A stretch of DNA of 64,000 nt from Halieaceae bacterium (GTDB lineage: Bacteria; Pseudomonadota; Gammaproteobacteria; Pseudomonadales; Halieaceae), in NCBI GenBank assembly GCA_902623175.1, contig CACNSR010000003.1:124001-188000 (forward strand). The letters are read 5' to 3'. The notes beneath the pieces were generated by a model. That model was not told the origin of the DNA and did no database searches. It was given only the letters and a program-made list of their open reading frames with translations. The position numbers and the translations under genes were made by a program. Shown piece after piece: positions 1 to 64,000 of this stretch. Numbering within the stretch: position 1 is the stretch's first letter; the number at the start of each line of letters is the position of its first letter.

Positions 1-1120
1 TGGCAAAAGCGAAGTCACCTGAGAAGGTGAAGTCGTCGCCGTCGGGGTCAAGGTAACCGAAGAAGTCGGCACCCGGGGCCAAACGCCCTGGCAGACCGCC
101 GCCGCCGCCAGGCAGCCACTGGTCTCCATCCTCAATGTCTCCACCGGCATCAAGTCCGGTGTCGTTTCCATTGGCATCATAGAGTGCTGAGAGGCGGCTC
201 TCGCCCGAAGGAGTGTTAATCACGTTGATCAGCTCTGGCGGTGTATTTGGGTTGCCGTCATGATCCTGTGCAATCGCAAAGGTGGATTTGCTCTGATATG
301 GCCCCGTAGCTACCTCGCTGTCTGAGTAGTTAAAGCTTAAATCCATGCGCAACCTGTCATTTGGCTCAAATGCCAAGCGAATACGCGCCGCCATGGTGTC
401 GTCATCCCCGAGGTCGGCTCCTGAGCCCGGACCAGGATCCCCTAAGAAAGGAAGTTGATCGGCATTGCTATAGAGGTTTTCCAAGTATGGGTCCTGATCG
501 CTATAGCGAATCGCTGCGCGCGCGGCAAAGGTGTCAGTGAACGGACCACCTATGGCGGCTTCGATGACGGTTCGATTCGCGTTGTTGGGCACGTCAAACT
601 GTCCAAACTCTACATCGACGTAGCCTTCCACACCCTCGAATGATGGCGCGTTGGATATAAAATGCACTAGACCACCCGTTGCGTTACGTCCAAACAGTGT
701 GCCTTGTGGGCCCTTAAGAATTTCGACCCTGTTGATGTCGAATACTGCGAAGGTTTGCGCCTGCGCAACCGCAATGTATCCCTCGTCTAGATAAACGGCG
801 TTTGGCGCTTCAATGATGTCATTGAAGTCATTTTGGGTCACGCCACGGATTGAGAATTGTGTGTTTTGCCCAGCCAAGTTGCCGGAGATATGGACCCCCG
901 GAGAAAATGCAGCAATGTCAAAGCTTTCGGATACGCCTAAGGCGTTCATTTGTCGACCGGTAAATGCATTGATTGCTATTGGGACTTCTTGCAAATTCTG
1001 TTCACGCTTCTGCGCAACGACGACGACCTCTTCCAAAACGCTTTGCGCGAAGACTGAGCTGGCTAAGGTGGCGCCGGATATAGCACTAGCCAGTGTTGTG
1101 CGAAGAATGCGGTTGTTCAT
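1..1120 (-). CDS. TonB-dependent receptor, C-terminus beyond the window
   Basis: This is the N-terminal part (about 373 residues) of an outer-membrane TonB-dependent receptor, which takes up a large or scarce substrate using energy from TonB. The reverse strand reads without a stop from ATG at 1120 to the window edge. It begins with a Sec signal peptide (MNNRILRTTLASA... ending near SSVFAQ). A TonB-box-like stretch, EEVVVVAQKREQNLQEVP, follows, then a plug domain with an SIRG segment and VEILKGPQGTLFGRNATGG. A glycine- and aspartate-rich loop lies near the cut end. The type is common in marine gammaproteobacteria and sphingomonads. The substrate cannot be read from sequence. An operator-like palindrome at 1205-1220, shared with the catabolic operons to the right, suggests co-regulation and uptake of the same aromatic substrate (inference). 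Confidence 0.93.
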   Translation of the reverse strand, partial: MNNRILRTTLASAISGATLASSVFAQSVLEEVVVVAQKREQNLQEVPIAINAFTGRQMNALGVSESFDIAAFSPGVHISGNLAGQNTQFSIRGVTQNDFNDIIEAPNAVYLDEGYIAVAQAQTFAVFDINRVEILKGPQGTLFGRNATGGLVHFISNAPSFEGVEGYVDVEFGQFDVPNNANRTVIEAAIGGPFTDTFAARAAIRYSDQDPYLENLYSNADQLPFLGDPGPGSGADLGDDDTMAARIRLAFEPNDRLRMDLSFNYSDSEVATGPYQSKSTFAIAQDHDGNPNTPPELINVINTPSGESRLSALYDANGNDTGLDAGGDIEDGDQWLPGGGGGLPGRLAPGADFFGYLDPDGDDFTFSGDFAFA

Positions 1121-1204
1121 ATGGATGCTCCGTTTTGGATCTTTAGACACACTAGGCGATTACTGTAAAACATTTTCATGCAATCCAAGACCGGATCGCA
1201 AGAT

Positions 1205-1220
1205 GTTTTAACCCTAAAAT
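1205..1220. promoter_or_regulatory. MarR-type operator, copy 1 (GTTTTA-N4-TAAAAT)
   Basis: The palindrome reads GTTTTA ACCC TAAAAT, 85 bp upstream of the TonB receptor start. It matches copies at 2278, 3349, 19916 and 19954, two of which lie directly in front of a marR gene. Assignment to that regulator is an inference from position and shared sequence. Confidence 0.55.
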
Positions 1221-1265
1221 GATTGATGGTTGATTTCAGCGCCAAGGCTTTTGAGGTAGGTCGAG

Positions 1266-2222
1266 TCAGCAGAGCCGCAGCACCACCTTACCTTGGGTAT
1301 GGCCCCGTTCGGACTCCAGATGCGCGTCCATCGCTTCCTCCAGCGGCCGCACCTGTATGTGTGGCATGGTGATGTTGCCCGATTGGTATAGGCCCACCAG
1401 TCCCGTCAGCATTTCTCCATCGGGTCTGTGGTGAAGAAATTCGGCCTTAATATCGCGTCGCTCGATTTCATCCATCTCCGGGGGCTCGTTATTCATGTAC
1501 GCGACGCGGCCACCATCTTTGGCAAGACGAATGGCTGCTTCGGCAGTGCCGTTGCCCAGTAATGCCTCAAGCACCAGGTTAACGCCATCTGGCTCATGCT
1601 CCCGTAGAGCGGATTCATAGTCCTCCGAGTTGTAATCAATGACCACATCAGCGCCGAGCGATTTGACGTAATCGCGATTCCTGGCACTGGTAGTGGTGTA
1701 GACCTTGGCGCCAAGGTGCTTGGCCATGGGTATTGCCACGCTGCCGACGCCGCCGGCGCCGGCCTGAATAAACACAGATTGCCCTGCTTGGAGTTGTCCG
1801 AATTCGCTAAGTGCTTGCCAGGCAGTCAAGCTCACTAGGGGCAAAGCGGCAGCTTGTTCAAAGCTGATTGATGCGGGTTTGTGAGTGATTGAGGTGGCGT
1901 CAATCGGGCAGTATTCAGCGTAGCTGCCGTGCTGTATTGACCATGTGAATGCCAGTCCAAGGACTTCATCGCCTATCTGCCAGTCGGTCACCTTTGCGCC
2001 GACCTTCACAATCCTGCCGGCTAGGTCCCATCCGGGCACAACGGGGAAAGTGCGCGTGATGTACTCCTGCAACTCACCGCTTCGTAATCGACGATCGATG
2101 GGATTCACCGAAGTCGCGACCACCTCGACCAGTACCTCATGATCTTGAGGCTCCGGGGTCGGGCGCTCCCCAATCTGGAGTACGTCTGCTGTACCGTGTT
2201 GCTCGTAAAATACCGCTTTCAT
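1266..2222 (-). CDS. Zinc-free MDR-family quinone oxidoreductase (NADPH:quinone reductase-like)
   Basis: This 318-residue protein belongs to the medium-chain dehydrogenase/reductase superfamily, quinone-reductase branch. It has the N-terminal GroES-like fold (residues about 1-125, with SVNPIDRRLRSG and VPGWDLAGRIVKVG) and a Rossmann domain with the nucleotide motif QAGAGGVGSVA near residue 150. No structural-zinc cysteine cluster is seen, as expected for quinone or enone reductases. The start is ATG after an AAGGAA ribosome site. It diverges from ridA, and the gap holds a perfect ATTTTA-N4-TAAAAT operator, so it is probably induced with the aromatic pathway. It could reduce a quinone or an alpha,beta-unsaturated ketone intermediate. 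The substrate is unknown. Confidence 0.88.
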   Translation of the reverse strand: MKAVFYEQHGTADVLQIGERPTPEPQDHEVLVEVVATSVNPIDRRLRSGELQEYITRTFPVVPGWDLAGRIVKVGAKVTDWQIGDEVLGLAFTWSIQHGSYAEYCPIDATSITHKPASISFEQAAALPLVSLTAWQALSEFGQLQAGQSVFIQAGAGGVGSVAIPMAKHLGAKVYTTTSARNRDYVKSLGADVVIDYNSEDYESALREHEPDGVNLVLEALLGNGTAEAAIRLAKDGGRVAYMNNEPPEMDEIERRDIKAEFLHHRPDGEMLTGLVGLYQSGNITMPHIQVRPLEEAMDAHLESERGHTQGKVVLRLC

Positions 2223-2277
2223 ATCGATTCCTTCTAATTTTTAGAGAGTTGGCCACCGCAGCAGTGTGCTACCCGAT

Positions 2278-2293
2278 ATTTTAAGTATAAAAT
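2278..2293. promoter_or_regulatory. MarR-type operator, copy 2 (perfect ATTTTA-N4-TAAAAT)
   Basis: ATTTTA AGTA TAAAAT is the best copy of the motif. Its symmetry extends to 2276-2295 (AT on both outer flanks). It sits midway between the divergent quinone reductase and RidA genes, so one bound dimer could control both. Confidence 0.65.
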
Positions 2294-2331
2294 ATAATTC
2301 CATTATCGTCATTACAAACCGGGAATTCGGC

Positions 2332-2724
2332 ATGCACAAGACCTTGTTGCCTGAGGGTTGGACACGTCCAAAGGGTTACGCTAATGGTGTTATCGCTCGG
2401 GGCGATTCTGTGATCTTTTGCGGAGGCCAGATTGGTTGGAACAAAGACGAGCGTTTTGAACACCATGACTTTATTGGCCAATTCCGGCAGGCACTTGAAA
2501 ACGTAGTTGCAATTTTGGGCAGTGCTGGAGCAGGTCCGGAGCACGTGACTCGCATGACTTGGTATGTCATCGACCGACAGCAGTATCTGGCAGACCTTGG
2601 CGCAGTAGGTCGCACCTATCGGGAGGTCATGGGCAAGCACTATCCAGCGATGTCGGTAGTGGAGGTCTCAGCCCTGATAGAAGACGAGGCTCTAGTTGAG
2701 ATCGAAGCGACAGCAGTTAAGTAG
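2332..2724 (+). CDS. RidA/YjgF-family enamine/imine deaminase
   Basis: The protein has 130 residues, the normal size for RidA-family (YER057c/UK114) proteins, which form trimers and hydrolyse reactive enamines or imines to ketones plus ammonia. Typical features are the GWTRPKGYANG start, SVIFCGGQIGW, the QALENVVAILGSAGAG helix and the C-terminal VVEVSALIEDEALVEIEATA strand. I chose ATG at 2332 because it gives the canonical N-terminus; an upstream in-frame start at 2266 would read through the operator. RidA relatives occur in aerobic 2-aminobenzoate clusters and in the rut pathway (RutC). Here it could deaminate the enamine product of 2-aminobenzoyl-CoA monooxygenase/reductase. The role is inferred; the family is certain. 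Confidence 0.9.
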   Translation: MHKTLLPEGWTRPKGYANGVIARGDSVIFCGGQIGWNKDERFEHHDFIGQFRQALENVVAILGSAGAGPEHVTRMTWYVIDRQQYLADLGAVGRTYREVMGKHYPAMSVVEVSALIEDEALVEIEATAVK

Positions 2725-2767
2725 CGTATCGCCCAATAATTCCCGTAGCTTTAAGCCCAGACATCCA

Positions 2768-3214
2768 TTAGTCATGCGGACATACCCTTATGAAAGCGTG
2801 CGTCCTCAGTCGAAGCACATCAACTTCTTGCTGATTCCACAAGCGCACACCTGTTGTCAGTATTCCTCGATCGGGCTTTGAAACAGACAATCTGGCCTCC
2901 TCGACGATTGCCTCGCCGCTGATCACATCCCCCGCCCGCACCGGTGCCAGCCAACGCAGCTCGTCAACACCAGGAGAAGTCAGAACGGCAGCGTTTCCAA
3001 TATAGGCATCGACTGCAAGTCGCATAAAAATCGCCGTGGTGTGCCAACCACTGGCCATAATCCCACCCAGCTCTGCAGTCAATGAATGGCTGTCGTCAAC
3101 GTGAAAAACTTGGGGATCGTACCGCTTTGCAAACTCAACGATCTCGCTCTGCATCACTGCATAGCGATCAAATTTTATTCGTTGACCAACCCGGAAGTCC
3201 TCGAAGTAATGCAT
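2768..3214 (-). CDS. MaoC-like hot-dog dehydratase
   Basis: The 148-residue single hot-dog protein has the MaoC/(R)-enoyl-CoA hydratase look: YFEDFRVGQRI at the start, IVEFAKRYDPQVFHVD (the catalytic Asp/His segment) near residue 35, and GGIMASGWHTTAIFMRL after it. The start at 3214 has a GGAGGG ribosome site nine bases upstream; the longer reading to 3253 lacks one. It probably hydrates an enoyl-CoA made in ring or side-chain breakdown. It diverges from the luciferase-like monooxygenase gene, with an operator copy between them. Confidence 0.85.
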   Translation of the reverse strand: MHYFEDFRVGQRIKFDRYAVMQSEIVEFAKRYDPQVFHVDDSHSLTAELGGIMASGWHTTAIFMRLAVDAYIGNAAVLTSPGVDELRWLAPVRAGDVISGEAIVEEARLSVSKPDRGILTTGVRLWNQQEVDVLRLRTHAFIRVCPHD

Positions 3215-3348
3215 GTTCCCTCCGCTCTGTAGGCTTGAGTTCTTTTCCAACAATTCGCGATGTCATCATCGTCCGCTTACTCCCTCTAGCTGGCCTCGGG
3301 ATAAACTTCACGGCAGCGCGTGAGCAAATTACCCTGTCTTGACGCTTC

Positions 3349-3364
3349 ATTTTAAGTCTGAAAT
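3349..3364. promoter_or_regulatory. MarR-type operator, copy 3 (ATTTTA-N4-TGAAAT)
   Basis: ATTTTA AGTC TGAAAT has one mismatch from the symmetric form. It lies in the gap between the MaoC gene (minus) and the luciferase-like gene (plus), just after a possible -35 TTGACG at 3339-3344, where a bound repressor would block transcription to the right. Confidence 0.55.
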
Positions 3365-3410
3365 GTTAACATCGTACCTGTTGGGTCACAGATAACCTCG
3401 AGGTCTGCTC

Positions 3411-4520
3411 ATGAATAGAACGCCTGCGCCCATGTTCAATGAAAACCGACTCAAACTGGGGACCTTCTCCGCCAATTGCTCGGGTGGTATGGCAGTCACT
3501 AAGGTGCCTGAACGATGGAATAACGACTGGGCGAACAACCTCGATCTGGTAAAGCAATGCGATGACGCCGGCATCGAGTTCATGCTGCCCATCGCCCGTT
3601 GGATTGGCTACGGCGGTGAGACCGACTTTCACGGAAACGTCCTAGAAACCGTGACTTGGGCAGCAGGGCTTGCCGCCCACTCCCAAAACATTCAGGTATT
3701 CGCCACCGTACACACCGCTTTTAATCATCCGATTGTGGTGGCGAAGCAGCTAGCTACCTTGGATCAGTTCTCTAACGGAAGGATCGGTCTAAACGTGGTC
3801 GCCGGATGGAACAAGCCTGAGTATGATGCCTTCGGGGTCGACCTCCCCAGCGATCACTCCGACCGCTATGCGATGGCTCAAGAGTGGTTTGAATACGTCC
3901 AAAAACTGTGGACCTGCGATACCGCCTTCGATTGGGAAGGAAATTTCTATCAGGGCAAGGGGGTCTACAGCCTGCCACACCCCGTTCAGCCTAAGATGCC
4001 CATCATCAACGCCGCCGGCTCGGAAGAGGGCCGAGTATTTGCCATGCGCAACGCCGACTTTCTGTTCACTCCGGTTTTTGACTTTGAGCAAGCCAAGGCA
4101 ACCGTCGTGGATATTACCGAGCGAGCCGCAAGCGTGAAGCGAAAGGTAGATGTCCTGACGCTATGCACTGTGGTCTGCCGTCCTACCCAGCAGGAAGCCG
4201 ATGACTACCTGCACTGGTACGCGGACGAGCAGGCGGATTGGAATGCGGTCGATAACCTTATGACCTTACAGGGGATGCATGCGCAATCTTTCACTGCTGA
4301 GGCACTGGCCATGTACAGGGATCGTATGGCGGCGGGCCACGGAGGCTTCCCTTTAGTAGGCACACCCGACGCCATCGCTGACCTACTGGAAAAGTTGAGC
4401 GAGACAGGCATCGCGGGCACTACCCTCGCATTTGTGGATTACGCCAAGGAGTTTCCCTATTTCAGACAGGAAGTACTGCCGCGCCTAGAGGCCAAAGGCC
4501 TTCGTCAGCCAGTCAGCTGA
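3411..4520 (+). CDS. LLM-class flavin-dependent monooxygenase, RutA/SsuD-like
   Basis: The 369-residue protein is a bacterial-luciferase-like TIM-barrel monooxygenase that uses reduced FMN supplied by a separate reductase. It resembles pyrimidine monooxygenase RutA in length and in the segment LNVVAGWNKPEYDAFG (residues about 126-141; RutA has a closely similar GW-x-KPEY run). The N-terminal FMLPIARWIGYGG and HPVQPKMPIINAAGSEEG segments also fit the family. ATG at 3411 follows a GAGG ribosome site by seven bases. A flavin reductase gene lies at 23757. RutA opens an N-heterocycle by oxidative amide cleavage, so activity on an indole- or oxindole-derived ring is possible but unproven. Alkane- or aryl-sulfonate monooxygenase is the main alternative. 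Confidence 0.88.
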   Translation: MNRTPAPMFNENRLKLGTFSANCSGGMAVTKVPERWNNDWANNLDLVKQCDDAGIEFMLPIARWIGYGGETDFHGNVLETVTWAAGLAAHSQNIQVFATVHTAFNHPIVVAKQLATLDQFSNGRIGLNVVAGWNKPEYDAFGVDLPSDHSDRYAMAQEWFEYVQKLWTCDTAFDWEGNFYQGKGVYSLPHPVQPKMPIINAAGSEEGRVFAMRNADFLFTPVFDFEQAKATVVDITERAASVKRKVDVLTLCTVVCRPTQQEADDYLHWYADEQADWNAVDNLMTLQGMHAQSFTAEALAMYRDRMAAGHGGFPLVGTPDAIADLLEKLSETGIAGTTLAFVDYAKEFPYFRQEVLPRLEAKGLRQPVS

Positions 4521-4735
4521 CCACATGGATTTAGATGGGGACAAGTGGAATACAAAATGCCATTTTGGCTCAGTATCCGCATCGGGTCATCACCCAGAAA
4601 GAACGCGCTCCGCTGGACTTTCTACGCGAAAACATCCCCTCCCTGGTCAACCCCGGGGCGGCCATGAGCCGAGATGAACGCGCTTTATGAGGCAAATGGG
4701 CGCTGCAGCCCCGACATCATCGGAGCTGGCTGCAT
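4521..4735 (+). pseudogene. Possible degenerate coding remnant between LLM gene and tetR
   Basis: The 215 bp are not simple spacer. Adjoining frames read VEYKMPFWLS, then QYPHRVITQKERAPLDF and ENIPSLVNPGAAMSRDER, then YEANGRCSPDIIGAGC, as if one protein had been broken by frameshifts. I cannot name the family. An inverted repeat, CAAAAT-GCC-ATTTTG, lies at 4553-4567; it lacks a T-run and is not a convincing terminator. Confidence 0.3.
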
Positions 4736-5314
4736 CTACTCTCGCAACAATAAATCGACGTGCGCTTGCATCCTCTGAAGCCGTTGACCCATCGACTCCC
4801 TGACCGAGATAAACGGCTCTCCCAAAACGTAACGGTAAAGCGACTGCGCCCGCAGGCGAGCGCCGCTTGTTGAAAACCCCGCCGCTGCAAAGAGGTCTCG
4901 CAAAAACTCAAAACGCTTCTTGTCTATCATTGCTACGACCTTCCTTCTTCGCTTGTCATACTGTGTCCAAGACCGGATGTGTGGATCCATCCCCCCAAGA
5001 TCACGGCGCACAATATCTTCAGCAACCGCCCTGACTCTTGCTCTTGAATCTGTCGGATAGTCGGGATTGGCGATAACCGTCTGTGTGCTCTGCTCTGCCC
5101 AAAAATTGAGTAACTCGTCCAAAAACTGCTCTCGATCTTTGAAGTGCCAGTAGAAGCTTCCTTTCGTAACCCCAAGATTTTTAGCGAGCGACTCAACCCT
5201 TACCTTGTCAATTCCGCCGCTAGCCAGCGCTTTCAGGGCAGCATTTAACCATGACTTTTTAGACTGCTTATCAACCATTGACTTCCTTAGCTTTTCGCCA
5301 CCTCGAGTTGACAT
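4736..5314 (-). CDS. TetR-family transcriptional regulator
   Basis: About 192 residues form a TetR repressor: an N-terminal helix-turn-helix (ALASGGIDKVRVESLAKNLG, then VTKGSFYWHFKDREQFLDEL) and a C-terminal ligand domain. ATG at 5314 follows an AGGAGGT site by ten bases; ATG at 5278 with AAGGAA is the alternative and would give about 180 residues. It diverges from an SDR gene. The gap carries a perfect CCATACG-N4-CGTATGG palindrome, which recurs in front of the FMO gene at 6520, so the likely regulon is itself, the SDR, and the FMO-isatin hydrolase-IorAB genes. The ligand is probably a pathway substrate or intermediate (inference). Confidence 0.9.
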   Translation of the reverse strand: MSTRGGEKLRKSMVDKQSKKSWLNAALKALASGGIDKVRVESLAKNLGVTKGSFYWHFKDREQFLDELLNFWAEQSTQTVIANPDYPTDSRARVRAVAEDIVRRDLGGMDPHIRSWTQYDKRRRKVVAMIDKKRFEFLRDLFAAAGFSTSGARLRAQSLYRYVLGEPFISVRESMGQRLQRMQAHVDLLLRE

Positions 5315-5336
5315 CAACGGTCAGACCTCCTAATTT
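5308..5336 (+). promoter_or_regulatory. Sigma70 promoter for the SDR gene
   Basis: TTGACA at 5308-5313 and TAATTT at 5331-5336 are 17 bp apart. The TetR operator begins at the very next base. The leader to the SDR start is about 165 bases. The promoter overlaps the 5' end of the longer tetR reading. Confidence 0.65.
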
Positions 5337-5354
5337 CCATACGCACACGTATGG
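5337..5354. promoter_or_regulatory. TetR operator, copy 1 (CCATACG-N4-CGTATGG)
   Basis: The 18-bp perfect palindrome CCATACG CACA CGTATGG abuts the -10 of the rightward promoter, so bound repressor would cover the start site. The trailing bases GTAGG resemble the ATAGG that follows copy 2. Confidence 0.75.
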
Positions 5355-5506
5355 GTAGGTAGCGAAGCGGTGATGCCACCCGACCAAGATCGCCTGCGCA
5401 AGCATGTACATTTTGAGCGGTCATAGTATCAGAGGGCTTAAGCTGATTTCTGACAACCCACAGTCAAAAATCAATCAAACGAGGAGCGCAACGGCGCGTA
5501 CTAGCT

Positions 5507-6268
5507 ATGTTAAATAACGATCTCTCTAACAAGGTCGCAGTTGTTACTGGCGGAGCGGATGGAATCGGCGAGGGCATAGTCCGAACCCTCTGCGGTCGCG
5601 GCGCTCATGTTGTTATTGCAGATATACAAGACGAAAAGGGGAGCGCTATCGCTGCCGAGCTGGGTGTAAGTGTTAGCTTTGCGCTGTTAGATGTCACCGA
5701 GCCAGACAGCTGGAGCAATCTTGTTACCGAGGTAGAGAGCAGCTGCGGTCGTCTCGATATTTTGGTTAATAACGCGGGTGGGGGGGGGTTCGGAAACCTT
5801 GACCAACTTACGATTGAAGAATGGCGCAAGATTATGGCGCTTAATATGGATTCTGTTTTTCTGGGCTGCAAAGCCGCGTCAACATTGCTGCAAGCCGATG
5901 GCGGTGGCTCCATCATTAATATCTCCTCAACCAATGCCAATCGCGCGTGGCCAATGTTTTCCGGCTATTGCGCCGCCAAGGCCGGCATGACAATGTTCAG
6001 TAAATGTGTAGCCCAGCATTTTTTAGAGACAAACGTAAAAATTAGGTGCAACACCGTTCATCCGGGTCCAATTGAAACGCCGAACTTCAAAAGGTTGTCG
6101 GCAGCGGAAGGTGCGGAACAATTGATGGCGGACTGGGAGAAGAACAATCCGTTTACGGAAATTGGTACGGTCGAGGATATTGGTGAGGTAGTGGCATTTC
6201 TTGCGAGCGACGCAGCCCGTTACGTGAACGCCTCGGAATTTGTCGCCGCGGGCGGCACGTTGCTTTAA
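5507..6268 (+). CDS. Short-chain dehydrogenase/reductase (SDR), TetR-controlled
   Basis: The 253-residue classical SDR has the coenzyme motif TGGADGIG near residue 15, NNAGG near 87 and the catalytic Ser/Tyr/Lys set in NISSTNANRAW and YCAAKAG. The Asp at the end of beta-2 (VVIADIQ) favours NAD(H). The C-terminus VNASEFVAAGGTL is usual for cofactor-closing SDRs. ATG at 5507 lacks a strong ribosome site close by (GAGGAG lies about 20 bases upstream). SDRs oxidise dihydrodiols or hydroxy-oxindoles to isatin in known indole pathways; that role fits the neighbours but is inferred. Confidence 0.9.
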   Translation: MLNNDLSNKVAVVTGGADGIGEGIVRTLCGRGAHVVIADIQDEKGSAIAAELGVSVSFALLDVTEPDSWSNLVTEVESSCGRLDILVNNAGGGGFGNLDQLTIEEWRKIMALNMDSVFLGCKAASTLLQADGGGSIINISSTNANRAWPMFSGYCAAKAGMTMFSKCVAQHFLETNVKIRCNTVHPGPIETPNFKRLSAAEGAEQLMADWEKNNPFTEIGTVEDIGEVVAFLASDAARYVNASEFVAAGGTLL

Positions 6269-6490
6269 CCAAAAACCGTTCGTTCAAGGAAGAGCCTTAG
6301 GCACTGCCAGCGCCTACCGGGCTTGAATGAGCCTGAGCATGCCGCCATCAGGCGCTCTAGACCATTAGCTCTTCATTACATAAATCTTGATCTGCTTAGG
6401 CAACCCCACCCCTGGCCAACCATCGCGAACCGGTAGCTAGAATATTCTCCCAGTCTTTCACTAATCGCGCTTGCCGGTGTTTCCTTTGAG
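6269..6490. other. Intergenic stretch without a recognised gene
   Basis: Between the SDR stop and the next promoter I see no ORF that looks coding, no clear terminator and no repeat. A weak 81-codon minus-strand frame (6376-6621) runs across the FMO promoter and was not accepted. Confidence 0.5.
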
Positions 6491-6519
6491 TTGACATGAA
6501 GCGCCAGACATTTTATTTT
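6491..6519 (+). promoter_or_regulatory. Sigma70 promoter for the FMO gene
   Basis: TTGACA at 6491-6496 and TATTTT at 6514-6519 are 17 bp apart, followed at once by the TetR operator. The layout is base-for-base the same as at 5308-5354. Confidence 0.7.
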
Positions 6520-6537
6520 CCATACGGTAGCGTATGG
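6520..6537. promoter_or_regulatory. TetR operator, copy 2 (CCATACG-N4-CGTATGG)
   Basis: CCATACG GTAG CGTATGG is a perfect 18-bp palindrome. Only the four central bases differ from copy 1 at 5337. It ends 115 bp before the chosen FMO start. Confidence 0.75.
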
Positions 6538-6652
6538 ATAGGCGGCGCCGGAAAGTACAGCGGCAAAGCGCGCACCCCGAATAGTAGTGACGCAAGTGAG
6601 CTTGCTCACTATGAGCTGCAATCGTCACGAGCCCTTACAGGAGTTTTTATCA

Positions 6653-8170
6653 GTGCGAATAGCAATCGTTGGTGCAGGAATCTCGGGCATCGCAGCGGCA
6701 CAGTCCCTCCTCAAGACGGGCCATGATGTCCAAATTTATGAAAAGTCCAGCCGGATCGGCGGCGTGTGGGCTATGGGTTATCCGGGCGTCAGATTGCAGA
6801 ACACTCGGGATCAATACCGCCTTATGGATGTTCCCTGGAGCCCAAAGCCAGACTTGCATCCAACTAGCGCACAGGTACAACAGCATCTGAATGACGCGAT
6901 TGATCAGCTTGATCTTCCTCTCAAGTTAGACCACGAAGTCACAAAACTTGAGGAGACAGCAGGTGGCTGGCGGCTGCACTATCGAAACGATGGCGATACC
7001 GGACAGCAGGATTTCGACTTCGTCGTGCTCTCCATTGGTCAGTATTCAAGTGGGAAGCAATCTCCAAAATTCCCCGGCCAAGACGAATTCAAAGGGGAAA
7101 TTATCACCGAGCGAGAGATTACGGATCTCAGTGTCTTTGCCGGAAAAAAAGTGCTGGTTGCTGGCTTCGGTAAAAGCGCGCTAGATATGGCGACCTTCGC
7201 GGTAGATCAAGCCAGCGAGGTACACCACCTCTTCCGGACGCCGCGCTGGATGGTCCCCGTTCGTATATTGGGCGTCCACTACTCACGCCTTCTGTTTTGT
7301 CGCATGGGTACCTTTTTAATGCCCAGCTGGGTGCAACCCAACGCTACCGAGGCTTTTATCCACCGTAAATTAGGCTTCCTTGTCCGTGGCAATTGGCGCC
7401 TAGTGCAGAGCATTGTGAGACTCCAGAAGTACCTACTGGGACTCGGTAAGAGCGCAGCGGTAAAACGCCGCTTGGCGTCACTCACACCTAAGCACGACAT
7501 CGTTAGCGACTTTCGCTCTGCATCAGCTATGCAACCCGAGATGTATTTGAAACATATCGCTAGGGAGCGACTCCTTCCACACCAAGGGGAGTTGCAGGCA
7601 TTTACGAAGAACGGTGTGGTGCTTGAGGGTGGCAACGCCATTGACTGTGATCTTGTTGTGCTCAGTCTTGGCTCAGGCTCGCCAACATTTCCGTTCCTAC
7701 CGGACAAATATCGTGCCCTACTGGAGAGCGAGTCCGATGGTGTCCAGCTTTACAGGCATTTGCTGCACCCGGAAGTCCCCAATATCGCCTTTGCGGGCTT
7801 CAATCATGGCTTTATGCACGTACCAGCAGTTGAAATTGGCATGCTGTGGTTGTCCGCCGTGCTCTCCGGTGACCTGACCCTGCCCAGCGCCGAGGAAATG
7901 CAACAGACCATAAAAAAAGTTCAGCAATGGAAGCGCGACTGTGTCAACTTTGAACCGTCACGCTCCTGTGCGGTGAACACCCGGTTTCAGCAATACCTGG
8001 ACGTTCTCTTGAAGGATCTTGGACTTAACCCCTACCGCAAGTTACCAAATATTTTGGCCGAATTATTTAGCCAGTATGGCCCAGATGACTACGTGGACAT
8101 TTTTGAGGAATACAGGGCCGGGCGCACTCAGCGATCTACGAATCTGCGCACACTTGCATTGGATACGTGA
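6653..8170 (+). CDS. Flavin-containing monooxygenase (FMO/BVMO-like)
   Basis: The 505-residue flavoprotein has two dinucleotide folds: GAGISG at residues 7-12 for FAD, and AGFGKSALDMA near residue 170 for NADPH. The segment VWAMGYPGVRLQNTRDQYRL fits FMO and Baeyer-Villiger relatives. The family fingerprint FxGxxxHxxx[WF] is altered to FKGEIITEREI (around residue 145), so the usual His is Thr. I chose GTG at 6653 because AGGAG lies nine bases upstream and the Rossmann strand starts at once; an earlier in-frame start at 6587 is less likely. It probably oxygenates an indole or another N- or S-containing ring, feeding the isatin hydrolase encoded 98 bp downstream. The substrate is inferred. Confidence 0.86.
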   Translation: MRIAIVGAGISGIAAAQSLLKTGHDVQIYEKSSRIGGVWAMGYPGVRLQNTRDQYRLMDVPWSPKPDLHPTSAQVQQHLNDAIDQLDLPLKLDHEVTKLEETAGGWRLHYRNDGDTGQQDFDFVVLSIGQYSSGKQSPKFPGQDEFKGEIITEREITDLSVFAGKKVLVAGFGKSALDMATFAVDQASEVHHLFRTPRWMVPVRILGVHYSRLLFCRMGTFLMPSWVQPNATEAFIHRKLGFLVRGNWRLVQSIVRLQKYLLGLGKSAAVKRRLASLTPKHDIVSDFRSASAMQPEMYLKHIARERLLPHQGELQAFTKNGVVLEGGNAIDCDLVVLSLGSGSPTFPFLPDKYRALLESESDGVQLYRHLLHPEVPNIAFAGFNHGFMHVPAVEIGMLWLSAVLSGDLTLPSAEEMQQTIKKVQQWKRDCVNFEPSRSCAVNTRFQQYLDVLLKDLGLNPYRKLPNILAELFSQYGPDDYVDIFEEYRAGRTQRSTNLRTLALDT

Positions 8171-8268
8171 ATCGGTAAAAAGGTTCAACACCACGCTATA
8201 CTTTGGTAGGGCCGCTACGCCACGCTGTCTATGCGGCATGAGTCGTGCCAAAAATTAGGAGAAAACGA

Positions 8269-9054
8269 ATGACAAGTGCAGTGTTGATGGACTTAGCGGT
8301 GGGACTAGTTAGCGGTTCGATCAAAGTGATCGACCTCAGTGTGACTCTCTCGCCGGAGACGCCTATTCTGGAGCTGCCTGAAGAGTTTGGTTGGGGCAAA
8401 TCCTGGCCCTTTTCAAAGGAGGAAATCTCTCGCTACGATGATCGTGGGCCCGCGTGGTATTGGAACAACATCAAATGCGGTGAACACACAGGCACACACT
8501 TTGACGCGCCAATTCATTGGGTGACGGGCCAGGATCTTCCGGACAACGCAACCGATACGTTGCCACCAGAGCGGTTTATCGGGCCCGGAGTAGTTATTGA
8601 TGCTGCTGCTGAGGCAGCGAGTGACCCCGATTTTCTGATGTCACTAGAGTTTGTAAAATCCTGGGAAGCAAAAAACGGCAGAATTCCAGACGGCGCTTGG
8701 GTGCTTTATCGCACCGATTGGTCTAAAAGAGAATCCAAAGAGGCTTATCTCAACAAGGACGAGACAGGGGGGCACACGCCTGGCTGGGATCCAGAGACCG
8801 TCGCCTTTTTGGCGCAAGAGAGAAATATTATTGGGGTAGGGGTTGAAACCGTCGGAACAGATTCTGGCCAGGCGGCGAGTCAGGATCCAATGTTCCCCTG
8901 TCACAACCTGATGCACGGCGCTAACAAATGTGGTTTGGCGAGTTTACGAAATCTTGATCAACTTCCCACAACAGGTTTTATCCTGATTGCGGCGCCACTC
9001 AAAATCGAGCAGGGGTCGGGCAGTCCGTGTCGAGTGATCGCACTGGTACCTTAG
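8269..9054 (+). CDS. Cyclase-family metal hydrolase, probable isatin hydrolase
   Basis: The 261-residue member of the cyclase family (Pfam PF04199) carries the metal-binding motif HTGTHFDAPIHW with H73, H77 and D79, plus CHNLMHG (H212, H216) near the end. Kynurenine formamidases of this family are nearer 210 residues. The longer form, with a segment such as ISRYDDRGPAWYWNN before the motif and KIEQGSGSP at the end, matches what I recall of manganese-dependent isatin hydrolase, which opens isatin to isatinate. ATG at 8269 follows AGGAG by seven bases. It sits 21 bp before the 2-oxoacid oxidoreductase genes, which suggests that isatinate is their substrate. Kynurenine formamidase or another lactam/lactone hydrolase is the alternative. 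Confidence 0.82.
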   Translation: MTSAVLMDLAVGLVSGSIKVIDLSVTLSPETPILELPEEFGWGKSWPFSKEEISRYDDRGPAWYWNNIKCGEHTGTHFDAPIHWVTGQDLPDNATDTLPPERFIGPGVVIDAAAEAASDPDFLMSLEFVKSWEAKNGRIPDGAWVLYRTDWSKRESKEAYLNKDETGGHTPGWDPETVAFLAQERNIIGVGVETVGTDSGQAASQDPMFPCHNLMHGANKCGLASLRNLDQLPTTGFILIAAPLKIEQGSGSPCRVIALVP

Positions 9055-9075
9055 GGATAAACCGAGACTCTTCCG

Positions 9076-11262
9076 TTGGCTGAGCGTTCTTTCACTGACG
9101 AAGTCAAAAAGCTCCGCGCCGGGCAGGGTGAGGTGTTCAAGGGTGAAGGGATTCTCGCCATCACCAAAGCGCTCCTGCAGTCTGGCGTGTCTTATGTGGG
9201 CGGCTATCAAGGTTCTCCTATCTCGCATCTGATGGATGTGCTCAACGATGCACAAGATATCCTCGGTGACTTGGGCGTCCATTTCGAAGCTAACGGTTCC
9301 GAGGCTACCGCAGCAGCTATGTTGTCGGCCTCTATCAATTATCCGCTGCGTGGAGCCGTGACTTGGAAGTCAACTGTGGGTACCAATGTCGCATCTGATG
9401 CGCTGTCAAATCTAGCTTCTTCCGGGGTGACCGGCGGCGCTATGGTGATTGTTGGTGAGGACTACGGAGAGGGCTCAAGCATTATGCAGGAGCGAAGTTA
9501 TGCGTTTGCTATGAAAGCGCAGATGTGGCTCCTGGACCCGCGACCCAACTTACCCAGTATCGTTGATATGGTTGAAAAGGGCTTTGAGCTCTCGGAGGCA
9601 TCCAACACGCCGATCTTCTACATGATGCGTATCCGCGGGTGTCATGTGACTGGTGAGTTTGTTGCTCGGGATAATGTTGCCCCCGAATTCCACAGCGAGG
9701 CGCCAGTCACCCCAAATCGGGAGCCTGAGAAAATTATCTTGCCGCCGTTTGTCTATGCGCAGGAACGTGAAAAGATCGCCGAGAGGCTACCCGCAGCGAT
9801 TCGCTTCGTCGAGGACAATGCGCTTAATGAGGTTTTCCCAGGGCGATACGACTCGGTTGGAATCATCACCTGCGGAGGCTCATACAACACGGTGATTCGC
9901 GCCCTGCAGCGACAAGGGCTGGCCGACGTGTATGGCGAGACCGATGTCCCCATTTACTGCCTTAATGTCGCTTACCCGCTGATCCCGAGAGAGCTGGTTA
10001 AATTCTGTGCCGGTAAAGAGCAGGTGCTGGTGCTGGAGGAGGGGCAGCCGGAGTACATCGAGCAGGGGATCCAGACGGTTTTGCGTCGGCAGGACGTGCA
10101 AACCCGTGTTTACGGTAAGGACATCATGCCCATGGCAGGGGAGTACACGGGGCAGGTGATGTTGGAGGGTATTACCCGATTTATTCAGGCGGCATCGCGA
10201 CAAAATATACCCATGAAGCTCTCGCTTGATGTTGTACTGAGCACAGAGACGCCGGTGTCAGAAGAGGATATCGGCCGGCTGATGGGCGAGTTGCCGCCTC
10301 GACCCGCGGGTCTATGTACGGGATGTCCAGAGCGTCCGCTGTTTTCTGCCATTAAGCAATTGCAGGAAGAGATGGGTCCTTTTCACATCTCATCTGATAT
10401 CGGATGTCACTCTTTCGCCACCGCAGCCCCTTTTAACCTGGGTAACACCATCATGGGCTATGGCCTCTCGCTGGCCAGTTCGTCAGGGATGCGCCACGCA
10501 CTGCCGCACAAGGCAATCAGCATCATGGGGGACGGTGGTTTCTGGCATAACGGTCTCACCAGTGGTGTCACCAGTGCGGTATTCAATGAGCATGATGGCC
10601 TCTTGATTATAATCGACAACGGTTACTCGGCTGCAACCGGTGGGCAGGATATCCCGTCCCTGGTGGAGCCCAATCTGATCGCTACTACCCTAGATGCGAA
10701 TCAACCTAAACGTGAAAGCTGGCAGGACATTGAGGATGCCTGTCGCGGCGCCGGCGTAAAGTGGATCCGCACGGTGAGTACCTACAATATCGCCGCCATG
10801 AAGGAGACGCTCCGTGCAGCCCTAACCACCAATGATGCCGGGCTAAAGGTGGTGGTGGCGGAGGGCGAATGCATGTTGAATCGCCAACGTCGGGTGAAGC
10901 CATTGATCCGACAGGCGGTCTCGGAGGGTCGGCGGGTGAAGCGGGCGCGTTTTTACATCGATCCAGAGACCTGCACGGGTGATCATGGTTGCATCCGCCT
11001 CTCGGGATGCCCCTCTTTGACGATCCGAGAGAATCCTGATCCGTTGCGCACAGATCCCGTGTCTTACGTCGACAATAGCTGTGTTGGTTGCGGTGTCTGT
11101 GGTACCAATGCACACTCTGCTGTGCTGTGTCCCTCTTTCTCAAGGGTGGAGATGATTCACAACCCTACTGTGTGGGATCGTTTTCTCGATACCACTCGTG
11201 CTCGGATGCGAGAATGGTGGCGGGCGCGCGATCGGAAGCGCATGGAGCAACGCCAGTTCTGA
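9076..11262 (+). CDS. iorA: 2-oxoacid:ferredoxin oxidoreductase, IorA-type alpha subunit
   Basis: The 728-residue subunit has the indolepyruvate ferredoxin oxidoreductase alpha layout: an N-terminal pyruvate-oxidoreductase domain (GYQGSPISHLMDVL near residue 43), the CTGCPERP motif (C414, C417), and a ThDP site GDGGFWHNG...DNGYSAATGG (about 483-517). A C-terminal two-cluster ferredoxin domain follows. Its first cluster reads C633-x2-D636-x2-C639 with C645, so Asp replaces one usual Cys. The second has C669, C672, C675 and C685. The family decarboxylates aryl 2-oxoacids to acyl-CoA with ferredoxin reduction. TTG at 9076 is the assumed start. Next to isatin hydrolase, the substrate may be isatinate, giving 2-aminobenzoyl-CoA. 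Indolepyruvate or phenylglyoxylate-like acids are alternatives. Confidence 0.88.
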   Translation: MAERSFTDEVKKLRAGQGEVFKGEGILAITKALLQSGVSYVGGYQGSPISHLMDVLNDAQDILGDLGVHFEANGSEATAAAMLSASINYPLRGAVTWKSTVGTNVASDALSNLASSGVTGGAMVIVGEDYGEGSSIMQERSYAFAMKAQMWLLDPRPNLPSIVDMVEKGFELSEASNTPIFYMMRIRGCHVTGEFVARDNVAPEFHSEAPVTPNREPEKIILPPFVYAQEREKIAERLPAAIRFVEDNALNEVFPGRYDSVGIITCGGSYNTVIRALQRQGLADVYGETDVPIYCLNVAYPLIPRELVKFCAGKEQVLVLEEGQPEYIEQGIQTVLRRQDVQTRVYGKDIMPMAGEYTGQVMLEGITRFIQAASRQNIPMKLSLDVVLSTETPVSEEDIGRLMGELPPRPAGLCTGCPERPLFSAIKQLQEEMGPFHISSDIGCHSFATAAPFNLGNTIMGYGLSLASSSGMRHALPHKAISIMGDGGFWHNGLTSGVTSAVFNEHDGLLIIIDNGYSAATGGQDIPSLVEPNLIATTLDANQPKRESWQDIEDACRGAGVKWIRTVSTYNIAAMKETLRAALTTNDAGLKVVVAEGECMLNRQRRVKPLIRQAVSEGRRVKRARFYIDPETCTGDHGCIRLSGCPSLTIRENPDPLRTDPVSYVDNSCVGCGVCGTNAHSAVLCPSFSRVEMIHNPTVWDRFLDTTRARMREWWRARDRKRMEQRQF

Positions 11263-12749
11263 TGTCACGAGAGGACGCGACCATCAATATGGTGATCGCT
11301 GCACTTGGGGGGGAGGGCGGCGGAGTGCTGACCAACTGGCTCATTGCGGCGGCGGAGCAAAACGATTGGTGGTGTCAGAGTACTTCGCTTGCAGGGGTAG
11401 CTCAGCGGACGGGCGCTACGATTTATTACCTCGAGTTTATGCCAAGGCAAGCGAGTGAGCGTCCGCCTGTGATGTCACTCTTTCCTGCGCAAGGAGATAT
11501 CGACATAGCAGTCGCCTCGGAAATTGCTGAGGCGGGAAGAATGATCAGCCGCGGCTTTATCTCTCCAGACAGAAGTTTGTTGATTGCGTCAGACCATCGG
11601 GTTTTCGGCATCACGGAAAAGAGTGCCGCGGGAGATGGGTCGGTAGACAGAGAGCTGATCATTGAGATGGGTGAGCGCTACGCCAGAAGCTTCATTCATT
11701 TTGATATGTCAGAAATTGTTCAGCGACAGGGCACTGTCATCTCGGCGGCACTGCTGGGTGCGATCGCTGGGAGCGGGGCGCTGCCATTTGCAGGCCACTG
11801 CTTTCGCAAACTGCTCTCATCTGGGGGCAGTGCGCCTGCCAACCTCGCAGCGTTTGACGAGAGTTTTCGTCGCGCCCAGCCCGGCGGTGTCGGCGAGTAT
11901 GTGCCTCCTGAGGTAAAGGCCTTCTCGCTGCCAGTAGCGAGTAACCCCTTAGGCGAGCGCTGGTTGCCGCGCATAGCGGATCTGCCAGCGGCACTGCAGG
12001 AAATGGCCTACCACAGCGTGAACAGACTGATCGATTATCAGGACGAGCCCTACGCGGAAGAATGGTTTAGTCGTGTGTCAGCTCTAATAGATCGTGATCT
12101 GGATCGAAAAAGCTACTCTCTCGCCCAAGAGGCCGGTCGACACCTTGCACTCTGGATGGCGTTTGAGGATATACCTCGCGTTGCCCAACTTAAAGTGCGC
12201 CCTGACAGAGAGTCCATGATTCGATCAGAGGTCAAAGCGGCCGCCGGTCAGCCGGTCGCAGTGGCTGAATTTTTTCACCCACGGATTGAGGAGGTGGCAG
12301 CCTTGCTCCCCGTGAGTTGGGGGTCGGCATTGCTGAGGTCACATACCGCAAAGCGCTGGTTGAGTCGACTCCTTGGACCTAGAACTTTAAGAACGGACCG
12401 TATCAACATGCAGGTATTGTTGCGTTGTTTAGCGGGTTTTCGTCGCTTTCGGCGGTCTACGTTCGGTTATGCGCATGAGCGTAAAATGATCGACCGATGG
12501 TATGACGCCGTGCTGTCTGCCGATGAACACGACGTGGCTATGGCGATTGCGGCGCTCGGACGGTTGGTGAAGGGTTACGGGGAGACTCGCCATCGCACGA
12601 CATCGCGGCTGATGCAGATTCTGGATTATGTGGAGCATGCACCTGACAGCGACTCGTCTAAAATTAAAGCGCTTCAATTGAAGGCTATGGAGCCAGAGTC
12701 AAACTTCAATACGGGTCACGCGGTTTCCTCTAATCCGGAGCTCGCTTGA
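11262..12749 (+). CDS. iorB: 2-oxoacid:ferredoxin oxidoreductase, IorB-type beta subunit (long form)
   Basis: The 495-residue partner of the alpha subunit shares one base with its stop (TGATG). The N-terminal gamma-type domain has NMVIAALGGEGGGVLTNWL and QSTSLAGVAQRTGATIYYLE, as in IorB. The extra C-terminal half, about 300 residues, is typical of the long aerobic-proteobacterial beta-family proteins and has no assigned function. ATG at 11262 gives the family N-terminus; a longer in-frame reading from 11088 would lie wholly inside the alpha gene and was rejected. No dedicated ferredoxin gene is seen nearby. Confidence 0.86.
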   Translation: MSREDATINMVIAALGGEGGGVLTNWLIAAAEQNDWWCQSTSLAGVAQRTGATIYYLEFMPRQASERPPVMSLFPAQGDIDIAVASEIAEAGRMISRGFISPDRSLLIASDHRVFGITEKSAAGDGSVDRELIIEMGERYARSFIHFDMSEIVQRQGTVISAALLGAIAGSGALPFAGHCFRKLLSSGGSAPANLAAFDESFRRAQPGGVGEYVPPEVKAFSLPVASNPLGERWLPRIADLPAALQEMAYHSVNRLIDYQDEPYAEEWFSRVSALIDRDLDRKSYSLAQEAGRHLALWMAFEDIPRVAQLKVRPDRESMIRSEVKAAAGQPVAVAEFFHPRIEEVAALLPVSWGSALLRSHTAKRWLSRLLGPRTLRTDRINMQVLLRCLAGFRRFRRSTFGYAHERKMIDRWYDAVLSADEHDVAMAIAALGRLVKGYGETRHRTTSRLMQILDYVEHAPDSDSSKIKALQLKAMEPESNFNTGHAVSSNPELA

Positions 12750-13753
12750 ATCTGGATGAACCATTCCGGCTGAGGGGTATAGCGGCCGGTGTCGCTCTCA
12801 GTGCTGCTCTTTCTGTGATGGCCTATGCCATTTCGTATCGGTACGGTGCACCAGGCATGTTAATTGGGCTGTTGCTGGGTTTGTCGTGTCATTTTCTCAG
12901 TGCGTCCGATCGCTTTACGAGAGGTCTGGTTTGGGCATCGGGACCCTGCCTCAGGTTCGGGGTGGCGTTGCTGGGTCTCAGGTTGAGCATTGGGGATGTT
13001 GCCTTGTTGGGCTGGCCGGCGCTGATAGCCGTCTGCGGTGCAGTTGTTATGACACTGGCTTTTGGTGTGCTGTGCTCACGTTTGCTTGGGTGTGGGAGAG
13101 ATCTTGGTTTGTTGACCGGAGGTGCCGTGGGTATCTGCGGCGCCTCAGCGGCGATAGCCATCAGCGCAGCACTCCCGGATTCGGATGCGAAGCAACGGCT
13201 CACCTTGTTTACTGTTATCGGAGTGACTACCCTCAGTACTGTTGCAATGGTGTTCTATCCCATTGCCGGTGACTTTCTTAATTTCAGCTCGAGAGACATG
13301 GGCTTTTTTATAGGAGCGACTATTCATGATGTCGCTCAGGTAGTGGGGGCGGGTTATAGCGTCTCTCCCGAGACCGGTGACCTCGCCACATTCGTTAAGC
13401 TGTTGCGCGTGGCTATGTTGGTTCCGATTGTGATGGCGATTGCACTGGTATGCCGTATTTCCTTGCGCGCGCAAGAGGCTCGCCAGTCTTTCTTAATATC
13501 GCCCCCTATTTTCTTGCTCGGCTTCATCACACTGTTCCTGTTGAACAATACCGTGCTGTTACCCGAGACGCTCACGGAGGGACTGTCTCACCTCGCCACC
13601 GCGCTATTGCTTTTGGCGGTAACGGCGCTTGGCGTCCGGACTTCATTGCGCGAGGTTGCCTCGATTGGCTGGCGACCGCTTATCTTGCTTGGAGGAGAGA
13701 CCCTCTTCCTCGCTGCGACAATTGCCGGTGTATTACTGCTGGGGATCGCCTGA
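12746..13753 (+). CDS. YeiH/UPF0324-family membrane protein
   Basis: The 335-residue integral membrane protein has about ten hydrophobic segments and the YeiH-family signature GGAVGICGASAAIA near residue 128. Members are called putative sulfate exporters, but evidence is thin. The TTG start overlaps the iorB stop by four bases (TTGA), which suggests translational coupling, so it may export or import something linked to the pathway. Its 3' end overlaps the convergent MaoC gene by 21 bp. Confidence 0.8.
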   Translation: MNLDEPFRLRGIAAGVALSAALSVMAYAISYRYGAPGMLIGLLLGLSCHFLSASDRFTRGLVWASGPCLRFGVALLGLRLSIGDVALLGWPALIAVCGAVVMTLAFGVLCSRLLGCGRDLGLLTGGAVGICGASAAIAISAALPDSDAKQRLTLFTVIGVTTLSTVAMVFYPIAGDFLNFSSRDMGFFIGATIHDVAQVVGAGYSVSPETGDLATFVKLLRVAMLVPIVMAIALVCRISLRAQEARQSFLISPPIFLLGFITLFLLNNTVLLPETLTEGLSHLATALLLLAVTALGVRTSLREVASIGWRPLILLGGETLFLAATIAGVLLLGIA

Positions 13754-14239
13754 CTCTTGGGGCCGACGCTCGGCAAGAATGTCGATGTCGAATTGCATCA
13801 CTTTATTACCGTACTGGTTAAATGCTTCATTGCGCGATCGAATCATGCCCCATTTTTCCCGTATTACTTGGCCTGGCTTGGCAATGATTTCATAGGTGTA
13901 GGTTAGCGTATGCCCTGGCCTCACGGGCTCTAACCATTGGAGATCGCTGATGGCAACGCCCGCACCATTTCGGCGGCCGTCGTTAACGCCTTGCGCATAA
14001 ACCTCCATATAGTCGACCATTTTGCGCATCCACATAGCTGTCAGTAGCCACGGACTGGCGGTCAAGCCTTGCCGGTGGTTGAGCCGAGCCTGTTCAGGGT
14101 CGGTCGACTCGGGCCTGGGGTCAAAGTTTTTCGCGAATTCAACAATCTCCAGCTCGCTGAAGGTATGCGAGCCAAAGACATGAAACTCGCCCACAGGCAG
14201 ATCTTCAAACCATCGGTCCCTGAGATATAGGTCGGTCAT
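13733..14239 (-). CDS. MaoC-like dehydratase, second of a tandem pair
   Basis: The 168-residue hot-dog protein begins WFEDLPVGEFHVFGSHTFSE and has IVEFAKNFDPRPESTD, where the second motif residue is changed from the usual His-containing FHxD. Its start (ATG at 14239) overlaps the preceding hot-dog gene by four bases. Paired short MaoC proteins often work as heteromers in which only one chain keeps the catalytic dyad, and that may be so here (inference). It is the last gene of the MarR-controlled operon starting at 19881. Confidence 0.82.
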   Translation of the reverse strand: MTDLYLRDRWFEDLPVGEFHVFGSHTFSELEIVEFAKNFDPRPESTDPEQARLNHRQGLTASPWLLTAMWMRKMVDYMEVYAQGVNDGRRNGAGVAISDLQWLEPVRPGHTLTYTYEIIAKPGQVIREKWGMIRSRNEAFNQYGNKVMQFDIDILAERRPQESGDPQQ

Positions 14240-14703
14240 GTCGATTCTGCCAGTGCCGCATCGATTGCGATGGCCGCTTTTGCGGTCATGGTTGCCACAA
14301 TCGCGCCGTTTCCGTTGCAAACTTCGATTTCTAGAGTTTGGCAGCGGGTATTGGCTATGGGACTTTCCTCATCGGATGTACCGAGTGTGACGCGAACGCT
14401 GATTTGCTCGTTCACAAATGTTGGACGGCTCCACTTCAACCAACTGACGGAGGACATTTCCACGAAGGGCAGGCCGTTGGCTAGCAAAGTCTCTATGACT
14501 AGTCGTGTTGCCAAAGCCGCGATATGCCAGCCGCTAGCACACAGGCCCCCGAATATGGATTGATCTGCCGCACTGGCATCCAAATGATAAGGCTGAGGAT
14601 CGAACTGTGAAGCGAAGGCCGCAATGGCGCTTTGATCTAGCTCGATGCTCTTGCTTTCCATGTAGTCGTTGGGGGAGGGGCTGGCCAAAATAACGCTCCG
14701 CAA
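14236..14703 (-). CDS. MaoC-like dehydratase, first of a tandem pair
   Basis: The single hot-dog protein of up to 155 residues carries IAAFASQFDPQPYHLD, the active-site segment, and GGLCASGWHIAALATRLV. The start is uncertain: TTG at 14703 gives the longest form and ATG at 14661 a form of 141 residues; neither has a strong ribosome site. It lies 72 bp downstream of the acyl-CoA dehydrogenase gene and is coupled to the next hot-dog gene. It is probably an enoyl-CoA hydratase step in degradation of the opened ring. Confidence 0.82.
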   Translation of the reverse strand: MRSVILASPSPNDYMESKSIELDQSAIAAFASQFDPQPYHLDASAADQSIFGGLCASGWHIAALATRLVIETLLANGLPFVEMSSVSWLKWSRPTFVNEQISVRVTLGTSDEESPIANTRCQTLEIEVCNGNGAIVATMTAKAAIAIDAALAEST

Positions 14704-14775
14704 TCACGAGATATCGCCATTCTAACCCTAAGTCATATGCGGCATCCGACCACCTCTGCCCTAAGAAACACGCTG

Positions 14776-15948
14776 CTAGGCGTGGTTGGCTATGGTCTGC
14801 CTCGCAATGATAGTGGTCTGAACTTCGCTGGCGCCCTCATAAATCCGGAGCGCGCGAATATCTCGGTACAAAGCCTCGACAATATAGCCCTTGGTGACGC
14901 CTTTACCGCCATGCAATTGCACTGCAGCATCAATAACTTGCTGTGCGGTTTCGGTGGCGTGGTATTTGGCCATCGCCGCTTCTCGAGTGACACGCTCCGC
15001 GGCGCAGTCTTTGGTCCAAGCAGCGCGGTAAACCAGTAGCGCGCTACTATCGACACCCAGTGCCATCTCACCGATTTTGGCCTGAACAAGCTGAAGATCT
15101 CCTAGCTTGCCTCCAAAGATGTTGCGCTCGGAGGTGTAGTCGAGCGTCTCGTCCAGCGCGCGTCGGGCCATGCCTAGCGCTGCGGCGGCGACGGTAGAGC
15201 GAAAAACATCTAGCGTTGCCATTGCAATACCAAAGCCTCTGCCTTCCTCCCCTACCAGATGTGCTCTTGGTATTCGGCAGTCACTGAATGTCAGGGTGCC
15301 AAGAGGATGGGGTGCTACCAGATCGATGCGTTCGGTGACCTCGAATCCGGGTGTGCCTGCTTCGACGACAAAGCAGCTGATGCCTTTTGCACCTCCGGTG
15401 TCGTCGGTGCGCGCGAAGACGGTGTAAAAATCAGCGATGCCGGCATTGGATATCCATGTTTTGGTGCCGTTGAGCACCCACTGGTCGCCATCGGCTCGGG
15501 CGCTACAGGACATAGCGGCCACGTCCGACCCTGCCTCGGGTTCTGATAGCGAAAATGCGGCAATCTTATCGCCAGTAGCCACCGCATTTAGGTAGGTCGC
15601 TTGCTGCGCCTCATCACCGAATAGTGAAATCGGGCCGCTACCCAGTCCCTGCATCGCAAACGCAAAGTCGGCGAGCGCATTATGGCGTGCCAGCGTCTCC
15701 CGGATAATGCAAAGGCTTCTGACTTCAAGTTTTTTGTGTTGCCCTCCTGCACTGGCAGGGACGGCATAGCTTGTAAAACCAGCGTCACCTAGAGCCTTGA
15801 CAATGGCTTTGCAGGTACCGTCTAAATCGTGATGCTCCTCTGCTGTGAGAGAGGGGATGTTACGATTCGCCCACTCATCAAGCCGGGCGGCGAGCTCTCG
15901 ATGCTCGTCGCTAAAAAAGGGCCACTGTAAAAAGCTGCCGTCGCTCAT
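14776..15948 (-). CDS. Acyl-CoA dehydrogenase
   Basis: The 390-residue FAD flavoenzyme has the standard acyl-CoA dehydrogenase order: an N-terminal helical domain, a middle beta domain with [15 protein letters not shown] and WISNAG, and a C-terminal helical domain with [11 protein letters not shown]. The catalytic base is the Glu in [17 protein letters not shown] site precedes ATG at 15948. It stands 30 bp after the crotonase gene in the operon led by the 2-aminobenzoyl-CoA monooxygenase/reductase. It is therefore likely to dehydrogenate a CoA thioester from the cleaved ring rather than a fatty acid (inference). It needs electron-transfer flavoprotein, which is not encoded here. Confidence 0.92.
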
Positions 15949-15978
15949 GATTTCTTCTCCCGGCGAATGGCCATGGTG

Positions 15979-16791
15979 TCAGTCACCCTCGAACACGGGC
16001 TGCTGTTTTTTTACAAATGCATTGTAGGCGCGATGAAAATCCTCGGTCTGCATACAAATTGCCTGTGCCTGAGCTTCGCACTCAATCGCTTGGTCGACGG
16101 ACATGTTCCATTGGTGGTGAAGCTGGTTCTTCGTGATGCCATTGGCAAAAGTGGGACCTGCGGCGATGCGAGTCGCGGCCGCCATGGCATCTTCAAGCGG
16201 TGCCGCGCTCAATCCATTGAAGAACCCCCAGCGTTCACCCTCCTCGCCGCTCATCGAGCGTCCAAAGTAGAGCAGTTCGCTCGCCCGCCCTTGTCCGATA
16301 ATGCGTGGCAGCATAGAGCACGCGCCCATATCACAGCCCGCCAGGCCGACCCGGTTGAATAGGAAGGCCACCTTCGCGCCCTCAGTGGCGTAGCGCAGGT
16401 CACTGGCCATGGCAATAATCGCGCCTGCGCCTGCACAGATGCCCTCTACGGCACTGATCACAGGTTGTCGGCAGGCCCGCATCGCTTTTACGAGGTCCCC
16501 CGTCATGCGAGTGAAGGCCATCAGATCTCTCATGTTCATCTCAGTAAGAGGCCCAATGATTTCGTGTACGTCGCCTCCGGAGCAAAAGTTGCCACCCGCT
16601 CCGGTGATGACCACGACATCAACGTCGGAGGCGTAAGTTAGGTTTCTAAACAAATCCCTCAATTCTGCGTAGGACTCGAAGGTGAGTGGATTTTTGCGCT
16701 CAGGTCGATTAAGCGTAATGGTCGCAACGCGGTTCTCGCACTCCCATAAAAAGTGCTGCGCTTCGTAGTCCAAGAGTGATGTTGTTTGCAT
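15979..16791 (-). CDS. Crotonase-family enzyme, candidate ring-opening acyl-CoA hydrolase
   Basis: The 270-residue enoyl-CoA hydratase/isomerase-superfamily protein has oxyanion-hole segments NFCSGGDV and GICAGAGAI. At the place of the first catalytic Glu of enoyl-CoA hydratase (normally in a PE-x-x-x-G context) it reads [14 protein letters not shown], so that Glu is missing and an Asp lies close by. Such changes are seen in crotonases with other chemistry, for example ring hydrolases like BadI. I chose ATG at 16791 for its GGGGAG site; a start at 16830 would run into the upstream gene. Position in the anthraniloyl-CoA operon makes hydrolytic ring opening a reasonable guess. Confidence 0.88.
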
Positions 16792-16807
16792 GATTATGCT
16801 CCCCGTG

Positions 16808-17563
16808 TCAGGCGGTGCCGCCGCCGTCAATCGAGACCGCTTGCCCTGTTACGCTGGCCGCTCCATCACTACACAACCACCTCACTGCGCTCGCGACTTC
16901 CGATGCCTTGATCAGGCGCCCTTGCGGATTGCTTTCAGTGAAGTGCTGCAGGGCATCCTCTGCAGTCCGTCCAGTTTTGCTGACGATTTCTGCGATGGCT
17001 GAGCGAACGATATCAGTATCTACGTACCCTGGGCAGATCGCATTGACCGTTATACCTCGCGTTGCGACCTCAAGGGCCAGCGCACGTGTCATCCCGAGAA
17101 CGGCATGCTTCGATGCGCAGTAGCCGCTGACATAAGGAAATCCCCGCAGCGAGGCGACACTGGCGATGCTGATAACGCGGCCCCAGCCCGCATTCAGCAT
17201 GTTCTCAAGTGCGATTTGGGTGCAGTGGAAGACGCCATTAACGTTAACGTCCATGGTTCGCTGCCATTCAGTGAAATCGAGGCGATGAAAGGGTGCAGTG
17301 GGGGCCACTCCCGCGCAGTTCACCAATATGTCGATATATCCCAAGTGTTCTCGGGCGGTGGCAAAACACTCGACCATTCCGGCCCGGTCGGTCACGTCAC
17401 CGGCCAAGGCCTGACTGCCGCTACCTAAGGACGTTGACAGGGTTTGCAGCGGTTCGATGCGTCGTCCGACCAGTGAAACCCGGTATCCCTCAGCATGCAG
17501 TTGCCGACTGATGACTTCTCCAATGCCCGAGCCAGCGCCAGTGATTAACGCATGACGGGTCAC
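16808..17563 (-). CDS. SDR, 3-hydroxyacyl-CoA dehydrogenase-like
   Basis: The 251-residue classical SDR has TGAGSGIG (residues 8-15), NCAG, the catalytic Ser in SIASVASL, and [10 protein letters not shown]. Arg residues after beta-2 (LVGRRIEP) suggest NADP(H). Its start overlaps the stop of the monooxygenase/reductase gene by four bases, so the two are translated together. It probably oxidises or reduces a hydroxy- or oxo-acyl-CoA after ring reduction. Confidence 0.9.
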
Positions 17564-19881
17564 GAAGCCGCCTCGCGTTCACGTTCGGCCAAAGTATGGG
17601 CCTGCCGATAGCCGAGAAAATACTGGTGTTGCTCGATAGCACCGGGTCCCTGATAGCCTAGCTCAGCTGCCGCATGAAGCGTCCAATTTGGGTCGGCTAG
17701 GTGTGGGCGAGCCAGGCAGACTAGATCAGCTCGTCCTGCCGCGATAATGCTGTTGACGTGATCAGTCTCGTAAATGTTGCCCACAGCGATGGTCGGTATA
17801 TCGCCATCATTGCGGATGATGTCCGAAAGCGGTGTCTGGAACATGCGCCCAGGTTGAGGTTTAGCGGAGTGACTGGTTTGTCCCGTCGAGACATTGATGA
17901 TGTCCGCGCCTGCGTCGATAAATGCCTGCGCTATCAGCAGTGCGTCTTGCTCTGTAACGCCATCGTCGCCCATCCAATCATGGGCGGAAATGCGCACTGA
18001 CATGGGTTTTTCTTGAGGCCACGCGGCGCGCATGGCTCGACAAACCGCCACCGGGTAACGCAACCTGTTCTCTAGGGAGCCGCCGTATTCATCGTCGCGT
18101 TGATTTAGCACCGGGGTGATGAATGACGAGAGAAGATAACCGTGTGCCGCGTGCATCTCGATCATATCGAATCCGGCTTTATCAGCACGCCGCACTGCGG
18201 CGACGTGCTGCTCCAAGACCATATCCATGTCATCGCTTGTCATGGCTTGCGGCACCGGGCTGTAGGTGTCGAAGGGTAATGCGCTAGCAGACAGAAGCGG
18301 CCATTGCTCGTGTTCGGGGAGAGGCTCGTCAAGAATTTTCGGATCCCACTTCCATGGCTCCAGCGTTGAGCCTTTGGGGCCAGCATGGCCAATCTGGATA
18401 GCCATCTTGGCCTGGGTGTGCTGATGAACAAAGTTGGTGATGCGACGCCAGGCATCAGTGTGTGCGTCGCTCCAAATGCCTGTGCATCCCGGCGTGATCC
18501 GCCCCTCTGGGCTCACATTGGTCATCTCAGTGTAGACCAGTGCAGCGCCACCTTTGGCGAGACCGCCGTAGTGCACTAGGTGCCAGTCGTCGGGCATGCC
18601 ATCTGCGGCGCTGTACATGCACATGGGCGAGACGCAAACCCGATTTTGCAATGACATATCTCTGAGTGAGAAGGGCAGGAACATGGGAGGCACGGGGTCG
18701 TTCGCGGCTTCACCGAGGTGTCGCTGTGCCAGGTGTGTTTCCATGGAATTCAGCCAGACTTTGTCCCTGAGGCGTAGGTTCTCGTGGCTGACGCGCTGAC
18801 TGCGTGTCAGCATTGAATAGTTAAACTGCTTTAAGTCAAAGGCATCGATGTAGCGCGGCACATTCTCAAACCAAATCATGGCATTACGGGCGCTATTTTG
18901 CAGCCGCAGCACATCAATCTTGCGTTCTTCTTGGTACTGCCGCAGCGCGGATGCGATGGGCTCGCCGCTATCGAGATGATGCGCCAGTGAAATGGCGTCT
19001 TCCAACCCTAATTTCGTTCCTGAGCCAATCGAAAAATGAGCGGTATGCGCAGCGTCTCCGATAAGCACCAGCCGGTCATCCTTAATCCAGTTGTCGCAGT
19101 AGACCGCGGGAAAGTTGATCCACGCGGATCCTCTGATATGAGCCGAATTAGTTAGCAGCGAGTGACCACCGAGATACTCCTCGAAAATCCGTCGGCAGGT
19201 TTCGGCGCTCTCGTCGTGTGACATTTCATGGAAGCCGAGCGCATCGTAAACCTCGGGCGTTGTTTCGACGATGAATGTTGAGGTGCTGTCGTCGAATTGG
19301 TAAGCATGAGCCCAAATCCAGCCATGTTCGGTGCGCTCAAAAATGAAGGTGAACGCGTCACGAAACGTCTGGTGTGTGCCCAGCCACACGAATTTGTTGG
19401 GCCGCGTTTCTATAGTGCAGCCAAATTCCTCAAGATAGGTGTTGCGGATTTTAGAGTTCAGGCCATCGCTGGCAACAATCACATCGGCATCGGCAAACCT
19501 TGTACCGATATCACCCAACTCAATCTCCTGCTCAAAATGCAGTCCAACGCCCAACTCTCTTGCCCTCTCGTGCAGAAGCTGCAAGAAGCGCTTTCGGCCT
19601 AGGCCAATGAATCCGTGACCGCCGGAACGCTCTACTGCCCCCGATACATGGCAGTCAATGAGGTCCCAGTGAATGAACTCGTCAACAATGCGTTGGGCGC
19701 TGATTGGGTCGTTAGCCGTAATGTTGTCGACGGTCTGGTCTGAAAAGACGATTCCCCATCCAAAGGTGTCGTCTGGCTTATTGCGCTCGTATACCTCGAC
19801 CTCGTGTTCAGGATTCCGGAGTTTGAGGCTAATCCCCAAATATAAGCCCGCGGGGCCTCCTCCAAGACAGATGACTCTCAC
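17560..19881 (-). CDS. 2-aminobenzoyl-CoA monooxygenase/reductase (fused FAD monooxygenase and OYE)
   Basis: The 773-residue fusion is the key enzyme of aerobic 2-aminobenzoyl-CoA degradation as known from Azoarcus evansii. It hydroxylates and reduces the ring to 2-amino-5-oxocyclohex-1-enecarboxyl-CoA. Residues 1 to about 390 are an aromatic-hydroxylase-type FAD domain: GGGPAGLYLG at 7-16 and LVLIGDAAHTAHFSIGSG near 272. From about 395 an old-yellow-enzyme barrel begins (LPFSLRDMSLQNRV, SPMCMYSAADG, IQIGHAGPKGS, HAAHGYLLSSFI). The close relative salicylyl-CoA 5-hydroxylase has the same fusion, so the exact aryl-CoA is not proven. It heads a six-gene operon ending at 13733 and diverges from marR across two operator copies. 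Confidence 0.9.
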   Translation of the reverse strand: MRVICLGGGPAGLYLGISLKLRNPEHEVEVYERNKPDDTFGWGIVFSDQTVDNITANDPISAQRIVDEFIHWDLIDCHVSGAVERSGGHGFIGLGRKRFLQLLHERARELGVGLHFEQEIELGDIGTRFADADVIVASDGLNSKIRNTYLEEFGCTIETRPNKFVWLGTHQTFRDAFTFIFERTEHGWIWAHAYQFDDSTSTFIVETTPEVYDALGFHEMSHDESAETCRRIFEEYLGGHSLLTNSAHIRGSAWINFPAVYCDNWIKDDRLVLIGDAAHTAHFSIGSGTKLGLEDAISLAHHLDSGEPIASALRQYQEERKIDVLRLQNSARNAMIWFENVPRYIDAFDLKQFNYSMLTRSQRVSHENLRLRDKVWLNSMETHLAQRHLGEAANDPVPPMFLPFSLRDMSLQNRVCVSPMCMYSAADGMPDDWHLVHYGGLAKGGAALVYTEMTNVSPEGRITPGCTGIWSDAHTDAWRRITNFVHQHTQAKMAIQIGHAGPKGSTLEPWKWDPKILDEPLPEHEQWPLLSASALPFDTYSPVPQAMTSDDMDMVLEQHVAAVRRADKAGFDMIEMHAAHGYLLSSFITPVLNQRDDEYGGSLENRLRYPVAVCRAMRAAWPQEKPMSVRISAHDWMGDDGVTEQDALLIAQAFIDAGADIINVSTGQTSHSAKPQPGRMFQTPLSDIIRNDGDIPTIAVGNIYETDHVNSIIAAGRADLVCLARPHLADPNWTLHAAAELGYQGPGAIEQHQYFLGYRQAHTLAEREREAAS

Positions 19882-19915
19882 AGCATTTTCTCCATGGTGA
19901 CGTGACGCCTAAGAC

Positions 19916-19931
19916 GTTTTATATCTAAAAT
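19916..19931. promoter_or_regulatory. MarR-type operator, copy 4 (GTTTTA-N4-TAAAAT)
   Basis: GTTTTA TATC TAAAAT lies 35 bp upstream of the monooxygenase/reductase start. Its centre is 38 bp from that of copy 5. It is positioned to control the leftward operon. Confidence 0.65.
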
Positions 19932-19953
19932 ATTACGCTAGTATAGAAGAAAC

Positions 19954-19969
19954 ATTTTATGTTTAAAAT
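19954..19969. promoter_or_regulatory. MarR-type operator, copy 5 (ATTTTA-N4-TAAAAT)
   Basis: ATTTTA TGTT TAAAAT is a perfect match to the half-sites, 47 bp before marR. Two copies in one divergent gap, next to the regulator gene, are the main reason to assign the motif to MarR. Confidence 0.7.
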
Positions 19970-20016
19970 ATCCAAATATCCAAATATCCGGCGCCCGCCA
20001 AGACGAGTGAAGCCCA

Positions 20017-20511
20017 ATGGATCCATCAAGTGCCAAGTTAAGCCTAGACCATGAATCTCGCATTGAACACGATGACCATCAAGCAATCCGACTTTGGCTC
20101 CGCTTGCTCACGTGCACCAATCTGGTTGAACGGCACCTTAGGAATCGTCTGCGGAGCGAATTCGGCATCACTCTGCCCAGATTCGATCTGATGGCGCAGC
20201 TGGCACGTGAGCCACAGGGACTAACTATGGGTGATCTTTCTCAGCGGATGATGGTTTCAGGCGGCAACGTATCCGGTATTGCCACTCAGTTGGAGAAAGA
20301 GGGACTGATTAGCCGAGAACCTGTCCCGGGCAACCGTCGTGCTTTTTGCGTCACGTTGACTGCGGCGGGTGACAAACGATTTGCTGAGATGGCGACTGCC
20401 CATGAGGGCTGGATAGTGGACTGCTTGGGTGAGCTAAGTGACGCCGAGTATGAGCACATGATGGCAATGCTAAAAGACATCAAGGCTGGCGTGAGCGCTT
20501 TAAAGGACTGA
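20017..20511 (+). CDS. MarR-family transcriptional regulator
   Basis: The 164-residue MarR protein has a winged helix: GLTMGDLSQRMMVSGGNVSGIATQLEKEG-type recognition region (residues about 68-96) and the wing GLISREPVPGNRRAFCVTLT, flanked by dimerisation helices. MarR proteins often answer to phenolic acids or aryl-CoA thioesters and are found in aerobic 2-aminobenzoate clusters. It diverges from the monooxygenase/reductase operon and is followed at 4 bp by an OYE gene, so it is probably autoregulated. The predicted sites are the five ATTTTA-N4-TAAAAT copies. Confidence 0.92.
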   Translation: MDPSSAKLSLDHESRIEHDDHQAIRLWLRLLTCTNLVERHLRNRLRSEFGITLPRFDLMAQLAREPQGLTMGDLSQRMMVSGGNVSGIATQLEKEGLISREPVPGNRRAFCVTLTAAGDKRFAEMATAHEGWIVDCLGELSDAEYEHMMAMLKDIKAGVSALKD

Positions 20512-20515
20512 TATC

Positions 20516-21967
20516 GTGTGGAAGCCGCCGGAAAGAATTAAATATCAAACCACTGTGGAGCGCTGGCCTACCGGGGAAGAGGCGGTGGGAAGCCGCCTTT
20601 ACTCGCAATTATCCTCCCCGAACCTGTCACTGGAGCAACGTACGTGGGTCCCTGCGATGGTGCCATGGCGTGCTAGCGAGGAGGGCGACGTTACCCAAGA
20701 CGTGATCGATTGGTATGCGCGGTTCGCAGAAGGCATGCCCGGAGCGATTGTGGTTGAGGCAACGGGCATCAGGGATATCCCCAGTGGGCCGCTTCTGCGC
20801 ATCTCGGACGAACGATATGTCGCAGGGCTGCGGCGGCTGACGGATGCCGTCCGAGAGGCGAGCGGTGGTCGGACTCGATTGCTAATTCAACTCATTGATT
20901 TTCTGACCATTCGGCGACGACCTCAACCAGAGACTTTTTTTAATCGTTTCCTCAAGGTGACATCCACACATCGGCAACGGCTGGGTATGGAGCGACAAGA
21001 TGAGCAGATTGTGAGGCAGCGCCTTTTCTCACTCAGTGACTCTGAGTTGGAGGATGTGCTCTCGCCGCGGGAGCTGGAATCGCTTCGGCAGGGCTATCGT
21101 GAACGCGTTACCGATACCCATCTGCCGGCGATTTCGGCGTTGCCCACTACTCTGCCTGTGCTTTTCGCGCAGGCAGCAAGGAGAGCGCAAGCGGCGGGGT
21201 TCGACGGTGTCGAGTTGCATTATGCTCATGCCTATACCATGGCGTCTTTTCTGTCCGCCACAAATACTCGCTCCGACGGCTACGGCGGCAGCCGGGAACA
21301 TCGGGTGCGACTGCCGCTCGAGGTTTATGAGGCTGTTAGGGCGGCGGTCGGTGCGGATTACGCGGTCGGCTGCCGATTCCTGAGTGATGAAATTATCGCG
21401 ACGGGGAGCGATATCGATGATGCCTGCTTCTTTGCCAAGGAATTTGCGCTCGCGGGCATGGATTTCCTGAGCTTGTCCCGGGGCGGCAAGTTTGATGATG
21501 CCAAGCAGCCTAGAGTGGGCGGGGCAGCCTATCCGTATACAGGGCAAAGTGGTTATGAGTGCATGCCGGCGTATCTCTCGGATGAACGAGGTCCATGGGG
21601 TCGAAATAGCGAACCTGTGGCGCAGATAAGAGCAGCTGTTCATTCTGCGGGGATGAGCACCCCGATCATCTCGACGGGCGGGATTCACAGCTTCGATCAA
21701 GCAGAGGCGCTGCTCTGTGAGGATAAAGCGGACGTGGTGGGATTCGCTCGGCAGGCGCTGGCGGACCCGGACTGGTTTCAAAAAGTCAGGCTCGGTCGTG
21801 GAAAAGAGGTGCTGTTGTGTCGTTACAGCAACTACTGCGAGGGTTTGGACCAAAAACATAAACAGGTAACGTGCGAACTATGGGATCGGGCTGACCTTGA
21901 TTCCCCTGACGCAGTGCTGGCAACAGACGGAAAGCGGCGCCTAACAGCACCTCACTGGAGCCCATAA
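20516..21967 (+). CDS. NADH:flavin oxidoreductase, old-yellow-enzyme family
   Basis: The 483-residue FMN barrel protein is related to OYE and to the N-terminal part of 2,4-dienoyl-CoA reductase: AQAARRAQAAGFDGVELHYA followed by TNTRSDGYGG, ISTGGIHS, and VVGFARQALADPDW near the end. The C-terminal cysteine set is C-x5-C-x11-C (CRYSNYC through VTC), not the full four-Cys Fe-S pattern of dienoyl-CoA reductase. An internal insert of about 80 residues (positions about 130-210) is longer than usual. The GTG start lies 4 bp after marR. A second ene-reduction in the pathway is the likely role; the substrate is unknown. Confidence 0.85.
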   Translation: MWKPPERIKYQTTVERWPTGEEAVGSRLYSQLSSPNLSLEQRTWVPAMVPWRASEEGDVTQDVIDWYARFAEGMPGAIVVEATGIRDIPSGPLLRISDERYVAGLRRLTDAVREASGGRTRLLIQLIDFLTIRRRPQPETFFNRFLKVTSTHRQRLGMERQDEQIVRQRLFSLSDSELEDVLSPRELESLRQGYRERVTDTHLPAISALPTTLPVLFAQAARRAQAAGFDGVELHYAHAYTMASFLSATNTRSDGYGGSREHRVRLPLEVYEAVRAAVGADYAVGCRFLSDEIIATGSDIDDACFFAKEFALAGMDFLSLSRGGKFDDAKQPRVGGAAYPYTGQSGYECMPAYLSDERGPWGRNSEPVAQIRAAVHSAGMSTPIISTGGIHSFDQAEALLCEDKADVVGFARQALADPDWFQKVRLGRGKEVLLCRYSNYCEGLDQKHKQVTCELWDRADLDSPDAVLATDGKRRLTAPHWSP

Positions 21968-22200
21968 ACCGCAGTGGTTCGACTGCGTCGCCGCTAATCC
22001 TGTGAGCGTAACATCAGGCCATATACCAGCAGAAACGGGTATCACCCAAATGGGTATGGTGCGTGGGGAGGTATTCATGCACGATGCGCGGCTGTGGGTG
22101 GGTCAACCAACCGGCAATGGTGTATCGCCGTTAGACCCATGACGTGATATTTATGCCCCCGGCATGGTTGCAGCTGACCACGTTCTATGGAGCACGAGTG

Positions 22201-23661
22201 ATGGCTATCGATCTTTCTGATTCGGACTTGTTCAAAACATCTTCCTACGTGGGCGGTAAGTGGATGCATGCGCTACCTAATCGACTAGCAGTGACAAACC
22301 CTGCCACGGGTGAAGTCATCACCGAAGTTGCGACGATCGACGCATCCGGCACACTGAAAGCCATCGCGGCAGCCCACGATGCCATGGAGTTATGGCGAGA
22401 GGTGCCAGCTAAAGCGAGGGCGCAGGTCCTGCGGCGCTGGTTTGATCTCATGATGGCGCATCAGGAAGACCTAGCCATCCTTATGACGACCGAGCAGGGA
22501 AAAACACTGGCGGAAAGCCGGGGCGAGGTAGCTTACGGTGCGGCCTTCATGGAGTGGTTTGGTGAGCAGGCCAAGCGGATCGACGGTGATGTCATCCAAG
22601 CGCCGTCGAGCGACAAACGAGTCCTGTGTATCAAGCAGCCAGTTGGCGTTGTCGCTGCAATCACGCCGTGGAATTTCCCCAATGCCATGATTGCGCGCAA
22701 GGCCGCGCCGGCTTTGGCGGCAGGCTGCAGTATCGTGATCAAACCCGCTTCAGAGACGCCCCTGTCGGCGCTGGCGATGGCAGAGCTGGCCGAGCGGGCG
22801 GGCGTGCCAGCAGGCGTACTCAATGTCGTAGTCGGTGCCTCTTCAGAAATCGGGCCGCCACTCACCGACAGTCCCTTGGTGCGAAAGCTGACCTTCACCG
22901 GTTCGACAGAGGTGGGGCGGCGATTGGAGCAGGCTTGCGCTGCGACGCTGAAGCGCACCTCCATGGAGCTAGGTGGTAACGCGCCGTTTATTGTCTTTGA
23001 TGACGCGGATATTGATGCCGCGGTGCAAGGGGCGCTGATCTCGAAATACCGCAATAGCGGCCAAACTTGCGTTTGCACCAATCGTATTTTTGTACAGGAC
23101 ACGATCCATGATGTTTTCGTCGATAAGCTGGTTGCGGCCACCGCCAAGCTCAAAATGGGCAATGGTCTCGATGAAGCGGTGCAGCAGGGTCCGCTGGTTA
23201 ATGAGAAGGCAGTGGAGGATGTGGACCGCTTGGTGCGTTTATCAACCGAGTCAGGGGCGCAGGTTGCGCTGGGCGGCGCGCGCTCGGATCTAGGGCCCTG
23301 TTATTACCAACCCACCGTACTCACTGGGATCACCCCGGGCATGGCGGTCTTTCGTAATGAGATCTTCGGGCCGGTTGCTCCGGTGATGTCTTTTTCGGAT
23401 GAGGCGGAGGCGATTGCGCTGGCCAACGACACGGAATTCGGTCTCGCCTCGTATTTCTACACCCGCGATATTGGAAGGGTTTGGCGGGTTTCCGAAGCCT
23501 TGGACTACGGCATGGTTGGGGTTAACGAGGGCATTATCTCCAACGAGATGGCGCCCTTCGGCGGCGTGAAAGCCTCGGGTTCAGGTCGAGAGGGCTCCAA
23601 ATACGGCATTGATGACTATCTCGAGATAAAGTACATCCTGATGGGCGGGCTGGATCGCTAA
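22201..23661 (+). CDS. gabD: Succinate-semialdehyde dehydrogenase (GabD-like)
   Basis: The 486-residue aldehyde dehydrogenase has TPWNFPNAMIARKAAPALAA (Asn of the oxyanion hole), TFTGSTEVG (coenzyme), the Glu of MELGGNAPFIVFDDAD, and the catalytic Cys in NSGQTCVC. Length and the GEVAYGAAFMEWFGEQAKR segment fit GabD. I chose ATG at 22201 for its GGAG site eight bases upstream and the natural N-terminus; a start at 22144 adds an unlikely extension. In this cluster it may oxidise succinic semialdehyde released from the cleaved ring. A broader semialdehyde range cannot be excluded. Confidence 0.88.
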   Translation: MAIDLSDSDLFKTSSYVGGKWMHALPNRLAVTNPATGEVITEVATIDASGTLKAIAAAHDAMELWREVPAKARAQVLRRWFDLMMAHQEDLAILMTTEQGKTLAESRGEVAYGAAFMEWFGEQAKRIDGDVIQAPSSDKRVLCIKQPVGVVAAITPWNFPNAMIARKAAPALAAGCSIVIKPASETPLSALAMAELAERAGVPAGVLNVVVGASSEIGPPLTDSPLVRKLTFTGSTEVGRRLEQACAATLKRTSMELGGNAPFIVFDDADIDAAVQGALISKYRNSGQTCVCTNRIFVQDTIHDVFVDKLVAATAKLKMGNGLDEAVQQGPLVNEKAVEDVDRLVRLSTESGAQVALGGARSDLGPCYYQPTVLTGITPGMAVFRNEIFGPVAPVMSFSDEAEAIALANDTEFGLASYFYTRDIGRVWRVSEALDYGMVGVNEGIISNEMAPFGGVKASGSGREGSKYGIDDYLEIKYILMGGLDR

Positions 23662-23756
23662 GGGTGCGATGATGGCCAGGGCTGACCCCTGCAGATCGAA
23701 CGTAACAGATTATTAGTGACGACGGGCTTGTGGCGCCCGTTGCGGTAGGGGATTTG

Positions 23757-24230
23757 ATGACCATGGATACAGGTGATTTTCGACAGGCGCTAGGGCAATT
23801 TGCCACCGGTGTTTGTCTTGTTACGATAAACGATCATGAGCTGGGCCCGCTGTCGACCACGGTGAACTCTTTCTCGTCCGTATCTTTGGATCCACCTCTG
23901 GTGCTATGGAGCATCCAGAACTCCTCGGACCACTTGGCGGTGTACACAGAGTGCCAGCACTTTGGGATCAGTGTATTGAGTTCAGAGCAGGGTGAACTCT
24001 CCACCCAATACGCACAGCGTGGTGCCCACGGGGCGCGAGCCGAGCACTTCACAGCCGGGCCGCAGGGGGAACCCCAGCTGATCGATGCCTTGGCGCATTT
24101 CACCTGTGCGGCTTATGCCGTTCATCCTGGCGGGGATCATCAAATCATCGTCGGTGAAGTAGTGCAGTTCAGCTCAAGAGAGGCTGACCCCCTCATCTTC
24201 TACAGCGGGTGTTATCGGGCATTATCTTAA
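23757..24230 (+). CDS. Flavin reductase (FMN-binding split barrel)
   Basis: About 157 residues form a flavin reductase-like protein (Pfam PF01613 type): DFRQALGQFATGVCLVT at the start, STTVNSFSSVSLDPPLVLWSI around residue 42 and the C-terminal LIFYSGCYRAL. Such proteins hand reduced FMN or FAD to partner monooxygenases; the luciferase-like enzyme at 3411 is a natural partner, as RutF is for RutA. The start could be ATG 23757 or ATG 23763, both after AGGGGA. Confidence 0.88.
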   Translation: MTMDTGDFRQALGQFATGVCLVTINDHELGPLSTTVNSFSSVSLDPPLVLWSIQNSSDHLAVYTECQHFGISVLSSEQGELSTQYAQRGAHGARAEHFTAGPQGEPQLIDALAHFTCAAYAVHPGGDHQIIVGEVVQFSSREADPLIFYSGCYRALS

Positions 24231-24246
24231 TCAGGCCCGTGGCTAA

Positions 24247-24858
24247 TCACATACCGTTTAGAAAGGTATCGTGATCGATCAGGTCGCTGTCCCTAACGGA
24301 AGTAAGCGCCCGGGCATAGGCAAGCAGCAAATCAAGCGCGTAACGACTTCGGGTGGCAAAGATGTCATGGAGTGCGGCATCATTTGTCGTTGCGTCATCG
24401 TTACAGATAGCTTTTACCTGTCTGGCAATCAGTTGTTCAGGTAGCCAGCAGAGACGGTTGTTTTTATAACTGCTCATCCGAAGCTCGGAAATCACATAGG
24501 CGCCGCCTTCTCCTGCTGAGACAGCGCAGGGCAGAGCGGGCTTATGAGAAAGCTCGCCGGTGGCGGCCCACAACAAGAAAAAATTTTTCAATGCTGCAGG
24601 CACCATGCCGTGCCACTCGGGCGCAATCACAACAAACCCGTCGCAAGCGTCGAGTTCCGATTTGAGCTCGGGCAACATAGACCACTGGGGCCCATTGCTC
24701 CACAACTCCTCGTCCCACAGTGGCAAAGGGGTTTTACCGAGGTCTAGTGACCAGATACTGACGCCGTCGGTGGACGAGAGCGCCTTGCTGAGAAACCGCC
24801 CGACTTTTGCGCTCTCAGAGTCGGAGCGATGGCTCCCGACGATGACGCCTATCTTCAC
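24247..24858 (-). CDS. NAD(P)H-dependent FMN reductase, flavodoxin fold
   Basis: The 203-residue protein has the NADPH-dependent FMN reductase fold: IGVIVGSHRSDSESAKVGRF as the phosphate-binding loop and APEWHGMVPAALKNFFLLW in place of the usual PEYHGSxPGxLKN. It follows the dienelactone-hydrolase-like gene by eight bases. It may reduce quinones, azo compounds or free FMN. Confidence 0.87.
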   Translation of the reverse strand: MKIGVIVGSHRSDSESAKVGRFLSKALSSTDGVSIWSLDLGKTPLPLWDEELWSNGPQWSMLPELKSELDACDGFVVIAPEWHGMVPAALKNFFLLWAATGELSHKPALPCAVSAGEGGAYVISELRMSSYKNNRLCWLPEQLIARQVKAICNDDATTNDAALHDIFATRSRYALDLLLAYARALTSVRDSDLIDHDTFLNGM

Positions 24859-24866
24859 GTTGGCGC

Positions 24867-25538
24867 TCAGGCGCAGAGGGCATCGTTAAACAAGATCAGC
24901 GTTCGTTCTCTGGCGTGGCTTGCTGCCGTTGCGTCGTAGGAGTCCCGTTGATCACAGTTGAAACCATGATCCGCTGCATAGACATGCACCGGCAGGTCCG
25001 GCTGCTTTTCCTTAAAGGCGGCCACGGAATCCATTGGGATATGCGCATCCTGCTCACCAAAGTGCAGGATGATTGGGCAGGAAGGCGTCAGTTCCGCGTT
25101 GTCCGGGATGCCGCCACCATAATAAGCGGAAGCTGCCGACACCTGATTCAGGTTGCAGCTCGATAGCCACGTCAGCAGACCGCCAAAGCAGTAGCCAACC
25201 ACGCCGACCTTTCCATGATTCGCAGCTGCATCAATGGTGGCTTGCAGATCGGCCAAAGTCTGGTCCATATCCAGCTTTTGGAAAGCGAGTTCAATGCCCG
25301 CGGTCATGTCGTCTTCGGTGTAGCCCAGCTGCACGTCCCGCTCTAGACGGTCAAAAATGGCTGGAGCGATCGCATAAAAACCCGCTTCAGCGTAACCGTC
25401 GACAACGGAACGGATATGCGAGTTGACGCCAAAGATCTCCTGTATGACCACAACAGCGCCCTTTGCCGCGCCCGTGGGGCTCACCTCGTAAGCACCGAGT
25501 TCAAATCCATCGCTGCAGGTAATCGTCGTGTTGGGCAT
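24867..25538 (-). CDS. Dienelactone hydrolase family protein
   Basis: The 223-residue alpha/beta hydrolase has the Cys nucleophile in VGYCFGGLL (near residue 118), an Asp in FGEQDAHIP and the His of ADHGFNCDQR. That triad and length match carboxymethylenebutenolidase. AGAGGAG precedes ATG at 25538. It could open a lactone made by ring oxygenation, but many such proteins have unknown substrates. Confidence 0.9.
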   Translation of the reverse strand: MPNTTITCSDGFELGAYEVSPTGAAKGAVVVIQEIFGVNSHIRSVVDGYAEAGFYAIAPAIFDRLERDVQLGYTEDDMTAGIELAFQKLDMDQTLADLQATIDAAANHGKVGVVGYCFGGLLTWLSSCNLNQVSAASAYYGGGIPDNAELTPSCPIILHFGEQDAHIPMDSVAAFKEKQPDLPVHVYAADHGFNCDQRDSYDATAASHARERTLILFNDALCA

Positions 25539-25557
25539 AGCTATCTCCTCTGGGGCC

Positions 25558-25809
25558 TTATGGGGGTGTCGATATTAAAGGCCGGTCATTGTGACCAAAG
25601 TCGACGCTGAATGAAAACCCCATGGTCGTCGCGCCACTCTGGTGAGAGCCGTTGGTGTCGCCGGGGATGATCTCACCCTCCTTGAAAAGGCTGAGTGTCC
25701 AAGGCCAGGTTTCCAAGATCTGGAGCAACACATACAATTCACAGTTCCTATGATGGGCAAGCAAGTGAGCGCCATTGCGACGTAGGACGCCGGCTTCACG
25801 ATCGCCCAC
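25558..25809 (-). CDS. Small hypothetical protein
   Basis: The 83-codon frame starts with GTG at 25809 (AGGA five bases upstream) and ends 19 bp before the dienelactone-hydrolase-like gene, so it could lead that operon. Codon use looks protein-like, with a run such as [19 protein letters not shown] and a second half rich in Gly, Ser and Asp. I do not recognise the family. A non-coding leader is the alternative. Confidence 0.45.
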
Positions 25810-25838
25810 CTTCTTCCTTTGCCCGCGAGCACCTGCAA

Positions 25839-26693
25839 ATGCCTGATTCGAATACGTTCATATCGCCCGCGGAACTCGCCTCGCAGCTGGAGAGTCCCGA
25901 TATCACGGTTATTGACGCCTCCTGGTATTTGCCGGCGGACGGTCGCGACTCCAAGGTAGAGTTTCTGGCGAGCCGAATCCCCGGCGCTCAGTTTTTTGAT
26001 ATCGACACCGTGGCGGACCTAGACCACGCCTGTCCCCACATGCTGCCCAGTGAACCGGTATTCACCGACAGCGTTCAGGCACTGGGCATCAGCGCGGACA
26101 GCCGGGTGGTGGTCTATGACGGTAAGGGGCTGTTCTCTGCCGCTCGGGCCTGGTGGATGTTCCGCGTATTTGGTCATGACAGGGTGCAGATTCTGAAGGG
26201 CGGACTGCCGGGTTGGATTGCTGCAGGTTATGACACGGAGCAGGGCGAGCCCACGGTCGCCACGTCAGGCGTGGATTTTGTCGCGGCACATCAGCCGGCC
26301 TGGGTAACAGATGCAGAAGGTGTTAAAGCTGCGCTGTCATCCCGGAGTCATATTGTTGTCGATGCGCGTTCCGGGCCCCGTTTTGCCGGCGATGAAGAAG
26401 AACCGCGGCCTGGCGTGCGCCCGGGTCATATCCCCGGCTCGAAAAATTTACACTACGGTCAGATCCTGAGTAGCGATCCCGCGGGTCTGAAACCGTTAAG
26501 GGAACTGGAGGCGCTATTTGACGGCGTCGGTGCCGTTCTCGGTGAGCGAGTCATGACCACCTGCGGGTCAGGTATTTCCGCTTGCCTGCTGGCGGTGGCC
26601 CTGCATGAGCTGGGACGTTCTCCGGTAGCGGTATACGACGGTTCGTGGGCCGAGTGGGGTGCCCGCCCGGATTGCCCCGTTGAGAGGGGGTGA
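25839..26693 (+). CDS. sseA: 3-mercaptopyruvate sulfurtransferase
   Basis: The 284-residue tandem rhodanese has an inactive N-terminal domain and a catalytic C-terminal domain. The active loop CGSGISAC is the mercaptopyruvate type (CGSGVTAC in E. coli SseA), not the CRKGVT loop of thiosulfate sulfurtransferase. The linker [17 protein letters not shown] is typical. ATG at 25839 gives the normal length; an in-frame extension to 25695 is not protein-like. It moves sulfur from 3-mercaptopyruvate to cyanide or thiols. Confidence 0.93.
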
Positions 26694-26746
26694 GAAGCAT
26701 GACGCTCTCTGTTATCGTGCGCCGCGGTGAATATCACGCTTAACCC

Positions 26747-27487
26747 ATGACCAACCTCTATTTAATCGGCAACTGGAAGCAGCACGGCAGTCGCGCAGCG
26801 ATTCAGGCCTTCGCGCAACAGTGGTCTTTTGACGCTAATCCCCGACTGCGCATTGCTATCGCGCCCCCGTTTCCTTACCTGCAGACCTTGCGTGAGGCGT
26901 TACCTGGCTGTGAGTTAGCGGCACAGGACTGCTCGGTCCACGCAAAGGGGGCGTACACCGGTGAGGTATCTGCCGATATGGTGGCGGACCTTGGCTGCCA
27001 GTTTGTACTCGTTGGACACTCCGAGCGGCGGCAGTATCACGACGAGACGGATGAACTGATCGCCAAGAAATTGGTTGCGGCCCAGTCGGCGGGGGTGACC
27101 CCCGTTCTCTGTGTGGGAGAGCAGCAGGCTGCGCGGGAAGCGGGGGAACAGGAGGACGTGGTGCGCGCACAACTGCGATCGGCTCTAGCGACAATTCAAC
27201 CGAGTTTACTGATTGCCTATGAACCCGTCTGGGCAATCGGCACGGGCCTGACGGCCACGCCGGATCAGGCGAATGACATGCACGCCGTGATCAAGCAAGA
27301 AGTGGCTTCCTTGTCGGGAGCGTCGCACGCCACGCCGATTCTTTACGGTGGCAGCGTCAACGCTGACAATGCCGATGCGTTGTTTGCCTGCCCGCATGTC
27401 GATGGCGCACTGGTGGGTGGTGCCTCTCTGGAGGCAGCCTCTTTCATGGCGGTTGCGCAGTCCGCGTCGAATAACCTGAGTCACTGA
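26747..27487 (+). CDS. tpiA: Triosephosphate isomerase
   Basis: The 246-residue enzyme interconverts dihydroxyacetone phosphate and glyceraldehyde 3-phosphate. Catalytic His is in LVGHSERR, Glu in AYEPVWAIGTG, and the phosphate loop is LYGGSV. The usual GNWKMN is GNWKQH (residues 8-13); Asn9 and Lys11 are kept. It stands 53 bp after sseA and ends one base before the thiolase-like gene, not in the common tpiA-secG order. Confidence 0.95.
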   Translation: MTNLYLIGNWKQHGSRAAIQAFAQQWSFDANPRLRIAIAPPFPYLQTLREALPGCELAAQDCSVHAKGAYTGEVSADMVADLGCQFVLVGHSERRQYHDETDELIAKKLVAAQSAGVTPVLCVGEQQAAREAGEQEDVVRAQLRSALATIQPSLLIAYEPVWAIGTGLTATPDQANDMHAVIKQEVASLSGASHATPILYGGSVNADNADALFACPHVDGALVGGASLEAASFMAVAQSASNNLSH

Positions 27488-27488
27488 G

Positions 27489-29018
27489 ATGTCGATTGAT
27501 CCCAAAACGCCAGTTTTGCTGGGTGCAGGTCAGTTTACCGAGCGTCTCGATCATCAATTTGAGGGATTAATGCCAGAAGATTTGGCCGCGCGTGCCTGCG
27601 AGGCAGCCCTAACTGATAGCGGCGCGGCGGCGTCATTAAGTCCGCTAATCGACCGTCTCGCCTGCGTGCGAATGTTTGCCCACTCTGTGCCGGATCCCAT
27701 CGTGCCTGCGATTGCTCCTTTTGGAAGGAGCAGCAGTCCGCCCCTCTCGATTCTTCGCCGGCTTAAGCTACCGAATGCCTCAGCGATCTATTCGCGGGCT
27801 TGCGGCGACGAGCCCCAGCGCTTGGTCTTTGAGCTGGGTAATGCGTTAGCCCGCGGTGAAATCAACGGTGCGATTATTTGTGGCGCCGAGGCGCTGGCCA
27901 CTACCCGCCAGCTGCAACGACAGGGTCACTCTGCGGACTGGCGCGATGAACCAGAAGGTGAAACCGACGACCGCGGTGCGTGTATCGATCTGTTGTTTGA
28001 CGCTGAGCTCAATCGGCATGGAGCCTGGAATCCCGTCGATATCTATCCGATACAAGAACAGGTTCGGCGCAGTGAGCTTGGCCTCAGTAAATCTGCTTAT
28101 CGGGCGCTGGTTGCAGAACTGATGGCGCGCTTTAACAGTGTAGCCGCGACTAATCCACATGCCATGTTTGACGACGTGATGACGGCTGCAGAGATAGGCG
28201 AGGAGTCCAGTAAAAACCGTCTGATGGGTGACCCCCACTTGAAGTCGATGGTGGCTAAAGATGGCGTGAATCAGTCCTCAGCCCTGGTGCTTACGCGTTG
28301 GGAGACGGCGAAGTCCCTCGGGGTGGCGGATCGGGCGATTTTTCTCCACGGCCACGCTACGGGGTCTGAGCCTCAGGTGTTGAACCGAAAATCCCTAGGG
28401 CAGTCAGAGGCAATGACGGCTGCGTATCACAACGCATTAGCGGGGGCTGGTATTGAGGCGGCGCAGGTTGGCGCGGCGGACCTGTATTCCTGTTTCCCGA
28501 TTGCTGTGTGGGTGGCGATGGATGCCTTGGATATGTCGCTCGATGACCCACGGCCCTTTACGCTGACGGGAGGGTTACCGTTCTTTGGCGGGCCGGGTAA
28601 CAACTACTCCACCCACGGAATTGCCGAGATGGTGCATTGGCTGAGAGCGCAGCCTGAGCCTGCATATGGCGTCGTGGGTGCCAATGGTGGTTATCTGTCA
28701 AAGCACGCGGTGGGCGTTTATGCCAACATGCCCGCTAAGTTTCCTGAAGCGGTCCCAGAGTTCAAAGCTGCAGAGGTTGTCGAGGTTGTCTCGGACCCAG
28801 AGCCTTTCGGGGTGATAGAGAGCTACACCTTTCAACAGCCAAAAGGCGGCGCAAGGGCGGTGATTGTGGGCCGGCAGTTATCTGATGGGCGCCGATGGGT
28901 CGGGGTGGCTGACCCTGAGGATGCCGATCTGCTTGAGTGGTTTGAGAAGGCAGACCCGCTGGGTGAACAGATAGTGGTGTCTGGTGGCGAGCGCAATATT
29001 GTGCGCCGGCGGGCCTGA
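27489..29018 (+). CDS. Thiolase-like acetyl-CoA acetyltransferase family protein
   Basis: The 509-residue thiolase-superfamily protein resembles the acetyl-CoA acetyltransferase/SCP-x group. It has a Cys in SRACGDEP near residue 103, where the nucleophile is expected, DLYSCFPIAV in the C-terminal half and a His-bearing loop GGPGNNYSTHGIAEM. A C-terminal extension of about 90 residues follows. It forms an operon with an SDR and a crotonase, so it probably completes a short beta-oxidation set. Confidence 0.82.
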   Translation: MSIDPKTPVLLGAGQFTERLDHQFEGLMPEDLAARACEAALTDSGAAASLSPLIDRLACVRMFAHSVPDPIVPAIAPFGRSSSPPLSILRRLKLPNASAIYSRACGDEPQRLVFELGNALARGEINGAIICGAEALATTRQLQRQGHSADWRDEPEGETDDRGACIDLLFDAELNRHGAWNPVDIYPIQEQVRRSELGLSKSAYRALVAELMARFNSVAATNPHAMFDDVMTAAEIGEESSKNRLMGDPHLKSMVAKDGVNQSSALVLTRWETAKSLGVADRAIFLHGHATGSEPQVLNRKSLGQSEAMTAAYHNALAGAGIEAAQVGAADLYSCFPIAVWVAMDALDMSLDDPRPFTLTGGLPFFGGPGNNYSTHGIAEMVHWLRAQPEPAYGVVGANGGYLSKHAVGVYANMPAKFPEAVPEFKAAEVVEVVSDPEPFGVIESYTFQQPKGGARAVIVGRQLSDGRRWVGVADPEDADLLEWFEKADPLGEQIVVSGGERNIVRRRA

Positions 29019-29058
29019 TTATTAGATATTAATTTGAGTGAGTAATAGGAGTTAACAT

Positions 29059-29832
29059 ATGGATATCAAGGGAAAAGTCGCGGTCGTTACAGGCGGCGCC
29101 TCGGGCATCGGGCAGGCGGTTACACGCCGCATCGCCGCGGCCGGCGGCAAAGTGGTCATTTTCGACCTGAATGAAGACGCAGGGCAGGCGATGGTCACTG
29201 AACTTGGTGCAGACAATTGCGTTTTCGCCAACGTTAACGTGGTGGATGAGGACTCCGCAAAAGCCGGTATTGAGACCGCTCTGGACGCTTTTGGCACGAT
29301 CCATATCAACGTGAACTGTGCCGGTATCGGTAACGCCGCGAAAACCCTCGGCCGGGACGGCCCCTTTCCGATGGATGTCTGGAGCAAAGTCATAGCGGTG
29401 AACCTGACGGGCACCTTCAATGTGTTGAGATTGTGCGCGGAAGTCATGGCCAAGCATGATCCCGTCACCGAAGACGGTTCACGAGGGGTGATCATTAACA
29501 CCGCCTCTGTAGCCGCCTATGAGGGGCAGATGGGCCAGGCCGCTTATAGCGCCAGTAAGGGCGGTATTGTCGGCATGACGTTGCCAATTGCCCGGGACCT
29601 CTCGACGGTGGGTATTCGGGTGAATACGATCGTTCCCGGCCTGATCAACACGCCGTTGTTCAATGGCCTGACTCCGGAATTCGTTGAGTCATTGTCGCAG
29701 TCGGTGCTCTATCCAAAGCGGCTGGGAAGGCCTGAGGAAATCGCGCAGCTGGCGACGTCTATCATCGACAACGATTACATTAATGGTGAGTGCATCAGAA
29801 TGGATGGCGGCATCCGGATGCAGCCGCGCTAA
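29059..29832 (+). CDS. SDR, 3-hydroxyacyl-CoA dehydrogenase type 2 (HSD10-like)
   Basis: The 257-residue SDR has TGGASGIG near residue 12, NCAGIG, the Ser of TASVAAYEGQ, and YSASKGG. The long loop around KTLGRDGPFPMDVW and LPIARDLSTVGIRVNTIVPG match the HSD10/3-hydroxy-2-methylbutyryl-CoA dehydrogenase group. AGGAG precedes the ATG. With the flanking thiolase and crotonase it suggests oxidation of short or branched acyl-CoA. Confidence 0.9.
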   Translation: MDIKGKVAVVTGGASGIGQAVTRRIAAAGGKVVIFDLNEDAGQAMVTELGADNCVFANVNVVDEDSAKAGIETALDAFGTIHINVNCAGIGNAAKTLGRDGPFPMDVWSKVIAVNLTGTFNVLRLCAEVMAKHDPVTEDGSRGVIINTASVAAYEGQMGQAAYSASKGGIVGMTLPIARDLSTVGIRVNTIVPGLINTPLFNGLTPEFVESLSQSVLYPKRLGRPEEIAQLATSIIDNDYINGECIRMDGGIRMQPR

Positions 29833-29847
29833 ATAAGGAGTGAAGCG

Positions 29848-30618
29848 ATGTCAGACGAAGTGACAGTTTTAAGCGACGAGGCGGACGGCGTCCTCGTCAT
29901 CACCATCAACCGTCCAGAAGCAAAAAATGCGGTCAACCTCTCTGTTGCGAAGGGTATCGCAGCAGCCCTTGAGCGGTTGGACAGTGAGGATTCTTTGCGG
30001 GTCGGCGTGCTGACCGGTGCCGGTGGCACCTTCTGTGCCGGTATGGATCTGAAGGCCTTTGTCTCGGGAGAGTTTCCCCAGATCGAGGGACGTGGATTTG
30101 GCGGCATGACCGAGCGGTCCGCTGAAAAGCCGCTGATTGCGGCGGTAGAGGGCTACGCCCTCGCTGGCGGCTGCGAGCTCGCGATTGCCTGCGATTTGAT
30201 CGTGGCGGCAGAGAACGCCAAGTTTGGTATCCCAGAGGTCAAGCGGGGTTTGGTTGCCGCAGCCGGCGGATTGGTAAGGTTGCCGTCTCAGATACCTTAC
30301 CGGGTGGCGATGGAGCTAGCGCTGACGGGTGAATTCATGGGCGCAGAACGCGCCATGGCGATGGGGCTCATCAACGAGTTGAGCGAGCCCGGTGCTGCGC
30401 TGGATACGGCCAAGGCACTGGCGCAACGAATCGCCGAGAACGGCCCGCTGGCCGTCAAGGTCAGCAAAGCCATCATCAAGGCTTCTCGTGACTGGGGCGA
30501 TGATGAAGCCTGGTCCAACCAAAATGCGCTGACACAGCCGGTGTTCACCAGTGAAGATGCGATCGAGGGTGCCACCGCATTTGCAGAGAAACGCAAGCCG
30601 GAGTGGAAAGGGCGCTAG
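29848..30618 (+). CDS. Enoyl-CoA hydratase/isomerase family protein
   Basis: The 256-residue crotonase has TFCAGMDLKAF and YALAGGCELAIACD forming the oxyanion hole and keeps the Glu in GIPEVKRGLVAAAGG, unlike the crotonase at 15979. ATG follows TAAGGAG, 15 bp after the SDR stop. It is likely the hydratase of the thiolase-SDR-crotonase set. Confidence 0.92.
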   Translation: MSDEVTVLSDEADGVLVITINRPEAKNAVNLSVAKGIAAALERLDSEDSLRVGVLTGAGGTFCAGMDLKAFVSGEFPQIEGRGFGGMTERSAEKPLIAAVEGYALAGGCELAIACDLIVAAENAKFGIPEVKRGLVAAAGGLVRLPSQIPYRVAMELALTGEFMGAERAMAMGLINELSEPGAALDTAKALAQRIAENGPLAVKVSKAIIKASRDWGDDEAWSNQNALTQPVFTSEDAIEGATAFAEKRKPEWKGR

Positions 30619-30693
30619 ATGTTGCATTCATCCACTGATCTCGTCACGCTGGTTTAGGCAGGGCTGCACACTTAACGCGGAGGGGGCGGCGGT

Positions 30694-31818
30694 ATGAGTA
30701 GCGAAGACCTCAATGTTATTCGCAAGATGCTGGCGCACGACCTCATGCAGGTTTATGTGCGCCTATTCTTGTTGCTGACTGTTGTATGGTTCTCGGTGGA
30801 AGTCTTTGCGCCGTTTCTAGCGCTGGCGTTGTGGTCGCTGATTCTCGCTGTTTCGCTCTATCCTTTGAACCACTGGCTGGCAGTACGTTTGCGTTTGAGC
30901 GAGGGCAACGCGGCTGTTATCTTCATTTGCATCGCATTTCTAGTCATCGGCATCCCGGCGGGGCTGTTGGGCGCGTCCATGGCGCAGCACATGGGTGAGT
31001 GGGTGATGGCGCTCACTGAGCAAGGTTTTACCATTCCCGAGGCTGACCCCGCCGTCGCCGAATGGCCTGTGATTGGCGCGCCGCTATATGAGCTTTGGGA
31101 GCGTGCACACGAAGATCTGGTGTCCGCCGCGCAGACGATACAACCGCAGTTGATCGCGGGGGGCCGCTTTTTGATTGCTGCCGCCGGCAATACGCTGCTG
31201 GCGTTGGTGCTTTTTTTCATAGCGCTGCTGATTGCCGGATTCATGATGGCTAATGCGACACCGGGTGGCCAGCAAATGCGTCGGTTACTTATGACGTTCA
31301 GTGACCCCGCCCGAGGCGAAGAGATTCACGAACTTGTGGTCGCCACAATTCGGTCGGTATCCAACGGCGTCGTCGGCGTAGCCGTTCTGCAGGCGCTGGC
31401 TCTGGGAGTCGGTTTTTTGGTCTTGGATGTGCCGGCGGCGGGTGTGCTGGCGCTAGTAGTGCTGTTTTTGGGCGTCATTCAGTTGCCGTCGTCGCTGGTG
31501 GTGCTCCCTGTGTTAGCGTGGCTCTGGCTGGCGGCTGACGGGTCCACGCTGACTCATGTTCTGGGGACTATCTACTTGTTTGCCGCGGGTGTGGCAGATG
31601 GTTTGCTTAAACCGATATTGCTCGGTCGTGGTGTTGAAACGCCCATGCCCGTCGTCTTGGTAGGTGCACTAGGCGGGATGGCGGCAGAGGGGTTGATCGG
31701 TTTGTTCGTCGGGGCCGTCATGCTCTCGGTGAGTTACAAGCTGCTGATGGTCTGGGTAGATCACAGCGTTGCTGACCTCGGCGTGGACGAAACGCCTTCC
31801 GCGAGTCGGGATGCCTAA
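30694..31818 (+). CDS. AI-2E-family membrane permease
   Basis: The 374-residue membrane protein has about eight hydrophobic segments in the AI-2E transporter family order (Pfam PF01594): paired N-terminal helices, a soluble loop around residues 100-160, and the C-terminal GVIQLPSSLVVLPVLAWLW and GVADGLLKPILLGRG parts. GGAGGGGG precedes the ATG. Members move autoinducer-2, sodium/proton or unknown solutes; nothing here decides which. Confidence 0.87.
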   Translation: MSSEDLNVIRKMLAHDLMQVYVRLFLLLTVVWFSVEVFAPFLALALWSLILAVSLYPLNHWLAVRLRLSEGNAAVIFICIAFLVIGIPAGLLGASMAQHMGEWVMALTEQGFTIPEADPAVAEWPVIGAPLYELWERAHEDLVSAAQTIQPQLIAGGRFLIAAAGNTLLALVLFFIALLIAGFMMANATPGGQQMRRLLMTFSDPARGEEIHELVVATIRSVSNGVVGVAVLQALALGVGFLVLDVPAAGVLALVVLFLGVIQLPSSLVVLPVLAWLWLAADGSTLTHVLGTIYLFAAGVADGLLKPILLGRGVETPMPVVLVGALGGMAAEGLIGLFVGAVMLSVSYKLLMVWVDHSVADLGVDETPSASRDA

Positions 31819-31903
31819 GTCAGCCCTGGTCACGGCGCCACTGTGGTCCGTGCCTTTCTGCAGATCGTATCTCCGCACATAGAACTGAGCTCACCGCCAC
31901 GCC

Positions 31904-33697
31904 ATGAGAAATGATGTCTCAAGCCGCCTGTTGGCTATATTGGGAATGCTGTGCTGCACCGCGTGCACCATGCCTGACCCAGAACCTGAAAAAAGGATAT
32001 CGCTTAGCACTTCGAGTGGTGTGGTATCCGCTGAGTCGGGGCCGGAAGGATCGTTGATCTTCCGTGATATTCCCTTCGCCCAGCCGCCCGAAGGGGCGAG
32101 ACGATGGGCTGCGCCTGTCGGGCTTTACACGCCCGAGCAAATGATCCCAACGAAGCCGGAGCCGGTGATGTGCCCGCAGCCACAGAGCATGGCATCCGGT
32201 GGCGCTGAGGGTGACTACCTAGGCTCGGAAGACTGTCTCTACCTCGATATTTACACGCCCGCAAAGGCCACGGCTTCAGACCTGCCCGTCATGCTGTGGA
32301 TTCATGGTGGTAGCAACGTCACGGGGCATAAGGGCACCTACGACTTCTCACGATTTGCAGCGCGGGAGCAGGTGGTGGTAGTGGTCACTAATTATCGCCT
32401 CGGTCCGTTTGGATGGTTTGTCCATCCCGCCCTGAATGGCGCCGATTTGAGGACCACACCGCTGGCCAATTTCGGTACGCTGGATATGGTGGAGGCACTT
32501 CGCTGGACTCAGCGCAACATCACGCTGTTTGGCGGCGATCGCGAAAACGTCACGATTTTTGGTGAGAGCGCGGGGGGGCGAAATGTCTTTAGCCTGCTGG
32601 CCTCACCTGCCTCCGATGGGCTGTTTCATCGCGCTATTGCGCAGTCTGGGCACGTGCGCAGTCTGACGGCCGGTGAGGCCTATAACGCCGAGCGCGAGTA
32701 TCCTATGGTCGACCGGGGAAGCTGGGAAGTGGTTCAGGAGTTGGGTTTTAGTAACGCGGCGGTCGATGCCGAGGCGCTGCGTGCTGTTTCCAAGGACGAC
32801 CTACTAGCCGCTTACTTCGAGCTGGATGAAGATCACATTCAGCCAGCTGTCATTCGCGACGGAGTGGTGATCCCTGAAGAGGGGGTGCTGGCCGCATTGG
32901 CTGACCCTCGCTACGCGAAAAACGTACCGGTGATGGCGGGCACAACGCGGGACGAAGTGACCTTATGGTTGGGGTTGAGCCGTTACTTCGTAGATGTCAG
33001 CTATCCGCTTTCCAAGGCTTTGCCCGCAAAAATTCGTATTAAAGATCCGGCGCTCTACGCATTCTGGGTAGACATGCGCTCACGCGGATGGAAGTTAGGT
33101 GCTGTGGACGATCCCCTGTCGGGTATGCGCGAGGCGGGTTACACCGACTTGTACGCCTATCGTTATGACTGGGATGAGCAGCCCGACAACTACTTCGTGC
33201 CGTTCTCCAAGATCCTGGGTGCGGCACATGCCAGTGAGATTGCTTTCATCATGGGTGCGCCCATGTACGGCGCCATTGGCGATTACATGTATCCCAATAC
33301 CGACTCGGCAGCGGAGATGACCGAGATCATGATGACGGCATGGGGCGCGTTCGCGCGGGACGGCGCCCCGCGTTTGCCCGACGGCAGGGACTGGCCTAGG
33401 TATGATCCGGAGACGCCTTCATTTATGCGATTGGATGTGGGCGGGCAGTTGGGGCTTAGCGGCGATGTCCCCGGTCGCGATGAATTACTCAGTCTGGTGG
33501 CTGGCAGCGACGCGGTCTCTGAGCTGGAGCGATGTCTGTTGGTATGGGAGTTGCTGACCGCGGTGGGCGTTCCGAGCTACGACGTCTATGGCACCTGGGA
33601 GGACGGTCGTTGTGCCACCGTTGACGCGCCGGTAGAAAAGCGTCGTATTCGCGAGGCGCTGGAGGCCGAGTATGGCAGCGTATATTTTTCTGGCTAG
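31904..33697 (+). CDS. Type B carboxylesterase, putative lipoprotein
   Basis: The 597-residue carboxylesterase/cholinesterase-family hydrolase has an N-terminal signal ending at CCTAC, a plausible lipobox, so it may be anchored in the envelope. The nucleophile Ser is in FGESAGGRN (near residue 222), the oxyanion loop is MLWIHGGSN, and the His is in GAAHASEIAF. It hydrolyses esters; the substrate is unknown. It is separated by 85 bp from the permease and by 30 bp from the kinase. Confidence 0.9.
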   Translation: MRNDVSSRLLAILGMLCCTACTMPDPEPEKRISLSTSSGVVSAESGPEGSLIFRDIPFAQPPEGARRWAAPVGLYTPEQMIPTKPEPVMCPQPQSMASGGAEGDYLGSEDCLYLDIYTPAKATASDLPVMLWIHGGSNVTGHKGTYDFSRFAAREQVVVVVTNYRLGPFGWFVHPALNGADLRTTPLANFGTLDMVEALRWTQRNITLFGGDRENVTIFGESAGGRNVFSLLASPASDGLFHRAIAQSGHVRSLTAGEAYNAEREYPMVDRGSWEVVQELGFSNAAVDAEALRAVSKDDLLAAYFELDEDHIQPAVIRDGVVIPEEGVLAALADPRYAKNVPVMAGTTRDEVTLWLGLSRYFVDVSYPLSKALPAKIRIKDPALYAFWVDMRSRGWKLGAVDDPLSGMREAGYTDLYAYRYDWDEQPDNYFVPFSKILGAAHASEIAFIMGAPMYGAIGDYMYPNTDSAAEMTEIMMTAWGAFARDGAPRLPDGRDWPRYDPETPSFMRLDVGGQLGLSGDVPGRDELLSLVAGSDAVSELERCLLVWELLTAVGVPSYDVYGTWEDGRCATVDAPVEKRRIREALEAEYGSVYFSG

Positions 33698-33727
33698 GCA
33701 AGCGCGACCTTCGCTGCCGGTGAACTA

Positions 33728-34339
33728 GTGCGTCGCGTTATCGCGATTGCCGGTGGCTCGGGGAGCGGGAAGTCCACGTTAGCAGCCGCTCTGCTGAAAT
33801 CCATCGGAAATGATAGTGTGTCGCTGTTACAGATCGATGCCTACTACCACGACTTGTCCCATCTGGCGCTTGAAGAGCGGGAGGCGGTCAATTTTGATCA
33901 CCCTGACGCGCTCGATCTAGATCTTTTTGCAGCCCACGTTGAAGCACTGCGTTCAGGGCGGGCGGTTGAGTGCCCGACCTACGATTTCACCACGCACTGC
34001 CGACGGTCTGAGACCGTCCATATCGCGCCCAGAGAAACCATTCTGATTGAGGGCATACTGGTTGCCTGCCGAGCTGACCTGCGGGCATTGGTCGATCGCT
34101 TGATTTTTGTAGCGACCGATGTGGCGCTGCGGCACAGCCGCAGGGTGTACCGTGATCAACACGAGCGCGGTCGCGATGTAGCGTCGATTAAGCGCTTCTG
34201 GGCCCGCGCGGAGGACACATTTGTAGAGTGGGGCGCCTTGGCCGAGGACACCGCAGATCTTTTTGTGGACGGTAGCGAGGAGGTTGAGGCGATGACTCGG
34301 TCAGTCCTTGACTATTTGAGCCAACAGTCAGATCAATGA
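33728..34339 (+). CDS. udk: Uridine kinase-like P-loop kinase
   Basis: The 203-residue kinase has Walker A GGSGSGKST at residues 9-17, QIDAYYHDL, NFDHPDALD and YDFTTHCR, all diagnostic of the uridine kinase/phosphoribulokinase family. GTG is the start. It probably phosphorylates uridine or cytidine for pyrimidine salvage. Confidence 0.88.
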   Translation: MRRVIAIAGGSGSGKSTLAAALLKSIGNDSVSLLQIDAYYHDLSHLALEEREAVNFDHPDALDLDLFAAHVEALRSGRAVECPTYDFTTHCRRSETVHIAPRETILIEGILVACRADLRALVDRLIFVATDVALRHSRRVYRDQHERGRDVASIKRFWARAEDTFVEWGALAEDTADLFVDGSEEVEAMTRSVLDYLSQQSDQ

Positions 34340-34390
34340 GACGCTGCACCACTGAGCCGCTCGACTATTCAGAAGGCAGCTTGCGAAGTT

Positions 34391-34666
34391 TCACTGCTCC
34401 CGCTGCTTGGCAACCCACTCGAAGTGTCGTGCTAGGGTTTCGTCCGTCGTCAGTGCTTCGAGAGTATTCAATTGCCGAGCCAGAGTCATTTCATCGTATT
34501 CCCGATGAATGCCACGATGGCATAACCTGCAGACGAGCACGCCGTGCTGGAGGTCGGCCTTCTTATAATGCCGCTTGAAATGCGCCCGACGGTGCACTTT
34601 TTTGGGGATGAGGTGGTGGAAGGTGAGTGGCACCCTGCGATGACAGCAAGCGCAGGGTTCCGACAT
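34391..34666 (-). CDS. Small HNH-like zinc-site protein
   Basis: The 91-residue protein carries two CxxC pairs (CACC and CRLC) around HHLIPKKVHRR and CHRGIHREY, the layout of small HNH-fold proteins. A nuclease role is inferred from the fold only. It stops upstream of the convergent udk end and starts 8 bp after the glutathione peroxidase stop, so the two are co-transcribed. Confidence 0.78.
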   Translation of the reverse strand: MSEPCACCHRRVPLTFHHLIPKKVHRRAHFKRHYKKADLQHGVLVCRLCHRGIHREYDEMTLARQLNTLEALTTDETLARHFEWVAKQREQ

Positions 34667-34674
34667 GGTTTGGC

Positions 34675-35226
34675 TCAGCTTTGTGCAGCTGAAAGTGCTG
34701 CCTCAATAGCGGCACGCATCTCTTCGCTATCAGGCCTCACGCCGCTAGAGAAGTGTTCCACAACCTCACCGGCTGGTGAGACCAGGTACTTATTGAAGTT
34801 CCAGCGCGGATAGCCCGCGGCTTCTCCGAGACCGCGGAAGACCGGGTTGGCATCCGAGCCACGAACCGCTGATGTGGCGATTACAGGAAAGGTCACGTCG
34901 TACTTTTCAAAACAGACCTCGGCGGCGTCTCCTTCATCATTGTCTTCCTGAAAAAAATCGTCGCTGGAGAATCCCAGTACGACCAGCCCGCTGCCTGTAT
35001 AGGTCTGGTGAACTTCCTCGAGGCCCTCGAACTGGGAGGTGTAGCCGCAGTAACTGGCGGTGTTCACGATCAACAACGCTTTGCCTTCGTAGGCTTCGCA
35101 AAACTGAACTTGCTCGGTTGATGCCAGCTTACGCATCGAATGATTCATAAAATCCGGACAAGAGGTGAACGCGGCTTGGCTGAAGAGTGCTGACAGCGTT
35201 GCCGTGATCAATACAAGGTGCTTCAT
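34675..35226 (-). CDS. Glutathione peroxidase family protein, exported
   Basis: The 183-residue protein starts with a Sec signal (MKHLVLITATLSALFSQA) and has the GPx core: peroxidatic Cys in NTASYCGYTSQFEGLE and WNFNKYLVSPAGEV. Extra Cys residues near the N-terminus and in EVCFEKYDVTFP could form the resolving disulfide. It should reduce peroxides in the periplasm with thioredoxin-like or thiol donors. Confidence 0.9.
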   Translation of the reverse strand: MKHLVLITATLSALFSQAAFTSCPDFMNHSMRKLASTEQVQFCEAYEGKALLIVNTASYCGYTSQFEGLEEVHQTYTGSGLVVLGFSSDDFFQEDNDEGDAAEVCFEKYDVTFPVIATSAVRGSDANPVFRGLGEAAGYPRWNFNKYLVSPAGEVVEHFSSGVRPDSEEMRAAIEAALSAAQS

Positions 35227-35290
35227 AAGGCTGTATTCCTGCGAAATGTGGGCTATGTACGCGACGCCTTCATCGGCAGATGCCTGTCAG

Positions 35291-36244
35291 TTAGGAGTTG
35301 GGGGCTTTGTTCACAACAGATTGGACGAAGGCTGCAATGGTTTCCCGGGTCCAGTCAGGCCGGCACGGGTGCGCGGCAACATGTGTACCCCATTCCTCCT
35401 TGCCATCGAGGCAGGCCTCTTCAACGGATATGGTCGGCACCCGGGAGAGGATGACGCTGGGGTTGCTGTTGGCGAGCTCGGCGGCAAAAGGTGAGCGAGT
35501 GACCGGATCTTCCCAGTCCTGCATCAGGAGGATGGGTAAGTCCAACGTCTTGGCCATTGCCAGTGGGCTCGTTTCACCGTGAGGCAGTCCGTATCGGTGA
35601 ATAGCGGCTCGCGCAGCGATGGAAAATAGTAGCGGAGGGAAACCAGTTTCAACCTCGCCAACCTCCATCGTGCTGTCCAGTACATCGAGTAACGGGTCGA
35701 GCAAAATTATCGCGTCGGCCTCGAGTTCATTCTTCATTGCATGGATGATCGTACTGCCCCCCATCGAGGCGCCTAGGAGAATTCGCGGCCGGTTACTGGG
35801 GTGGTGTTGGTCCAGCCATTGCGCGGTGGCGACCACATCTGGCCACTCCGCTAGTCCCATGCGCAATGTGCCATCGGTTACCGGCGAATTGCCGTGATTG
35901 CGAATGTCCATAGTTACCACTGAGATGTTCAGCTCGTGCAGCGTCCGATAGAAATCCAGCGAGCCGATGTACTGGGAGATGCGGTTGGAGCCCGCCCCGT
36001 GGACAAAAATGAGGTCAGCGATTGGCTGGTATGCGGGTATCCACCAGCCCTCAAGCAGTAGGTCACCGCTCGGTATCGTGATGTCCTGATAATCGAGATT
36101 GCGGGTGGCGGGTGTTTGGTCAACCGGGTAGGGCGTGGTTGCAATCAGGTGCGGGGGCGCCCAAAAAATCGATAGCAGTACCCAAAAGAGGATCAGGCCC
36201 AGTAGGGTCATAAGTGTAGTGCGTATCGCACGGGTCAATGCCAT
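35291..36244 (-). CDS. Membrane-anchored alpha/beta hydrolase
   Basis: The 317-residue protein has an N-terminal hydrophobic helix (LMTLLGLILFWVLLSIFW) and an alpha/beta-hydrolase domain: FVHGAGSNR oxyanion loop, VTMDIRNHGNS, and nucleophile Ser in LLGASMGGST near residue 160. The fold resembles dipeptidyl-peptidase-like or BEM46-type hydrolases. The substrate is unknown. It lies 6 bp from the acyltransferase gene. Confidence 0.85.
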   Translation of the reverse strand: MALTRAIRTTLMTLLGLILFWVLLSIFWAPPHLIATTPYPVDQTPATRNLDYQDITIPSGDLLLEGWWIPAYQPIADLIFVHGAGSNRISQYIGSLDFYRTLHELNISVVTMDIRNHGNSPVTDGTLRMGLAEWPDVVATAQWLDQHHPSNRPRILLGASMGGSTIIHAMKNELEADAIILLDPLLDVLDSTMEVGEVETGFPPLLFSIAARAAIHRYGLPHGETSPLAMAKTLDLPILLMQDWEDPVTRSPFAAELANSNPSVILSRVPTISVEEACLDGKEEWGTHVAAHPCRPDWTRETIAAFVQSVVNKAPNS

Positions 36245-36250
36245 GTGTGA

Positions 36251-37117
36251 TCAGGCAGACAGTAGGCGTCGCAGCCAGCTGTCTTGGTGCCGTTCCTGTT
36301 CTCTCAGGAGCAACAAACTTTGAATCTCCGTTTCGATTGCCGTGGCGAACTGCCGCCGCAGTGCGGTCAGTTTTTGTCTCGACAGTGTCTGGCTTTTGTA
36401 TTGCGCCAGATCAATCGGTGCCCCTATGGCGAAATATGTGGTCTTGGGTTTTGGTAATGGCCCGCCCAGCAAGCCGGCGGGTATGGGCGGCACTAGGTCA
36501 GAACGGAGATCCTTTGGCAGCACCCCGGTCTTCATGAGCATTTTCATAAGTGCCGAGTTAAATAGGGTCTCAGAGGACAGGGCATGATCATAGTATTCAT
36601 CAGGACCTACCGAGGCGACGGGCACCACGGTGTAGCCCGCCTTGGCAGCCAGCTTGACGAAGCCGTAACGCTGCTTCCATTGCAGCTGATAGCGGGCCTC
36701 AAGGGGCTTTACGGATTCATAGGCCCCCCCGGGGTAGAGCAATAGATCATCGCCGCGTGCCATCAGTCTCTCAACAATGGGTGCCTGCCCTGATACACCC
36801 CCCATTGCATGGGCGATGGCCGCGTAGTGGACGTTGGCAAAAAGCGATTTGTCTCCCAAACCCTTCACATACCTGCCGTGGTCGTAGTAGAGATAGAGAT
36901 GAAACAGTACGGCATCAACGGCCATAAAGGCGTGATTTCCAACAAACAATGCGGGTTTGTCAGGCAGGTTTTCGAGGCCAACAAACTTCGGCTTGAACCA
37001 GGCGCGCGCAAACCCCGCAGCAAGGGCTACCTGAGGTGCGGTGGGCATGCCATAGCGGGAAATGTACTCGACGTAGGCGTCCGGATCGGATTCTGGGGAG
37101 GGGGCTCGCTGAACCAT
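36251..37117 (-). CDS. Lysophospholipid acyltransferase-like (PlsC superfamily)
   Basis: The 288-residue protein has the acyltransferase core with NHAFMAVDAVLF in place of the HX4D box (five residues between His and Asp), and LLYPGGAYESVKP for the glycine/glutamate motif. This variant is seen in TMEM68/diacylglycerol-acyltransferase-like members rather than classical PlsC. It probably transfers an acyl chain to a glycerolipid or alcohol. Confidence 0.82.
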   Translation of the reverse strand: MVQRAPSPESDPDAYVEYISRYGMPTAPQVALAAGFARAWFKPKFVGLENLPDKPALFVGNHAFMAVDAVLFHLYLYYDHGRYVKGLGDKSLFANVHYAAIAHAMGGVSGQAPIVERLMARGDDLLLYPGGAYESVKPLEARYQLQWKQRYGFVKLAAKAGYTVVPVASVGPDEYYDHALSSETLFNSALMKMLMKTGVLPKDLRSDLVPPIPAGLLGGPLPKPKTTYFAIGAPIDLAQYKSQTLSRQKLTALRRQFATAIETEIQSLLLLREQERHQDSWLRRLLSA

Positions 37118-37213
37118 CTTCTACACTCGTTTCGTACATCGAGCTTACCAAAAGCTCTTCTCTATTTTAGCGGCACTATTGCCGTGGCGCGGCGGCGAAC
37201 TGCCTTGGGTGAT

Positions 37214-38101
37214 ATGGCAAACAGCACTTTCAAACATTGGGCGCTGCTCGCATACCTCGTGTTGGTATGGGGTTTTGCCTTCGCATTGATTGCCGTAGCA
37301 CTGGAGTCGTTCCATCCGCTTTTCATCGTGTGGTGTCGTCTTTGGATGGGTGCGCTGGTCGTCTGGTGCGTATGGCGGTGGCGCCAGCAACGATGGTGTC
37401 TCGGCCGGGAGTGGTGGCCAAGACTCACATTGTTGAGTCTCACAGGCAATATCATTCCGTTCTCGCTAATCGCCTGGGCAGAGCAGTCAGTGCCCTCGGC
37501 TGAAGTGGGCATACTCATGGCTCTGATGCCCATTGCAACATTACTCCTCGCCCACTGGTTACTGGATCATGAGCCGCTCACCTGGAGACGTTTCTCCGGC
37601 GTCGTGGTGGGGTTTGCCGGCGTTGCGATCTTGGTGGGCGACGACCTGCTCTCGGCGGGAGCCAGCGGCCAGTGGCGGGGTCAACTTGCAGCATTGTTGG
37701 CGACTGTCAGTTACGCGTTCAATGGTGTCTATGCGAAGCGCCTTCCCGCTCAAGAGCCTGTGGCGCTAGCCTTGGGTACACTCGGCATTGGAAGTATTTT
37801 GCTGGCGGTGCCGGCGCTCTGGGCGCAGCTCGCTGGGCCCGGTCTTGATATCACGGCGGGTGCCACGAGTGTGCTGATGGTGCTCGGCGTGATGGCAACG
37901 GGGGTCGCCACCTGGTGCTATTTCGTGGTGGTGACGGAGAGGGGCCCCGGGTTTCTCTCGACCATCAACTATCTGATTCCCGCGGTGGCCTTTGCAGCGG
38001 GCACGCTTTTCCTCGCCGAGCCCTGGGGCTGGGAGCATCTCATTGCGTTGGCCATGATTTTGGTTGGTGTGGGCCTTATTCAGGTCAGGCAAGCGCGTTA
38101 G
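37214..38101 (+). CDS. EamA-family drug/metabolite transporter
   Basis: The 295-residue protein has ten predicted membrane segments in two EamA repeats. It starts MANSTFKHWALLAYLVLVWGF and includes WAEQSVPSAEVGILMALMP and the second repeat near GQLAALLATVSYAFNGVYAKR. I chose ATG at 37214 because the longer frame to 36809 covers the opposite-strand acyltransferase. The exported metabolite is unknown. Confidence 0.88.
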   Translation: MANSTFKHWALLAYLVLVWGFAFALIAVALESFHPLFIVWCRLWMGALVVWCVWRWRQQRWCLGREWWPRLTLLSLTGNIIPFSLIAWAEQSVPSAEVGILMALMPIATLLLAHWLLDHEPLTWRRFSGVVVGFAGVAILVGDDLLSAGASGQWRGQLAALLATVSYAFNGVYAKRLPAQEPVALALGTLGIGSILLAVPALWAQLAGPGLDITAGATSVLMVLGVMATGVATWCYFVVVTERGPGFLSTINYLIPAVAFAAGTLFLAEPWGWEHLIALAMILVGVGLIQVRQAR

Positions 38102-38104
38102 GGT

Positions 38105-38956
38105 CTAGAGCTCAAAACGCTCGCGAAGGAAGTGTGCGACACCGTCCTCATCGTGGTGCCCGATAACCTCGTCCGCGGCGTCAAGAATTATCGGGTCAGC
38201 GTTGGCCGGGGCGTAGCACTCGCTGGCAGACTCGAACATGCTCAGGTCATTGTCGCCGTCGCCGAACGCGATCACGTGATCAATCCCGAGCTCTTCTCGT
38301 AGATAGTTGATCCCGTTGCCTTTGCTGCCAAGGCTGTGGTGAATATCGATCCAGTGCAGCGCGCGTTCATTGGTCGCATGCTCCCCTATTTCCCGCTCGT
38401 GAATCGCAATGCCTGAGTAGGCAACAAGATGAGGCTCATCAGCGATGCTTGCGCTGACTCTTTCCACCGCCTCGGCGCTGCCTAGCGAGAACACGTTAAT
38501 GACGCTGATTTCGTCGGGCATCGCTGTCAGTGGTGCCAGTGGGAGCTGTCGCTCCGCTTCAAACAGGTCGGCCAGTTTATGTTCGCTCTGGCTCTTTAGG
38601 GGCCCGTGATAAAGCGCATGGCGCTGCCCGGGCTGTAGCGAGAAGACAAAGGGTGTGAGGTCATTTAGAGTAAAGGCTGCCAGCACATGCCAGACCTCTT
38701 CACGGGTCAAAAGGTGATGATGACTGTAACGCGCCTCTTCCGGTGACCAGATAATCGCACCATTTTTGAGAATCAAGGGCAGCGTGAAGTGATGGTCTTT
38801 CAGGGGGCCGGTGGCGGCCTGCAGCGTCCGACCGGTAGCGACGGTGTAGGGGATATTGCGGGCCCGCATCTTGACGAGCGTCTCTGCGGTATAGGTCGAA
38901 ATCTTTGAGCACTTGTCCAGCAAGGTGCCATCAAGATCAAAAACAACCAGCGTCAT
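38105..38956 (-). CDS. HAD-superfamily phosphatase, Cof type
   Basis: The 283-residue HAD hydrolase has the DLDGTLL nucleophile motif at residues 7-13, TGRT, the Lys motif region SKGNGINYL and the GDGDNDLSMF motif near residue 230, with a Cof-type (C2B) cap between. These dephosphorylate sugar phosphates, FMN or similar small molecules. It converges with the EamA gene at a 3-bp gap. Confidence 0.9.
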   Translation of the reverse strand: MTLVVFDLDGTLLDKCSKISTYTAETLVKMRARNIPYTVATGRTLQAATGPLKDHHFTLPLILKNGAIIWSPEEARYSHHHLLTREEVWHVLAAFTLNDLTPFVFSLQPGQRHALYHGPLKSQSEHKLADLFEAERQLPLAPLTAMPDEISVINVFSLGSAEAVERVSASIADEPHLVAYSGIAIHEREIGEHATNERALHWIDIHHSLGSKGNGINYLREELGIDHVIAFGDGDNDLSMFESASECYAPANADPIILDAADEVIGHHDEDGVAHFLRERFEL

Positions 38957-39005
38957 CGGTTAGACACCGGTCTGCCAAAAAACCGCAATATCCATCATCG
39001 TTTTC

Positions 39006-39602
39006 TCAATGTTCCGTTAGCACTAGATCGGCTGTGAGTGACTCGCGGATGGCGGCCGGGGCCTCATAGCGATCAATAGGATAGCTGGGGTGGTCAATGC
39101 CTGCGTACAGAGTGGCGCCATACTTAAGTGCATTGGTTTGCTCGGGCGTCACCTCAAAGCGCAAAAAATGCACGGATGCCGTCTTATCAGCGGTGGTGCG
39201 ATCAAGATCCTCGTCGGCAATCGGGACGATGCGGTCGAGGTCTCCTACCTGTAACCAAACCTGATCTTCAATCCCAATCATCTCTCCGAGGCGAACGGCG
39301 CGTTGCGCTGGGTCAGCGATTTCGATCATGAAAGTCGCCTTCCAGTTGTGACCGTCCGGGATCAACGGGTTGTAGGCGCTGAGCTCTTCTTCGATGCCTT
39401 CTGCCTCAAAGACACGCTCAATCCGGAGCATTTCTTGAATCTGGTAGCGAATGGTGGTGGCGTCTTCGAAGTAGAGCCGGGCGTGCTCACCCAGCGCTAA
39501 CTGTCGATTTTTCTTGTGGGCCATGACCTCGGCCCGAAAGTCTGAACGCCTGGTGGCGTACTCTTCAAGGCTCCACAAGTCATCACGCGTTAACTGTGCC
39601 AT
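39006..39602 (-). CDS. DUF3501 family protein
   Basis: The 198-residue soluble protein matches DUF3501 in length and in segments such as MAHKKNRQLALGEHARLYFE and LRIERVFEAEGIEEELSAYN. It lies 45 bp after the Fe-S protein gene. DUF3501, this Fe-S protein and rubrerythrin recur together in proteobacteria, so a part in peroxide or oxygen defence is likely, but the activity is unknown. Confidence 0.88.
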   Translation of the reverse strand: MAQLTRDDLWSLEEYATRRSDFRAEVMAHKKNRQLALGEHARLYFEDATTIRYQIQEMLRIERVFEAEGIEEELSAYNPLIPDGHNWKATFMIEIADPAQRAVRLGEMIGIEDQVWLQVGDLDRIVPIADEDLDRTTADKTASVHFLRFEVTPEQTNALKYGATLYAGIDHPSYPIDRYEAPAAIRESLTADLVLTEH

Positions 39603-39647
39603 GTTCGATCCCTCGATGGTGCATTTAATTGAATACAGTTTAGAGGA

Positions 39648-40970
39648 TTAAAGGCCGTAAGCCTCGCGCAGTAGCGTCATCGGGTGCTCTGCCTTGTCCA
39701 CCTTGGCTGATAGATGAGCGATGTGCCCCCCCGCCATCGGGCAATCACTGATAAAACGATCGGGCGCCTGCTCGTCGACCTTGCGAACGGTGGGTCGCGC
39801 AATCTTCACCGATTTGTCACGGGTCTCTTTTCTGACTGCGTAGGTGCCGTCATGACCCGAACACCGCTCGTAGGCAGTGACATCACTCTCATTGACAAGA
39901 TTGAGTACGTCCCTCGTCTTTAAACCAATATTCTGCACTCGCTGGTGACAGGCGACTTGATAAGCCACGCTACCTAGCGCTGTGGTGAACTCGGTTTTCA
40001 GGGCATCGCCCTTGTGTCGCGCCCACAGATACTCAAATGGGTCAAAGAAGGCCTTCTGCACCTTAATGACATCCGGATCATCCGGATACATCAAGGGCAG
40101 TTCCTGTTTGTACATCAGCACGCAGGAGGGGATTGGGGCCGTTAGGTCGTAGCCCTCATCCACCAGTTTAGCTAGCGCTGGTATATTGGCTCGCTTCAGT
40201 GCGTCCACGTTATTCAGATCTCCGAGCTCGAGCTTCGGCATGCCGCAGCACTGCTCCTTCGGCACGATATCGATGTGAATGCCGTTGTGCTGAAACACTT
40301 TGACAAAATCTTCACCCACCTCGGGGCTGTTGTAATTGCCATAACAGGTCGCATAGAGCGCCACCTTCCCGGCAGTGTCGCCTACCGCTGTCGGGTCCTG
40401 AGGCTGTAGCAAGGGTTTGACCCTTTTGCGCAAGGTCTTGTTATGCAGCTTGGGTAGCGGCGCCTCATGGTGGATATCCAGGCTGGCGGACAGCGCCTTT
40501 CGGAATACGCCCGTATTGTTGAGTGCATTAACAGTCACATCAATGAGCGGGATAGAGGTAGTCGACAGCAGCTTGTCCGTACTCGTCAGTGCGCGGTCCC
40601 TAAGCGATGCCCCTTGATTTTTGAACTTCTGCGCCTTGGCGCGAAGCATCAGGTGGGGAAAGTCGACGCTGAACTCGTGGGGTGGCACATAGGGACACTT
40701 AGTCAGATAGCACAGATCGCAGAGATAGCACTGTTCGGCGACCTTGTCGTAGTCGGCTTTGGCAACCCCGTCGACCTCCATCGTGTCGGACTCGTCAATC
40801 AGATCAAACAGGGTGGGAAATGCGTCGCACAGACTGACGCAACGACGGCATCCGTGACAAACGTCAAAGACTCGTTCCAGTTCCTCGTTGAGCGAGCTTT
40901 TATCCCAAAAATCCTCACTCTGCCAATCCAGAGGATGCCGAGTGGGTGCGTCAATACTGCCTTCTCTCAT
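39648..40970 (-). CDS. GlpC/heterodisulfide-reductase-like Fe-S protein
   Basis: The 440-residue protein has an N-terminal two-[4Fe-4S] domain (CHGCRRCVSLC near residue 35 and CYLCDLCYLTKCPY near 82) and C-terminal cysteine-rich CCG-type repeats with QCCGMPKLE and ACHQRVQN. The fold is that of GlpC or HdrB-like electron-transfer subunits, here without a catalytic partner. With rubrerythrin and DUF3501 it may pass electrons for peroxide reduction. Confidence 0.9.
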   Translation of the reverse strand: MREGSIDAPTRHPLDWQSEDFWDKSSLNEELERVFDVCHGCRRCVSLCDAFPTLFDLIDESDTMEVDGVAKADYDKVAEQCYLCDLCYLTKCPYVPPHEFSVDFPHLMLRAKAQKFKNQGASLRDRALTSTDKLLSTTSIPLIDVTVNALNNTGVFRKALSASLDIHHEAPLPKLHNKTLRKRVKPLLQPQDPTAVGDTAGKVALYATCYGNYNSPEVGEDFVKVFQHNGIHIDIVPKEQCCGMPKLELGDLNNVDALKRANIPALAKLVDEGYDLTAPIPSCVLMYKQELPLMYPDDPDVIKVQKAFFDPFEYLWARHKGDALKTEFTTALGSVAYQVACHQRVQNIGLKTRDVLNLVNESDVTAYERCSGHDGTYAVRKETRDKSVKIARPTVRKVDEQAPDRFISDCPMAGGHIAHLSAKVDKAEHPMTLLREAYGL

Positions 40971-41063
40971 GACCTGTTGTGCTCTTGGTTACAGAAAAAA
41001 TTGTTCATCTCGTTGCTGGCAAGCGGGTTGCCGAGCGGGATGAATCTTCGGAGGGGCGTTAGC

Positions 41064-41098
41064 CGGAAAAAAACAAGGGGAGCAAAATTGCTCCCCTT
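41064..41098 (-). terminator. Rho-independent terminator of the rubrerythrin gene
   Basis: A perfect 11-bp stem (AAGGGGAGCAA at 41075-41085 with TTGCTCCCCTT at 41088-41098) is followed on the minus strand by seven T. It lies 24 bp beyond the rubrerythrin stop and isolates that gene from the Fe-S operon. Confidence 0.92.
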
Positions 41099-41122
41099 AC
41101 TGTGCTTTCGCGAGAGCTAGAG

Positions 41123-41542
41123 TTAACCGTCAAGGTTGTCCAGCGCTTTCTGGAAGCGATTGGCGTGGCTGCGCTCGGCCTTGGCCAGTGTTTCGAACCA
41201 GTCTGCGATCTCGTCAAAACCCTCGTCACGCGCCGTCTTAGCCATTCCTGGGTACATATCGGTATACTCGTGAGTCTCGCCGGCAATGGACGCCTCGAGA
41301 TTCTTCTTGGTATCGCCCATCGGCAGCCCAGTAGCAGGATCGCCGACTTCCTCTAGATACTCCAGATGGCCGTGCGCATGCCCGGTTTCTCCTTCTGCTG
41401 TAGATCGGAAGACCGCGGCTACGTCATTATAACCCTCGACGTCCGCCTTTGAGGCGAAGTAGAGGTACCGCCGATTCGCCTGAGATTCACCCGCGAAAGC
41501 GTCCTTCAGATTTTGCTCCGTAGTACTACCTTTCAGACCCAT
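41123..41542 (-). CDS. Rubrerythrin (diiron domain only)
   Basis: The 139-residue ferritin-like diiron protein has paired Glu/ExxH ligands in [41 protein letters not shown] and [11 protein letters not shown]. The C-terminal rubredoxin domain of classical rubrerythrin is absent. It reduces hydrogen peroxide. It diverges from oxyR, so OxyR control is likely. Confidence 0.92.
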
Positions 41543-41665
41543 GACTTACTCCCTGTGTGTTGCTTTTGGAATTACTAAGGCAGTAGGAAACACCTCTGCC
41601 GTCTTCGTGCAGTTAATATACCGAGGTTGCTCAATTTTGGCTTACTGGAAATATAAATAAAGTCG

Positions 41666-41680
41666 ATCGGAAAAACCGAT
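41666..41680. promoter_or_regulatory. Inverted repeat between rubrerythrin and oxyR genes
   Basis: ATCGG-AAAAA-CCGAT is a perfect inverted repeat in the 259-bp divergent gap. It is a candidate regulator site, though it does not match the classical OxyR ATAG-spaced pattern well. Confidence 0.35.
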
Positions 41681-41801
41681 TATTATCTGACCCACCTGTG
41701 GGAGGCGAGGCCGCCGTGTAGCCGGGCGTCTTACGTCACACCGTCAACCCGACTTGGAAGGGCAATTTGGCCCAATCTGTTGGTCGGTAAGGAGAGTCGT
41801 T

Positions 41802-42701
41802 GTGCGTCAACCGACACTGAAACAGCTACGTTACCTGTGTGCGGTCGCGGAGCACCGTCACTTTGGTCAGGCCGCCACAGCCTGCCATGTGAGTCAGAGC
41901 ACGCTCAGCGCCGGAGTGCTCGAGCTCGAGGAATGTCTCGGCGCGAGTCTGGTAGAGCGCAACAACCGCAGAGTGTTTCTCACCATGCTAGGTTCAGAGG
42001 TAGTGGAGCGAGCCCGGGACTTGCTGGTCGATGTAGAGGACATGGTGAGTCTGTGCGCGGGTCAAGGCGTGCCTTTTCAGGGTCGGATGCGCATGGGGGT
42101 GATCCCGACGGTTGCGCCTTATCTGCTGCCAGGTTTGCTGGGGCGAATCCGATCGCAACATCGCGAGTTCAAGCTGTTCATCCGTGAGGATCTCAGTCAG
42201 CCGCTGGTTGGCGCACTTCTTGCGGGTGAGCTCGATGTACTGTTGCTCGCTTTGCCGTTTCCTGCCGAGAAGGTGGAGACGATGCCGCTGTTTGAGGACG
42301 ACTTTCTGTTGGCCTGCCCACCTGACCACCCACTTGCGAGTCGGGCGCCTCTGAGAAGTGCGGATTTGAAAGGCGAATCTTTACTGCTTTTGGAGGAGGG
42401 GCATTGTCTTCGTGACCATGCTTTGGAGGCATGCAACCTGAAAGATTCTCAGATTACAGCGCCCTATCAGGCCACCAGCCTCGCTACCATTGTACAAATG
42501 GTGGCCAATGGTATTGGTGTGACGCTATTGCCCGGTATGGCTGTGGAGGCGGGTATTGCCGGTAACACGACGCTGGCGGTGAAGCCGTTTGATCAGGCTA
42601 ACATTACGCGGCAGATCGGGCTGATGTGGCGGAAAAAGACACCGCGGTCGGTCGAATTCCGGCTATTGGGGGAACTGATCGCGACGTCGGTCGCGGGGTG
42701 A
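41802..42701 (+). CDS. oxyR: Hydrogen-peroxide regulator OxyR
   Basis: The 299-residue LysR-type regulator has the N-terminal helix-turn-helix ([20 protein letters not shown]) and the redox loop [12 protein letters not shown] with C202 and C211, spaced as C199 and C208 of E. coli OxyR. Peroxide forms a disulfide between them and switches the tetramer on. GTG at 41802 follows AAGGAG by seven bases; an earlier frame start at 41754 lacks this. Confidence 0.95.
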
Positions 42702-42715
42702 TCTCCCGATAGAGA

Positions 42716-43166
42716 CTATCGGCGCCGGCCTTTGCCGCGATGCTCCCCTGCGTGTTGAGTGCGATAGTTGCCGCGCCCGGGCTTCACCACCCGATGGCGC
42801 TTCGGTGGGTGCCGCGAGGGGACGAGGTGCCTGGCGCATCATGCCCTGGTCGGTAGTCCCGGGGTGCGCAGTGATAAAGTAGGGGTCGAGATACTGCTTC
42901 TCGCCTTCCTATCGGGACCCCGTTCAAACATCTCGGCAAACCGGTCATAGCTCCCAACACCCGGCTTCATCATCCTGGAAAGTCTATCAGATTCAGTTAT
43001 TTGTGGGTCAAACTTCAGAAAGCCATCGATATGGTGGGTCACGAATTCGCGCACATACTCTGGGCTTTCTACCGCTGGGTCGTAACGGAGCCCTGATGCA
43101 ATCAGCACTTTTTCATGCCCTCGGTTTCCCGAGCTTTGCTATACGGGTTAACCAGCGGGTTGGGCT
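42716..43166 (-). pseudogene. ygiQ: Decayed ygiQ (radical SAM protein) relic
   Basis: The reverse strand reads YgiQ sequence in pieces. NPLVNPYSKARETEGMKK comes first. After a frame change at a run of five T (43109-43113) it reads VLIASGLRYDPAVESPEY, THHIDGFLKFDPQ and MMKPGVGSYDRFAEMF. A second frame change near 42915 leads to [18 protein letters not shown] large internal deletion follows, then a third frame ends in a basic tail. The first 400 or more residues are missing. A normal YgiQ exceeds 600 residues. Confidence 0.85.
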
Positions 43167-43172
43167 TCGTGA

Positions 43173-43814
43173 TCAAAGCAGTCCCTCCAGACTTGACCAC
43201 ACCGCGTCGAGTATCTGTGGCTGCGCCGCCGCGGTCGGATGAATGCCGTCGGCCTGCATGAGTTTGGGTTCCAATGCGACTGACGCCAGAGGGAAGTCCG
43301 CTAATGCGGCCCCGGTTTGTTGGGCGGCCTGGGTGAATGTGGCGCGAAAGGCATCGGTATAGAACTTGCCCAAGTTCGGGGGTATCTCCATCGGCAACAC
43401 CAGCGCCGTAGCGCCGGCGGCCTCGCTCAATTCGATCATGGCAATCAGGTTTTCCCTCAGTTGCCCCAGGGGATAGCCTCGCAGCCCGTCATTGCCACCC
43501 AGTTCAATGACCACAATGCGAGGTTCGTGGGTCTCGAGCAGAGCGGGCAACCTGCGCAAGCCGCCCGCAGAGGTGTCCCCTGATATACTGGCGTTTACGG
43601 TATGATACGGCCTGTCCTCTTTTTCCAGTCGCGATTCCAGTAGCGCCACCCAGCCCTGTTCCAGAGAGAGTCCGTATGCAGCGCTGATGCTGTCGCCGAG
43701 GACCAGGATGGGTCGGGTTGGCTGCGCAGTGACGTCGCTTGCGAGAACAAGCATCAGCAATCCGAGCCAGGCCGTGACTCGTAAGCGTCGTGCGAGGACA
43801 TGCAGTATGATCAA
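43173..43814 (-). CDS. tesA: Acyl-CoA thioesterase I / lysophospholipase L1
   Basis: The 213-residue GDSL hydrolase has a signal peptide (LLMLVLASDVTAQ), the GDSISAAYG block with Ser nucleophile, the GGNDGLRG block and DGIHPTAAAQ holding the Asp and His. It cleaves acyl thioesters and lysophospholipids in the periplasm. TTG at 43814 with AAGGAG ten bases upstream is the preferred start. It overlaps the divergent ybbA start by eight bases. Longer frames to 43937 run antisense to ybbA. Confidence 0.92.
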   Translation of the reverse strand: MIILHVLARRLRVTAWLGLLMLVLASDVTAQPTRPILVLGDSISAAYGLSLEQGWVALLESRLEKEDRPYHTVNASISGDTSAGGLRRLPALLETHEPRIVVIELGGNDGLRGYPLGQLRENLIAMIELSEAAGATALVLPMEIPPNLGKFYTDAFRATFTQAAQQTGAALADFPLASVALEPKLMQADGIHPTAAAQPQILDAVWSSLEGLL

Positions 43815-44469
43815 AGTAAGCCAGCTCCTTAAAACGGTACCCACCGCCGATGGTGATCTCACCATCTTGCGCGGCGTCGACCTGGAGATTTCAGCCGGCA
43901 CGTCCGCCGCGATTGTTGGTGCTTCCGGTTCGGGCAAGTCTACCTTGCTGGGACTGCTCGCGGGTATGGATGTGGCCTCCGCGGGGCAGGTGTGGCTCGA
44001 CGGGGTGAATCTCAGCGCGTTGGATGAGGACGCACGAGCCCGGCTGCGCGCTGCAAAAGTGGGCTTCGTGTTTCAGAACTTTCAATTACTTCCCGCGCTG
44101 ACTGCAAAGGAAAACGTCATGCTGCCGCTCGAGTTGGAGGGCATTGATGAGGCGGGCAGCATTGCCGAGTGTTTTCTTGCGGAGGTCGGACTGCAGGGCC
44201 GACTGGCACATTATCCCACTACGCTATCGGGGGGTGAGCAGCAGCGAGTCGCCATTGCGCGTGCTTTCGCGAGAGAGCCCGCGGTATTGTTCGCTGATGA
44301 ACCCACCGGGAACCTTGATACCCGCACCGGCGAGCGCATTATCGATTTGCTTTTTGAACTCAATGCCCGCGCGAGCACAACATTGGTGCTCGTCACCCAT
44401 GATGAGCGACTCGCCGAGCGGTGCGATCAGCGTTTTTCGATGACAGCCGGGGAGTTGTCCGGGCCGTGA
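43807..44469 (+). CDS. ybbA: ABC transporter ATPase YbbA
   Basis: The 220-residue ATPase has Walker A GASGSGKST, signature LSGGEQQRVAIARAF and Walker B VLFADEPTGNLD, as in the LolD/MacB-type group. ATG at 43807 follows GAGG by nine bases. The divergent tesA and the overlapping permease gene behind it are the E. coli tesA-ybbAP arrangement. Confidence 0.93.
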   Translation: MIKVSQLLKTVPTADGDLTILRGVDLEISAGTSAAIVGASGSGKSTLLGLLAGMDVASAGQVWLDGVNLSALDEDARARLRAAKVGFVFQNFQLLPALTAKENVMLPLELEGIDEAGSIAECFLAEVGLQGRLAHYPTTLSGGEQQRVAIARAFAREPAVLFADEPTGNLDTRTGERIIDLLFELNARASTTLVLVTHDERLAERCDQRFSMTAGELSGP

Positions 44470-46949
44470 AACAGGCGCTCACCTGGAAGTTGCTCGCAAG
44501 AGAGTGGCGCAGTGGCGAGCTGGGCATACTGTTCATGGCACTGGTGCTTGCTGTGTCAGTGGTGGTAGGCGTCAGCAGTTTCGTCACCCGGTTACAGTCA
44601 GCGTTACTGTCTGAGAGCGCGCGCTTTTTGGCCGCAGATATGGTCGCTGTTGGCCGATCGCCAACACCAGAGTCCTGGATATTGGCAGCGCGCGAGCAGC
44701 AGCTTCAGCCCACTGAGGTCGTGGGCTTTCCTTCAATGGCGGTGGCCGACATCGATCATATGGCTCTGTCATCGGTTAAGGCAGTGTCATCGGGATACCC
44801 ACTGCGGGGTGAGTTGCTCTGGTCTTCGGAGCCCTATGGTGAGATCCGTGAGACGGGGGCCATTCCTGGTCCGGGAGAGGTCTGGCTGGCGCCAAGATTG
44901 TTTTCACTCCTGGATGTCGAGCCGGGAGACTCGATTTTTGTCGGGGAGCAACCCCTTCGGATCAGTGGCGCGATCCGGGGCGAGCCCGACGCGACCACTG
45001 CTGTCTTCGGTTTTGGGCCCCGCTTGTTGATGAATACCGCTGATATTCCTGCTACCGGTGTGATTCAGCCGGGTAGCCGCGTCGAATATCGACTGCTCCT
45101 TAGCGGGACGTCCGATGCGATTGCGGCGTTTACAGAGTGGGTCGACCCTCAGTTAGGACAGGGCCAAAGGTTGGACTCGGTTGAGCGCGCTCAGCCCAGC
45201 ATTGGTGAAACGCTGGACAGGGCGCGGGGGTTTCTACTGCTGGCTGGTTCTCTGGCGGTTGTGCTGGCGGCGGCGGCGATCACGCTGGCCAGTCGGCGTT
45301 TCGGTGAACGGCATACGCAGTATGTGGCTATTTTGAAAAGCCTGGGTGCCCAGTCCTTGGAAATCGCCAGCCTGTATGGCAGGAGTCTTTTCTGGATCGG
45401 ACTGTGCGGCACGCTCATCGGCTGTGCGCTGGGGTGGGTACTGCAGGAGACCTTCATTCGGGTGCTGGGCAGCCTGTTGCCGGTTGAGCCTGGCGCTGCG
45501 GGTATGAAGCCGGTGTTGATTGGTGGGGTGACTGCAGCGGTGTGTTTGATGTTTTTCGCGTGGCCGCCCCTCAGGCGTCTGGGGCAGGCGTCGCCGCTAA
45601 GAGTGCTTCGCGCCGACATGGGGGTCGCCGAGGCGCAGCGTTCCCATGATTTTGTTCTGGGCAGCCTGGCAATCGTGGCGCTAATGTGGTGGTACAGCGG
45701 TAGCGCGCTGGTGACGGGCACTGTCATCGCGGGATTATGCGTGGTGATGGGTCTGGGTTACCTGGCGGCCAGCGTCTTGCTTTCCGGAAGTCGATCGGTA
45801 GGTGGATTCGCGGGCAGTCTGTGGCGCGTGGCATTGGCGGGACTGCAGCGTCGGGGTCGCGCTAACGCGCTCCAGATGGTGATTTTTGCTATGGCGATCA
45901 TGTTGATGTTGCTTCTCTCGGTGGTGCGAACGTCGCTCATCGGTCAATGGCAGGCGCAGTTGCCTCCCGACGCCCCGAATCACTTCCTCATGAACCTGGC
46001 TCCGGAGGAGCGACCAGCGCTGCAAACATTTTTCGTAAACAACGAGATTCTCTCAGAAACCTTGTACCCCATGACCCGGGGCAGGGTGATCAGTGTGAAC
46101 AACGCGGCGCTACCGCGATGGGAGGAGCTTGAGGAGGACGGTGCCCCACGGCAGCGTGAGGCAAACTTCACCTGGTCAGATAGGATCCCCACTGGCAACG
46201 CATTACTGGACGGGGAGTGGTGGACGGCGGACACCGATCAGGCCTGGGTGTCGCTTGAAGAAGAATTCGCCGGTGACATCGGTGCGACTTTGGGCGATCG
46301 GTTGTCTTTACGCATTGGCGCAGATGCGCTTGAGGTGACGGTCCTTAATATTCGCGCTGTGGATTGGCAGTCCATGCGTCCCAATTTTTTTATGGTGTTT
46401 CCGCGCAAGGTGCTCGAGGCTTTTCCGGGGATGTATATGACAAGCTTCCGATTGCTGCCCGAGCAGAAGTCGCTGCTCAATCAGCTCGTGAGAATTTTGC
46501 CCACGGTGACAGTGATCGAGCTCGATATCGTGATTCGTGAAATGCGGGTGGTGATCGACCAGGTCGCTAGAGCGTTGGAGCTTGTGCTCGGCGTTATTTT
46601 GCTGGCGGGGGCCTTGGTGCTGATCTCCGGCGTTCGCTCAAGCTTAGATGGCCGTCTGCGAGAGAGCGCATTACTGCGCGCTGTGGGCGCCCGGAAGGGT
46701 GTGGTGTTGGGCGCGCTTTGGGTCGAGTTTCTGGTGTTGGGCGGACTCGCCGGCGCGCTCGCCAGTGTCGGTGCGGAGGTTGCGGCCTGGGGTTTGCAGA
46801 CGCAGGTATTTGAGATGAGCTGGACGCCAACACCGTTGATGTGGGCCCTTGGGCCTGCTCTCGGCGCCGTGATCGTGGGCGCGTTGGGGGTTTGGTCGTG
46901 CCGGCGGGTTGTCAACGTCCCACCGGTGGTTATTCTTCGAGAGGTCTGA
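44466..46949 (+). CDS. ybbP: ABC transporter permease YbbP
   Basis: The 827-residue MacB/FtsX-type permease has ten membrane segments in the YbbP order, with large periplasmic domains after helix 1 and in the second half. The C-terminal FtsX block reads RLRESALLRAVGARKGVV. The GTG start overlaps the ybbA stop by four bases. The pair probably handles an envelope lipid or its hydrolysis product linked to TesA. Confidence 0.92.
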   Translation: MKQALTWKLLAREWRSGELGILFMALVLAVSVVVGVSSFVTRLQSALLSESARFLAADMVAVGRSPTPESWILAAREQQLQPTEVVGFPSMAVADIDHMALSSVKAVSSGYPLRGELLWSSEPYGEIRETGAIPGPGEVWLAPRLFSLLDVEPGDSIFVGEQPLRISGAIRGEPDATTAVFGFGPRLLMNTADIPATGVIQPGSRVEYRLLLSGTSDAIAAFTEWVDPQLGQGQRLDSVERAQPSIGETLDRARGFLLLAGSLAVVLAAAAITLASRRFGERHTQYVAILKSLGAQSLEIASLYGRSLFWIGLCGTLIGCALGWVLQETFIRVLGSLLPVEPGAAGMKPVLIGGVTAAVCLMFFAWPPLRRLGQASPLRVLRADMGVAEAQRSHDFVLGSLAIVALMWWYSGSALVTGTVIAGLCVVMGLGYLAASVLLSGSRSVGGFAGSLWRVALAGLQRRGRANALQMVIFAMAIMLMLLLSVVRTSLIGQWQAQLPPDAPNHFLMNLAPEERPALQTFFVNNEILSETLYPMTRGRVISVNNAALPRWEELEEDGAPRQREANFTWSDRIPTGNALLDGEWWTADTDQAWVSLEEEFAGDIGATLGDRLSLRIGADALEVTVLNIRAVDWQSMRPNFFMVFPRKVLEAFPGMYMTSFRLLPEQKSLLNQLVRILPTVTVIELDIVIREMRVVIDQVARALELVLGVILLAGALVLISGVRSSLDGRLRESALLRAVGARKGVVLGALWVEFLVLGGLAGALASVGAEVAAWGLQTQVFEMSWTPTPLMWALGPALGAVIVGALGVWSCRRVVNVPPVVILREV

Positions 46950-46998
46950 GTGCGGGCTCTGGCGGCTGAATGCCGCGCCGTGCATCGCAGTGTCATGC

Positions 46999-47979
46999 TC
47001 AGCCTAGAAGATGGGCTACCGCATCCCGCTCTTCAGTCAGTTCCTGCGCGGTAGCGTCCATGTTTTCCCGGCTGAATGCGGAGAGTTCGAGATCTTGCAC
47101 GATCTCCCAGTCACCGCCGCTGCAGCGGCAGGGGAAAGAGTAAATGAGTTCGGGTTCGATGCCGTAGGATCCGTCAGAAATGACCCCCATGGAAACCCAA
47201 TCGTCGGCTGGCGTACCCAGCGCCCAGCTGCGCATATGATCCACGGCGGCATTGGCCGCTGAGGCGGCGGAAGAGGCGCCGCGGGCCTCAATAATGGCGG
47301 CACCACGTTGTTGCACTGTCGGCATAAAGGTGTCGCTATACCAATCCATATCCAGACCGTCCATGGCCGATTCGCCAGACACTAAAGCGTGGTGAAGGTC
47401 GGGGTATTGCGTTGCGGAATGATTGCCCCAGATCGTCATTTGGCGGATGTCGTTCACGGTAGACCCAGTTTTTTGTGCGAGCTGGGTTTTAGCTCTATTG
47501 TGGTCGAGCCGTGTCATGGCAGTGAACTGGCGGGGGTCGATATCCGGTGCGTTGCGCTGAGTGATAAGAGCGTTGGTATTGGCAGGGTTGCCGACCACCA
47601 GTACCTTGATGTGTTTGCTGGAGACGGCGTTGATCGCCTTGCCCTGCACGCCAAAAATAGCGGCGTTGGCCTCGAGCAGGTCTTTGCGCTCCATGCCTGG
47701 GCCGCGGGGGCGGGCGCCCACCAGCAGCGCGTAATCCGAATCTTTGAACGCGACCTTCGGGTCGTCGGTACAGATCACATCTGCCAGTAGCGGAAACGCA
47801 CAGTCATCGAGCTCCATTTTGACGCCACCGAGCGCGTCCATCGCCGGAGTGATGTCCAGTAGTTGCAGAATGACAGGTTGGTCATCACCCAGCATCGACC
47901 CCGAAGCGATTCGAAAGAGCAGGGCGTAACCGATTTGTCCTGCGGCTCCGGTGACAGTAACGCGAACGGGTGCTTTCAT
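46999..47979 (-). CDS. mdh: Malate dehydrogenase
   Basis: The 326-residue NAD-dependent enzyme of the TCA cycle belongs to the cytosolic-type MDH group: [12 protein letters not shown] at the N-terminus, substrate Arg residues in [15 protein letters not shown], catalytic TRLDHNRAK and [11 protein letters not shown]. It converges with ybbP, 49 bp away. Confidence 0.97.
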
Positions 47980-48176
47980 GATGGGGTTCCTCGCTTGTCG
48001 GCAATCTGTAGTGGGTTAGAAGCGGCTCGGATTGTCCTGTCAGACGGACGAAAACTCAAGTCATCAGCCGAATCGCCGCGCCGTTTGTCTTTTGCGCCGC
48101 GCAGTGGTCTCTCATATCATCCCCGGCACCAGGGCGTGCGCATGACGCTCACGGCGCGGGGGCATGGCAGGAAGGA

Positions 48177-49058
48177 ATGATGTTGCAGGCAGATCAGCAC
48201 AACGTCCGGGTCAGTGATGGCAGGGACAACCGCAAGGAACGGCTTGAGTTCAACAAGCTGCGCAAGCGATTGCGCCGGCATACGGGGAAGGCGATCGCTG
48301 ATTTCAATATGATCGAGGCAGGTGATCGCATCATGGTGTGCATTTCCGGTGGCAAAGACTCCCACGCCATGCTCGAGTTGCTGATCTCGCTGAGATCCAG
48401 TGCGCCTATCGACTTTGAAATTGTGGCCGTGACTCTGGACCAAAAGCAGCCCGGGTATCCCGAGGATGTTTTGCCGGAATATCTGGAAACGCTTAGCTTG
48501 CCCTACTACATATTGGAGAAGGACACCTACAGCGTCGTGCGCAGTATCATTCCCGAGGGCAAGACGACCTGTGGCTTATGCTCGCGGTTGCGCCGTGGGA
48601 CGCTCTACGGCTTTGCCGAGCAGATTGGCGCGACCAAAATCGCCCTGGGCCACCATCGTGACGACATTGTAGAAACGATGTTTCTCAATCTTTTTTTCGG
48701 AGGAAAGCTAAAGGCGATGCCGCCTAAATTGAAGAGCGATGATGGACGGCATGTCGTGATCCGGCCTCTGGCATACTGTCGTGAGGCGGATATCGCCGAT
48801 TACGCGCGCGCCATGCAGTTTCCAATTGTTCCCTGTAATCTCTGTGGTACCCAGGAGAATCTCCAGCGACAGGAGATCAAAGGCATGCTGACGGACTGGG
48901 AACGACAGTACCCGGGAAGAACAGAAACCATTTTCCGAGCGCTGGGTAATGTCGCACCCTCGCATCTGCTCGATCAGAACCTGTTTGATTTTCAGAGTCT
49001 CAGTGTTGAAATCGATGACAGTTTGGGTGTGCCCGATATCCGCGTTGTAAATCTCTGA
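48177..49058 (+). CDS. ttcA: tRNA 2-thiocytidine(32) synthetase TtcA
   Basis: The 293-residue PP-loop ATPase has [10 protein letters not shown] near residue 57 and two CxxC pairs that bind the Fe-S cluster ([10 protein letters not shown] and PCNLCG). It thiolates cytidine 32 of tRNA. Tandem ATGs at 48177 and 48180 follow AGGAAGGA, and either may be used. Its stop shares one base with ccmA. Confidence 0.95.
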
Positions 49059-49648
49059 TGCTGCTCGAGGCCACTCAGGTTGCGATTGAGCGGGGAGACC
49101 GGAGGCTGCTGAGTGGTGTAGACCTCGGCGTAACAGGAGGTGAGATCTGGCAACTTGTGGGCGCCAACGGTGTGGGCAAGACCAGCCTGCTGAGGGGTTT
49201 GGCGGGTGTGGCCACGCTGGGTGTGATCGGCGATATCCGCCATGGGAGCACTTTTCTCTATCTAGGACACGCCTCCGCGCTCAAATTGGGCCTCAGCGCA
49301 GTGGACAATCTTCGTTGGCACCCCGCCTGCGATGTCACCGCGCCCGCCGACCAGATTTGCGAGGCGCTGGCGGCGGTGAATCTGGCAGGTTACGAGTACC
49401 GACCAGTGGGCGCCTTATCGGCAGGGCAGCAGCGGCGGGTGGCGTTGGCGAGACTGCTGCTGACGGACGCGCCTTTATGGTTGTTGGATGAGCCATTTAC
49501 TGCGCTCGACGTGGCCGGATGTGAGTGGTTGGAGGCGTGCGTTCGCGGCCACGTGAGCGGGGGCGGCGCAACGGTTTTTACCAGTCACCAGCCGAGCCGG
49601 TTCGGGGCGCTGCAGCAAGATCTGGATCTGGGTCAGTATGCCGTCTGA
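49058..49648 (+). CDS. ccmA: Heme exporter ATPase CcmA
   Basis: The 196-residue ABC ATPase has Walker A GANGVGKTSLL, signature LSAGQQRRVALARLLL and Walker B LWLLDEPFTALD. With CcmB, CcmC and CcmD it releases heme-loaded CcmE. It is the first of nine tightly packed ccm genes. Confidence 0.96.
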   Translation: MLLEATQVAIERGDRRLLSGVDLGVTGGEIWQLVGANGVGKTSLLRGLAGVATLGVIGDIRHGSTFLYLGHASALKLGLSAVDNLRWHPACDVTAPADQICEALAAVNLAGYEYRPVGALSAGQQRRVALARLLLTDAPLWLLDEPFTALDVAGCEWLEACVRGHVSGGGATVFTSHQPSRFGALQQDLDLGQYAV

Positions 49649-50336
49649 TCGACCGCTGTTGTCCCTCAGGGCCGCATTCTTGAGGCAATTTCTGCGCAAC
49701 GGCCGGGGCATCATGACGAGGCCCGCAGATGTCGCGAACCCGCTGTTATTTTTTTTCATGGTCATCACCCTGTTTCCGCTCGGGCTGGGGCCTGACCCGA
49801 CCCGCCTGGCGACCCTCGCACCAGGCATCCTCTGGGTAGTGGCCTTATTGGCCAGCCTGATGGTCAGCGCCAAGCTGTTTGCATCGGATTTCGAGGATGG
49901 CAGTTTGGAGCAATTGGCGCTGGCACCGTATCCGCTTGCGGTCACTGCGCTAGCCGAAGTCTGCGCCCATTGGCTCGCGACCGGATTTTTGCTGGCGCTC
50001 GTGTCACCAATTTTTGGCGTCATGCTGGGGTTACCTAACGAGGGCTTGCTCACGCTACTGGTCAGCCTCTTGTTGGGGACCATCTGTCTGACGCTCATTG
50101 GCGCGTTGGGCAGTGCCCTCACGGTCAACATTCGTCGCGGCGGCCTGCTGTTGTCCGTGCTCATCATTCCGCTGAATGTGCCGGTTTTGATTTTCGGGAC
50201 CGCGGCGGTCCGGGAGGCTGTGCTAGGCGGTAATCCGGAGAGTTGGCTGGCGCTACTCGGCGGGTTGGCGCTGGGCTCGCTGGTCGTGGTGCCGCTGGCG
50301 ATTGGCGCCGCGCTCCGCGTCTCACTCGACAGCTGA
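49638..50336 (+). CDS. ccmB: Heme exporter permease CcmB
   Basis: The 232-residue protein has six membrane helices and begins LLSLRAAFLRQFLRNG, with FEDGSLEQLALAPYPL in the first cytoplasmic loop, as in CcmB. It overlaps ccmA by 11 bp. Confidence 0.95.
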   Translation: MPSDRPLLSLRAAFLRQFLRNGRGIMTRPADVANPLLFFFMVITLFPLGLGPDPTRLATLAPGILWVVALLASLMVSAKLFASDFEDGSLEQLALAPYPLAVTALAEVCAHWLATGFLLALVSPIFGVMLGLPNEGLLTLLVSLLLGTICLTLIGALGSALTVNIRRGGLLLSVLIIPLNVPVLIFGTAAVREAVLGGNPESWLALLGGLALGSLVVVPLAIGAALRVSLDS

Positions 50337-50409
50337 TCTTACCTCCGGCACTGGGCTTGGGCGCCAGTCGAACGCGTCATTGAGGGCGGACAGGCGCTAT
50401 ACTACGGGA

Positions 50410-51147
50410 ATGTGGACGTTCATTCACAAGTTGGGTTCGCCCCCCTGGTTTTTTAGATTCAGTGGCACCCTTGTTCGGTGGTTATTGCCCATCACCGTGA
50501 CCCTGCTTCTAGTGGGGGCCATCTGGGGTCTATTGGTGGCGCCACCGGATTTCCGGCAGGGGAATTCCTACAGGATCATCTATATTCACGTGCCCGCTGC
50601 GGTGGTGGCCCTCGCCGGTTATTACCTGATGGCGTTTGCGGGTGCGGTTAGCCTGATTTGGCGGATCAAGATGGCCGACGTCACGATGCGTGCCTCTGCC
50701 CCCGTAGGGGCGATCCTCACGGCGATCGCGTTGGTGACCGGCGCCATCTGGGGCAAACCAACCTGGGGGACATGGTGGATCTGGGATGCTCGCATCACCT
50801 CGATGCTGATATTACTGTTTCTCTATTTGGGTGTGGTGGCACTGTTTGAGGCCTACGAAAACAAAACCGCAGCAGCACGTGCCTGCGCTGTGCTCAGCCT
50901 CGTGGGAATGGTCAATATTCCGATCATCTACAAGTCGGTCGATTGGTGGTACTCACTTCATCAGCCCGCTTCGATTAAATTTAGCGGAGAGTCGGCAATT
51001 GATTCGAGCATGCTGTATCCGTTGCTGTTGATGATTGTGGCCTTTTACTGTTTGTTTACGGTGACTCTGTTGCTGAATATGCGCGCTGAGCTGGTTTGGA
51101 CTCACAGGGAGTCTGGCTGGTTGAAACAGCTGATAGGGGACTCCTGA
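50410..51147 (+). CDS. ccmC: Heme handling protein CcmC
   Basis: The 245-residue protein has six membrane helices and the WWD heme domain WGKPTWGTWWIWDARITS, flanked by His in IYIHVP and WWYSLHQP. It loads heme onto CcmE. ATG at 50410 gives the family N-terminus MWTFIHKLGSP; the frame open to 50302 overlaps ccmB and was not used. Confidence 0.96.
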   Translation: MWTFIHKLGSPPWFFRFSGTLVRWLLPITVTLLLVGAIWGLLVAPPDFRQGNSYRIIYIHVPAAVVALAGYYLMAFAGAVSLIWRIKMADVTMRASAPVGAILTAIALVTGAIWGKPTWGTWWIWDARITSMLILLFLYLGVVALFEAYENKTAAARACAVLSLVGMVNIPIIYKSVDWWYSLHQPASIKFSGESAIDSSMLYPLLLMIVAFYCLFTVTLLLNMRAELVWTHRESGWLKQLIGDS

Positions 51148-51359
51148 TGTACTTCGAATCGCTCTCGGCGGCATGGGATATGGATGGCCACGGTTTATAC
51201 GTTTGGTCGGCCTACGCCCTCACAGCGCTGCCGCTCGTGCTCATGGTGTGGCTGCCTGTAAAGCGCATGCGACAGCACTGGCGCTGGCTCCAGGCGGAGC
51301 AACGCCGGTCAGGCGCTGGCACCGGCGCTCAAACGCCAGCGATGGAGTCTGATCTCTAA
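51147..51359 (+). CDS. ccmD: Heme exporter protein CcmD
   Basis: The 70-residue single-helix protein starts MYFESLSAAWDMDGHGLYVW, the CcmD pattern, with a basic helix (VKRMRQHWRWLQAEQRR) after the membrane span. It shares one base with ccmC and one with ccmE. It helps release holo-CcmE. Confidence 0.93.
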   Translation: MYFESLSAAWDMDGHGLYVWSAYALTALPLVLMVWLPVKRMRQHWRWLQAEQRRSGAGTGAQTPAMESDL

Positions 51360-51811
51360 TGCATCCGGTTCGAAAGCAGCGATTGATTCTGGTCAGTCTC
51401 GTGGTGGTGTTATCGAGCGCCGCTACCGGGCTGGTGGCATTTGCACTGCGCGACAATATCAATCTGTTCTATCCACCCGCGGACGTAGTGGCAGGTAAAG
51501 CGCCAACAGATCGGAGTATCCGGCTTGGCGGGATGGTGGTCGAGGGGAGCATTGAGCGCAGTGATACGGATCTCGATACCACTTTTTGGGTGACCGATTA
51601 CGAGGCTTCAGTGCCGGTGCGCTACAGCGGGATCCTGCCCGATCTGTTTGCCGAGGGCGAGGGTGTCGTGGCTGAAGGTACCTTGGATGAGTCAGGGATG
51701 TTAGTGGCCACACAGGTGCTCGCCAAGCACGATGAGAACTACATGCCCCCAGAGGTGGCTGCTGCACTCGAGGGTAAGACGGCGTCGCAAGGTCAACCCT
51801 TCCTACCATGA
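51359..51811 (+). CDS. ccmE: Heme chaperone CcmE
   Basis: The 150-residue protein has one N-terminal membrane anchor and an OB-fold domain. The heme-binding VLAKHDENYMPPE carries His124 and the Tyr four residues on. It carries heme from CcmC to CcmF/H. Confidence 0.96.
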   Translation: MHPVRKQRLILVSLVVVLSSAATGLVAFALRDNINLFYPPADVVAGKAPTDRSIRLGGMVVEGSIERSDTDLDTTFWVTDYEASVPVRYSGILPDLFAEGEGVVAEGTLDESGMLVATQVLAKHDENYMPPEVAAALEGKTASQGQPFLP

Positions 51812-53787
51812 TACCCGAGCTTGGCCACGTCGCGCTGATCATTGCGTTTGTGCTGGCAATAGGACTGGCCGTGGTGCCGATGTGGGGCGCGATGCGGCGC
51901 GATGTCGCAGCCATGAATATGGCCCCATCTCTGGCCGTGGGCGTGACGGTTTTTGTTGCCGTGGCCTTTGCCCTACTGGCAGTGAGCTTCTTGCAAGACG
52001 ATTTCTCTGTGGCCGTGGTGGCCGCTAACTCCAACAGTCTGCTGCCGCCCATCTTTAAATTTTCGGCCCTATGGGGTAACCACGAGGGCTCGCTCTTGCT
52101 GTGGGTGCTCATTCTGTCCGGCTGGATGACCGCGGTGGCGACTTTTAGCCGCGGTCTGCCTCTGGTGATGGTCGCGCGGGTGCTTAGCGTGATGGGCGTG
52201 GTGGCAGTGGGTTTCCTCGCCTTCTCGCTACTTACATCGAATCCTTTTGAGCGATTGCTCCCGAACACGCCCCTCGATGGCAATGACTTGAACCCGTTGC
52301 TTCAGGATCCCGGACTGATTATCCATCCGCCGCTTTTGTATATGGGTTATGTGGGTTTATCCGTGCCGTTTGCCTTTGCAATCGCCGCTTTGATGGGCGG
52401 TCGGCTTGATGCGTCGTGGGCGCGATGGTCGAGGCCCTGGACCAATGTGGCCTGGGGCTTCCTTACTCTCGGCATCATGCTCGGTAGCTGGTGGGCCTAC
52501 TACGAGCTGGGATGGGGTGGTTGGTGGTTCTGGGATCCGGTCGAAAATGCATCGTTTATGCCCTGGTTAATGGGCACGGCCTTGGTGCATAGCCTGGCAG
52601 TGACGGAAAAAAGGGGCGTGTTTAGATCTTGGACCGTGCTGCTCGCTATTTTTGCGTTTTCACTCTCGTTACTGGGCACGTTTCTCGTACGCTCCGGCGT
52701 GCTGACGAGTGTTCACGCCTTTGCTGCCGACCCAGAGCGTGGTTTGTTTATTCTGATTTTTCTGGCTTTGGTGGTAGGAGGGTCGCTGCTGCTCTACGCG
52801 CTCCGCGCGCCGTCTGTTGCCAGCAGAGTGAGTTACGGCGGTGTCTCGCGTGAGTCGCTACTCATGATCAATAATCTGGTGTTCACAGTATCGACGATTG
52901 TTGTGCTATTGGGCACATTGTTTCCCCTTATCATGGACGCGTTTTCCCTCGGCAAATATTCCGTTGGCCCTCCGTATTTTAATGCCGTGTTTGTCCCTTT
53001 GATGGCGCTGGTCATGCCGTTTATGGCGGTTGGGCCGCTCTCTCGCTGGCGGGAGGACACCACCCGCCGCTGGTTGCATGAACTGCTCGTGCCCGGGCTC
53101 GGTGTGTTGGTGGTAGCGATCGTGCTCGCCCCTTTGGGAAGTGAGGATTTCAACGTCTGGATCGCGCTCGCCGTGTTGCTTGCGGGCTGGGTGGCGGTGG
53201 GAGTGTTGAAGGGTCTTTGGCGGCTCATCGCGACCCGCACCGAGGGCGGGCTCAAATGGCGCCGATTGACGCCAAGTTTTCTTGGCATGGCATTGGCGCA
53301 CCTCGGGTTCGCGGCTGTGGTCTTGGGTGCGGTGGTCGTGTCCCAGGAAAACCAGGAGCGGGATTTGAGGATGGCGGTGGGTGATGTTGAGACGCTGGGC
53401 GCCTATCGTTTCGAGCTCATGAGTCTTAGGCAGCAGGCGGGTCCCAATTACCTTGCCGATCAGGCGGTATTTGAGGTGAGGCGTGATCAGGAATTGATTG
53501 GAGTGCTGATGCCGGAGAAGCGTCGCTACTTTGCCAGCGGGAGGATTATGACTGAAGCCGCCATCGACGCGAGCTTGTGGCGGGATCTCTATATCGCGCT
53601 GGGAGAGCCGATTGGAGAGCAGGCATGGGCGGTGCGCTTGCAGTGCAAGCCAATGGTGCGTTGGTTGTGGTTGGGCGCATTGATGATCGGCCTCGGGGCG
53701 CTGGTAACTGCTCTCGATCGTCGCTACCGGTCGCAACGATCTACTGTGCCGGCCGCCGCGCCCGGAGTCGCGGCCGTTGCGGGCTAA
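51808..53787 (+). CDS. ccmF: Cytochrome c heme lyase subunit CcmF
   Basis: The 659-residue polytopic protein has the WWD motif GWGGWWFWDPVENASFMPW (near residue 232) and His residues flanking it. It joins heme to apocytochrome c with CcmH. It overlaps ccmE by four bases. Confidence 0.96.
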   Translation: MIPELGHVALIIAFVLAIGLAVVPMWGAMRRDVAAMNMAPSLAVGVTVFVAVAFALLAVSFLQDDFSVAVVAANSNSLLPPIFKFSALWGNHEGSLLLWVLILSGWMTAVATFSRGLPLVMVARVLSVMGVVAVGFLAFSLLTSNPFERLLPNTPLDGNDLNPLLQDPGLIIHPPLLYMGYVGLSVPFAFAIAALMGGRLDASWARWSRPWTNVAWGFLTLGIMLGSWWAYYELGWGGWWFWDPVENASFMPWLMGTALVHSLAVTEKRGVFRSWTVLLAIFAFSLSLLGTFLVRSGVLTSVHAFAADPERGLFILIFLALVVGGSLLLYALRAPSVASRVSYGGVSRESLLMINNLVFTVSTIVVLLGTLFPLIMDAFSLGKYSVGPPYFNAVFVPLMALVMPFMAVGPLSRWREDTTRRWLHELLVPGLGVLVVAIVLAPLGSEDFNVWIALAVLLAGWVAVGVLKGLWRLIATRTEGGLKWRRLTPSFLGMALAHLGFAAVVLGAVVVSQENQERDLRMAVGDVETLGAYRFELMSLRQQAGPNYLADQAVFEVRRDQELIGVLMPEKRRYFASGRIMTEAAIDASLWRDLYIALGEPIGEQAWAVRLQCKPMVRWLWLGALMIGLGALVTALDRRYRSQRSTVPAAAPGVAAVAG

Positions 53788-54331
53788 AAAATTCATCCCG
53801 CTCGTTGCCTTTGCGGTGCTTGCCGGATTGCTCTTTCGTGGCCTTTCGATTGATCCGACCGAACTGCCTGCAGCGCGTTTGGGTCAACCCTTCCCCAACT
53901 TCGCTGGCCCTGAATTAAGAAGCGGCCGCCAGATTTCGGTGGCAGCGCTAACGGAGAGACCCGCGCTGGTGAATGTATGGGCAACCTGGTGCTACTCCTG
54001 CCGCGTGGAGCATCCGTATCTGTTGGCCCTCGCGGAGCAGGGTGTGCCGATTTATGGCCTCAACTATAAAGACCAGCCAGTCAAGGCCAGAGAGTGGCTG
54101 GCACAATTGGGCGACCCCTACCAGCTCAACGTGGTGGATGTAGAGGGCTCGGTCGGGCTGGATCTCGGAGTCTACGGCGCACCGGAAACCTACGTTCTGG
54201 ATGCGGCGGGGCATATTGCGCACCGGCATGTGGGCGTTTTGGATGAGGCAGTTTTTCAGCGTGACTTCAGCCGCTGGTTCCCGACGGTAGCGTCGCCTGC
54301 GGCCGCGGCGGGTTCTGAGGACGGGCTGTGA
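53777..54331 (+). CDS. ccmG: Thiol:disulfide interchange protein CcmG/DsbE
   Basis: The 184-residue membrane-anchored thioredoxin-like protein has the active site WATWCYSCRVEHP and the family GVYGAPETYVLD (with the cis-Pro). It keeps apocytochrome cysteines or CcmH reduced. TTG at 53777 is the start, overlapping ccmF by 11 bp. Confidence 0.95.
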   Translation: MRAKKFIPLVAFAVLAGLLFRGLSIDPTELPAARLGQPFPNFAGPELRSGRQISVAALTERPALVNVWATWCYSCRVEHPYLLALAEQGVPIYGLNYKDQPVKAREWLAQLGDPYQLNVVDVEGSVGLDLGVYGAPETYVLDAAGHIAHRHVGVLDEAVFQRDFSRWFPTVASPAAAAGSEDGL

Positions 54332-54801
54332 AGTTCACGCTGAAAGTGCTGATGGGCGCCATGATCTGTGGCCATTTATGGATCGTGCCCGTTGCTTTGG
54401 CAGTGATCGAAACCTATGAATTCTCTTCTCCTGAACTTGAGCTTCGTTACCACCAGCTTAGTCAAGAGCTGCGTTGTCCCAAATGTCAGAATCAAAATAT
54501 TGCCGACTCCAACGCGCCGATCGCACGTGACCTCCGTGTTGTGCTCTACGAGCAATTGGAGCAGGGCGCGACCGACGACGAGATCTTGGCGTTTATGGTG
54601 GCTCGATATGGAGAGTTTGTCCGCTATCGCCCCGGTGTAGACCGCAATACGATCTTGTTGTGGGCTGCGCCCGGGCTGTTGCTGATACTGGGGGCCGCCA
54701 GTCTGCTATTTCATTTGAGACAGCGCCCAGATCACGCCAGCGATTTGACCGAGGCAGAGAAGGCGGAAATTGCGCGATTACTTGGAGATCCCAGAGATTG
54801 A
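54328..54801 (+). CDS. ccmH: Cytochrome c maturation protein CcmH
   Basis: The 157-residue protein has a signal segment, the redox motif ELRCPKCQNQNIADSN and a C-terminal membrane helix. This is the short CcmH/NrfF form; the TPR part is the separate next gene. GTG starts it, overlapping ccmG by four bases. Confidence 0.95.
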   Translation: MKFTLKVLMGAMICGHLWIVPVALAVIETYEFSSPELELRYHQLSQELRCPKCQNQNIADSNAPIARDLRVVLYEQLEQGATDDEILAFMVARYGEFVRYRPGVDRNTILLWAAPGLLLILGAASLLFHLRQRPDHASDLTEAEKAEIARLLGDPRD

Positions 54802-55964
54802 CTAACGCCTTTCCGGTACTCGCGTTGTTGCTATGGGCCGCCGCCGCAGCACTGCTGATTTGGCTGCCGCGAACCTGGCGTCGCGGTGATGCTCCTGAGA
54901 CGAATGAGGACTGGTTGCGCCTTCGTCAGCGCGAGCTGGCGGGGGAGGCGGAGGCGGCACAACTGCATGAAGAGGCCGCGCTGCGGTTACTGGAGGACCA
55001 GGCTGGGGAGGCCCCGGCGGAGATCGGTCCGCGTCCATCGTATTCAGGACTGACACAGCTTGCTGGCGTTACGATCGTCGCGCTGTCCGCCTGGTTGCTT
55101 TATCGGCTGCTGGGCGGTTGGGAGGATGTCCAGATCGCTGAACAACTTGGGCAGATAGAGCAGTCGCAACCGGAAGACGTGTTAGTGCTTATTAATCGGA
55201 TCGCGGTTCGCGCAGAGGCGCGCCCCGAAAACGCCGATTACGCGCTGTTGCTGGGTGAGTATTATCTGTCAGGTAATGAGCCGGCCGAGGCGCTGCGATA
55301 TTACGATCGGCTGATTGAAGCAGGCGCCACGGCGCCCGAAATTCTGGGTAAAGCCGCGCAATCTGAATTTCTCTCTTCGGACCGTGTCTTGAGCCGTCGG
55401 GCACGCGCACGTGCCGAGCAAGCGTTGGCGGTCGACCCGATGCAAGCAGCCGCTTTGGCCACTCTTGGAATGACGGCGTTTGAGGAGGCGGACTACCGAA
55501 AGGCGATCGTTTACTGGCAGCGACTTCGCGACTTGGAGCCAGCGGGTTCTCCCGGCCATGACATGCTTGGCCAAATTATTGAGCGCGCCCGTCAGGAGCT
55601 GGGTGAGCCTCTGCCTGAAGCGGTCGTCACCGCAGGGGTGGAGGTGGAGATCTCACTTTCGGGAGATCAGCCGTTGCCCGCTGACGCCGTACTTTTTGTG
55701 TTGGCGCGCCCAGAGGGGGCCGAGGCAGGTATGCCGATCGCTGTGGTACGACAAACACCCTTAAGCTGGCCTCTGACCGTGCGTCTGGATAACAGCGCCT
55801 CTATGGCAGGCCAACAAATTTCGAGTTTCAGCGCCGTCTCTATTGAGGTGCAGGCGTCCGCTAATGGACAACCTGGGCGCGATAATGCCTTCGCCTGGAG
55901 CGCCCGTCCGTCGGTACCGGTTGGTTTCGGGGAGCCCGTCAAAATCAGTCTTCAGGCCGAATAG
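54798..55964 (+). CDS. ccmI: Cytochrome c biogenesis TPR protein CcmI/CycH
   Basis: The 388-residue protein has two membrane helices near the N-terminus and TPR repeats in the middle (for example ADYALLLGEYYLSGNEPAEA). A periplasmic C-terminal domain binds apocytochrome in this family. TTG at 54798 overlaps the ccmH stop by four bases; the longer frame from 54660 lies inside ccmH. Confidence 0.92.
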   Translation: MTNAFPVLALLLWAAAAALLIWLPRTWRRGDAPETNEDWLRLRQRELAGEAEAAQLHEEAALRLLEDQAGEAPAEIGPRPSYSGLTQLAGVTIVALSAWLLYRLLGGWEDVQIAEQLGQIEQSQPEDVLVLINRIAVRAEARPENADYALLLGEYYLSGNEPAEALRYYDRLIEAGATAPEILGKAAQSEFLSSDRVLSRRARARAEQALAVDPMQAAALATLGMTAFEEADYRKAIVYWQRLRDLEPAGSPGHDMLGQIIERARQELGEPLPEAVVTAGVEVEISLSGDQPLPADAVLFVLARPEGAEAGMPIAVVRQTPLSWPLTVRLDNSASMAGQQISSFSAVSIEVQASANGQPGRDNAFAWSARPSVPVGFGEPVKISLQAE

Positions 55965-56089
55965 TCTACGAATTTCGGCATCAAACATAGTGTTGTTGGC
56001 CGGAAGTCGATACACTACATCTTGTGTTTTTGAGTGTTGGCGGCCCGAGATGGGACGGCAGCGCAAGTTACGGGTAACCAGAGTCAATA

Positions 56090-59000
56090 ATGCGCCTGAA
56101 ATCCATCAAACTGGCCGGTTTTAAGTCTTTTGTTGATCCCACAACGGTTCAGTTTCCCGGCAATATGTGCGCCGTGGTCGGGCCCAATGGCTGCGGCAAG
56201 TCCAACATTATCGACGCGGTCAGATGGGTGATGGGCGAGAGCTCTGCGAAGACTCTGCGTGGCGAGTCGATGACCGATGTTATTTTCAACGGCACCACCA
56301 GTCGCCAGCCCGTCAGCCAGGCGTCCATCGAGCTGATTTTCGATAACGCACAGGGCAAAGTTGCCGGTCAGTTTGCGGCCTACAACGAAATTTCAGTGCG
56401 CCGGGTGGTCACCCGGCAGGCGCAGTCGGAGTACTACCTCAACGGGGCTAAGTGCCGGCGGCGCGACATCACCGATTTGTTCCTCGGCACGGGACTAGGT
56501 CCTCGTAGCTACGCAATTATCGAGCAGGGCGTGGTGTCGCGCTTAATCGAATCGAAGCCTGAGGAGCTGCGGGTTTTTATCGAGGAGGCGGCTGGCATTT
56601 CCAAATATAAGGAACGCCGGCGCGAAACCGAGAGTCGCATGCGCCGCACCATGGAAAATCTAGAGCGCCTGACCGATTTGCGCGACGAGCTGCAGCGCAA
56701 CCTGTCGCATCTGGACCGACAGGCCAGGGCAGCAGAGAAGTATGCCGAGCTGAAATCCGAGGAGCGGGTGGTACACAGCGAGCTGTTTGCGATTCAATGG
56801 CGCAATCTAAGCAACTCACGGGGCGAAGTGGCCGGTGAAATAGGCGCGCTTGACGTGAAGCGAGAGGCAGCCAAAGCCGAAGTGACGCATACTCTTAGCG
56901 CGATAGAGGGCGCGCGCTCACAGCAAAGCGAGGCCGCTGATGCGCTGAATGCTGCGCAGGAACAGTACTACGCAATCGGTGGCGAAGTGACCCGGGTGGA
57001 GCAGGCGCTTCACTTTGCCCGGGAACGTCGGGGGGAGCTTCAGCGCAACCTGGAGCAAACCCGGAGTAGCCTCAATCAGACCCGGCAACTCCTCGATAGT
57101 GATCGGCAACGGCTTCGCGAGTGGGAGGGTGAGCTGGAGCGTTCAGAGCCTGCGTTGACAGAATTCAGAGCGCAGGCGCGGCTCGCCACCGAGGCGCTAT
57201 CCGCAGCGGACACCGCGATGCAGCAGTGGTCGCAAAATTGGGATAGGTTTAACGAACTAGCGCGAGAGCCCAGTCAGGCGGCAGAGGTTCAGCAAAGCCG
57301 GATTGCGTACCTTGAGCAAGTGCTGACCAAGCTTCAGGAGCGGTTGCAGCAACACCAGGCGGAGTTGGAGACACTGTCAGCTGAGCCGACTGACGAGGCA
57401 GTATCGCCGCTGTCAGCAAAGATCGAGCAGGCGGATCGTCAGATCGAGAGCCGAGAGGCTGAAATGACTGATCTCAGAGGCCAATTAACGGATTCCCAAG
57501 CGCAGATAGAGCAGTCGCGGCAGCAGCAGGACGACATCAGGGCCGCACTTCAGGAGACGCGAGGACACATTGCGTCACTGACCGCGCTTCAGGAGGCGGC
57601 CTCCGATGACCGGGAGCGTGCCGCGCTGGGCGACTGGATAGAAACGCAATCTCTGCATTCTGACGGTACGGTCTATGCCTCTCTAGAAGTTGATGCTGGA
57701 TGGGAAGCTGCGATCGAGCAAGTGTTGGGTGAGGCACTGTCGGCGCAGCTGCTCGCGGAAGTCGATGTAAGGGGGCTGGACGGGATTGCCGCGCTGCCAT
57801 CGGGTGCTTTTGTGGTGGACAACAAGCTGGAGCTGTCGGGCGACGTGCCTGGGACTCTAGCGGCCCACGTTAGAGGTCCGGCACGTGTCAGAGGTTGGCT
57901 TCAGGCCGTATTCGTAGCAGAGGACCTTGATCACGCACAGCGACTCAGCCGGGATTTGTCCCACGGGCAGTCGGTGGTGACGCCCGATGGACATTGGTTG
58001 GGCGCGGGGTGGCACCGGCGACGGTCGGAGTCGGATGCGGCGGCAGGAATGATTGCGCGGCAGAGCCAGCTCGAGGCCCTGCAGTCTGATTTTGAGGGCA
58101 AACGATCAGAAGCCGACGCGCTTGAGAAGCGCATCGGTGATCTGCTCAGGGCGCGGGTCGAGCTGGAAAAGCAGGTCACCCAGACGCAGCAGTCACAGCA
58201 GCAGGCAGTTAACGAGCGGGCAGAGCTCGTGGCGGAGCAACGTGCTGCTGCGACCAAGGTTGAGCAAATCGCGCAACGCCGCAATCGGCTTAAGTCCGAA
58301 ATAGAAGAGAACCAGCGTCAATATGAGCAAGAGCAATACAACCTGGCTGACGCGCGCAAGCAGTTGGCCGAGTCGTTGGACCAGATGGAACTGGACCGCG
58401 GTGAGCGTAAGCGCCTGCAGACCGAGCGGACCACGCTCACCGAGCAATTGGTGCGGCAACGAGAGGCGTCGCGCGAAGCGTCGGATGCCCTGGTGCGGGG
58501 AGAATTACAAAATCAGAATCTCGATACTCAGGTGACAACGCTCAAAGAAGGTACCGGGCGAATGGAAGCGCAGCTCCGCGAGCTGGAATCCCGGGAGACT
58601 GAGCTCGCGGGCACCCTACCCCAGAGCGATGACCCCGACGCGGAGAACAAGGCGCGACTGACTGAGTTGCTGGAGCAACGAATAGTGGCTGAAGGCGAGC
58701 TGAACAGTCGGCGCACGCGAGTGGGCGAGATCGACAGCTCGCTCCGCGAGTTTGAGGCGTCGCGGATGAAGCAGGAACAGGCGGTGCAGCGTATCCAGAG
58801 CGATATAGAGCGCTTGCGTCTGCAGGAAACTGAAGCCTCGGTTCGGCTGGAAACTCTGGCTGAGGAAATTACCAAGCGCGAAGCAGTTCCGCAGGAGATT
58901 GCCTCGGCTCTGCCTGAGGAAGCCAGCGAGGCGGAATGGCAGGAAAAGGTCGACCGGGCCGCAGCCCGCATCAATCGCCTCGGGCCGATCAACCTCGCCG

Positions 59001-59593
59001 CTATCGATGAGCATGCGAAGGCTTCTGAGCGAAAGCAGTATCTCGACGCGCAAAATGATGACCTCGAGGCGGCGTTAGAGACTCTGCAGTCGGCGATTCG
59101 GAAAATCGACAAGGAGACGCGGCAGCGCTTCAAGGACACCTTCGATCAAATTAATACCGGCTTTGCCGAGCTTTTCCCGCGCCTATTCGGGGGTGGTACC
59201 GCCTGTCTCGAGATGACGGGAGACGACCTGCTCGACACCGGGGTCGCGATTTTTGCTAGACCGCCCGGCAAGAAAAATTCCACGATTCATTTGCTGTCGG
59301 GTGGAGAGAAGGCCATGACGGCAATTGCGCTGGTGTTTTCCATCTTCGAGCTAAATCCGGCGCCGTTTTGCATGCTGGATGAGGTCGACGCTCCGCTCGA
59401 TGACGCCAACGTGGGTCGCTACGCCAGGATGGTCAGGGAGATGTCGGAGAGGGTGCAGTTTGTCTTCATCACTCACAACAAGATCACGATGGAGGCCGCC
59501 GACCAGCTGATGGGGGTCACCATGCAGGAGCCGGGCGTGTCCCGCCTAGTAACCGTAGACGTCGAAAAGGCCGCGCAGTTGGCCGCCAGCTAG
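56090..59593 (+). CDS. smc: Chromosome segregation ATPase SMC
   Basis: The 1167-residue SMC protein starts MRLKSIKLAGFKSFVDP, with Walker A GPNGCGKS at residues 31-38. Long coiled coils run to a hinge at about residues 505-645 and back. The C-terminal head carries signature LLSGGEKAMTAIAL and Walker B FCMLDEVDAPLDD. It shapes and separates chromosomes with ScpAB, as in Pseudomonas, in place of MukB. It is the first gene of smc-zipA-ligA. A weak promoter-like TTGTTG-17-TACATC lies about 70 bp upstream. Confidence 0.97.
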   Translation: MRLKSIKLAGFKSFVDPTTVQFPGNMCAVVGPNGCGKSNIIDAVRWVMGESSAKTLRGESMTDVIFNGTTSRQPVSQASIELIFDNAQGKVAGQFAAYNEISVRRVVTRQAQSEYYLNGAKCRRRDITDLFLGTGLGPRSYAIIEQGVVSRLIESKPEELRVFIEEAAGISKYKERRRETESRMRRTMENLERLTDLRDELQRNLSHLDRQARAAEKYAELKSEERVVHSELFAIQWRNLSNSRGEVAGEIGALDVKREAAKAEVTHTLSAIEGARSQQSEAADALNAAQEQYYAIGGEVTRVEQALHFARERRGELQRNLEQTRSSLNQTRQLLDSDRQRLREWEGELERSEPALTEFRAQARLATEALSAADTAMQQWSQNWDRFNELAREPSQAAEVQQSRIAYLEQVLTKLQERLQQHQAELETLSAEPTDEAVSPLSAKIEQADRQIESREAEMTDLRGQLTDSQAQIEQSRQQQDDIRAALQETRGHIASLTALQEAASDDRERAALGDWIETQSLHSDGTVYASLEVDAGWEAAIEQVLGEALSAQLLAEVDVRGLDGIAALPSGAFVVDNKLELSGDVPGTLAAHVRGPARVRGWLQAVFVAEDLDHAQRLSRDLSHGQSVVTPDGHWLGAGWHRRRSESDAAAGMIARQSQLEALQSDFEGKRSEADALEKRIGDLLRARVELEKQVTQTQQSQQQAVNERAELVAEQRAAATKVEQIAQRRNRLKSEIEENQRQYEQEQYNLADARKQLAESLDQMELDRGERKRLQTERTTLTEQLVRQREASREASDALVRGELQNQNLDTQVTTLKEGTGRMEAQLRELESRETELAGTLPQSDDPDAENKARLTELLEQRIVAEGELNSRRTRVGEIDSSLREFEASRMKQEQAVQRIQSDIERLRLQETEASVRLETLAEEITKREAVPQEIASALPEEASEAEWQEKVDRAAARINRLGPINLAAIDEHAKASERKQYLDAQNDDLEAALETLQSAIRKIDKETRQRFKDTFDQINTGFAELFPRLFGGGTACLEMTGDDLLDTGVAIFARPPGKKNSTIHLLSGGEKAMTAIALVFSIFELNPAPFCMLDEVDAPLDDANVGRYARMVREMSERVQFVFITHNKITMEAADQLMGVTMQEPGVSRLVTVDVEKAAQLAAS

Positions 59594-59603
59594 GGATTAC
59601 CCT

Positions 59604-60827
59604 ATGGAGCACATTTCGATAAGAGACTGGATGATTCTCATTGGCGGGATAATGATCGCCGCGGTGTTGATCGACGCGGTCTTTCGCTACTGGCGTGAGC
59701 GACGGGCGGAAATCAAGCTGAATGCCCGCATTGAACGTGCCTCTGCGCTGTCTGACGACGATGACGTCTTTAACCTGCTAACTGAGTTGCCTAACGGTGG
59801 TGCACGGATGGTGCAGCGAAATAACCTCCAGATTGACCCGCAAGCAGCGGCGCCTATGCCGGAAGTCTCGGCCGTTGAAAGCGATGGGGCGGTTTCGCCC
59901 GCGCACGCAGCGCCAGCGCCGGATCCGATTCCCACCCCGGATCCGATCGATATGGCGGTCGCGGCGCAGCTTGCCGAGACTGGGGACAGCGAGTCTGAAG
60001 GGGGCACGCCCGCAAATACGGCGCCTGCCAGCGACAATTCAGCGCAGCGTGAGCCCGAACCGATTGAGTCGGCGACCAACGCTGTGACGAACAGCCCAGC
60101 CGCTGATCCGCCTGCTCAAGAAGCTGATGCAGAAGGGTTAGAGGAAACCGTATCGGCGGTTCGGACGGTTGCCCGTGAAACCGTTGCCGAGTCTTTGGTA
60201 GAAGAGCAGGCGGAGACAGCCTCGCGCAGACGAACTATTAAGCCGGCGCCCGAGGCAGCCGAGCCTGAGACTGCTGAAGAGGCGCCGACTGAAGATGCCA
60301 ATGCATCGGGCACCGTCGATTGGCTCGACACCCTTGTGCCAGACGAACCGTTAGAGCCAGAAGCCCCCGAGCATGGACGGCTGCCCCGAGGTGCGAACAC
60401 TCACGTCTTCATATTATATGTGGTGGCGCAGGCGGAGGAGGGTTTTTCCGGTACTGACATTCTAGAAACCCTACTGGCCTGTGACCTCCGCTTTGGTGAT
60501 ATGGACTTTTTCCATCGCCACGAGCGTGCCTCAGGACGCGGCCCGATCGAGTTCAGCGTCGCCAATATGATGAAACCCGGCGTGTTTGATATCGACAACA
60601 TGGAGCCGCTGCAGACCCGGGGTTTGATGTTTTTCGTGACGTTGCCTGGTCCCGCCGACATGTTGAAGGCCTTTGATTACATGTATGAAACGGTCAAGGC
60701 CGTTGCTAAAAGTCTCGGAGGTGACATTCAGGATGAGACGCGCAGCGTGATCACCCGGCAGAGTCTCGAGCATATGCGTCAGCAGATCCGGGATCTCGAA
60801 AGACGTCTGCTCGTCCGACGAAACTGA
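59604..60827 (+). CDS. zipA: Cell division protein ZipA
   Basis: The 407-residue protein has an N-terminal membrane helix (WMILIGGIMIAAVLIDAVF) with the cytoplasmic side after it. A long Pro/Ala/Glu-rich linker (residues about 75-260) leads to the C-terminal FtsZ-binding domain (HVFILYVVAQAEEGFSG, FHRHERASGRGPIEFSVANM). It tethers FtsZ to the membrane. Confidence 0.96.
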   Translation: MEHISIRDWMILIGGIMIAAVLIDAVFRYWRERRAEIKLNARIERASALSDDDDVFNLLTELPNGGARMVQRNNLQIDPQAAAPMPEVSAVESDGAVSPAHAAPAPDPIPTPDPIDMAVAAQLAETGDSESEGGTPANTAPASDNSAQREPEPIESATNAVTNSPAADPPAQEADAEGLEETVSAVRTVARETVAESLVEEQAETASRRRTIKPAPEAAEPETAEEAPTEDANASGTVDWLDTLVPDEPLEPEAPEHGRLPRGANTHVFILYVVAQAEEGFSGTDILETLLACDLRFGDMDFFHRHERASGRGPIEFSVANMMKPGVFDIDNMEPLQTRGLMFFVTLPGPADMLKAFDYMYETVKAVAKSLGGDIQDETRSVITRQSLEHMRQQIRDLERRLLVRRN

Positions 60828-63466
<2,639 letters not shown>

Positions 63467-63489
63467 GCGGCATCCATCTACAAGGCCCG

Positions 63490-63518
63490 CTGTCACGGGA
63501 ATGTCACATCACTGACGT
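63490..63518 (+). promoter_or_regulatory. Pho box upstream of phoB
   Basis: Three direct repeats 11 bp apart read CTGTCAC (63490), ATGTCAC (63501) and CTGACGT (63512), close to the PhoB consensus CTGTCAT spacing. A possible -10 TAATAG follows at 63520-63525. This predicts autoregulation of phoB under phosphate limitation. Confidence 0.75.
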
Positions 63519-63559
63519 GTAATAGGGGGCTCTAAGCTGAAGCCCAAGACGGAGGCGAT

Positions 63560-64000
63560 ATGTCAGCGAAAAAAGTGCTGGTGGTCGATGACGAGGCCAG
63601 TATCCGCGAGATGTTAAGGCTGGCGCTGGAAATTTCCGATTTTGAGTGTCTGGAAGCCGCCGATATTCACGAAGCGTACCGGCTAATCACCGACGAATTG
63701 CCCGACATGGTGCTGTTGGACTGGATGTTGCCTGGCGGCAACGGCATGGAGCTCCTGCGCCGCCTTAAGAAGGAAGAGGCTACTCAGGCGCTGCCCGTGA
63801 TCATGCTGACTGCCAAGACCCATGAAGAGAATGTCATCCAGGGCCTGGAGGTTGGCGCTGATGATTACATCACCAAGCCGTTTGCACCCAAAGAGCTGAT
63901 TGCCAGAATGAAGGCAATACTCCGGCGCTTGTCCAGCGAGAAGGCTAGCAGCGAGCTACGGGTTGGCGAACTTGTGCTTGAAATTGATAGTCGTCGTGTG
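63560..64000 (+). CDS. phoB: Phosphate regulon response regulator PhoB, C-terminus beyond the window
   Basis: The first 147 residues are present: a receiver domain with acidic pocket D10/D11, phospho-acceptor D54 in VLLDWMLPG, Thr in MLTAKT and Lys in YITKPFAP, and the start of the OmpR-type winged-helix domain (LRVGELVLEIDSRRV). GGAGG precedes the ATG by four bases. The Pho box upstream supports PhoB over other OmpR-family members. Confidence 0.93.
   Translation, partial: MSAKKVLVVDDEASIREMLRLALEISDFECLEAADIHEAYRLITDELPDMVLLDWMLPGGNGMELLRRLKKEEATQALPVIMLTAKTHEENVIQGLEVGADDYITKPFAPKELIARMKAILRRLSSEKASSELRVGELVLEIDSRRV

Follow-up and report, generated by a model that had tools for sequence, protein, structure and literature searches.

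In a 64,000-nucleotide stretch of a Halieaceae genome (hereafter the window), we found a gene set that, judging by sequence comparisons, probably feeds the 2-aminobenzoyl-CoA pathway without needing a ligase. The predicted route runs from an isatin hydrolase (IH) through an IorAB-type oxidoreductase to a fused 2-aminobenzoyl-CoA monooxygenase/reductase (ABMR). IH would open isatin to isatinate, which is 2-aminophenylglyoxylate; IorAB would convert isatinate and CoA to 2-aminobenzoyl-CoA, CO2 and reduced ferredoxin by oxidative decarboxylation; and the fused ABMR would then monooxygenate and reduce the thioester. Ring removal and deamination would be completed by an SDR dehydrogenase, an enoyl-CoA hydratase, an acyl-CoA dehydrogenase, hot-dog proteins and RidA. 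Because genes for isatin opening, probable direct CoA activation and breakdown adjoin one another, the host seems to skip the ATP-consuming activation step. IorAB is thus most likely an isatinate:ferredoxin oxidoreductase forming 2-aminobenzoyl-CoA, and gene linkage is the basis on which we infer its substrate, its CoA dependence and the passage of its product to ABMR. Such chemistry has a parallel in the phenylglyoxylate:acceptor oxidoreductase of Azoarcus evansii, which turns an aryl-2-oxoacid and CoA into aroyl-CoA and CO2. The likeness would be one of reaction type, and the subunit make-up of that enzyme differs from IorAB. Azoarcus evansii also has the aerobic 2-aminobenzoate pathway, via a 2-aminobenzoate-CoA ligase and ABMR.

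The IH gene (8269..9054, + strand) encodes 261 aa from an ATG preceded by AGGAGA, and its product belongs to PF04199 and has matches among isatin hydrolases of known structure: 5nmp (335 bits, E 2.1e-99) and 4j0n (285 bits). Isatin hydrolases carry an Mn site, HxxxHxD plus a following His, and an aromatic WXW or FXW motif, and GLAS or GLQC is described as a signature of the activity (PMC6117287). In fact, the window protein has HTGTHFDAPIH, WYW and GLAS. These matches and motifs support its assignment as a GLAS-type isatin hydrolase, predicted to form isatinate, and fit an earlier note on this DNA, which had proposed that the cyclase-family hydrolase opens isatin.

Both oxidoreductase subunits follow after a gap of 21 bp (9055-9075), as that note had read from the letters and as the open reading frames and profile matches confirm, together with the fused ABMR nearby. 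The gene iorA (9076..11262, +) starts with TTG and overlaps iorB (11262..12749, +) at a TGATG stop/start. A YeiH-like (Cons_hypoth698) membrane protein (12746..13753, +; PF03601) overlaps iorB by 4 bp and has the same position in part of the relatives. As in canonical indolepyruvate:ferredoxin oxidoreductase, IorA, the proposed alpha subunit, is a TPP and [4Fe-4S] protein (TPP_enzyme_C; IOR_alpha) and IorB is a POR-type subunit (PF01558). Unlike the canonical enzyme, IorA scores far below the family cut-off (283 bits against 650.9 for the equivalog TIGR03336), and IorB carries DUF6537 (PF20169) and falls in NF006179/PRK08312 (508.3 bits, cut-off 348). Among 39 aligned IorA proteins, G485-D486-G487-G488, N515, C633/C639/C645 and C672/C675/C685 are invariant and C669 nearly so; this GDG...N motif for TPP and the Fe-S cysteines place IorA in the 2-oxoacid:ferredoxin oxidoreductase superfamily. 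A structure model of moderate quality (pLDDT 71.4, pTM 0.61), which served superfamily placement only, suggests that the N-terminal half resembles these oxidoreductases: its first ~400 residues align with PFOR/OOR chains at TMt 0.64-0.67, the top hits by E-value being other TPP enzymes with low TM. Oxalate oxidoreductase (5c4i_A), an enzyme that requires no CoA, is among the fold matches, and a PDB sequence search with IorA returned no match. Elsewhere, a linuron plasmid of Variovorax carries an IorA gene flanked by IS1071 copies.

The third component is encoded on the opposite strand, in an operon spanning 13733-19881 that contains no CoA ligase gene. ABMR (17560..19881, -) fuses an FAD monooxygenase to an Old Yellow Enzyme domain (PF01494 + PF00724) and matches NF006101 at 1166.6 bits, above the cut-off of 1078. 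It overlaps by 4 bp an SDR dehydrogenase (16808..17563, -; from a profile search), itself a conserved partner, and is accompanied by an enoyl-CoA hydratase family protein (15979..16791, -; NF006107, 477.5 bits, cut-off 330), an acyl-CoA dehydrogenase (14776..15948, -; Acyl-CoA_dh_1/M/N) that is also a partner in other ABMR operons, a MaoC-like hydratase (14236..14703, -; PF01575) and a hot-dog fold protein (13733..14239, -) whose FAS1_DH match is weak (PF13452, 20.1 bits, cut-off 22) and whose order is conserved. A MarR-family regulator (20017..20511, +; PF12802/PF01047) is divergent from the operon and adjoins ABMR in many relatives. These operon partners agree with a predicted role of ABMR on 2-aminobenzoyl-CoA. 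The aerobic 2-aminobenzoate (anthranilate) pathway of Arthrobacter Rue61a likewise combines ABMR with SDR, enoyl-CoA hydratase, acyl-CoA dehydrogenase, RidA and MarR (PMC3534580); unlike in that ligase pathway, here no ligase of the AbmG type was found and IH and IorAB adjoin the operon instead. Further upstream in the window lie a RidA family protein of the enamine/imine deaminase type (2332..2724, +; 58% identity to relatives' RidA-like proteins), in a conserved neighbourhood whose RidA-like cluster is present in 41/72 IorA loci, and two candidate upstream enzymes: a luciferase-like FMN monooxygenase (3411..4520, +; PF00296; SfnG/RutA-like, 179 bits for SfnG, cut-off 382.95), present in 25/72 loci, and an FMO-like flavoprotein directly upstream of IH (6587..8170, +; PF00743).

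The arrangement is conserved. We collected 72 loci with IorA; in 68 the upstream flank is 900 bp or longer, so that they can be tested for IH. In 51 of these, IH immediately precedes IorA, and in 11 it lies elsewhere in the locus; it was not seen in the other six. Two loci with no tandem IH have a divergent one (49-50% identical) within the ABMR operon. IorB directly follows IorA in all 57 testable loci. Since it is kept in 51/68 (IH) and 57/57 (IorB) loci, the IH-IorA-IorB order is not due to chance. Linkage to ABMR is looser and counts against the route: only 19 of the 35 loci with enough flank have ABMR within ~10 kb.

The co-occurrence check proposed in the earlier note was run on 100 genomes of the window's family and 398 of its phylum, and it gave the expected pattern. 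In the family sample, IorA occurs in 18 genomes and ABMR in exactly the same 18. In the phylum sample, IorA was found in 29 genomes, IH in 26 and ABMR in 71, with ABMR accompanying IorA in 27 of the 29 and IH accompanying it in 23. Extra gene copies may be missed in these counts because only the best first-look candidates were scored per genome (2 in the phylum IorA and ABMR searches, 3 in another search, 14 in the family search for AbmG).

The anthranilate-CoA ligase AbmG marks the usual ligase route. As query we used an AbmG that shares 53% identity with the ligase neighbouring ABMR on plasmid pAL1 of Arthrobacter Rue61a, a strain with reported anthranilate-CoA ligase activity (PMC3534580). 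None of the 100 family genomes shows a member of the AbmG clade among the 14 candidates scored in each, the best profile score being 388 bits against at least 765 for true members. Across the phylum sample, ABMR is present in 65/65 AbmG genomes, and IorA occurs in 5/6 ABMR genomes without AbmG versus 22/65 with it (Fisher p 0.027); in the sixth genome, the ligase close to ABMR belongs to a different clade. In fact, ABMR loci usually have a ligase gene nearby unless IorA is joined to ABMR: with 12 kb as the limit, AbmG is close to ABMR in 3/14 loci where IorA is close as well and in 49/56 where it is not (70 of 73 loci counted, three on contigs ending close by being removed). The Fisher value for this count, 3.8e-6, is too good because the limit was chosen after one genus (g117) had shown a spacing of 10-11 kb between IorA and ABMR, and that genus also supplies 8 of the 14 IorA-linked loci. 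A fairer test, which uses the ABMR tree to correct for relatedness, is only suggestive: of 8 independent pairs, an average of 4.4 have AbmG changing against IorA, 0 have it changing the same way and 3.6 have it unchanged (median p 0.125), loci from the genome-contig set being coded as IorA linked without AbmG, in keeping with a ligase tree that has no AbmG row from them. Other genomes count against the route. AbmG is also present in 22 of the 27 phylum genomes with IorA and ABMR, elsewhere too in Azospirillum thermophilum, Alloyangia pacifica and Caballeronia SBC1, and one genome holds IH, ABMR and AbmG together without IorA. The note's claim that free anthranilate is bypassed does not hold in every organism, given the genomes with both routes and Variovorax (see below); its ligase-free reading as a whole draws its backing from comparative genomics, that is, linkage, co-occurrence and AbmG absence.

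An unlikely alternative is that IorAB works independently of CoA, turning isatinate into anthranilate or 2-aminobenzaldehyde, with another acyl-CoA ligase then making 2-aminobenzoyl-CoA. The fold match to oxalate oxidoreductase fits this idea, and so does the presence of ligase candidates: the 2.39 Mb genome of the window, 85% complete, has 17 PF00501 (AMP-binding) matches in ~15 genes, and any one of their products might take anthranilate as a substrate. However, the window itself has no PF00501 match, in agreement with the note's remark that no CoA ligase gene was visible, and the nearest such gene (C3:111135) ends ~20 kb upstream of IH. Among the 14 best candidates in this 85% complete genome, the best AbmG-profile match reaches E 2.6e-52, short of membership, and of the 10 of ~15 own ligases placed in a quick tree, where long branches leave their exact places unsure, none falls in the AbmG clade; family-wide, AbmG-profile scores stay at or below 388 bits, yet 18 genomes have ABMR. 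In that tree, with row counts that include seed copies of loci already present, the AbmG clade (56 rows, SH-aLRT 99) is distinct from a group around the Roseibium iad-cluster ligase (18 rows, 100). Ligases near the core in ten loci were considered as anthranilate-CoA ligases and rejected, all ten grouping with the Roseibium enzyme; by tree placement, the ligases beside the Halieaceae core belong to the IadF clade and not to the AbmG clade.

Metabolites from iad loci, which break down indole-3-acetate in Variovorax, Bradyrhizobium and Achromobacter and in which iorAB is iadA/iadB, bear on the same alternative. In excerpts of the two sources, an iad strain is reported to yield isatinic and anthranilic acid (PMC9613470), and C8H7NO3 and C7H7NO are reported in a preprint (PMC12633357); such products would suit a CoA-independent enzyme. 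One result of the excerpted preprint favours the ligase-free route: a strong build-up of C8H7NO3, which is the isatinic acid formula, is seen solely in strains that overexpress iadC-K2, and this region lacks iadAB. The preprint's authors read the compound as an intermediate toward anthranilic acid, and the build-up may simply reflect overexpression. Counting against the ligase-free route, anthranilic acid is the reported product in Variovorax with iadC-K2 and no iadAB (PMC12633357, excerpt) and is also formed by the wild type, where iadAB is present (PMC9613470, excerpt). Because it is formed without iadAB in these accounts, anthranilate need not be the product of IorAB. IorAB or ABMR was not found in the regions examined from Variovorax SPNA7 and Burkholderia arboris.

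Quite improbable is a different aroyl-CoA, with IorAB converting, for example, 2-hydroxyphenylglyoxylate to salicyloyl-CoA and the fused enzyme acting as salicylyl-CoA 5-hydroxylase. NCBIfam does name NF006101 salicylyl-CoA 5-hydroxylase/oxidoreductase, and in Caballeronia SBC1 IorAB is grouped with a thioesterase, the fused enzyme and a gentisate-type cupin protein. Against this, NCBI gives the same name to the gene next to the pAL1 anthranilate-CoA ligase of Arthrobacter, IH and RidA (amine chemistry) often accompany the core, and ABMR is reported to yield 5-hydroxyanthraniloyl-CoA under NADH limitation (PMC3534580), a product that could explain the cupin clusters. Very doubtful is an upstream role of IorAB on indolepyruvate or another arylpyruvate, with IH adjacent only through a shared indole pathway: family names, the IOR_alpha match and PRK08312 favour it, but the IOR_alpha score is poor, IorA tracks ABMR and IH across genomes as an indolepyruvate enzyme need not, and nine IorA rows without IH or ABMR within 13 kb form a clade (support 100) separate from 87 others, 67 of which have IH within that distance.

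The preferred reading, isatinate oxidation to 2-aminobenzoyl-CoA, connects the window to iad loci, which share IorAB, a cyclase/formamidase-annotated hydrolase (IadI) and isatin and isatinic acid as intermediates (excerpts of PMC9613470 and PMC12633357); the name iad is given to other genes in the excerpted PMC8383072. In some Halieaceae relatives the core lies beside an IadD-like Rieske protein. Unlike in iad loci, IadD has no close counterpart in the genome of the window, where the best match (91.8 bits, 28% identity over half of the query) falls short of an IadD-like Rieske oxygenase; searches of that genome for an isatin source, one of them run without a positive control, gave no kynureninase and no match to the Alloyangia indole/styrene monooxygenase either. 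The upstream module joined to the core varies, with Rieske genes of the iad type in Halieaceae and Azospirillum and an indole/styrene monooxygenase in Alloyangia. We lean, with somewhat less confidence than for the window itself, towards a broader view: the IorAB clade would be a widespread isatinate:ferredoxin oxidoreductase (2-aminobenzoyl-CoA-forming), a ligase-free junction common to indole, auxin and other upstream modules, that feeds either ABMR ring reduction or a 5-hydroxyanthranilate/gentisate-type branch, accounts for iadAB function and has wholly replaced anthranilate-CoA ligase in Halieaceae.

The papers searched gave no description of an IorAB step from isatinate to 2-aminobenzoyl-CoA; published iad schemes stop at anthranilic acid and, in the excerpts consulted, give iadAB no reaction. 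If the route is true, iadAB, which are linked to isatin-forming iad loci and used as their markers (PMC9613470, excerpt), a link absent from the earlier note, would gain a function. Annotation of such clusters may be misled by the names "indolepyruvate ferredoxin oxidoreductase" and "salicylyl-CoA 5-hydroxylase". The route also offers a testable reading of an old observation, cited in the excerpted PMC6221969, of an Alcaligenes strain that converts indole to gentisate via isatin, with a step that lacks an explanation. Isatinate would enter central metabolism without an ATP cost for activation, and bacteria that have ABMR without the usual ligase would make sense.

In the window (G000:C3:124001-188000; host genome 2.39 Mb, 85% complete), a cyclase-family hydrolase gene (8269-9054) opens a four-gene run on the + strand and is followed after 21 bp by IorA (9076-11262), then by IorB (11262-12749; gap -1 bp) and a YeiH-like protein (12746-13753; gap -4 bp). 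Genes for hot-dog, MaoC-like, acyl-CoA dehydrogenase (ACAD), enoyl-CoA hydratase (ECH), SDR and fused FAD monooxygenase/Old Yellow Enzyme proteins converge on this run from the - strand (13733-19881), the fused protein being the 2-aminobenzoyl-CoA monooxygenase/reductase (ABMR, 17560-19881). A MarR gene, divergent from this operon, starts at 20017 and adjoins a second, separate Old Yellow Enzyme family protein (20516-21967), which is present in 19 of 72 IorA loci; a RidA-like gene lies at 2332-2724. The closest named relatives are Halieaceae/Luminiphilus contigs, with IorA identity up to 98% in a one-genome-per-species search. The earlier note had described this arrangement (8269-19881) correctly, and had proposed that isatin is opened to isatinate, which IorAB would convert with CoA directly to 2-aminobenzoyl-CoA for ABMR, sparing a CoA ligase.

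In a PDB sequence search, the best solved relatives of the hydrolase are the isatin hydrolases 5nmp (335 bits), 5nna, 5nnb and 4j0n (285 bits); the next solved protein, 8f9x, scores 97 bits and kynurenine formamidases 33 bits at most. In the available part of PMC6117287, a signature of isatin hydrolase activity is GLQC/GLAS together with the manganese site, and the isatin pocket motif is WXW/FXW. HTGTHFDAPIH, WYW and GLAS are all present in the window protein, and together with the match to 5nmp they support the prediction that it is an isatin hydrolase (IH). In one Luminiphilus and one Halieaceae locus the tandem IH is absent and a divergent one, 49-50% identical, lies within the ABMR operon, flanked by the MaoC and acyl-CoA dehydrogenase genes (L014, 8841-9614; L024, 15735-16508), as though loss of the activity were not tolerated.

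IorA carries a TPP domain; 39 aligned proteins share without exception its GDGG...N motif and two sets of cysteines that could hold [4Fe-4S] clusters. Judged by its sequence, it is not the standard indolepyruvate enzyme, because it scores 283 bits against that model's cut-off of 650.9. In a structure model (pLDDT 71.4), the first ~400 residues match pyruvate:ferredoxin oxidoreductase (9bt4_A, TMt 0.64) and oxalate oxidoreductase (5c4i_A, TMt 0.67); since the latter is not known to use CoA, this structural match leaves both CoA-dependent and CoA-independent chemistry possible. A FastTree phylogeny of 96 IorA rows, its root placement not fixed, holds a nine-row clade (support 100; L170, L171, L172, L179, L186, L188, L191, L083 and L054, the last on a 3.5 kb contig) whose members have no IH and no ABMR within 13 kb. 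The remaining 87 rows have IH within 5 kb in 64 cases and within 13 kb in 3 more. Within the separate clade, L083 carries an alpha-hydroxy acid oxidase, which suggests a mandelate-type substrate.

The linkage of these genes is conserved. Across the 72 loci, collected from one genome per species, 68 have at least 900 bp before IorA: IH lies directly upstream on the same strand in 51, elsewhere in the locus in 11, and was not seen in 6. IorB comes next after IorA in 57/57 testable loci. Flanks were long enough to look for ABMR in 35 loci: 19 have it within about 10 kb and 16 lack it. A record titled as a Klebsiella pneumoniae MAG (L051; the title looks wrong) combines IorAB, IH and an ABMR relative. 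The ABMR of Luminiphilus syltensis NOR5-1B (L022, 17472-19792) is split into two overlapping frames, as in G482, by a frameshift or a sequencing error.

Whole genomes point the same way. Among 398 genomes of the phylum, ABMR occurs in 71, IorA in 29 and IH in 26; 27 share IorA and ABMR, 23 IorA and IH, and 24 IH and ABMR (Fisher p 1.6e-20, 9e-29 and 7e-18, values that ignore kinship). In a sample of 100 from the window's family, the 18 genomes with IorA are exactly the 18 with ABMR. Co-occurrence of the gene types was a check that the earlier note had suggested.

Do these genomes lack a ligase? Elsewhere, nearly all ligases close to ABMR belong to a single clade of 56 tree rows, here named AbmG. 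Its Comamonas member shares 53% identity over 99% with the ligase that adjoins ABMR on the Arthrobacter plasmid pAL1. From gene order we infer that this ligase is ARUE_113p00220; according to the available part of PMC3534580, ARUE_113p00220 has anthranilate-CoA ligase activity and lies beside a putative ABMR gene. With a profile built from 19 AbmG proteins, 65 of the 398 genomes score 765-968 bits and the next score down is 436; all 65 have ABMR. Six ABMR genomes are without AbmG (G000, G055, G241, G296, G349, G376), five of them with IorA; in G241 the ligase near ABMR belongs to a different clade. Scores in the family sample reach 388 bits at most, and AbmG is accordingly seen in none of its 18 genomes with ABMR. 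Of 14 ABMR loci that have IorA within 12 kb, 3 also have AbmG within 12 kb; of the 56 that do not, 49 have it.

In one genus, g117, five genomes (G055, G071, G123, G171, G274) have a ligase-free RidA-ACAD-ECH-MarR-SDR-ABMR run that is flanked on one side by IH, with IorA past the IH gene; in a sixth, G051, the contig ends just after ABMR. A FAD oxidoreductase was read between IH and IorA in G071 and G051. All six except G055 carry AbmG elsewhere, and in two further g117 genomes (G194, G197) AbmG and IorA are both close to ABMR. The ABMR tree offers 8 independent pairs that differ in whether IorA is linked; on average AbmG changes oppositely in 4.4 of them, and it never changes in parallel (median p 0.125), a constant direction in a small number of events.

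The core is joined to various upstream modules. Its neighbours in loci of Parahaliea, Haliea and Kineobactrum are a Rieske protein, a thiolase and an AMP ligase from the IadF clade (iad, indole-3-acetate breakdown); the Kineobactrum Rieske alpha subunit scores 453-454 bits in the PDB against 9o71 and against the Variovorax IadD entries 7yls/8h2t (next best, 179). Azospirillum thermophilum has one run, MarR-IorA-IorB-reductase-Rieske alpha-beta-IadF-SDR-ABMR-SDR-ECH-ACAD-thioesterase-RidA, with AbmG elsewhere on the plasmid. In Alloyangia pacifica, some 17 kb bring together an indole/styrene monooxygenase, ABMR, RidA, IH and IorAB, and an AbmG-clade gene lies ~7 kb beyond IorB. In Roseibium aggregatum, IH sits in an iad-type cluster with no IorAB within 15 kb. 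A luciferase-like FMN monooxygenase (window 3411-4520; SfnG/RutA-like, below both cut-offs) occurs in 25 of the 72 loci, by eye next to an apparent flavin reductase in Tabrizicola (L068), and may be the upstream oxygenase where iad Rieske genes are absent. Just upstream of IH in two Rhodobacterales loci (L056, 4946-8534; L059, 4944-8544) are genes that by eye resemble xanthine-dehydrogenase-like molybdenum hydroxylases, possibly for an indole-to-oxindole step.

Downstream, Caballeronia SBC1 has IorA-IorB-thioesterase-ABMR-cupin-FAH, with AbmG on another replicon; Arthrobacter pAL1 has a like set in which the ligase replaces IorAB. Because ABMR can release 5-hydroxyanthraniloyl-CoA (PMC3534580, available part), such cupin/FAH sets may be a second downstream branch. 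A gentisate-type cupin protein lies within 13 kb of IorAB in eight loci (L085, L084, L093, L138, L142, L175, L177, L185), and in the three annotated ones (L084, L085, L093) a thioesterase and a FAH-family hydrolase occur as well; these loci probably represent that branch.

Could IorAB instead be needed for anthranilate itself? The available part of PMC12633357 states that the iadC-K2 region restores anthranilic acid, which speaks against this: by name and count, these nine genes leave out iadA and iadB, that is, iorAB. In the same source C8H7NO3 and C7H7NO, for its authors steps towards anthranilic acid, accumulate strongly only in strains overexpressing iadC-K2. This build-up fits IorAB as a consumer of isatinate but may reflect overexpression. 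Searches of CC-licensed PMC papers gave no report of the isatinate to 2-aminobenzoyl-CoA route with IH and IorAB, and it may be in print elsewhere; the available parts of PMC6221969 and PMC9613470 do not report it, and those of PMC10374108, PMC11630574 and PMC12114110 do not treat it.

Comparative genomics (linkage, co-occurrence and the lack of AbmG in the family sample) supports the ligase-free route from isatin through isatinate to 2-aminobenzoyl-CoA, which we consider fairly probable. The enzymes are of known kinds; what is new is their combination.
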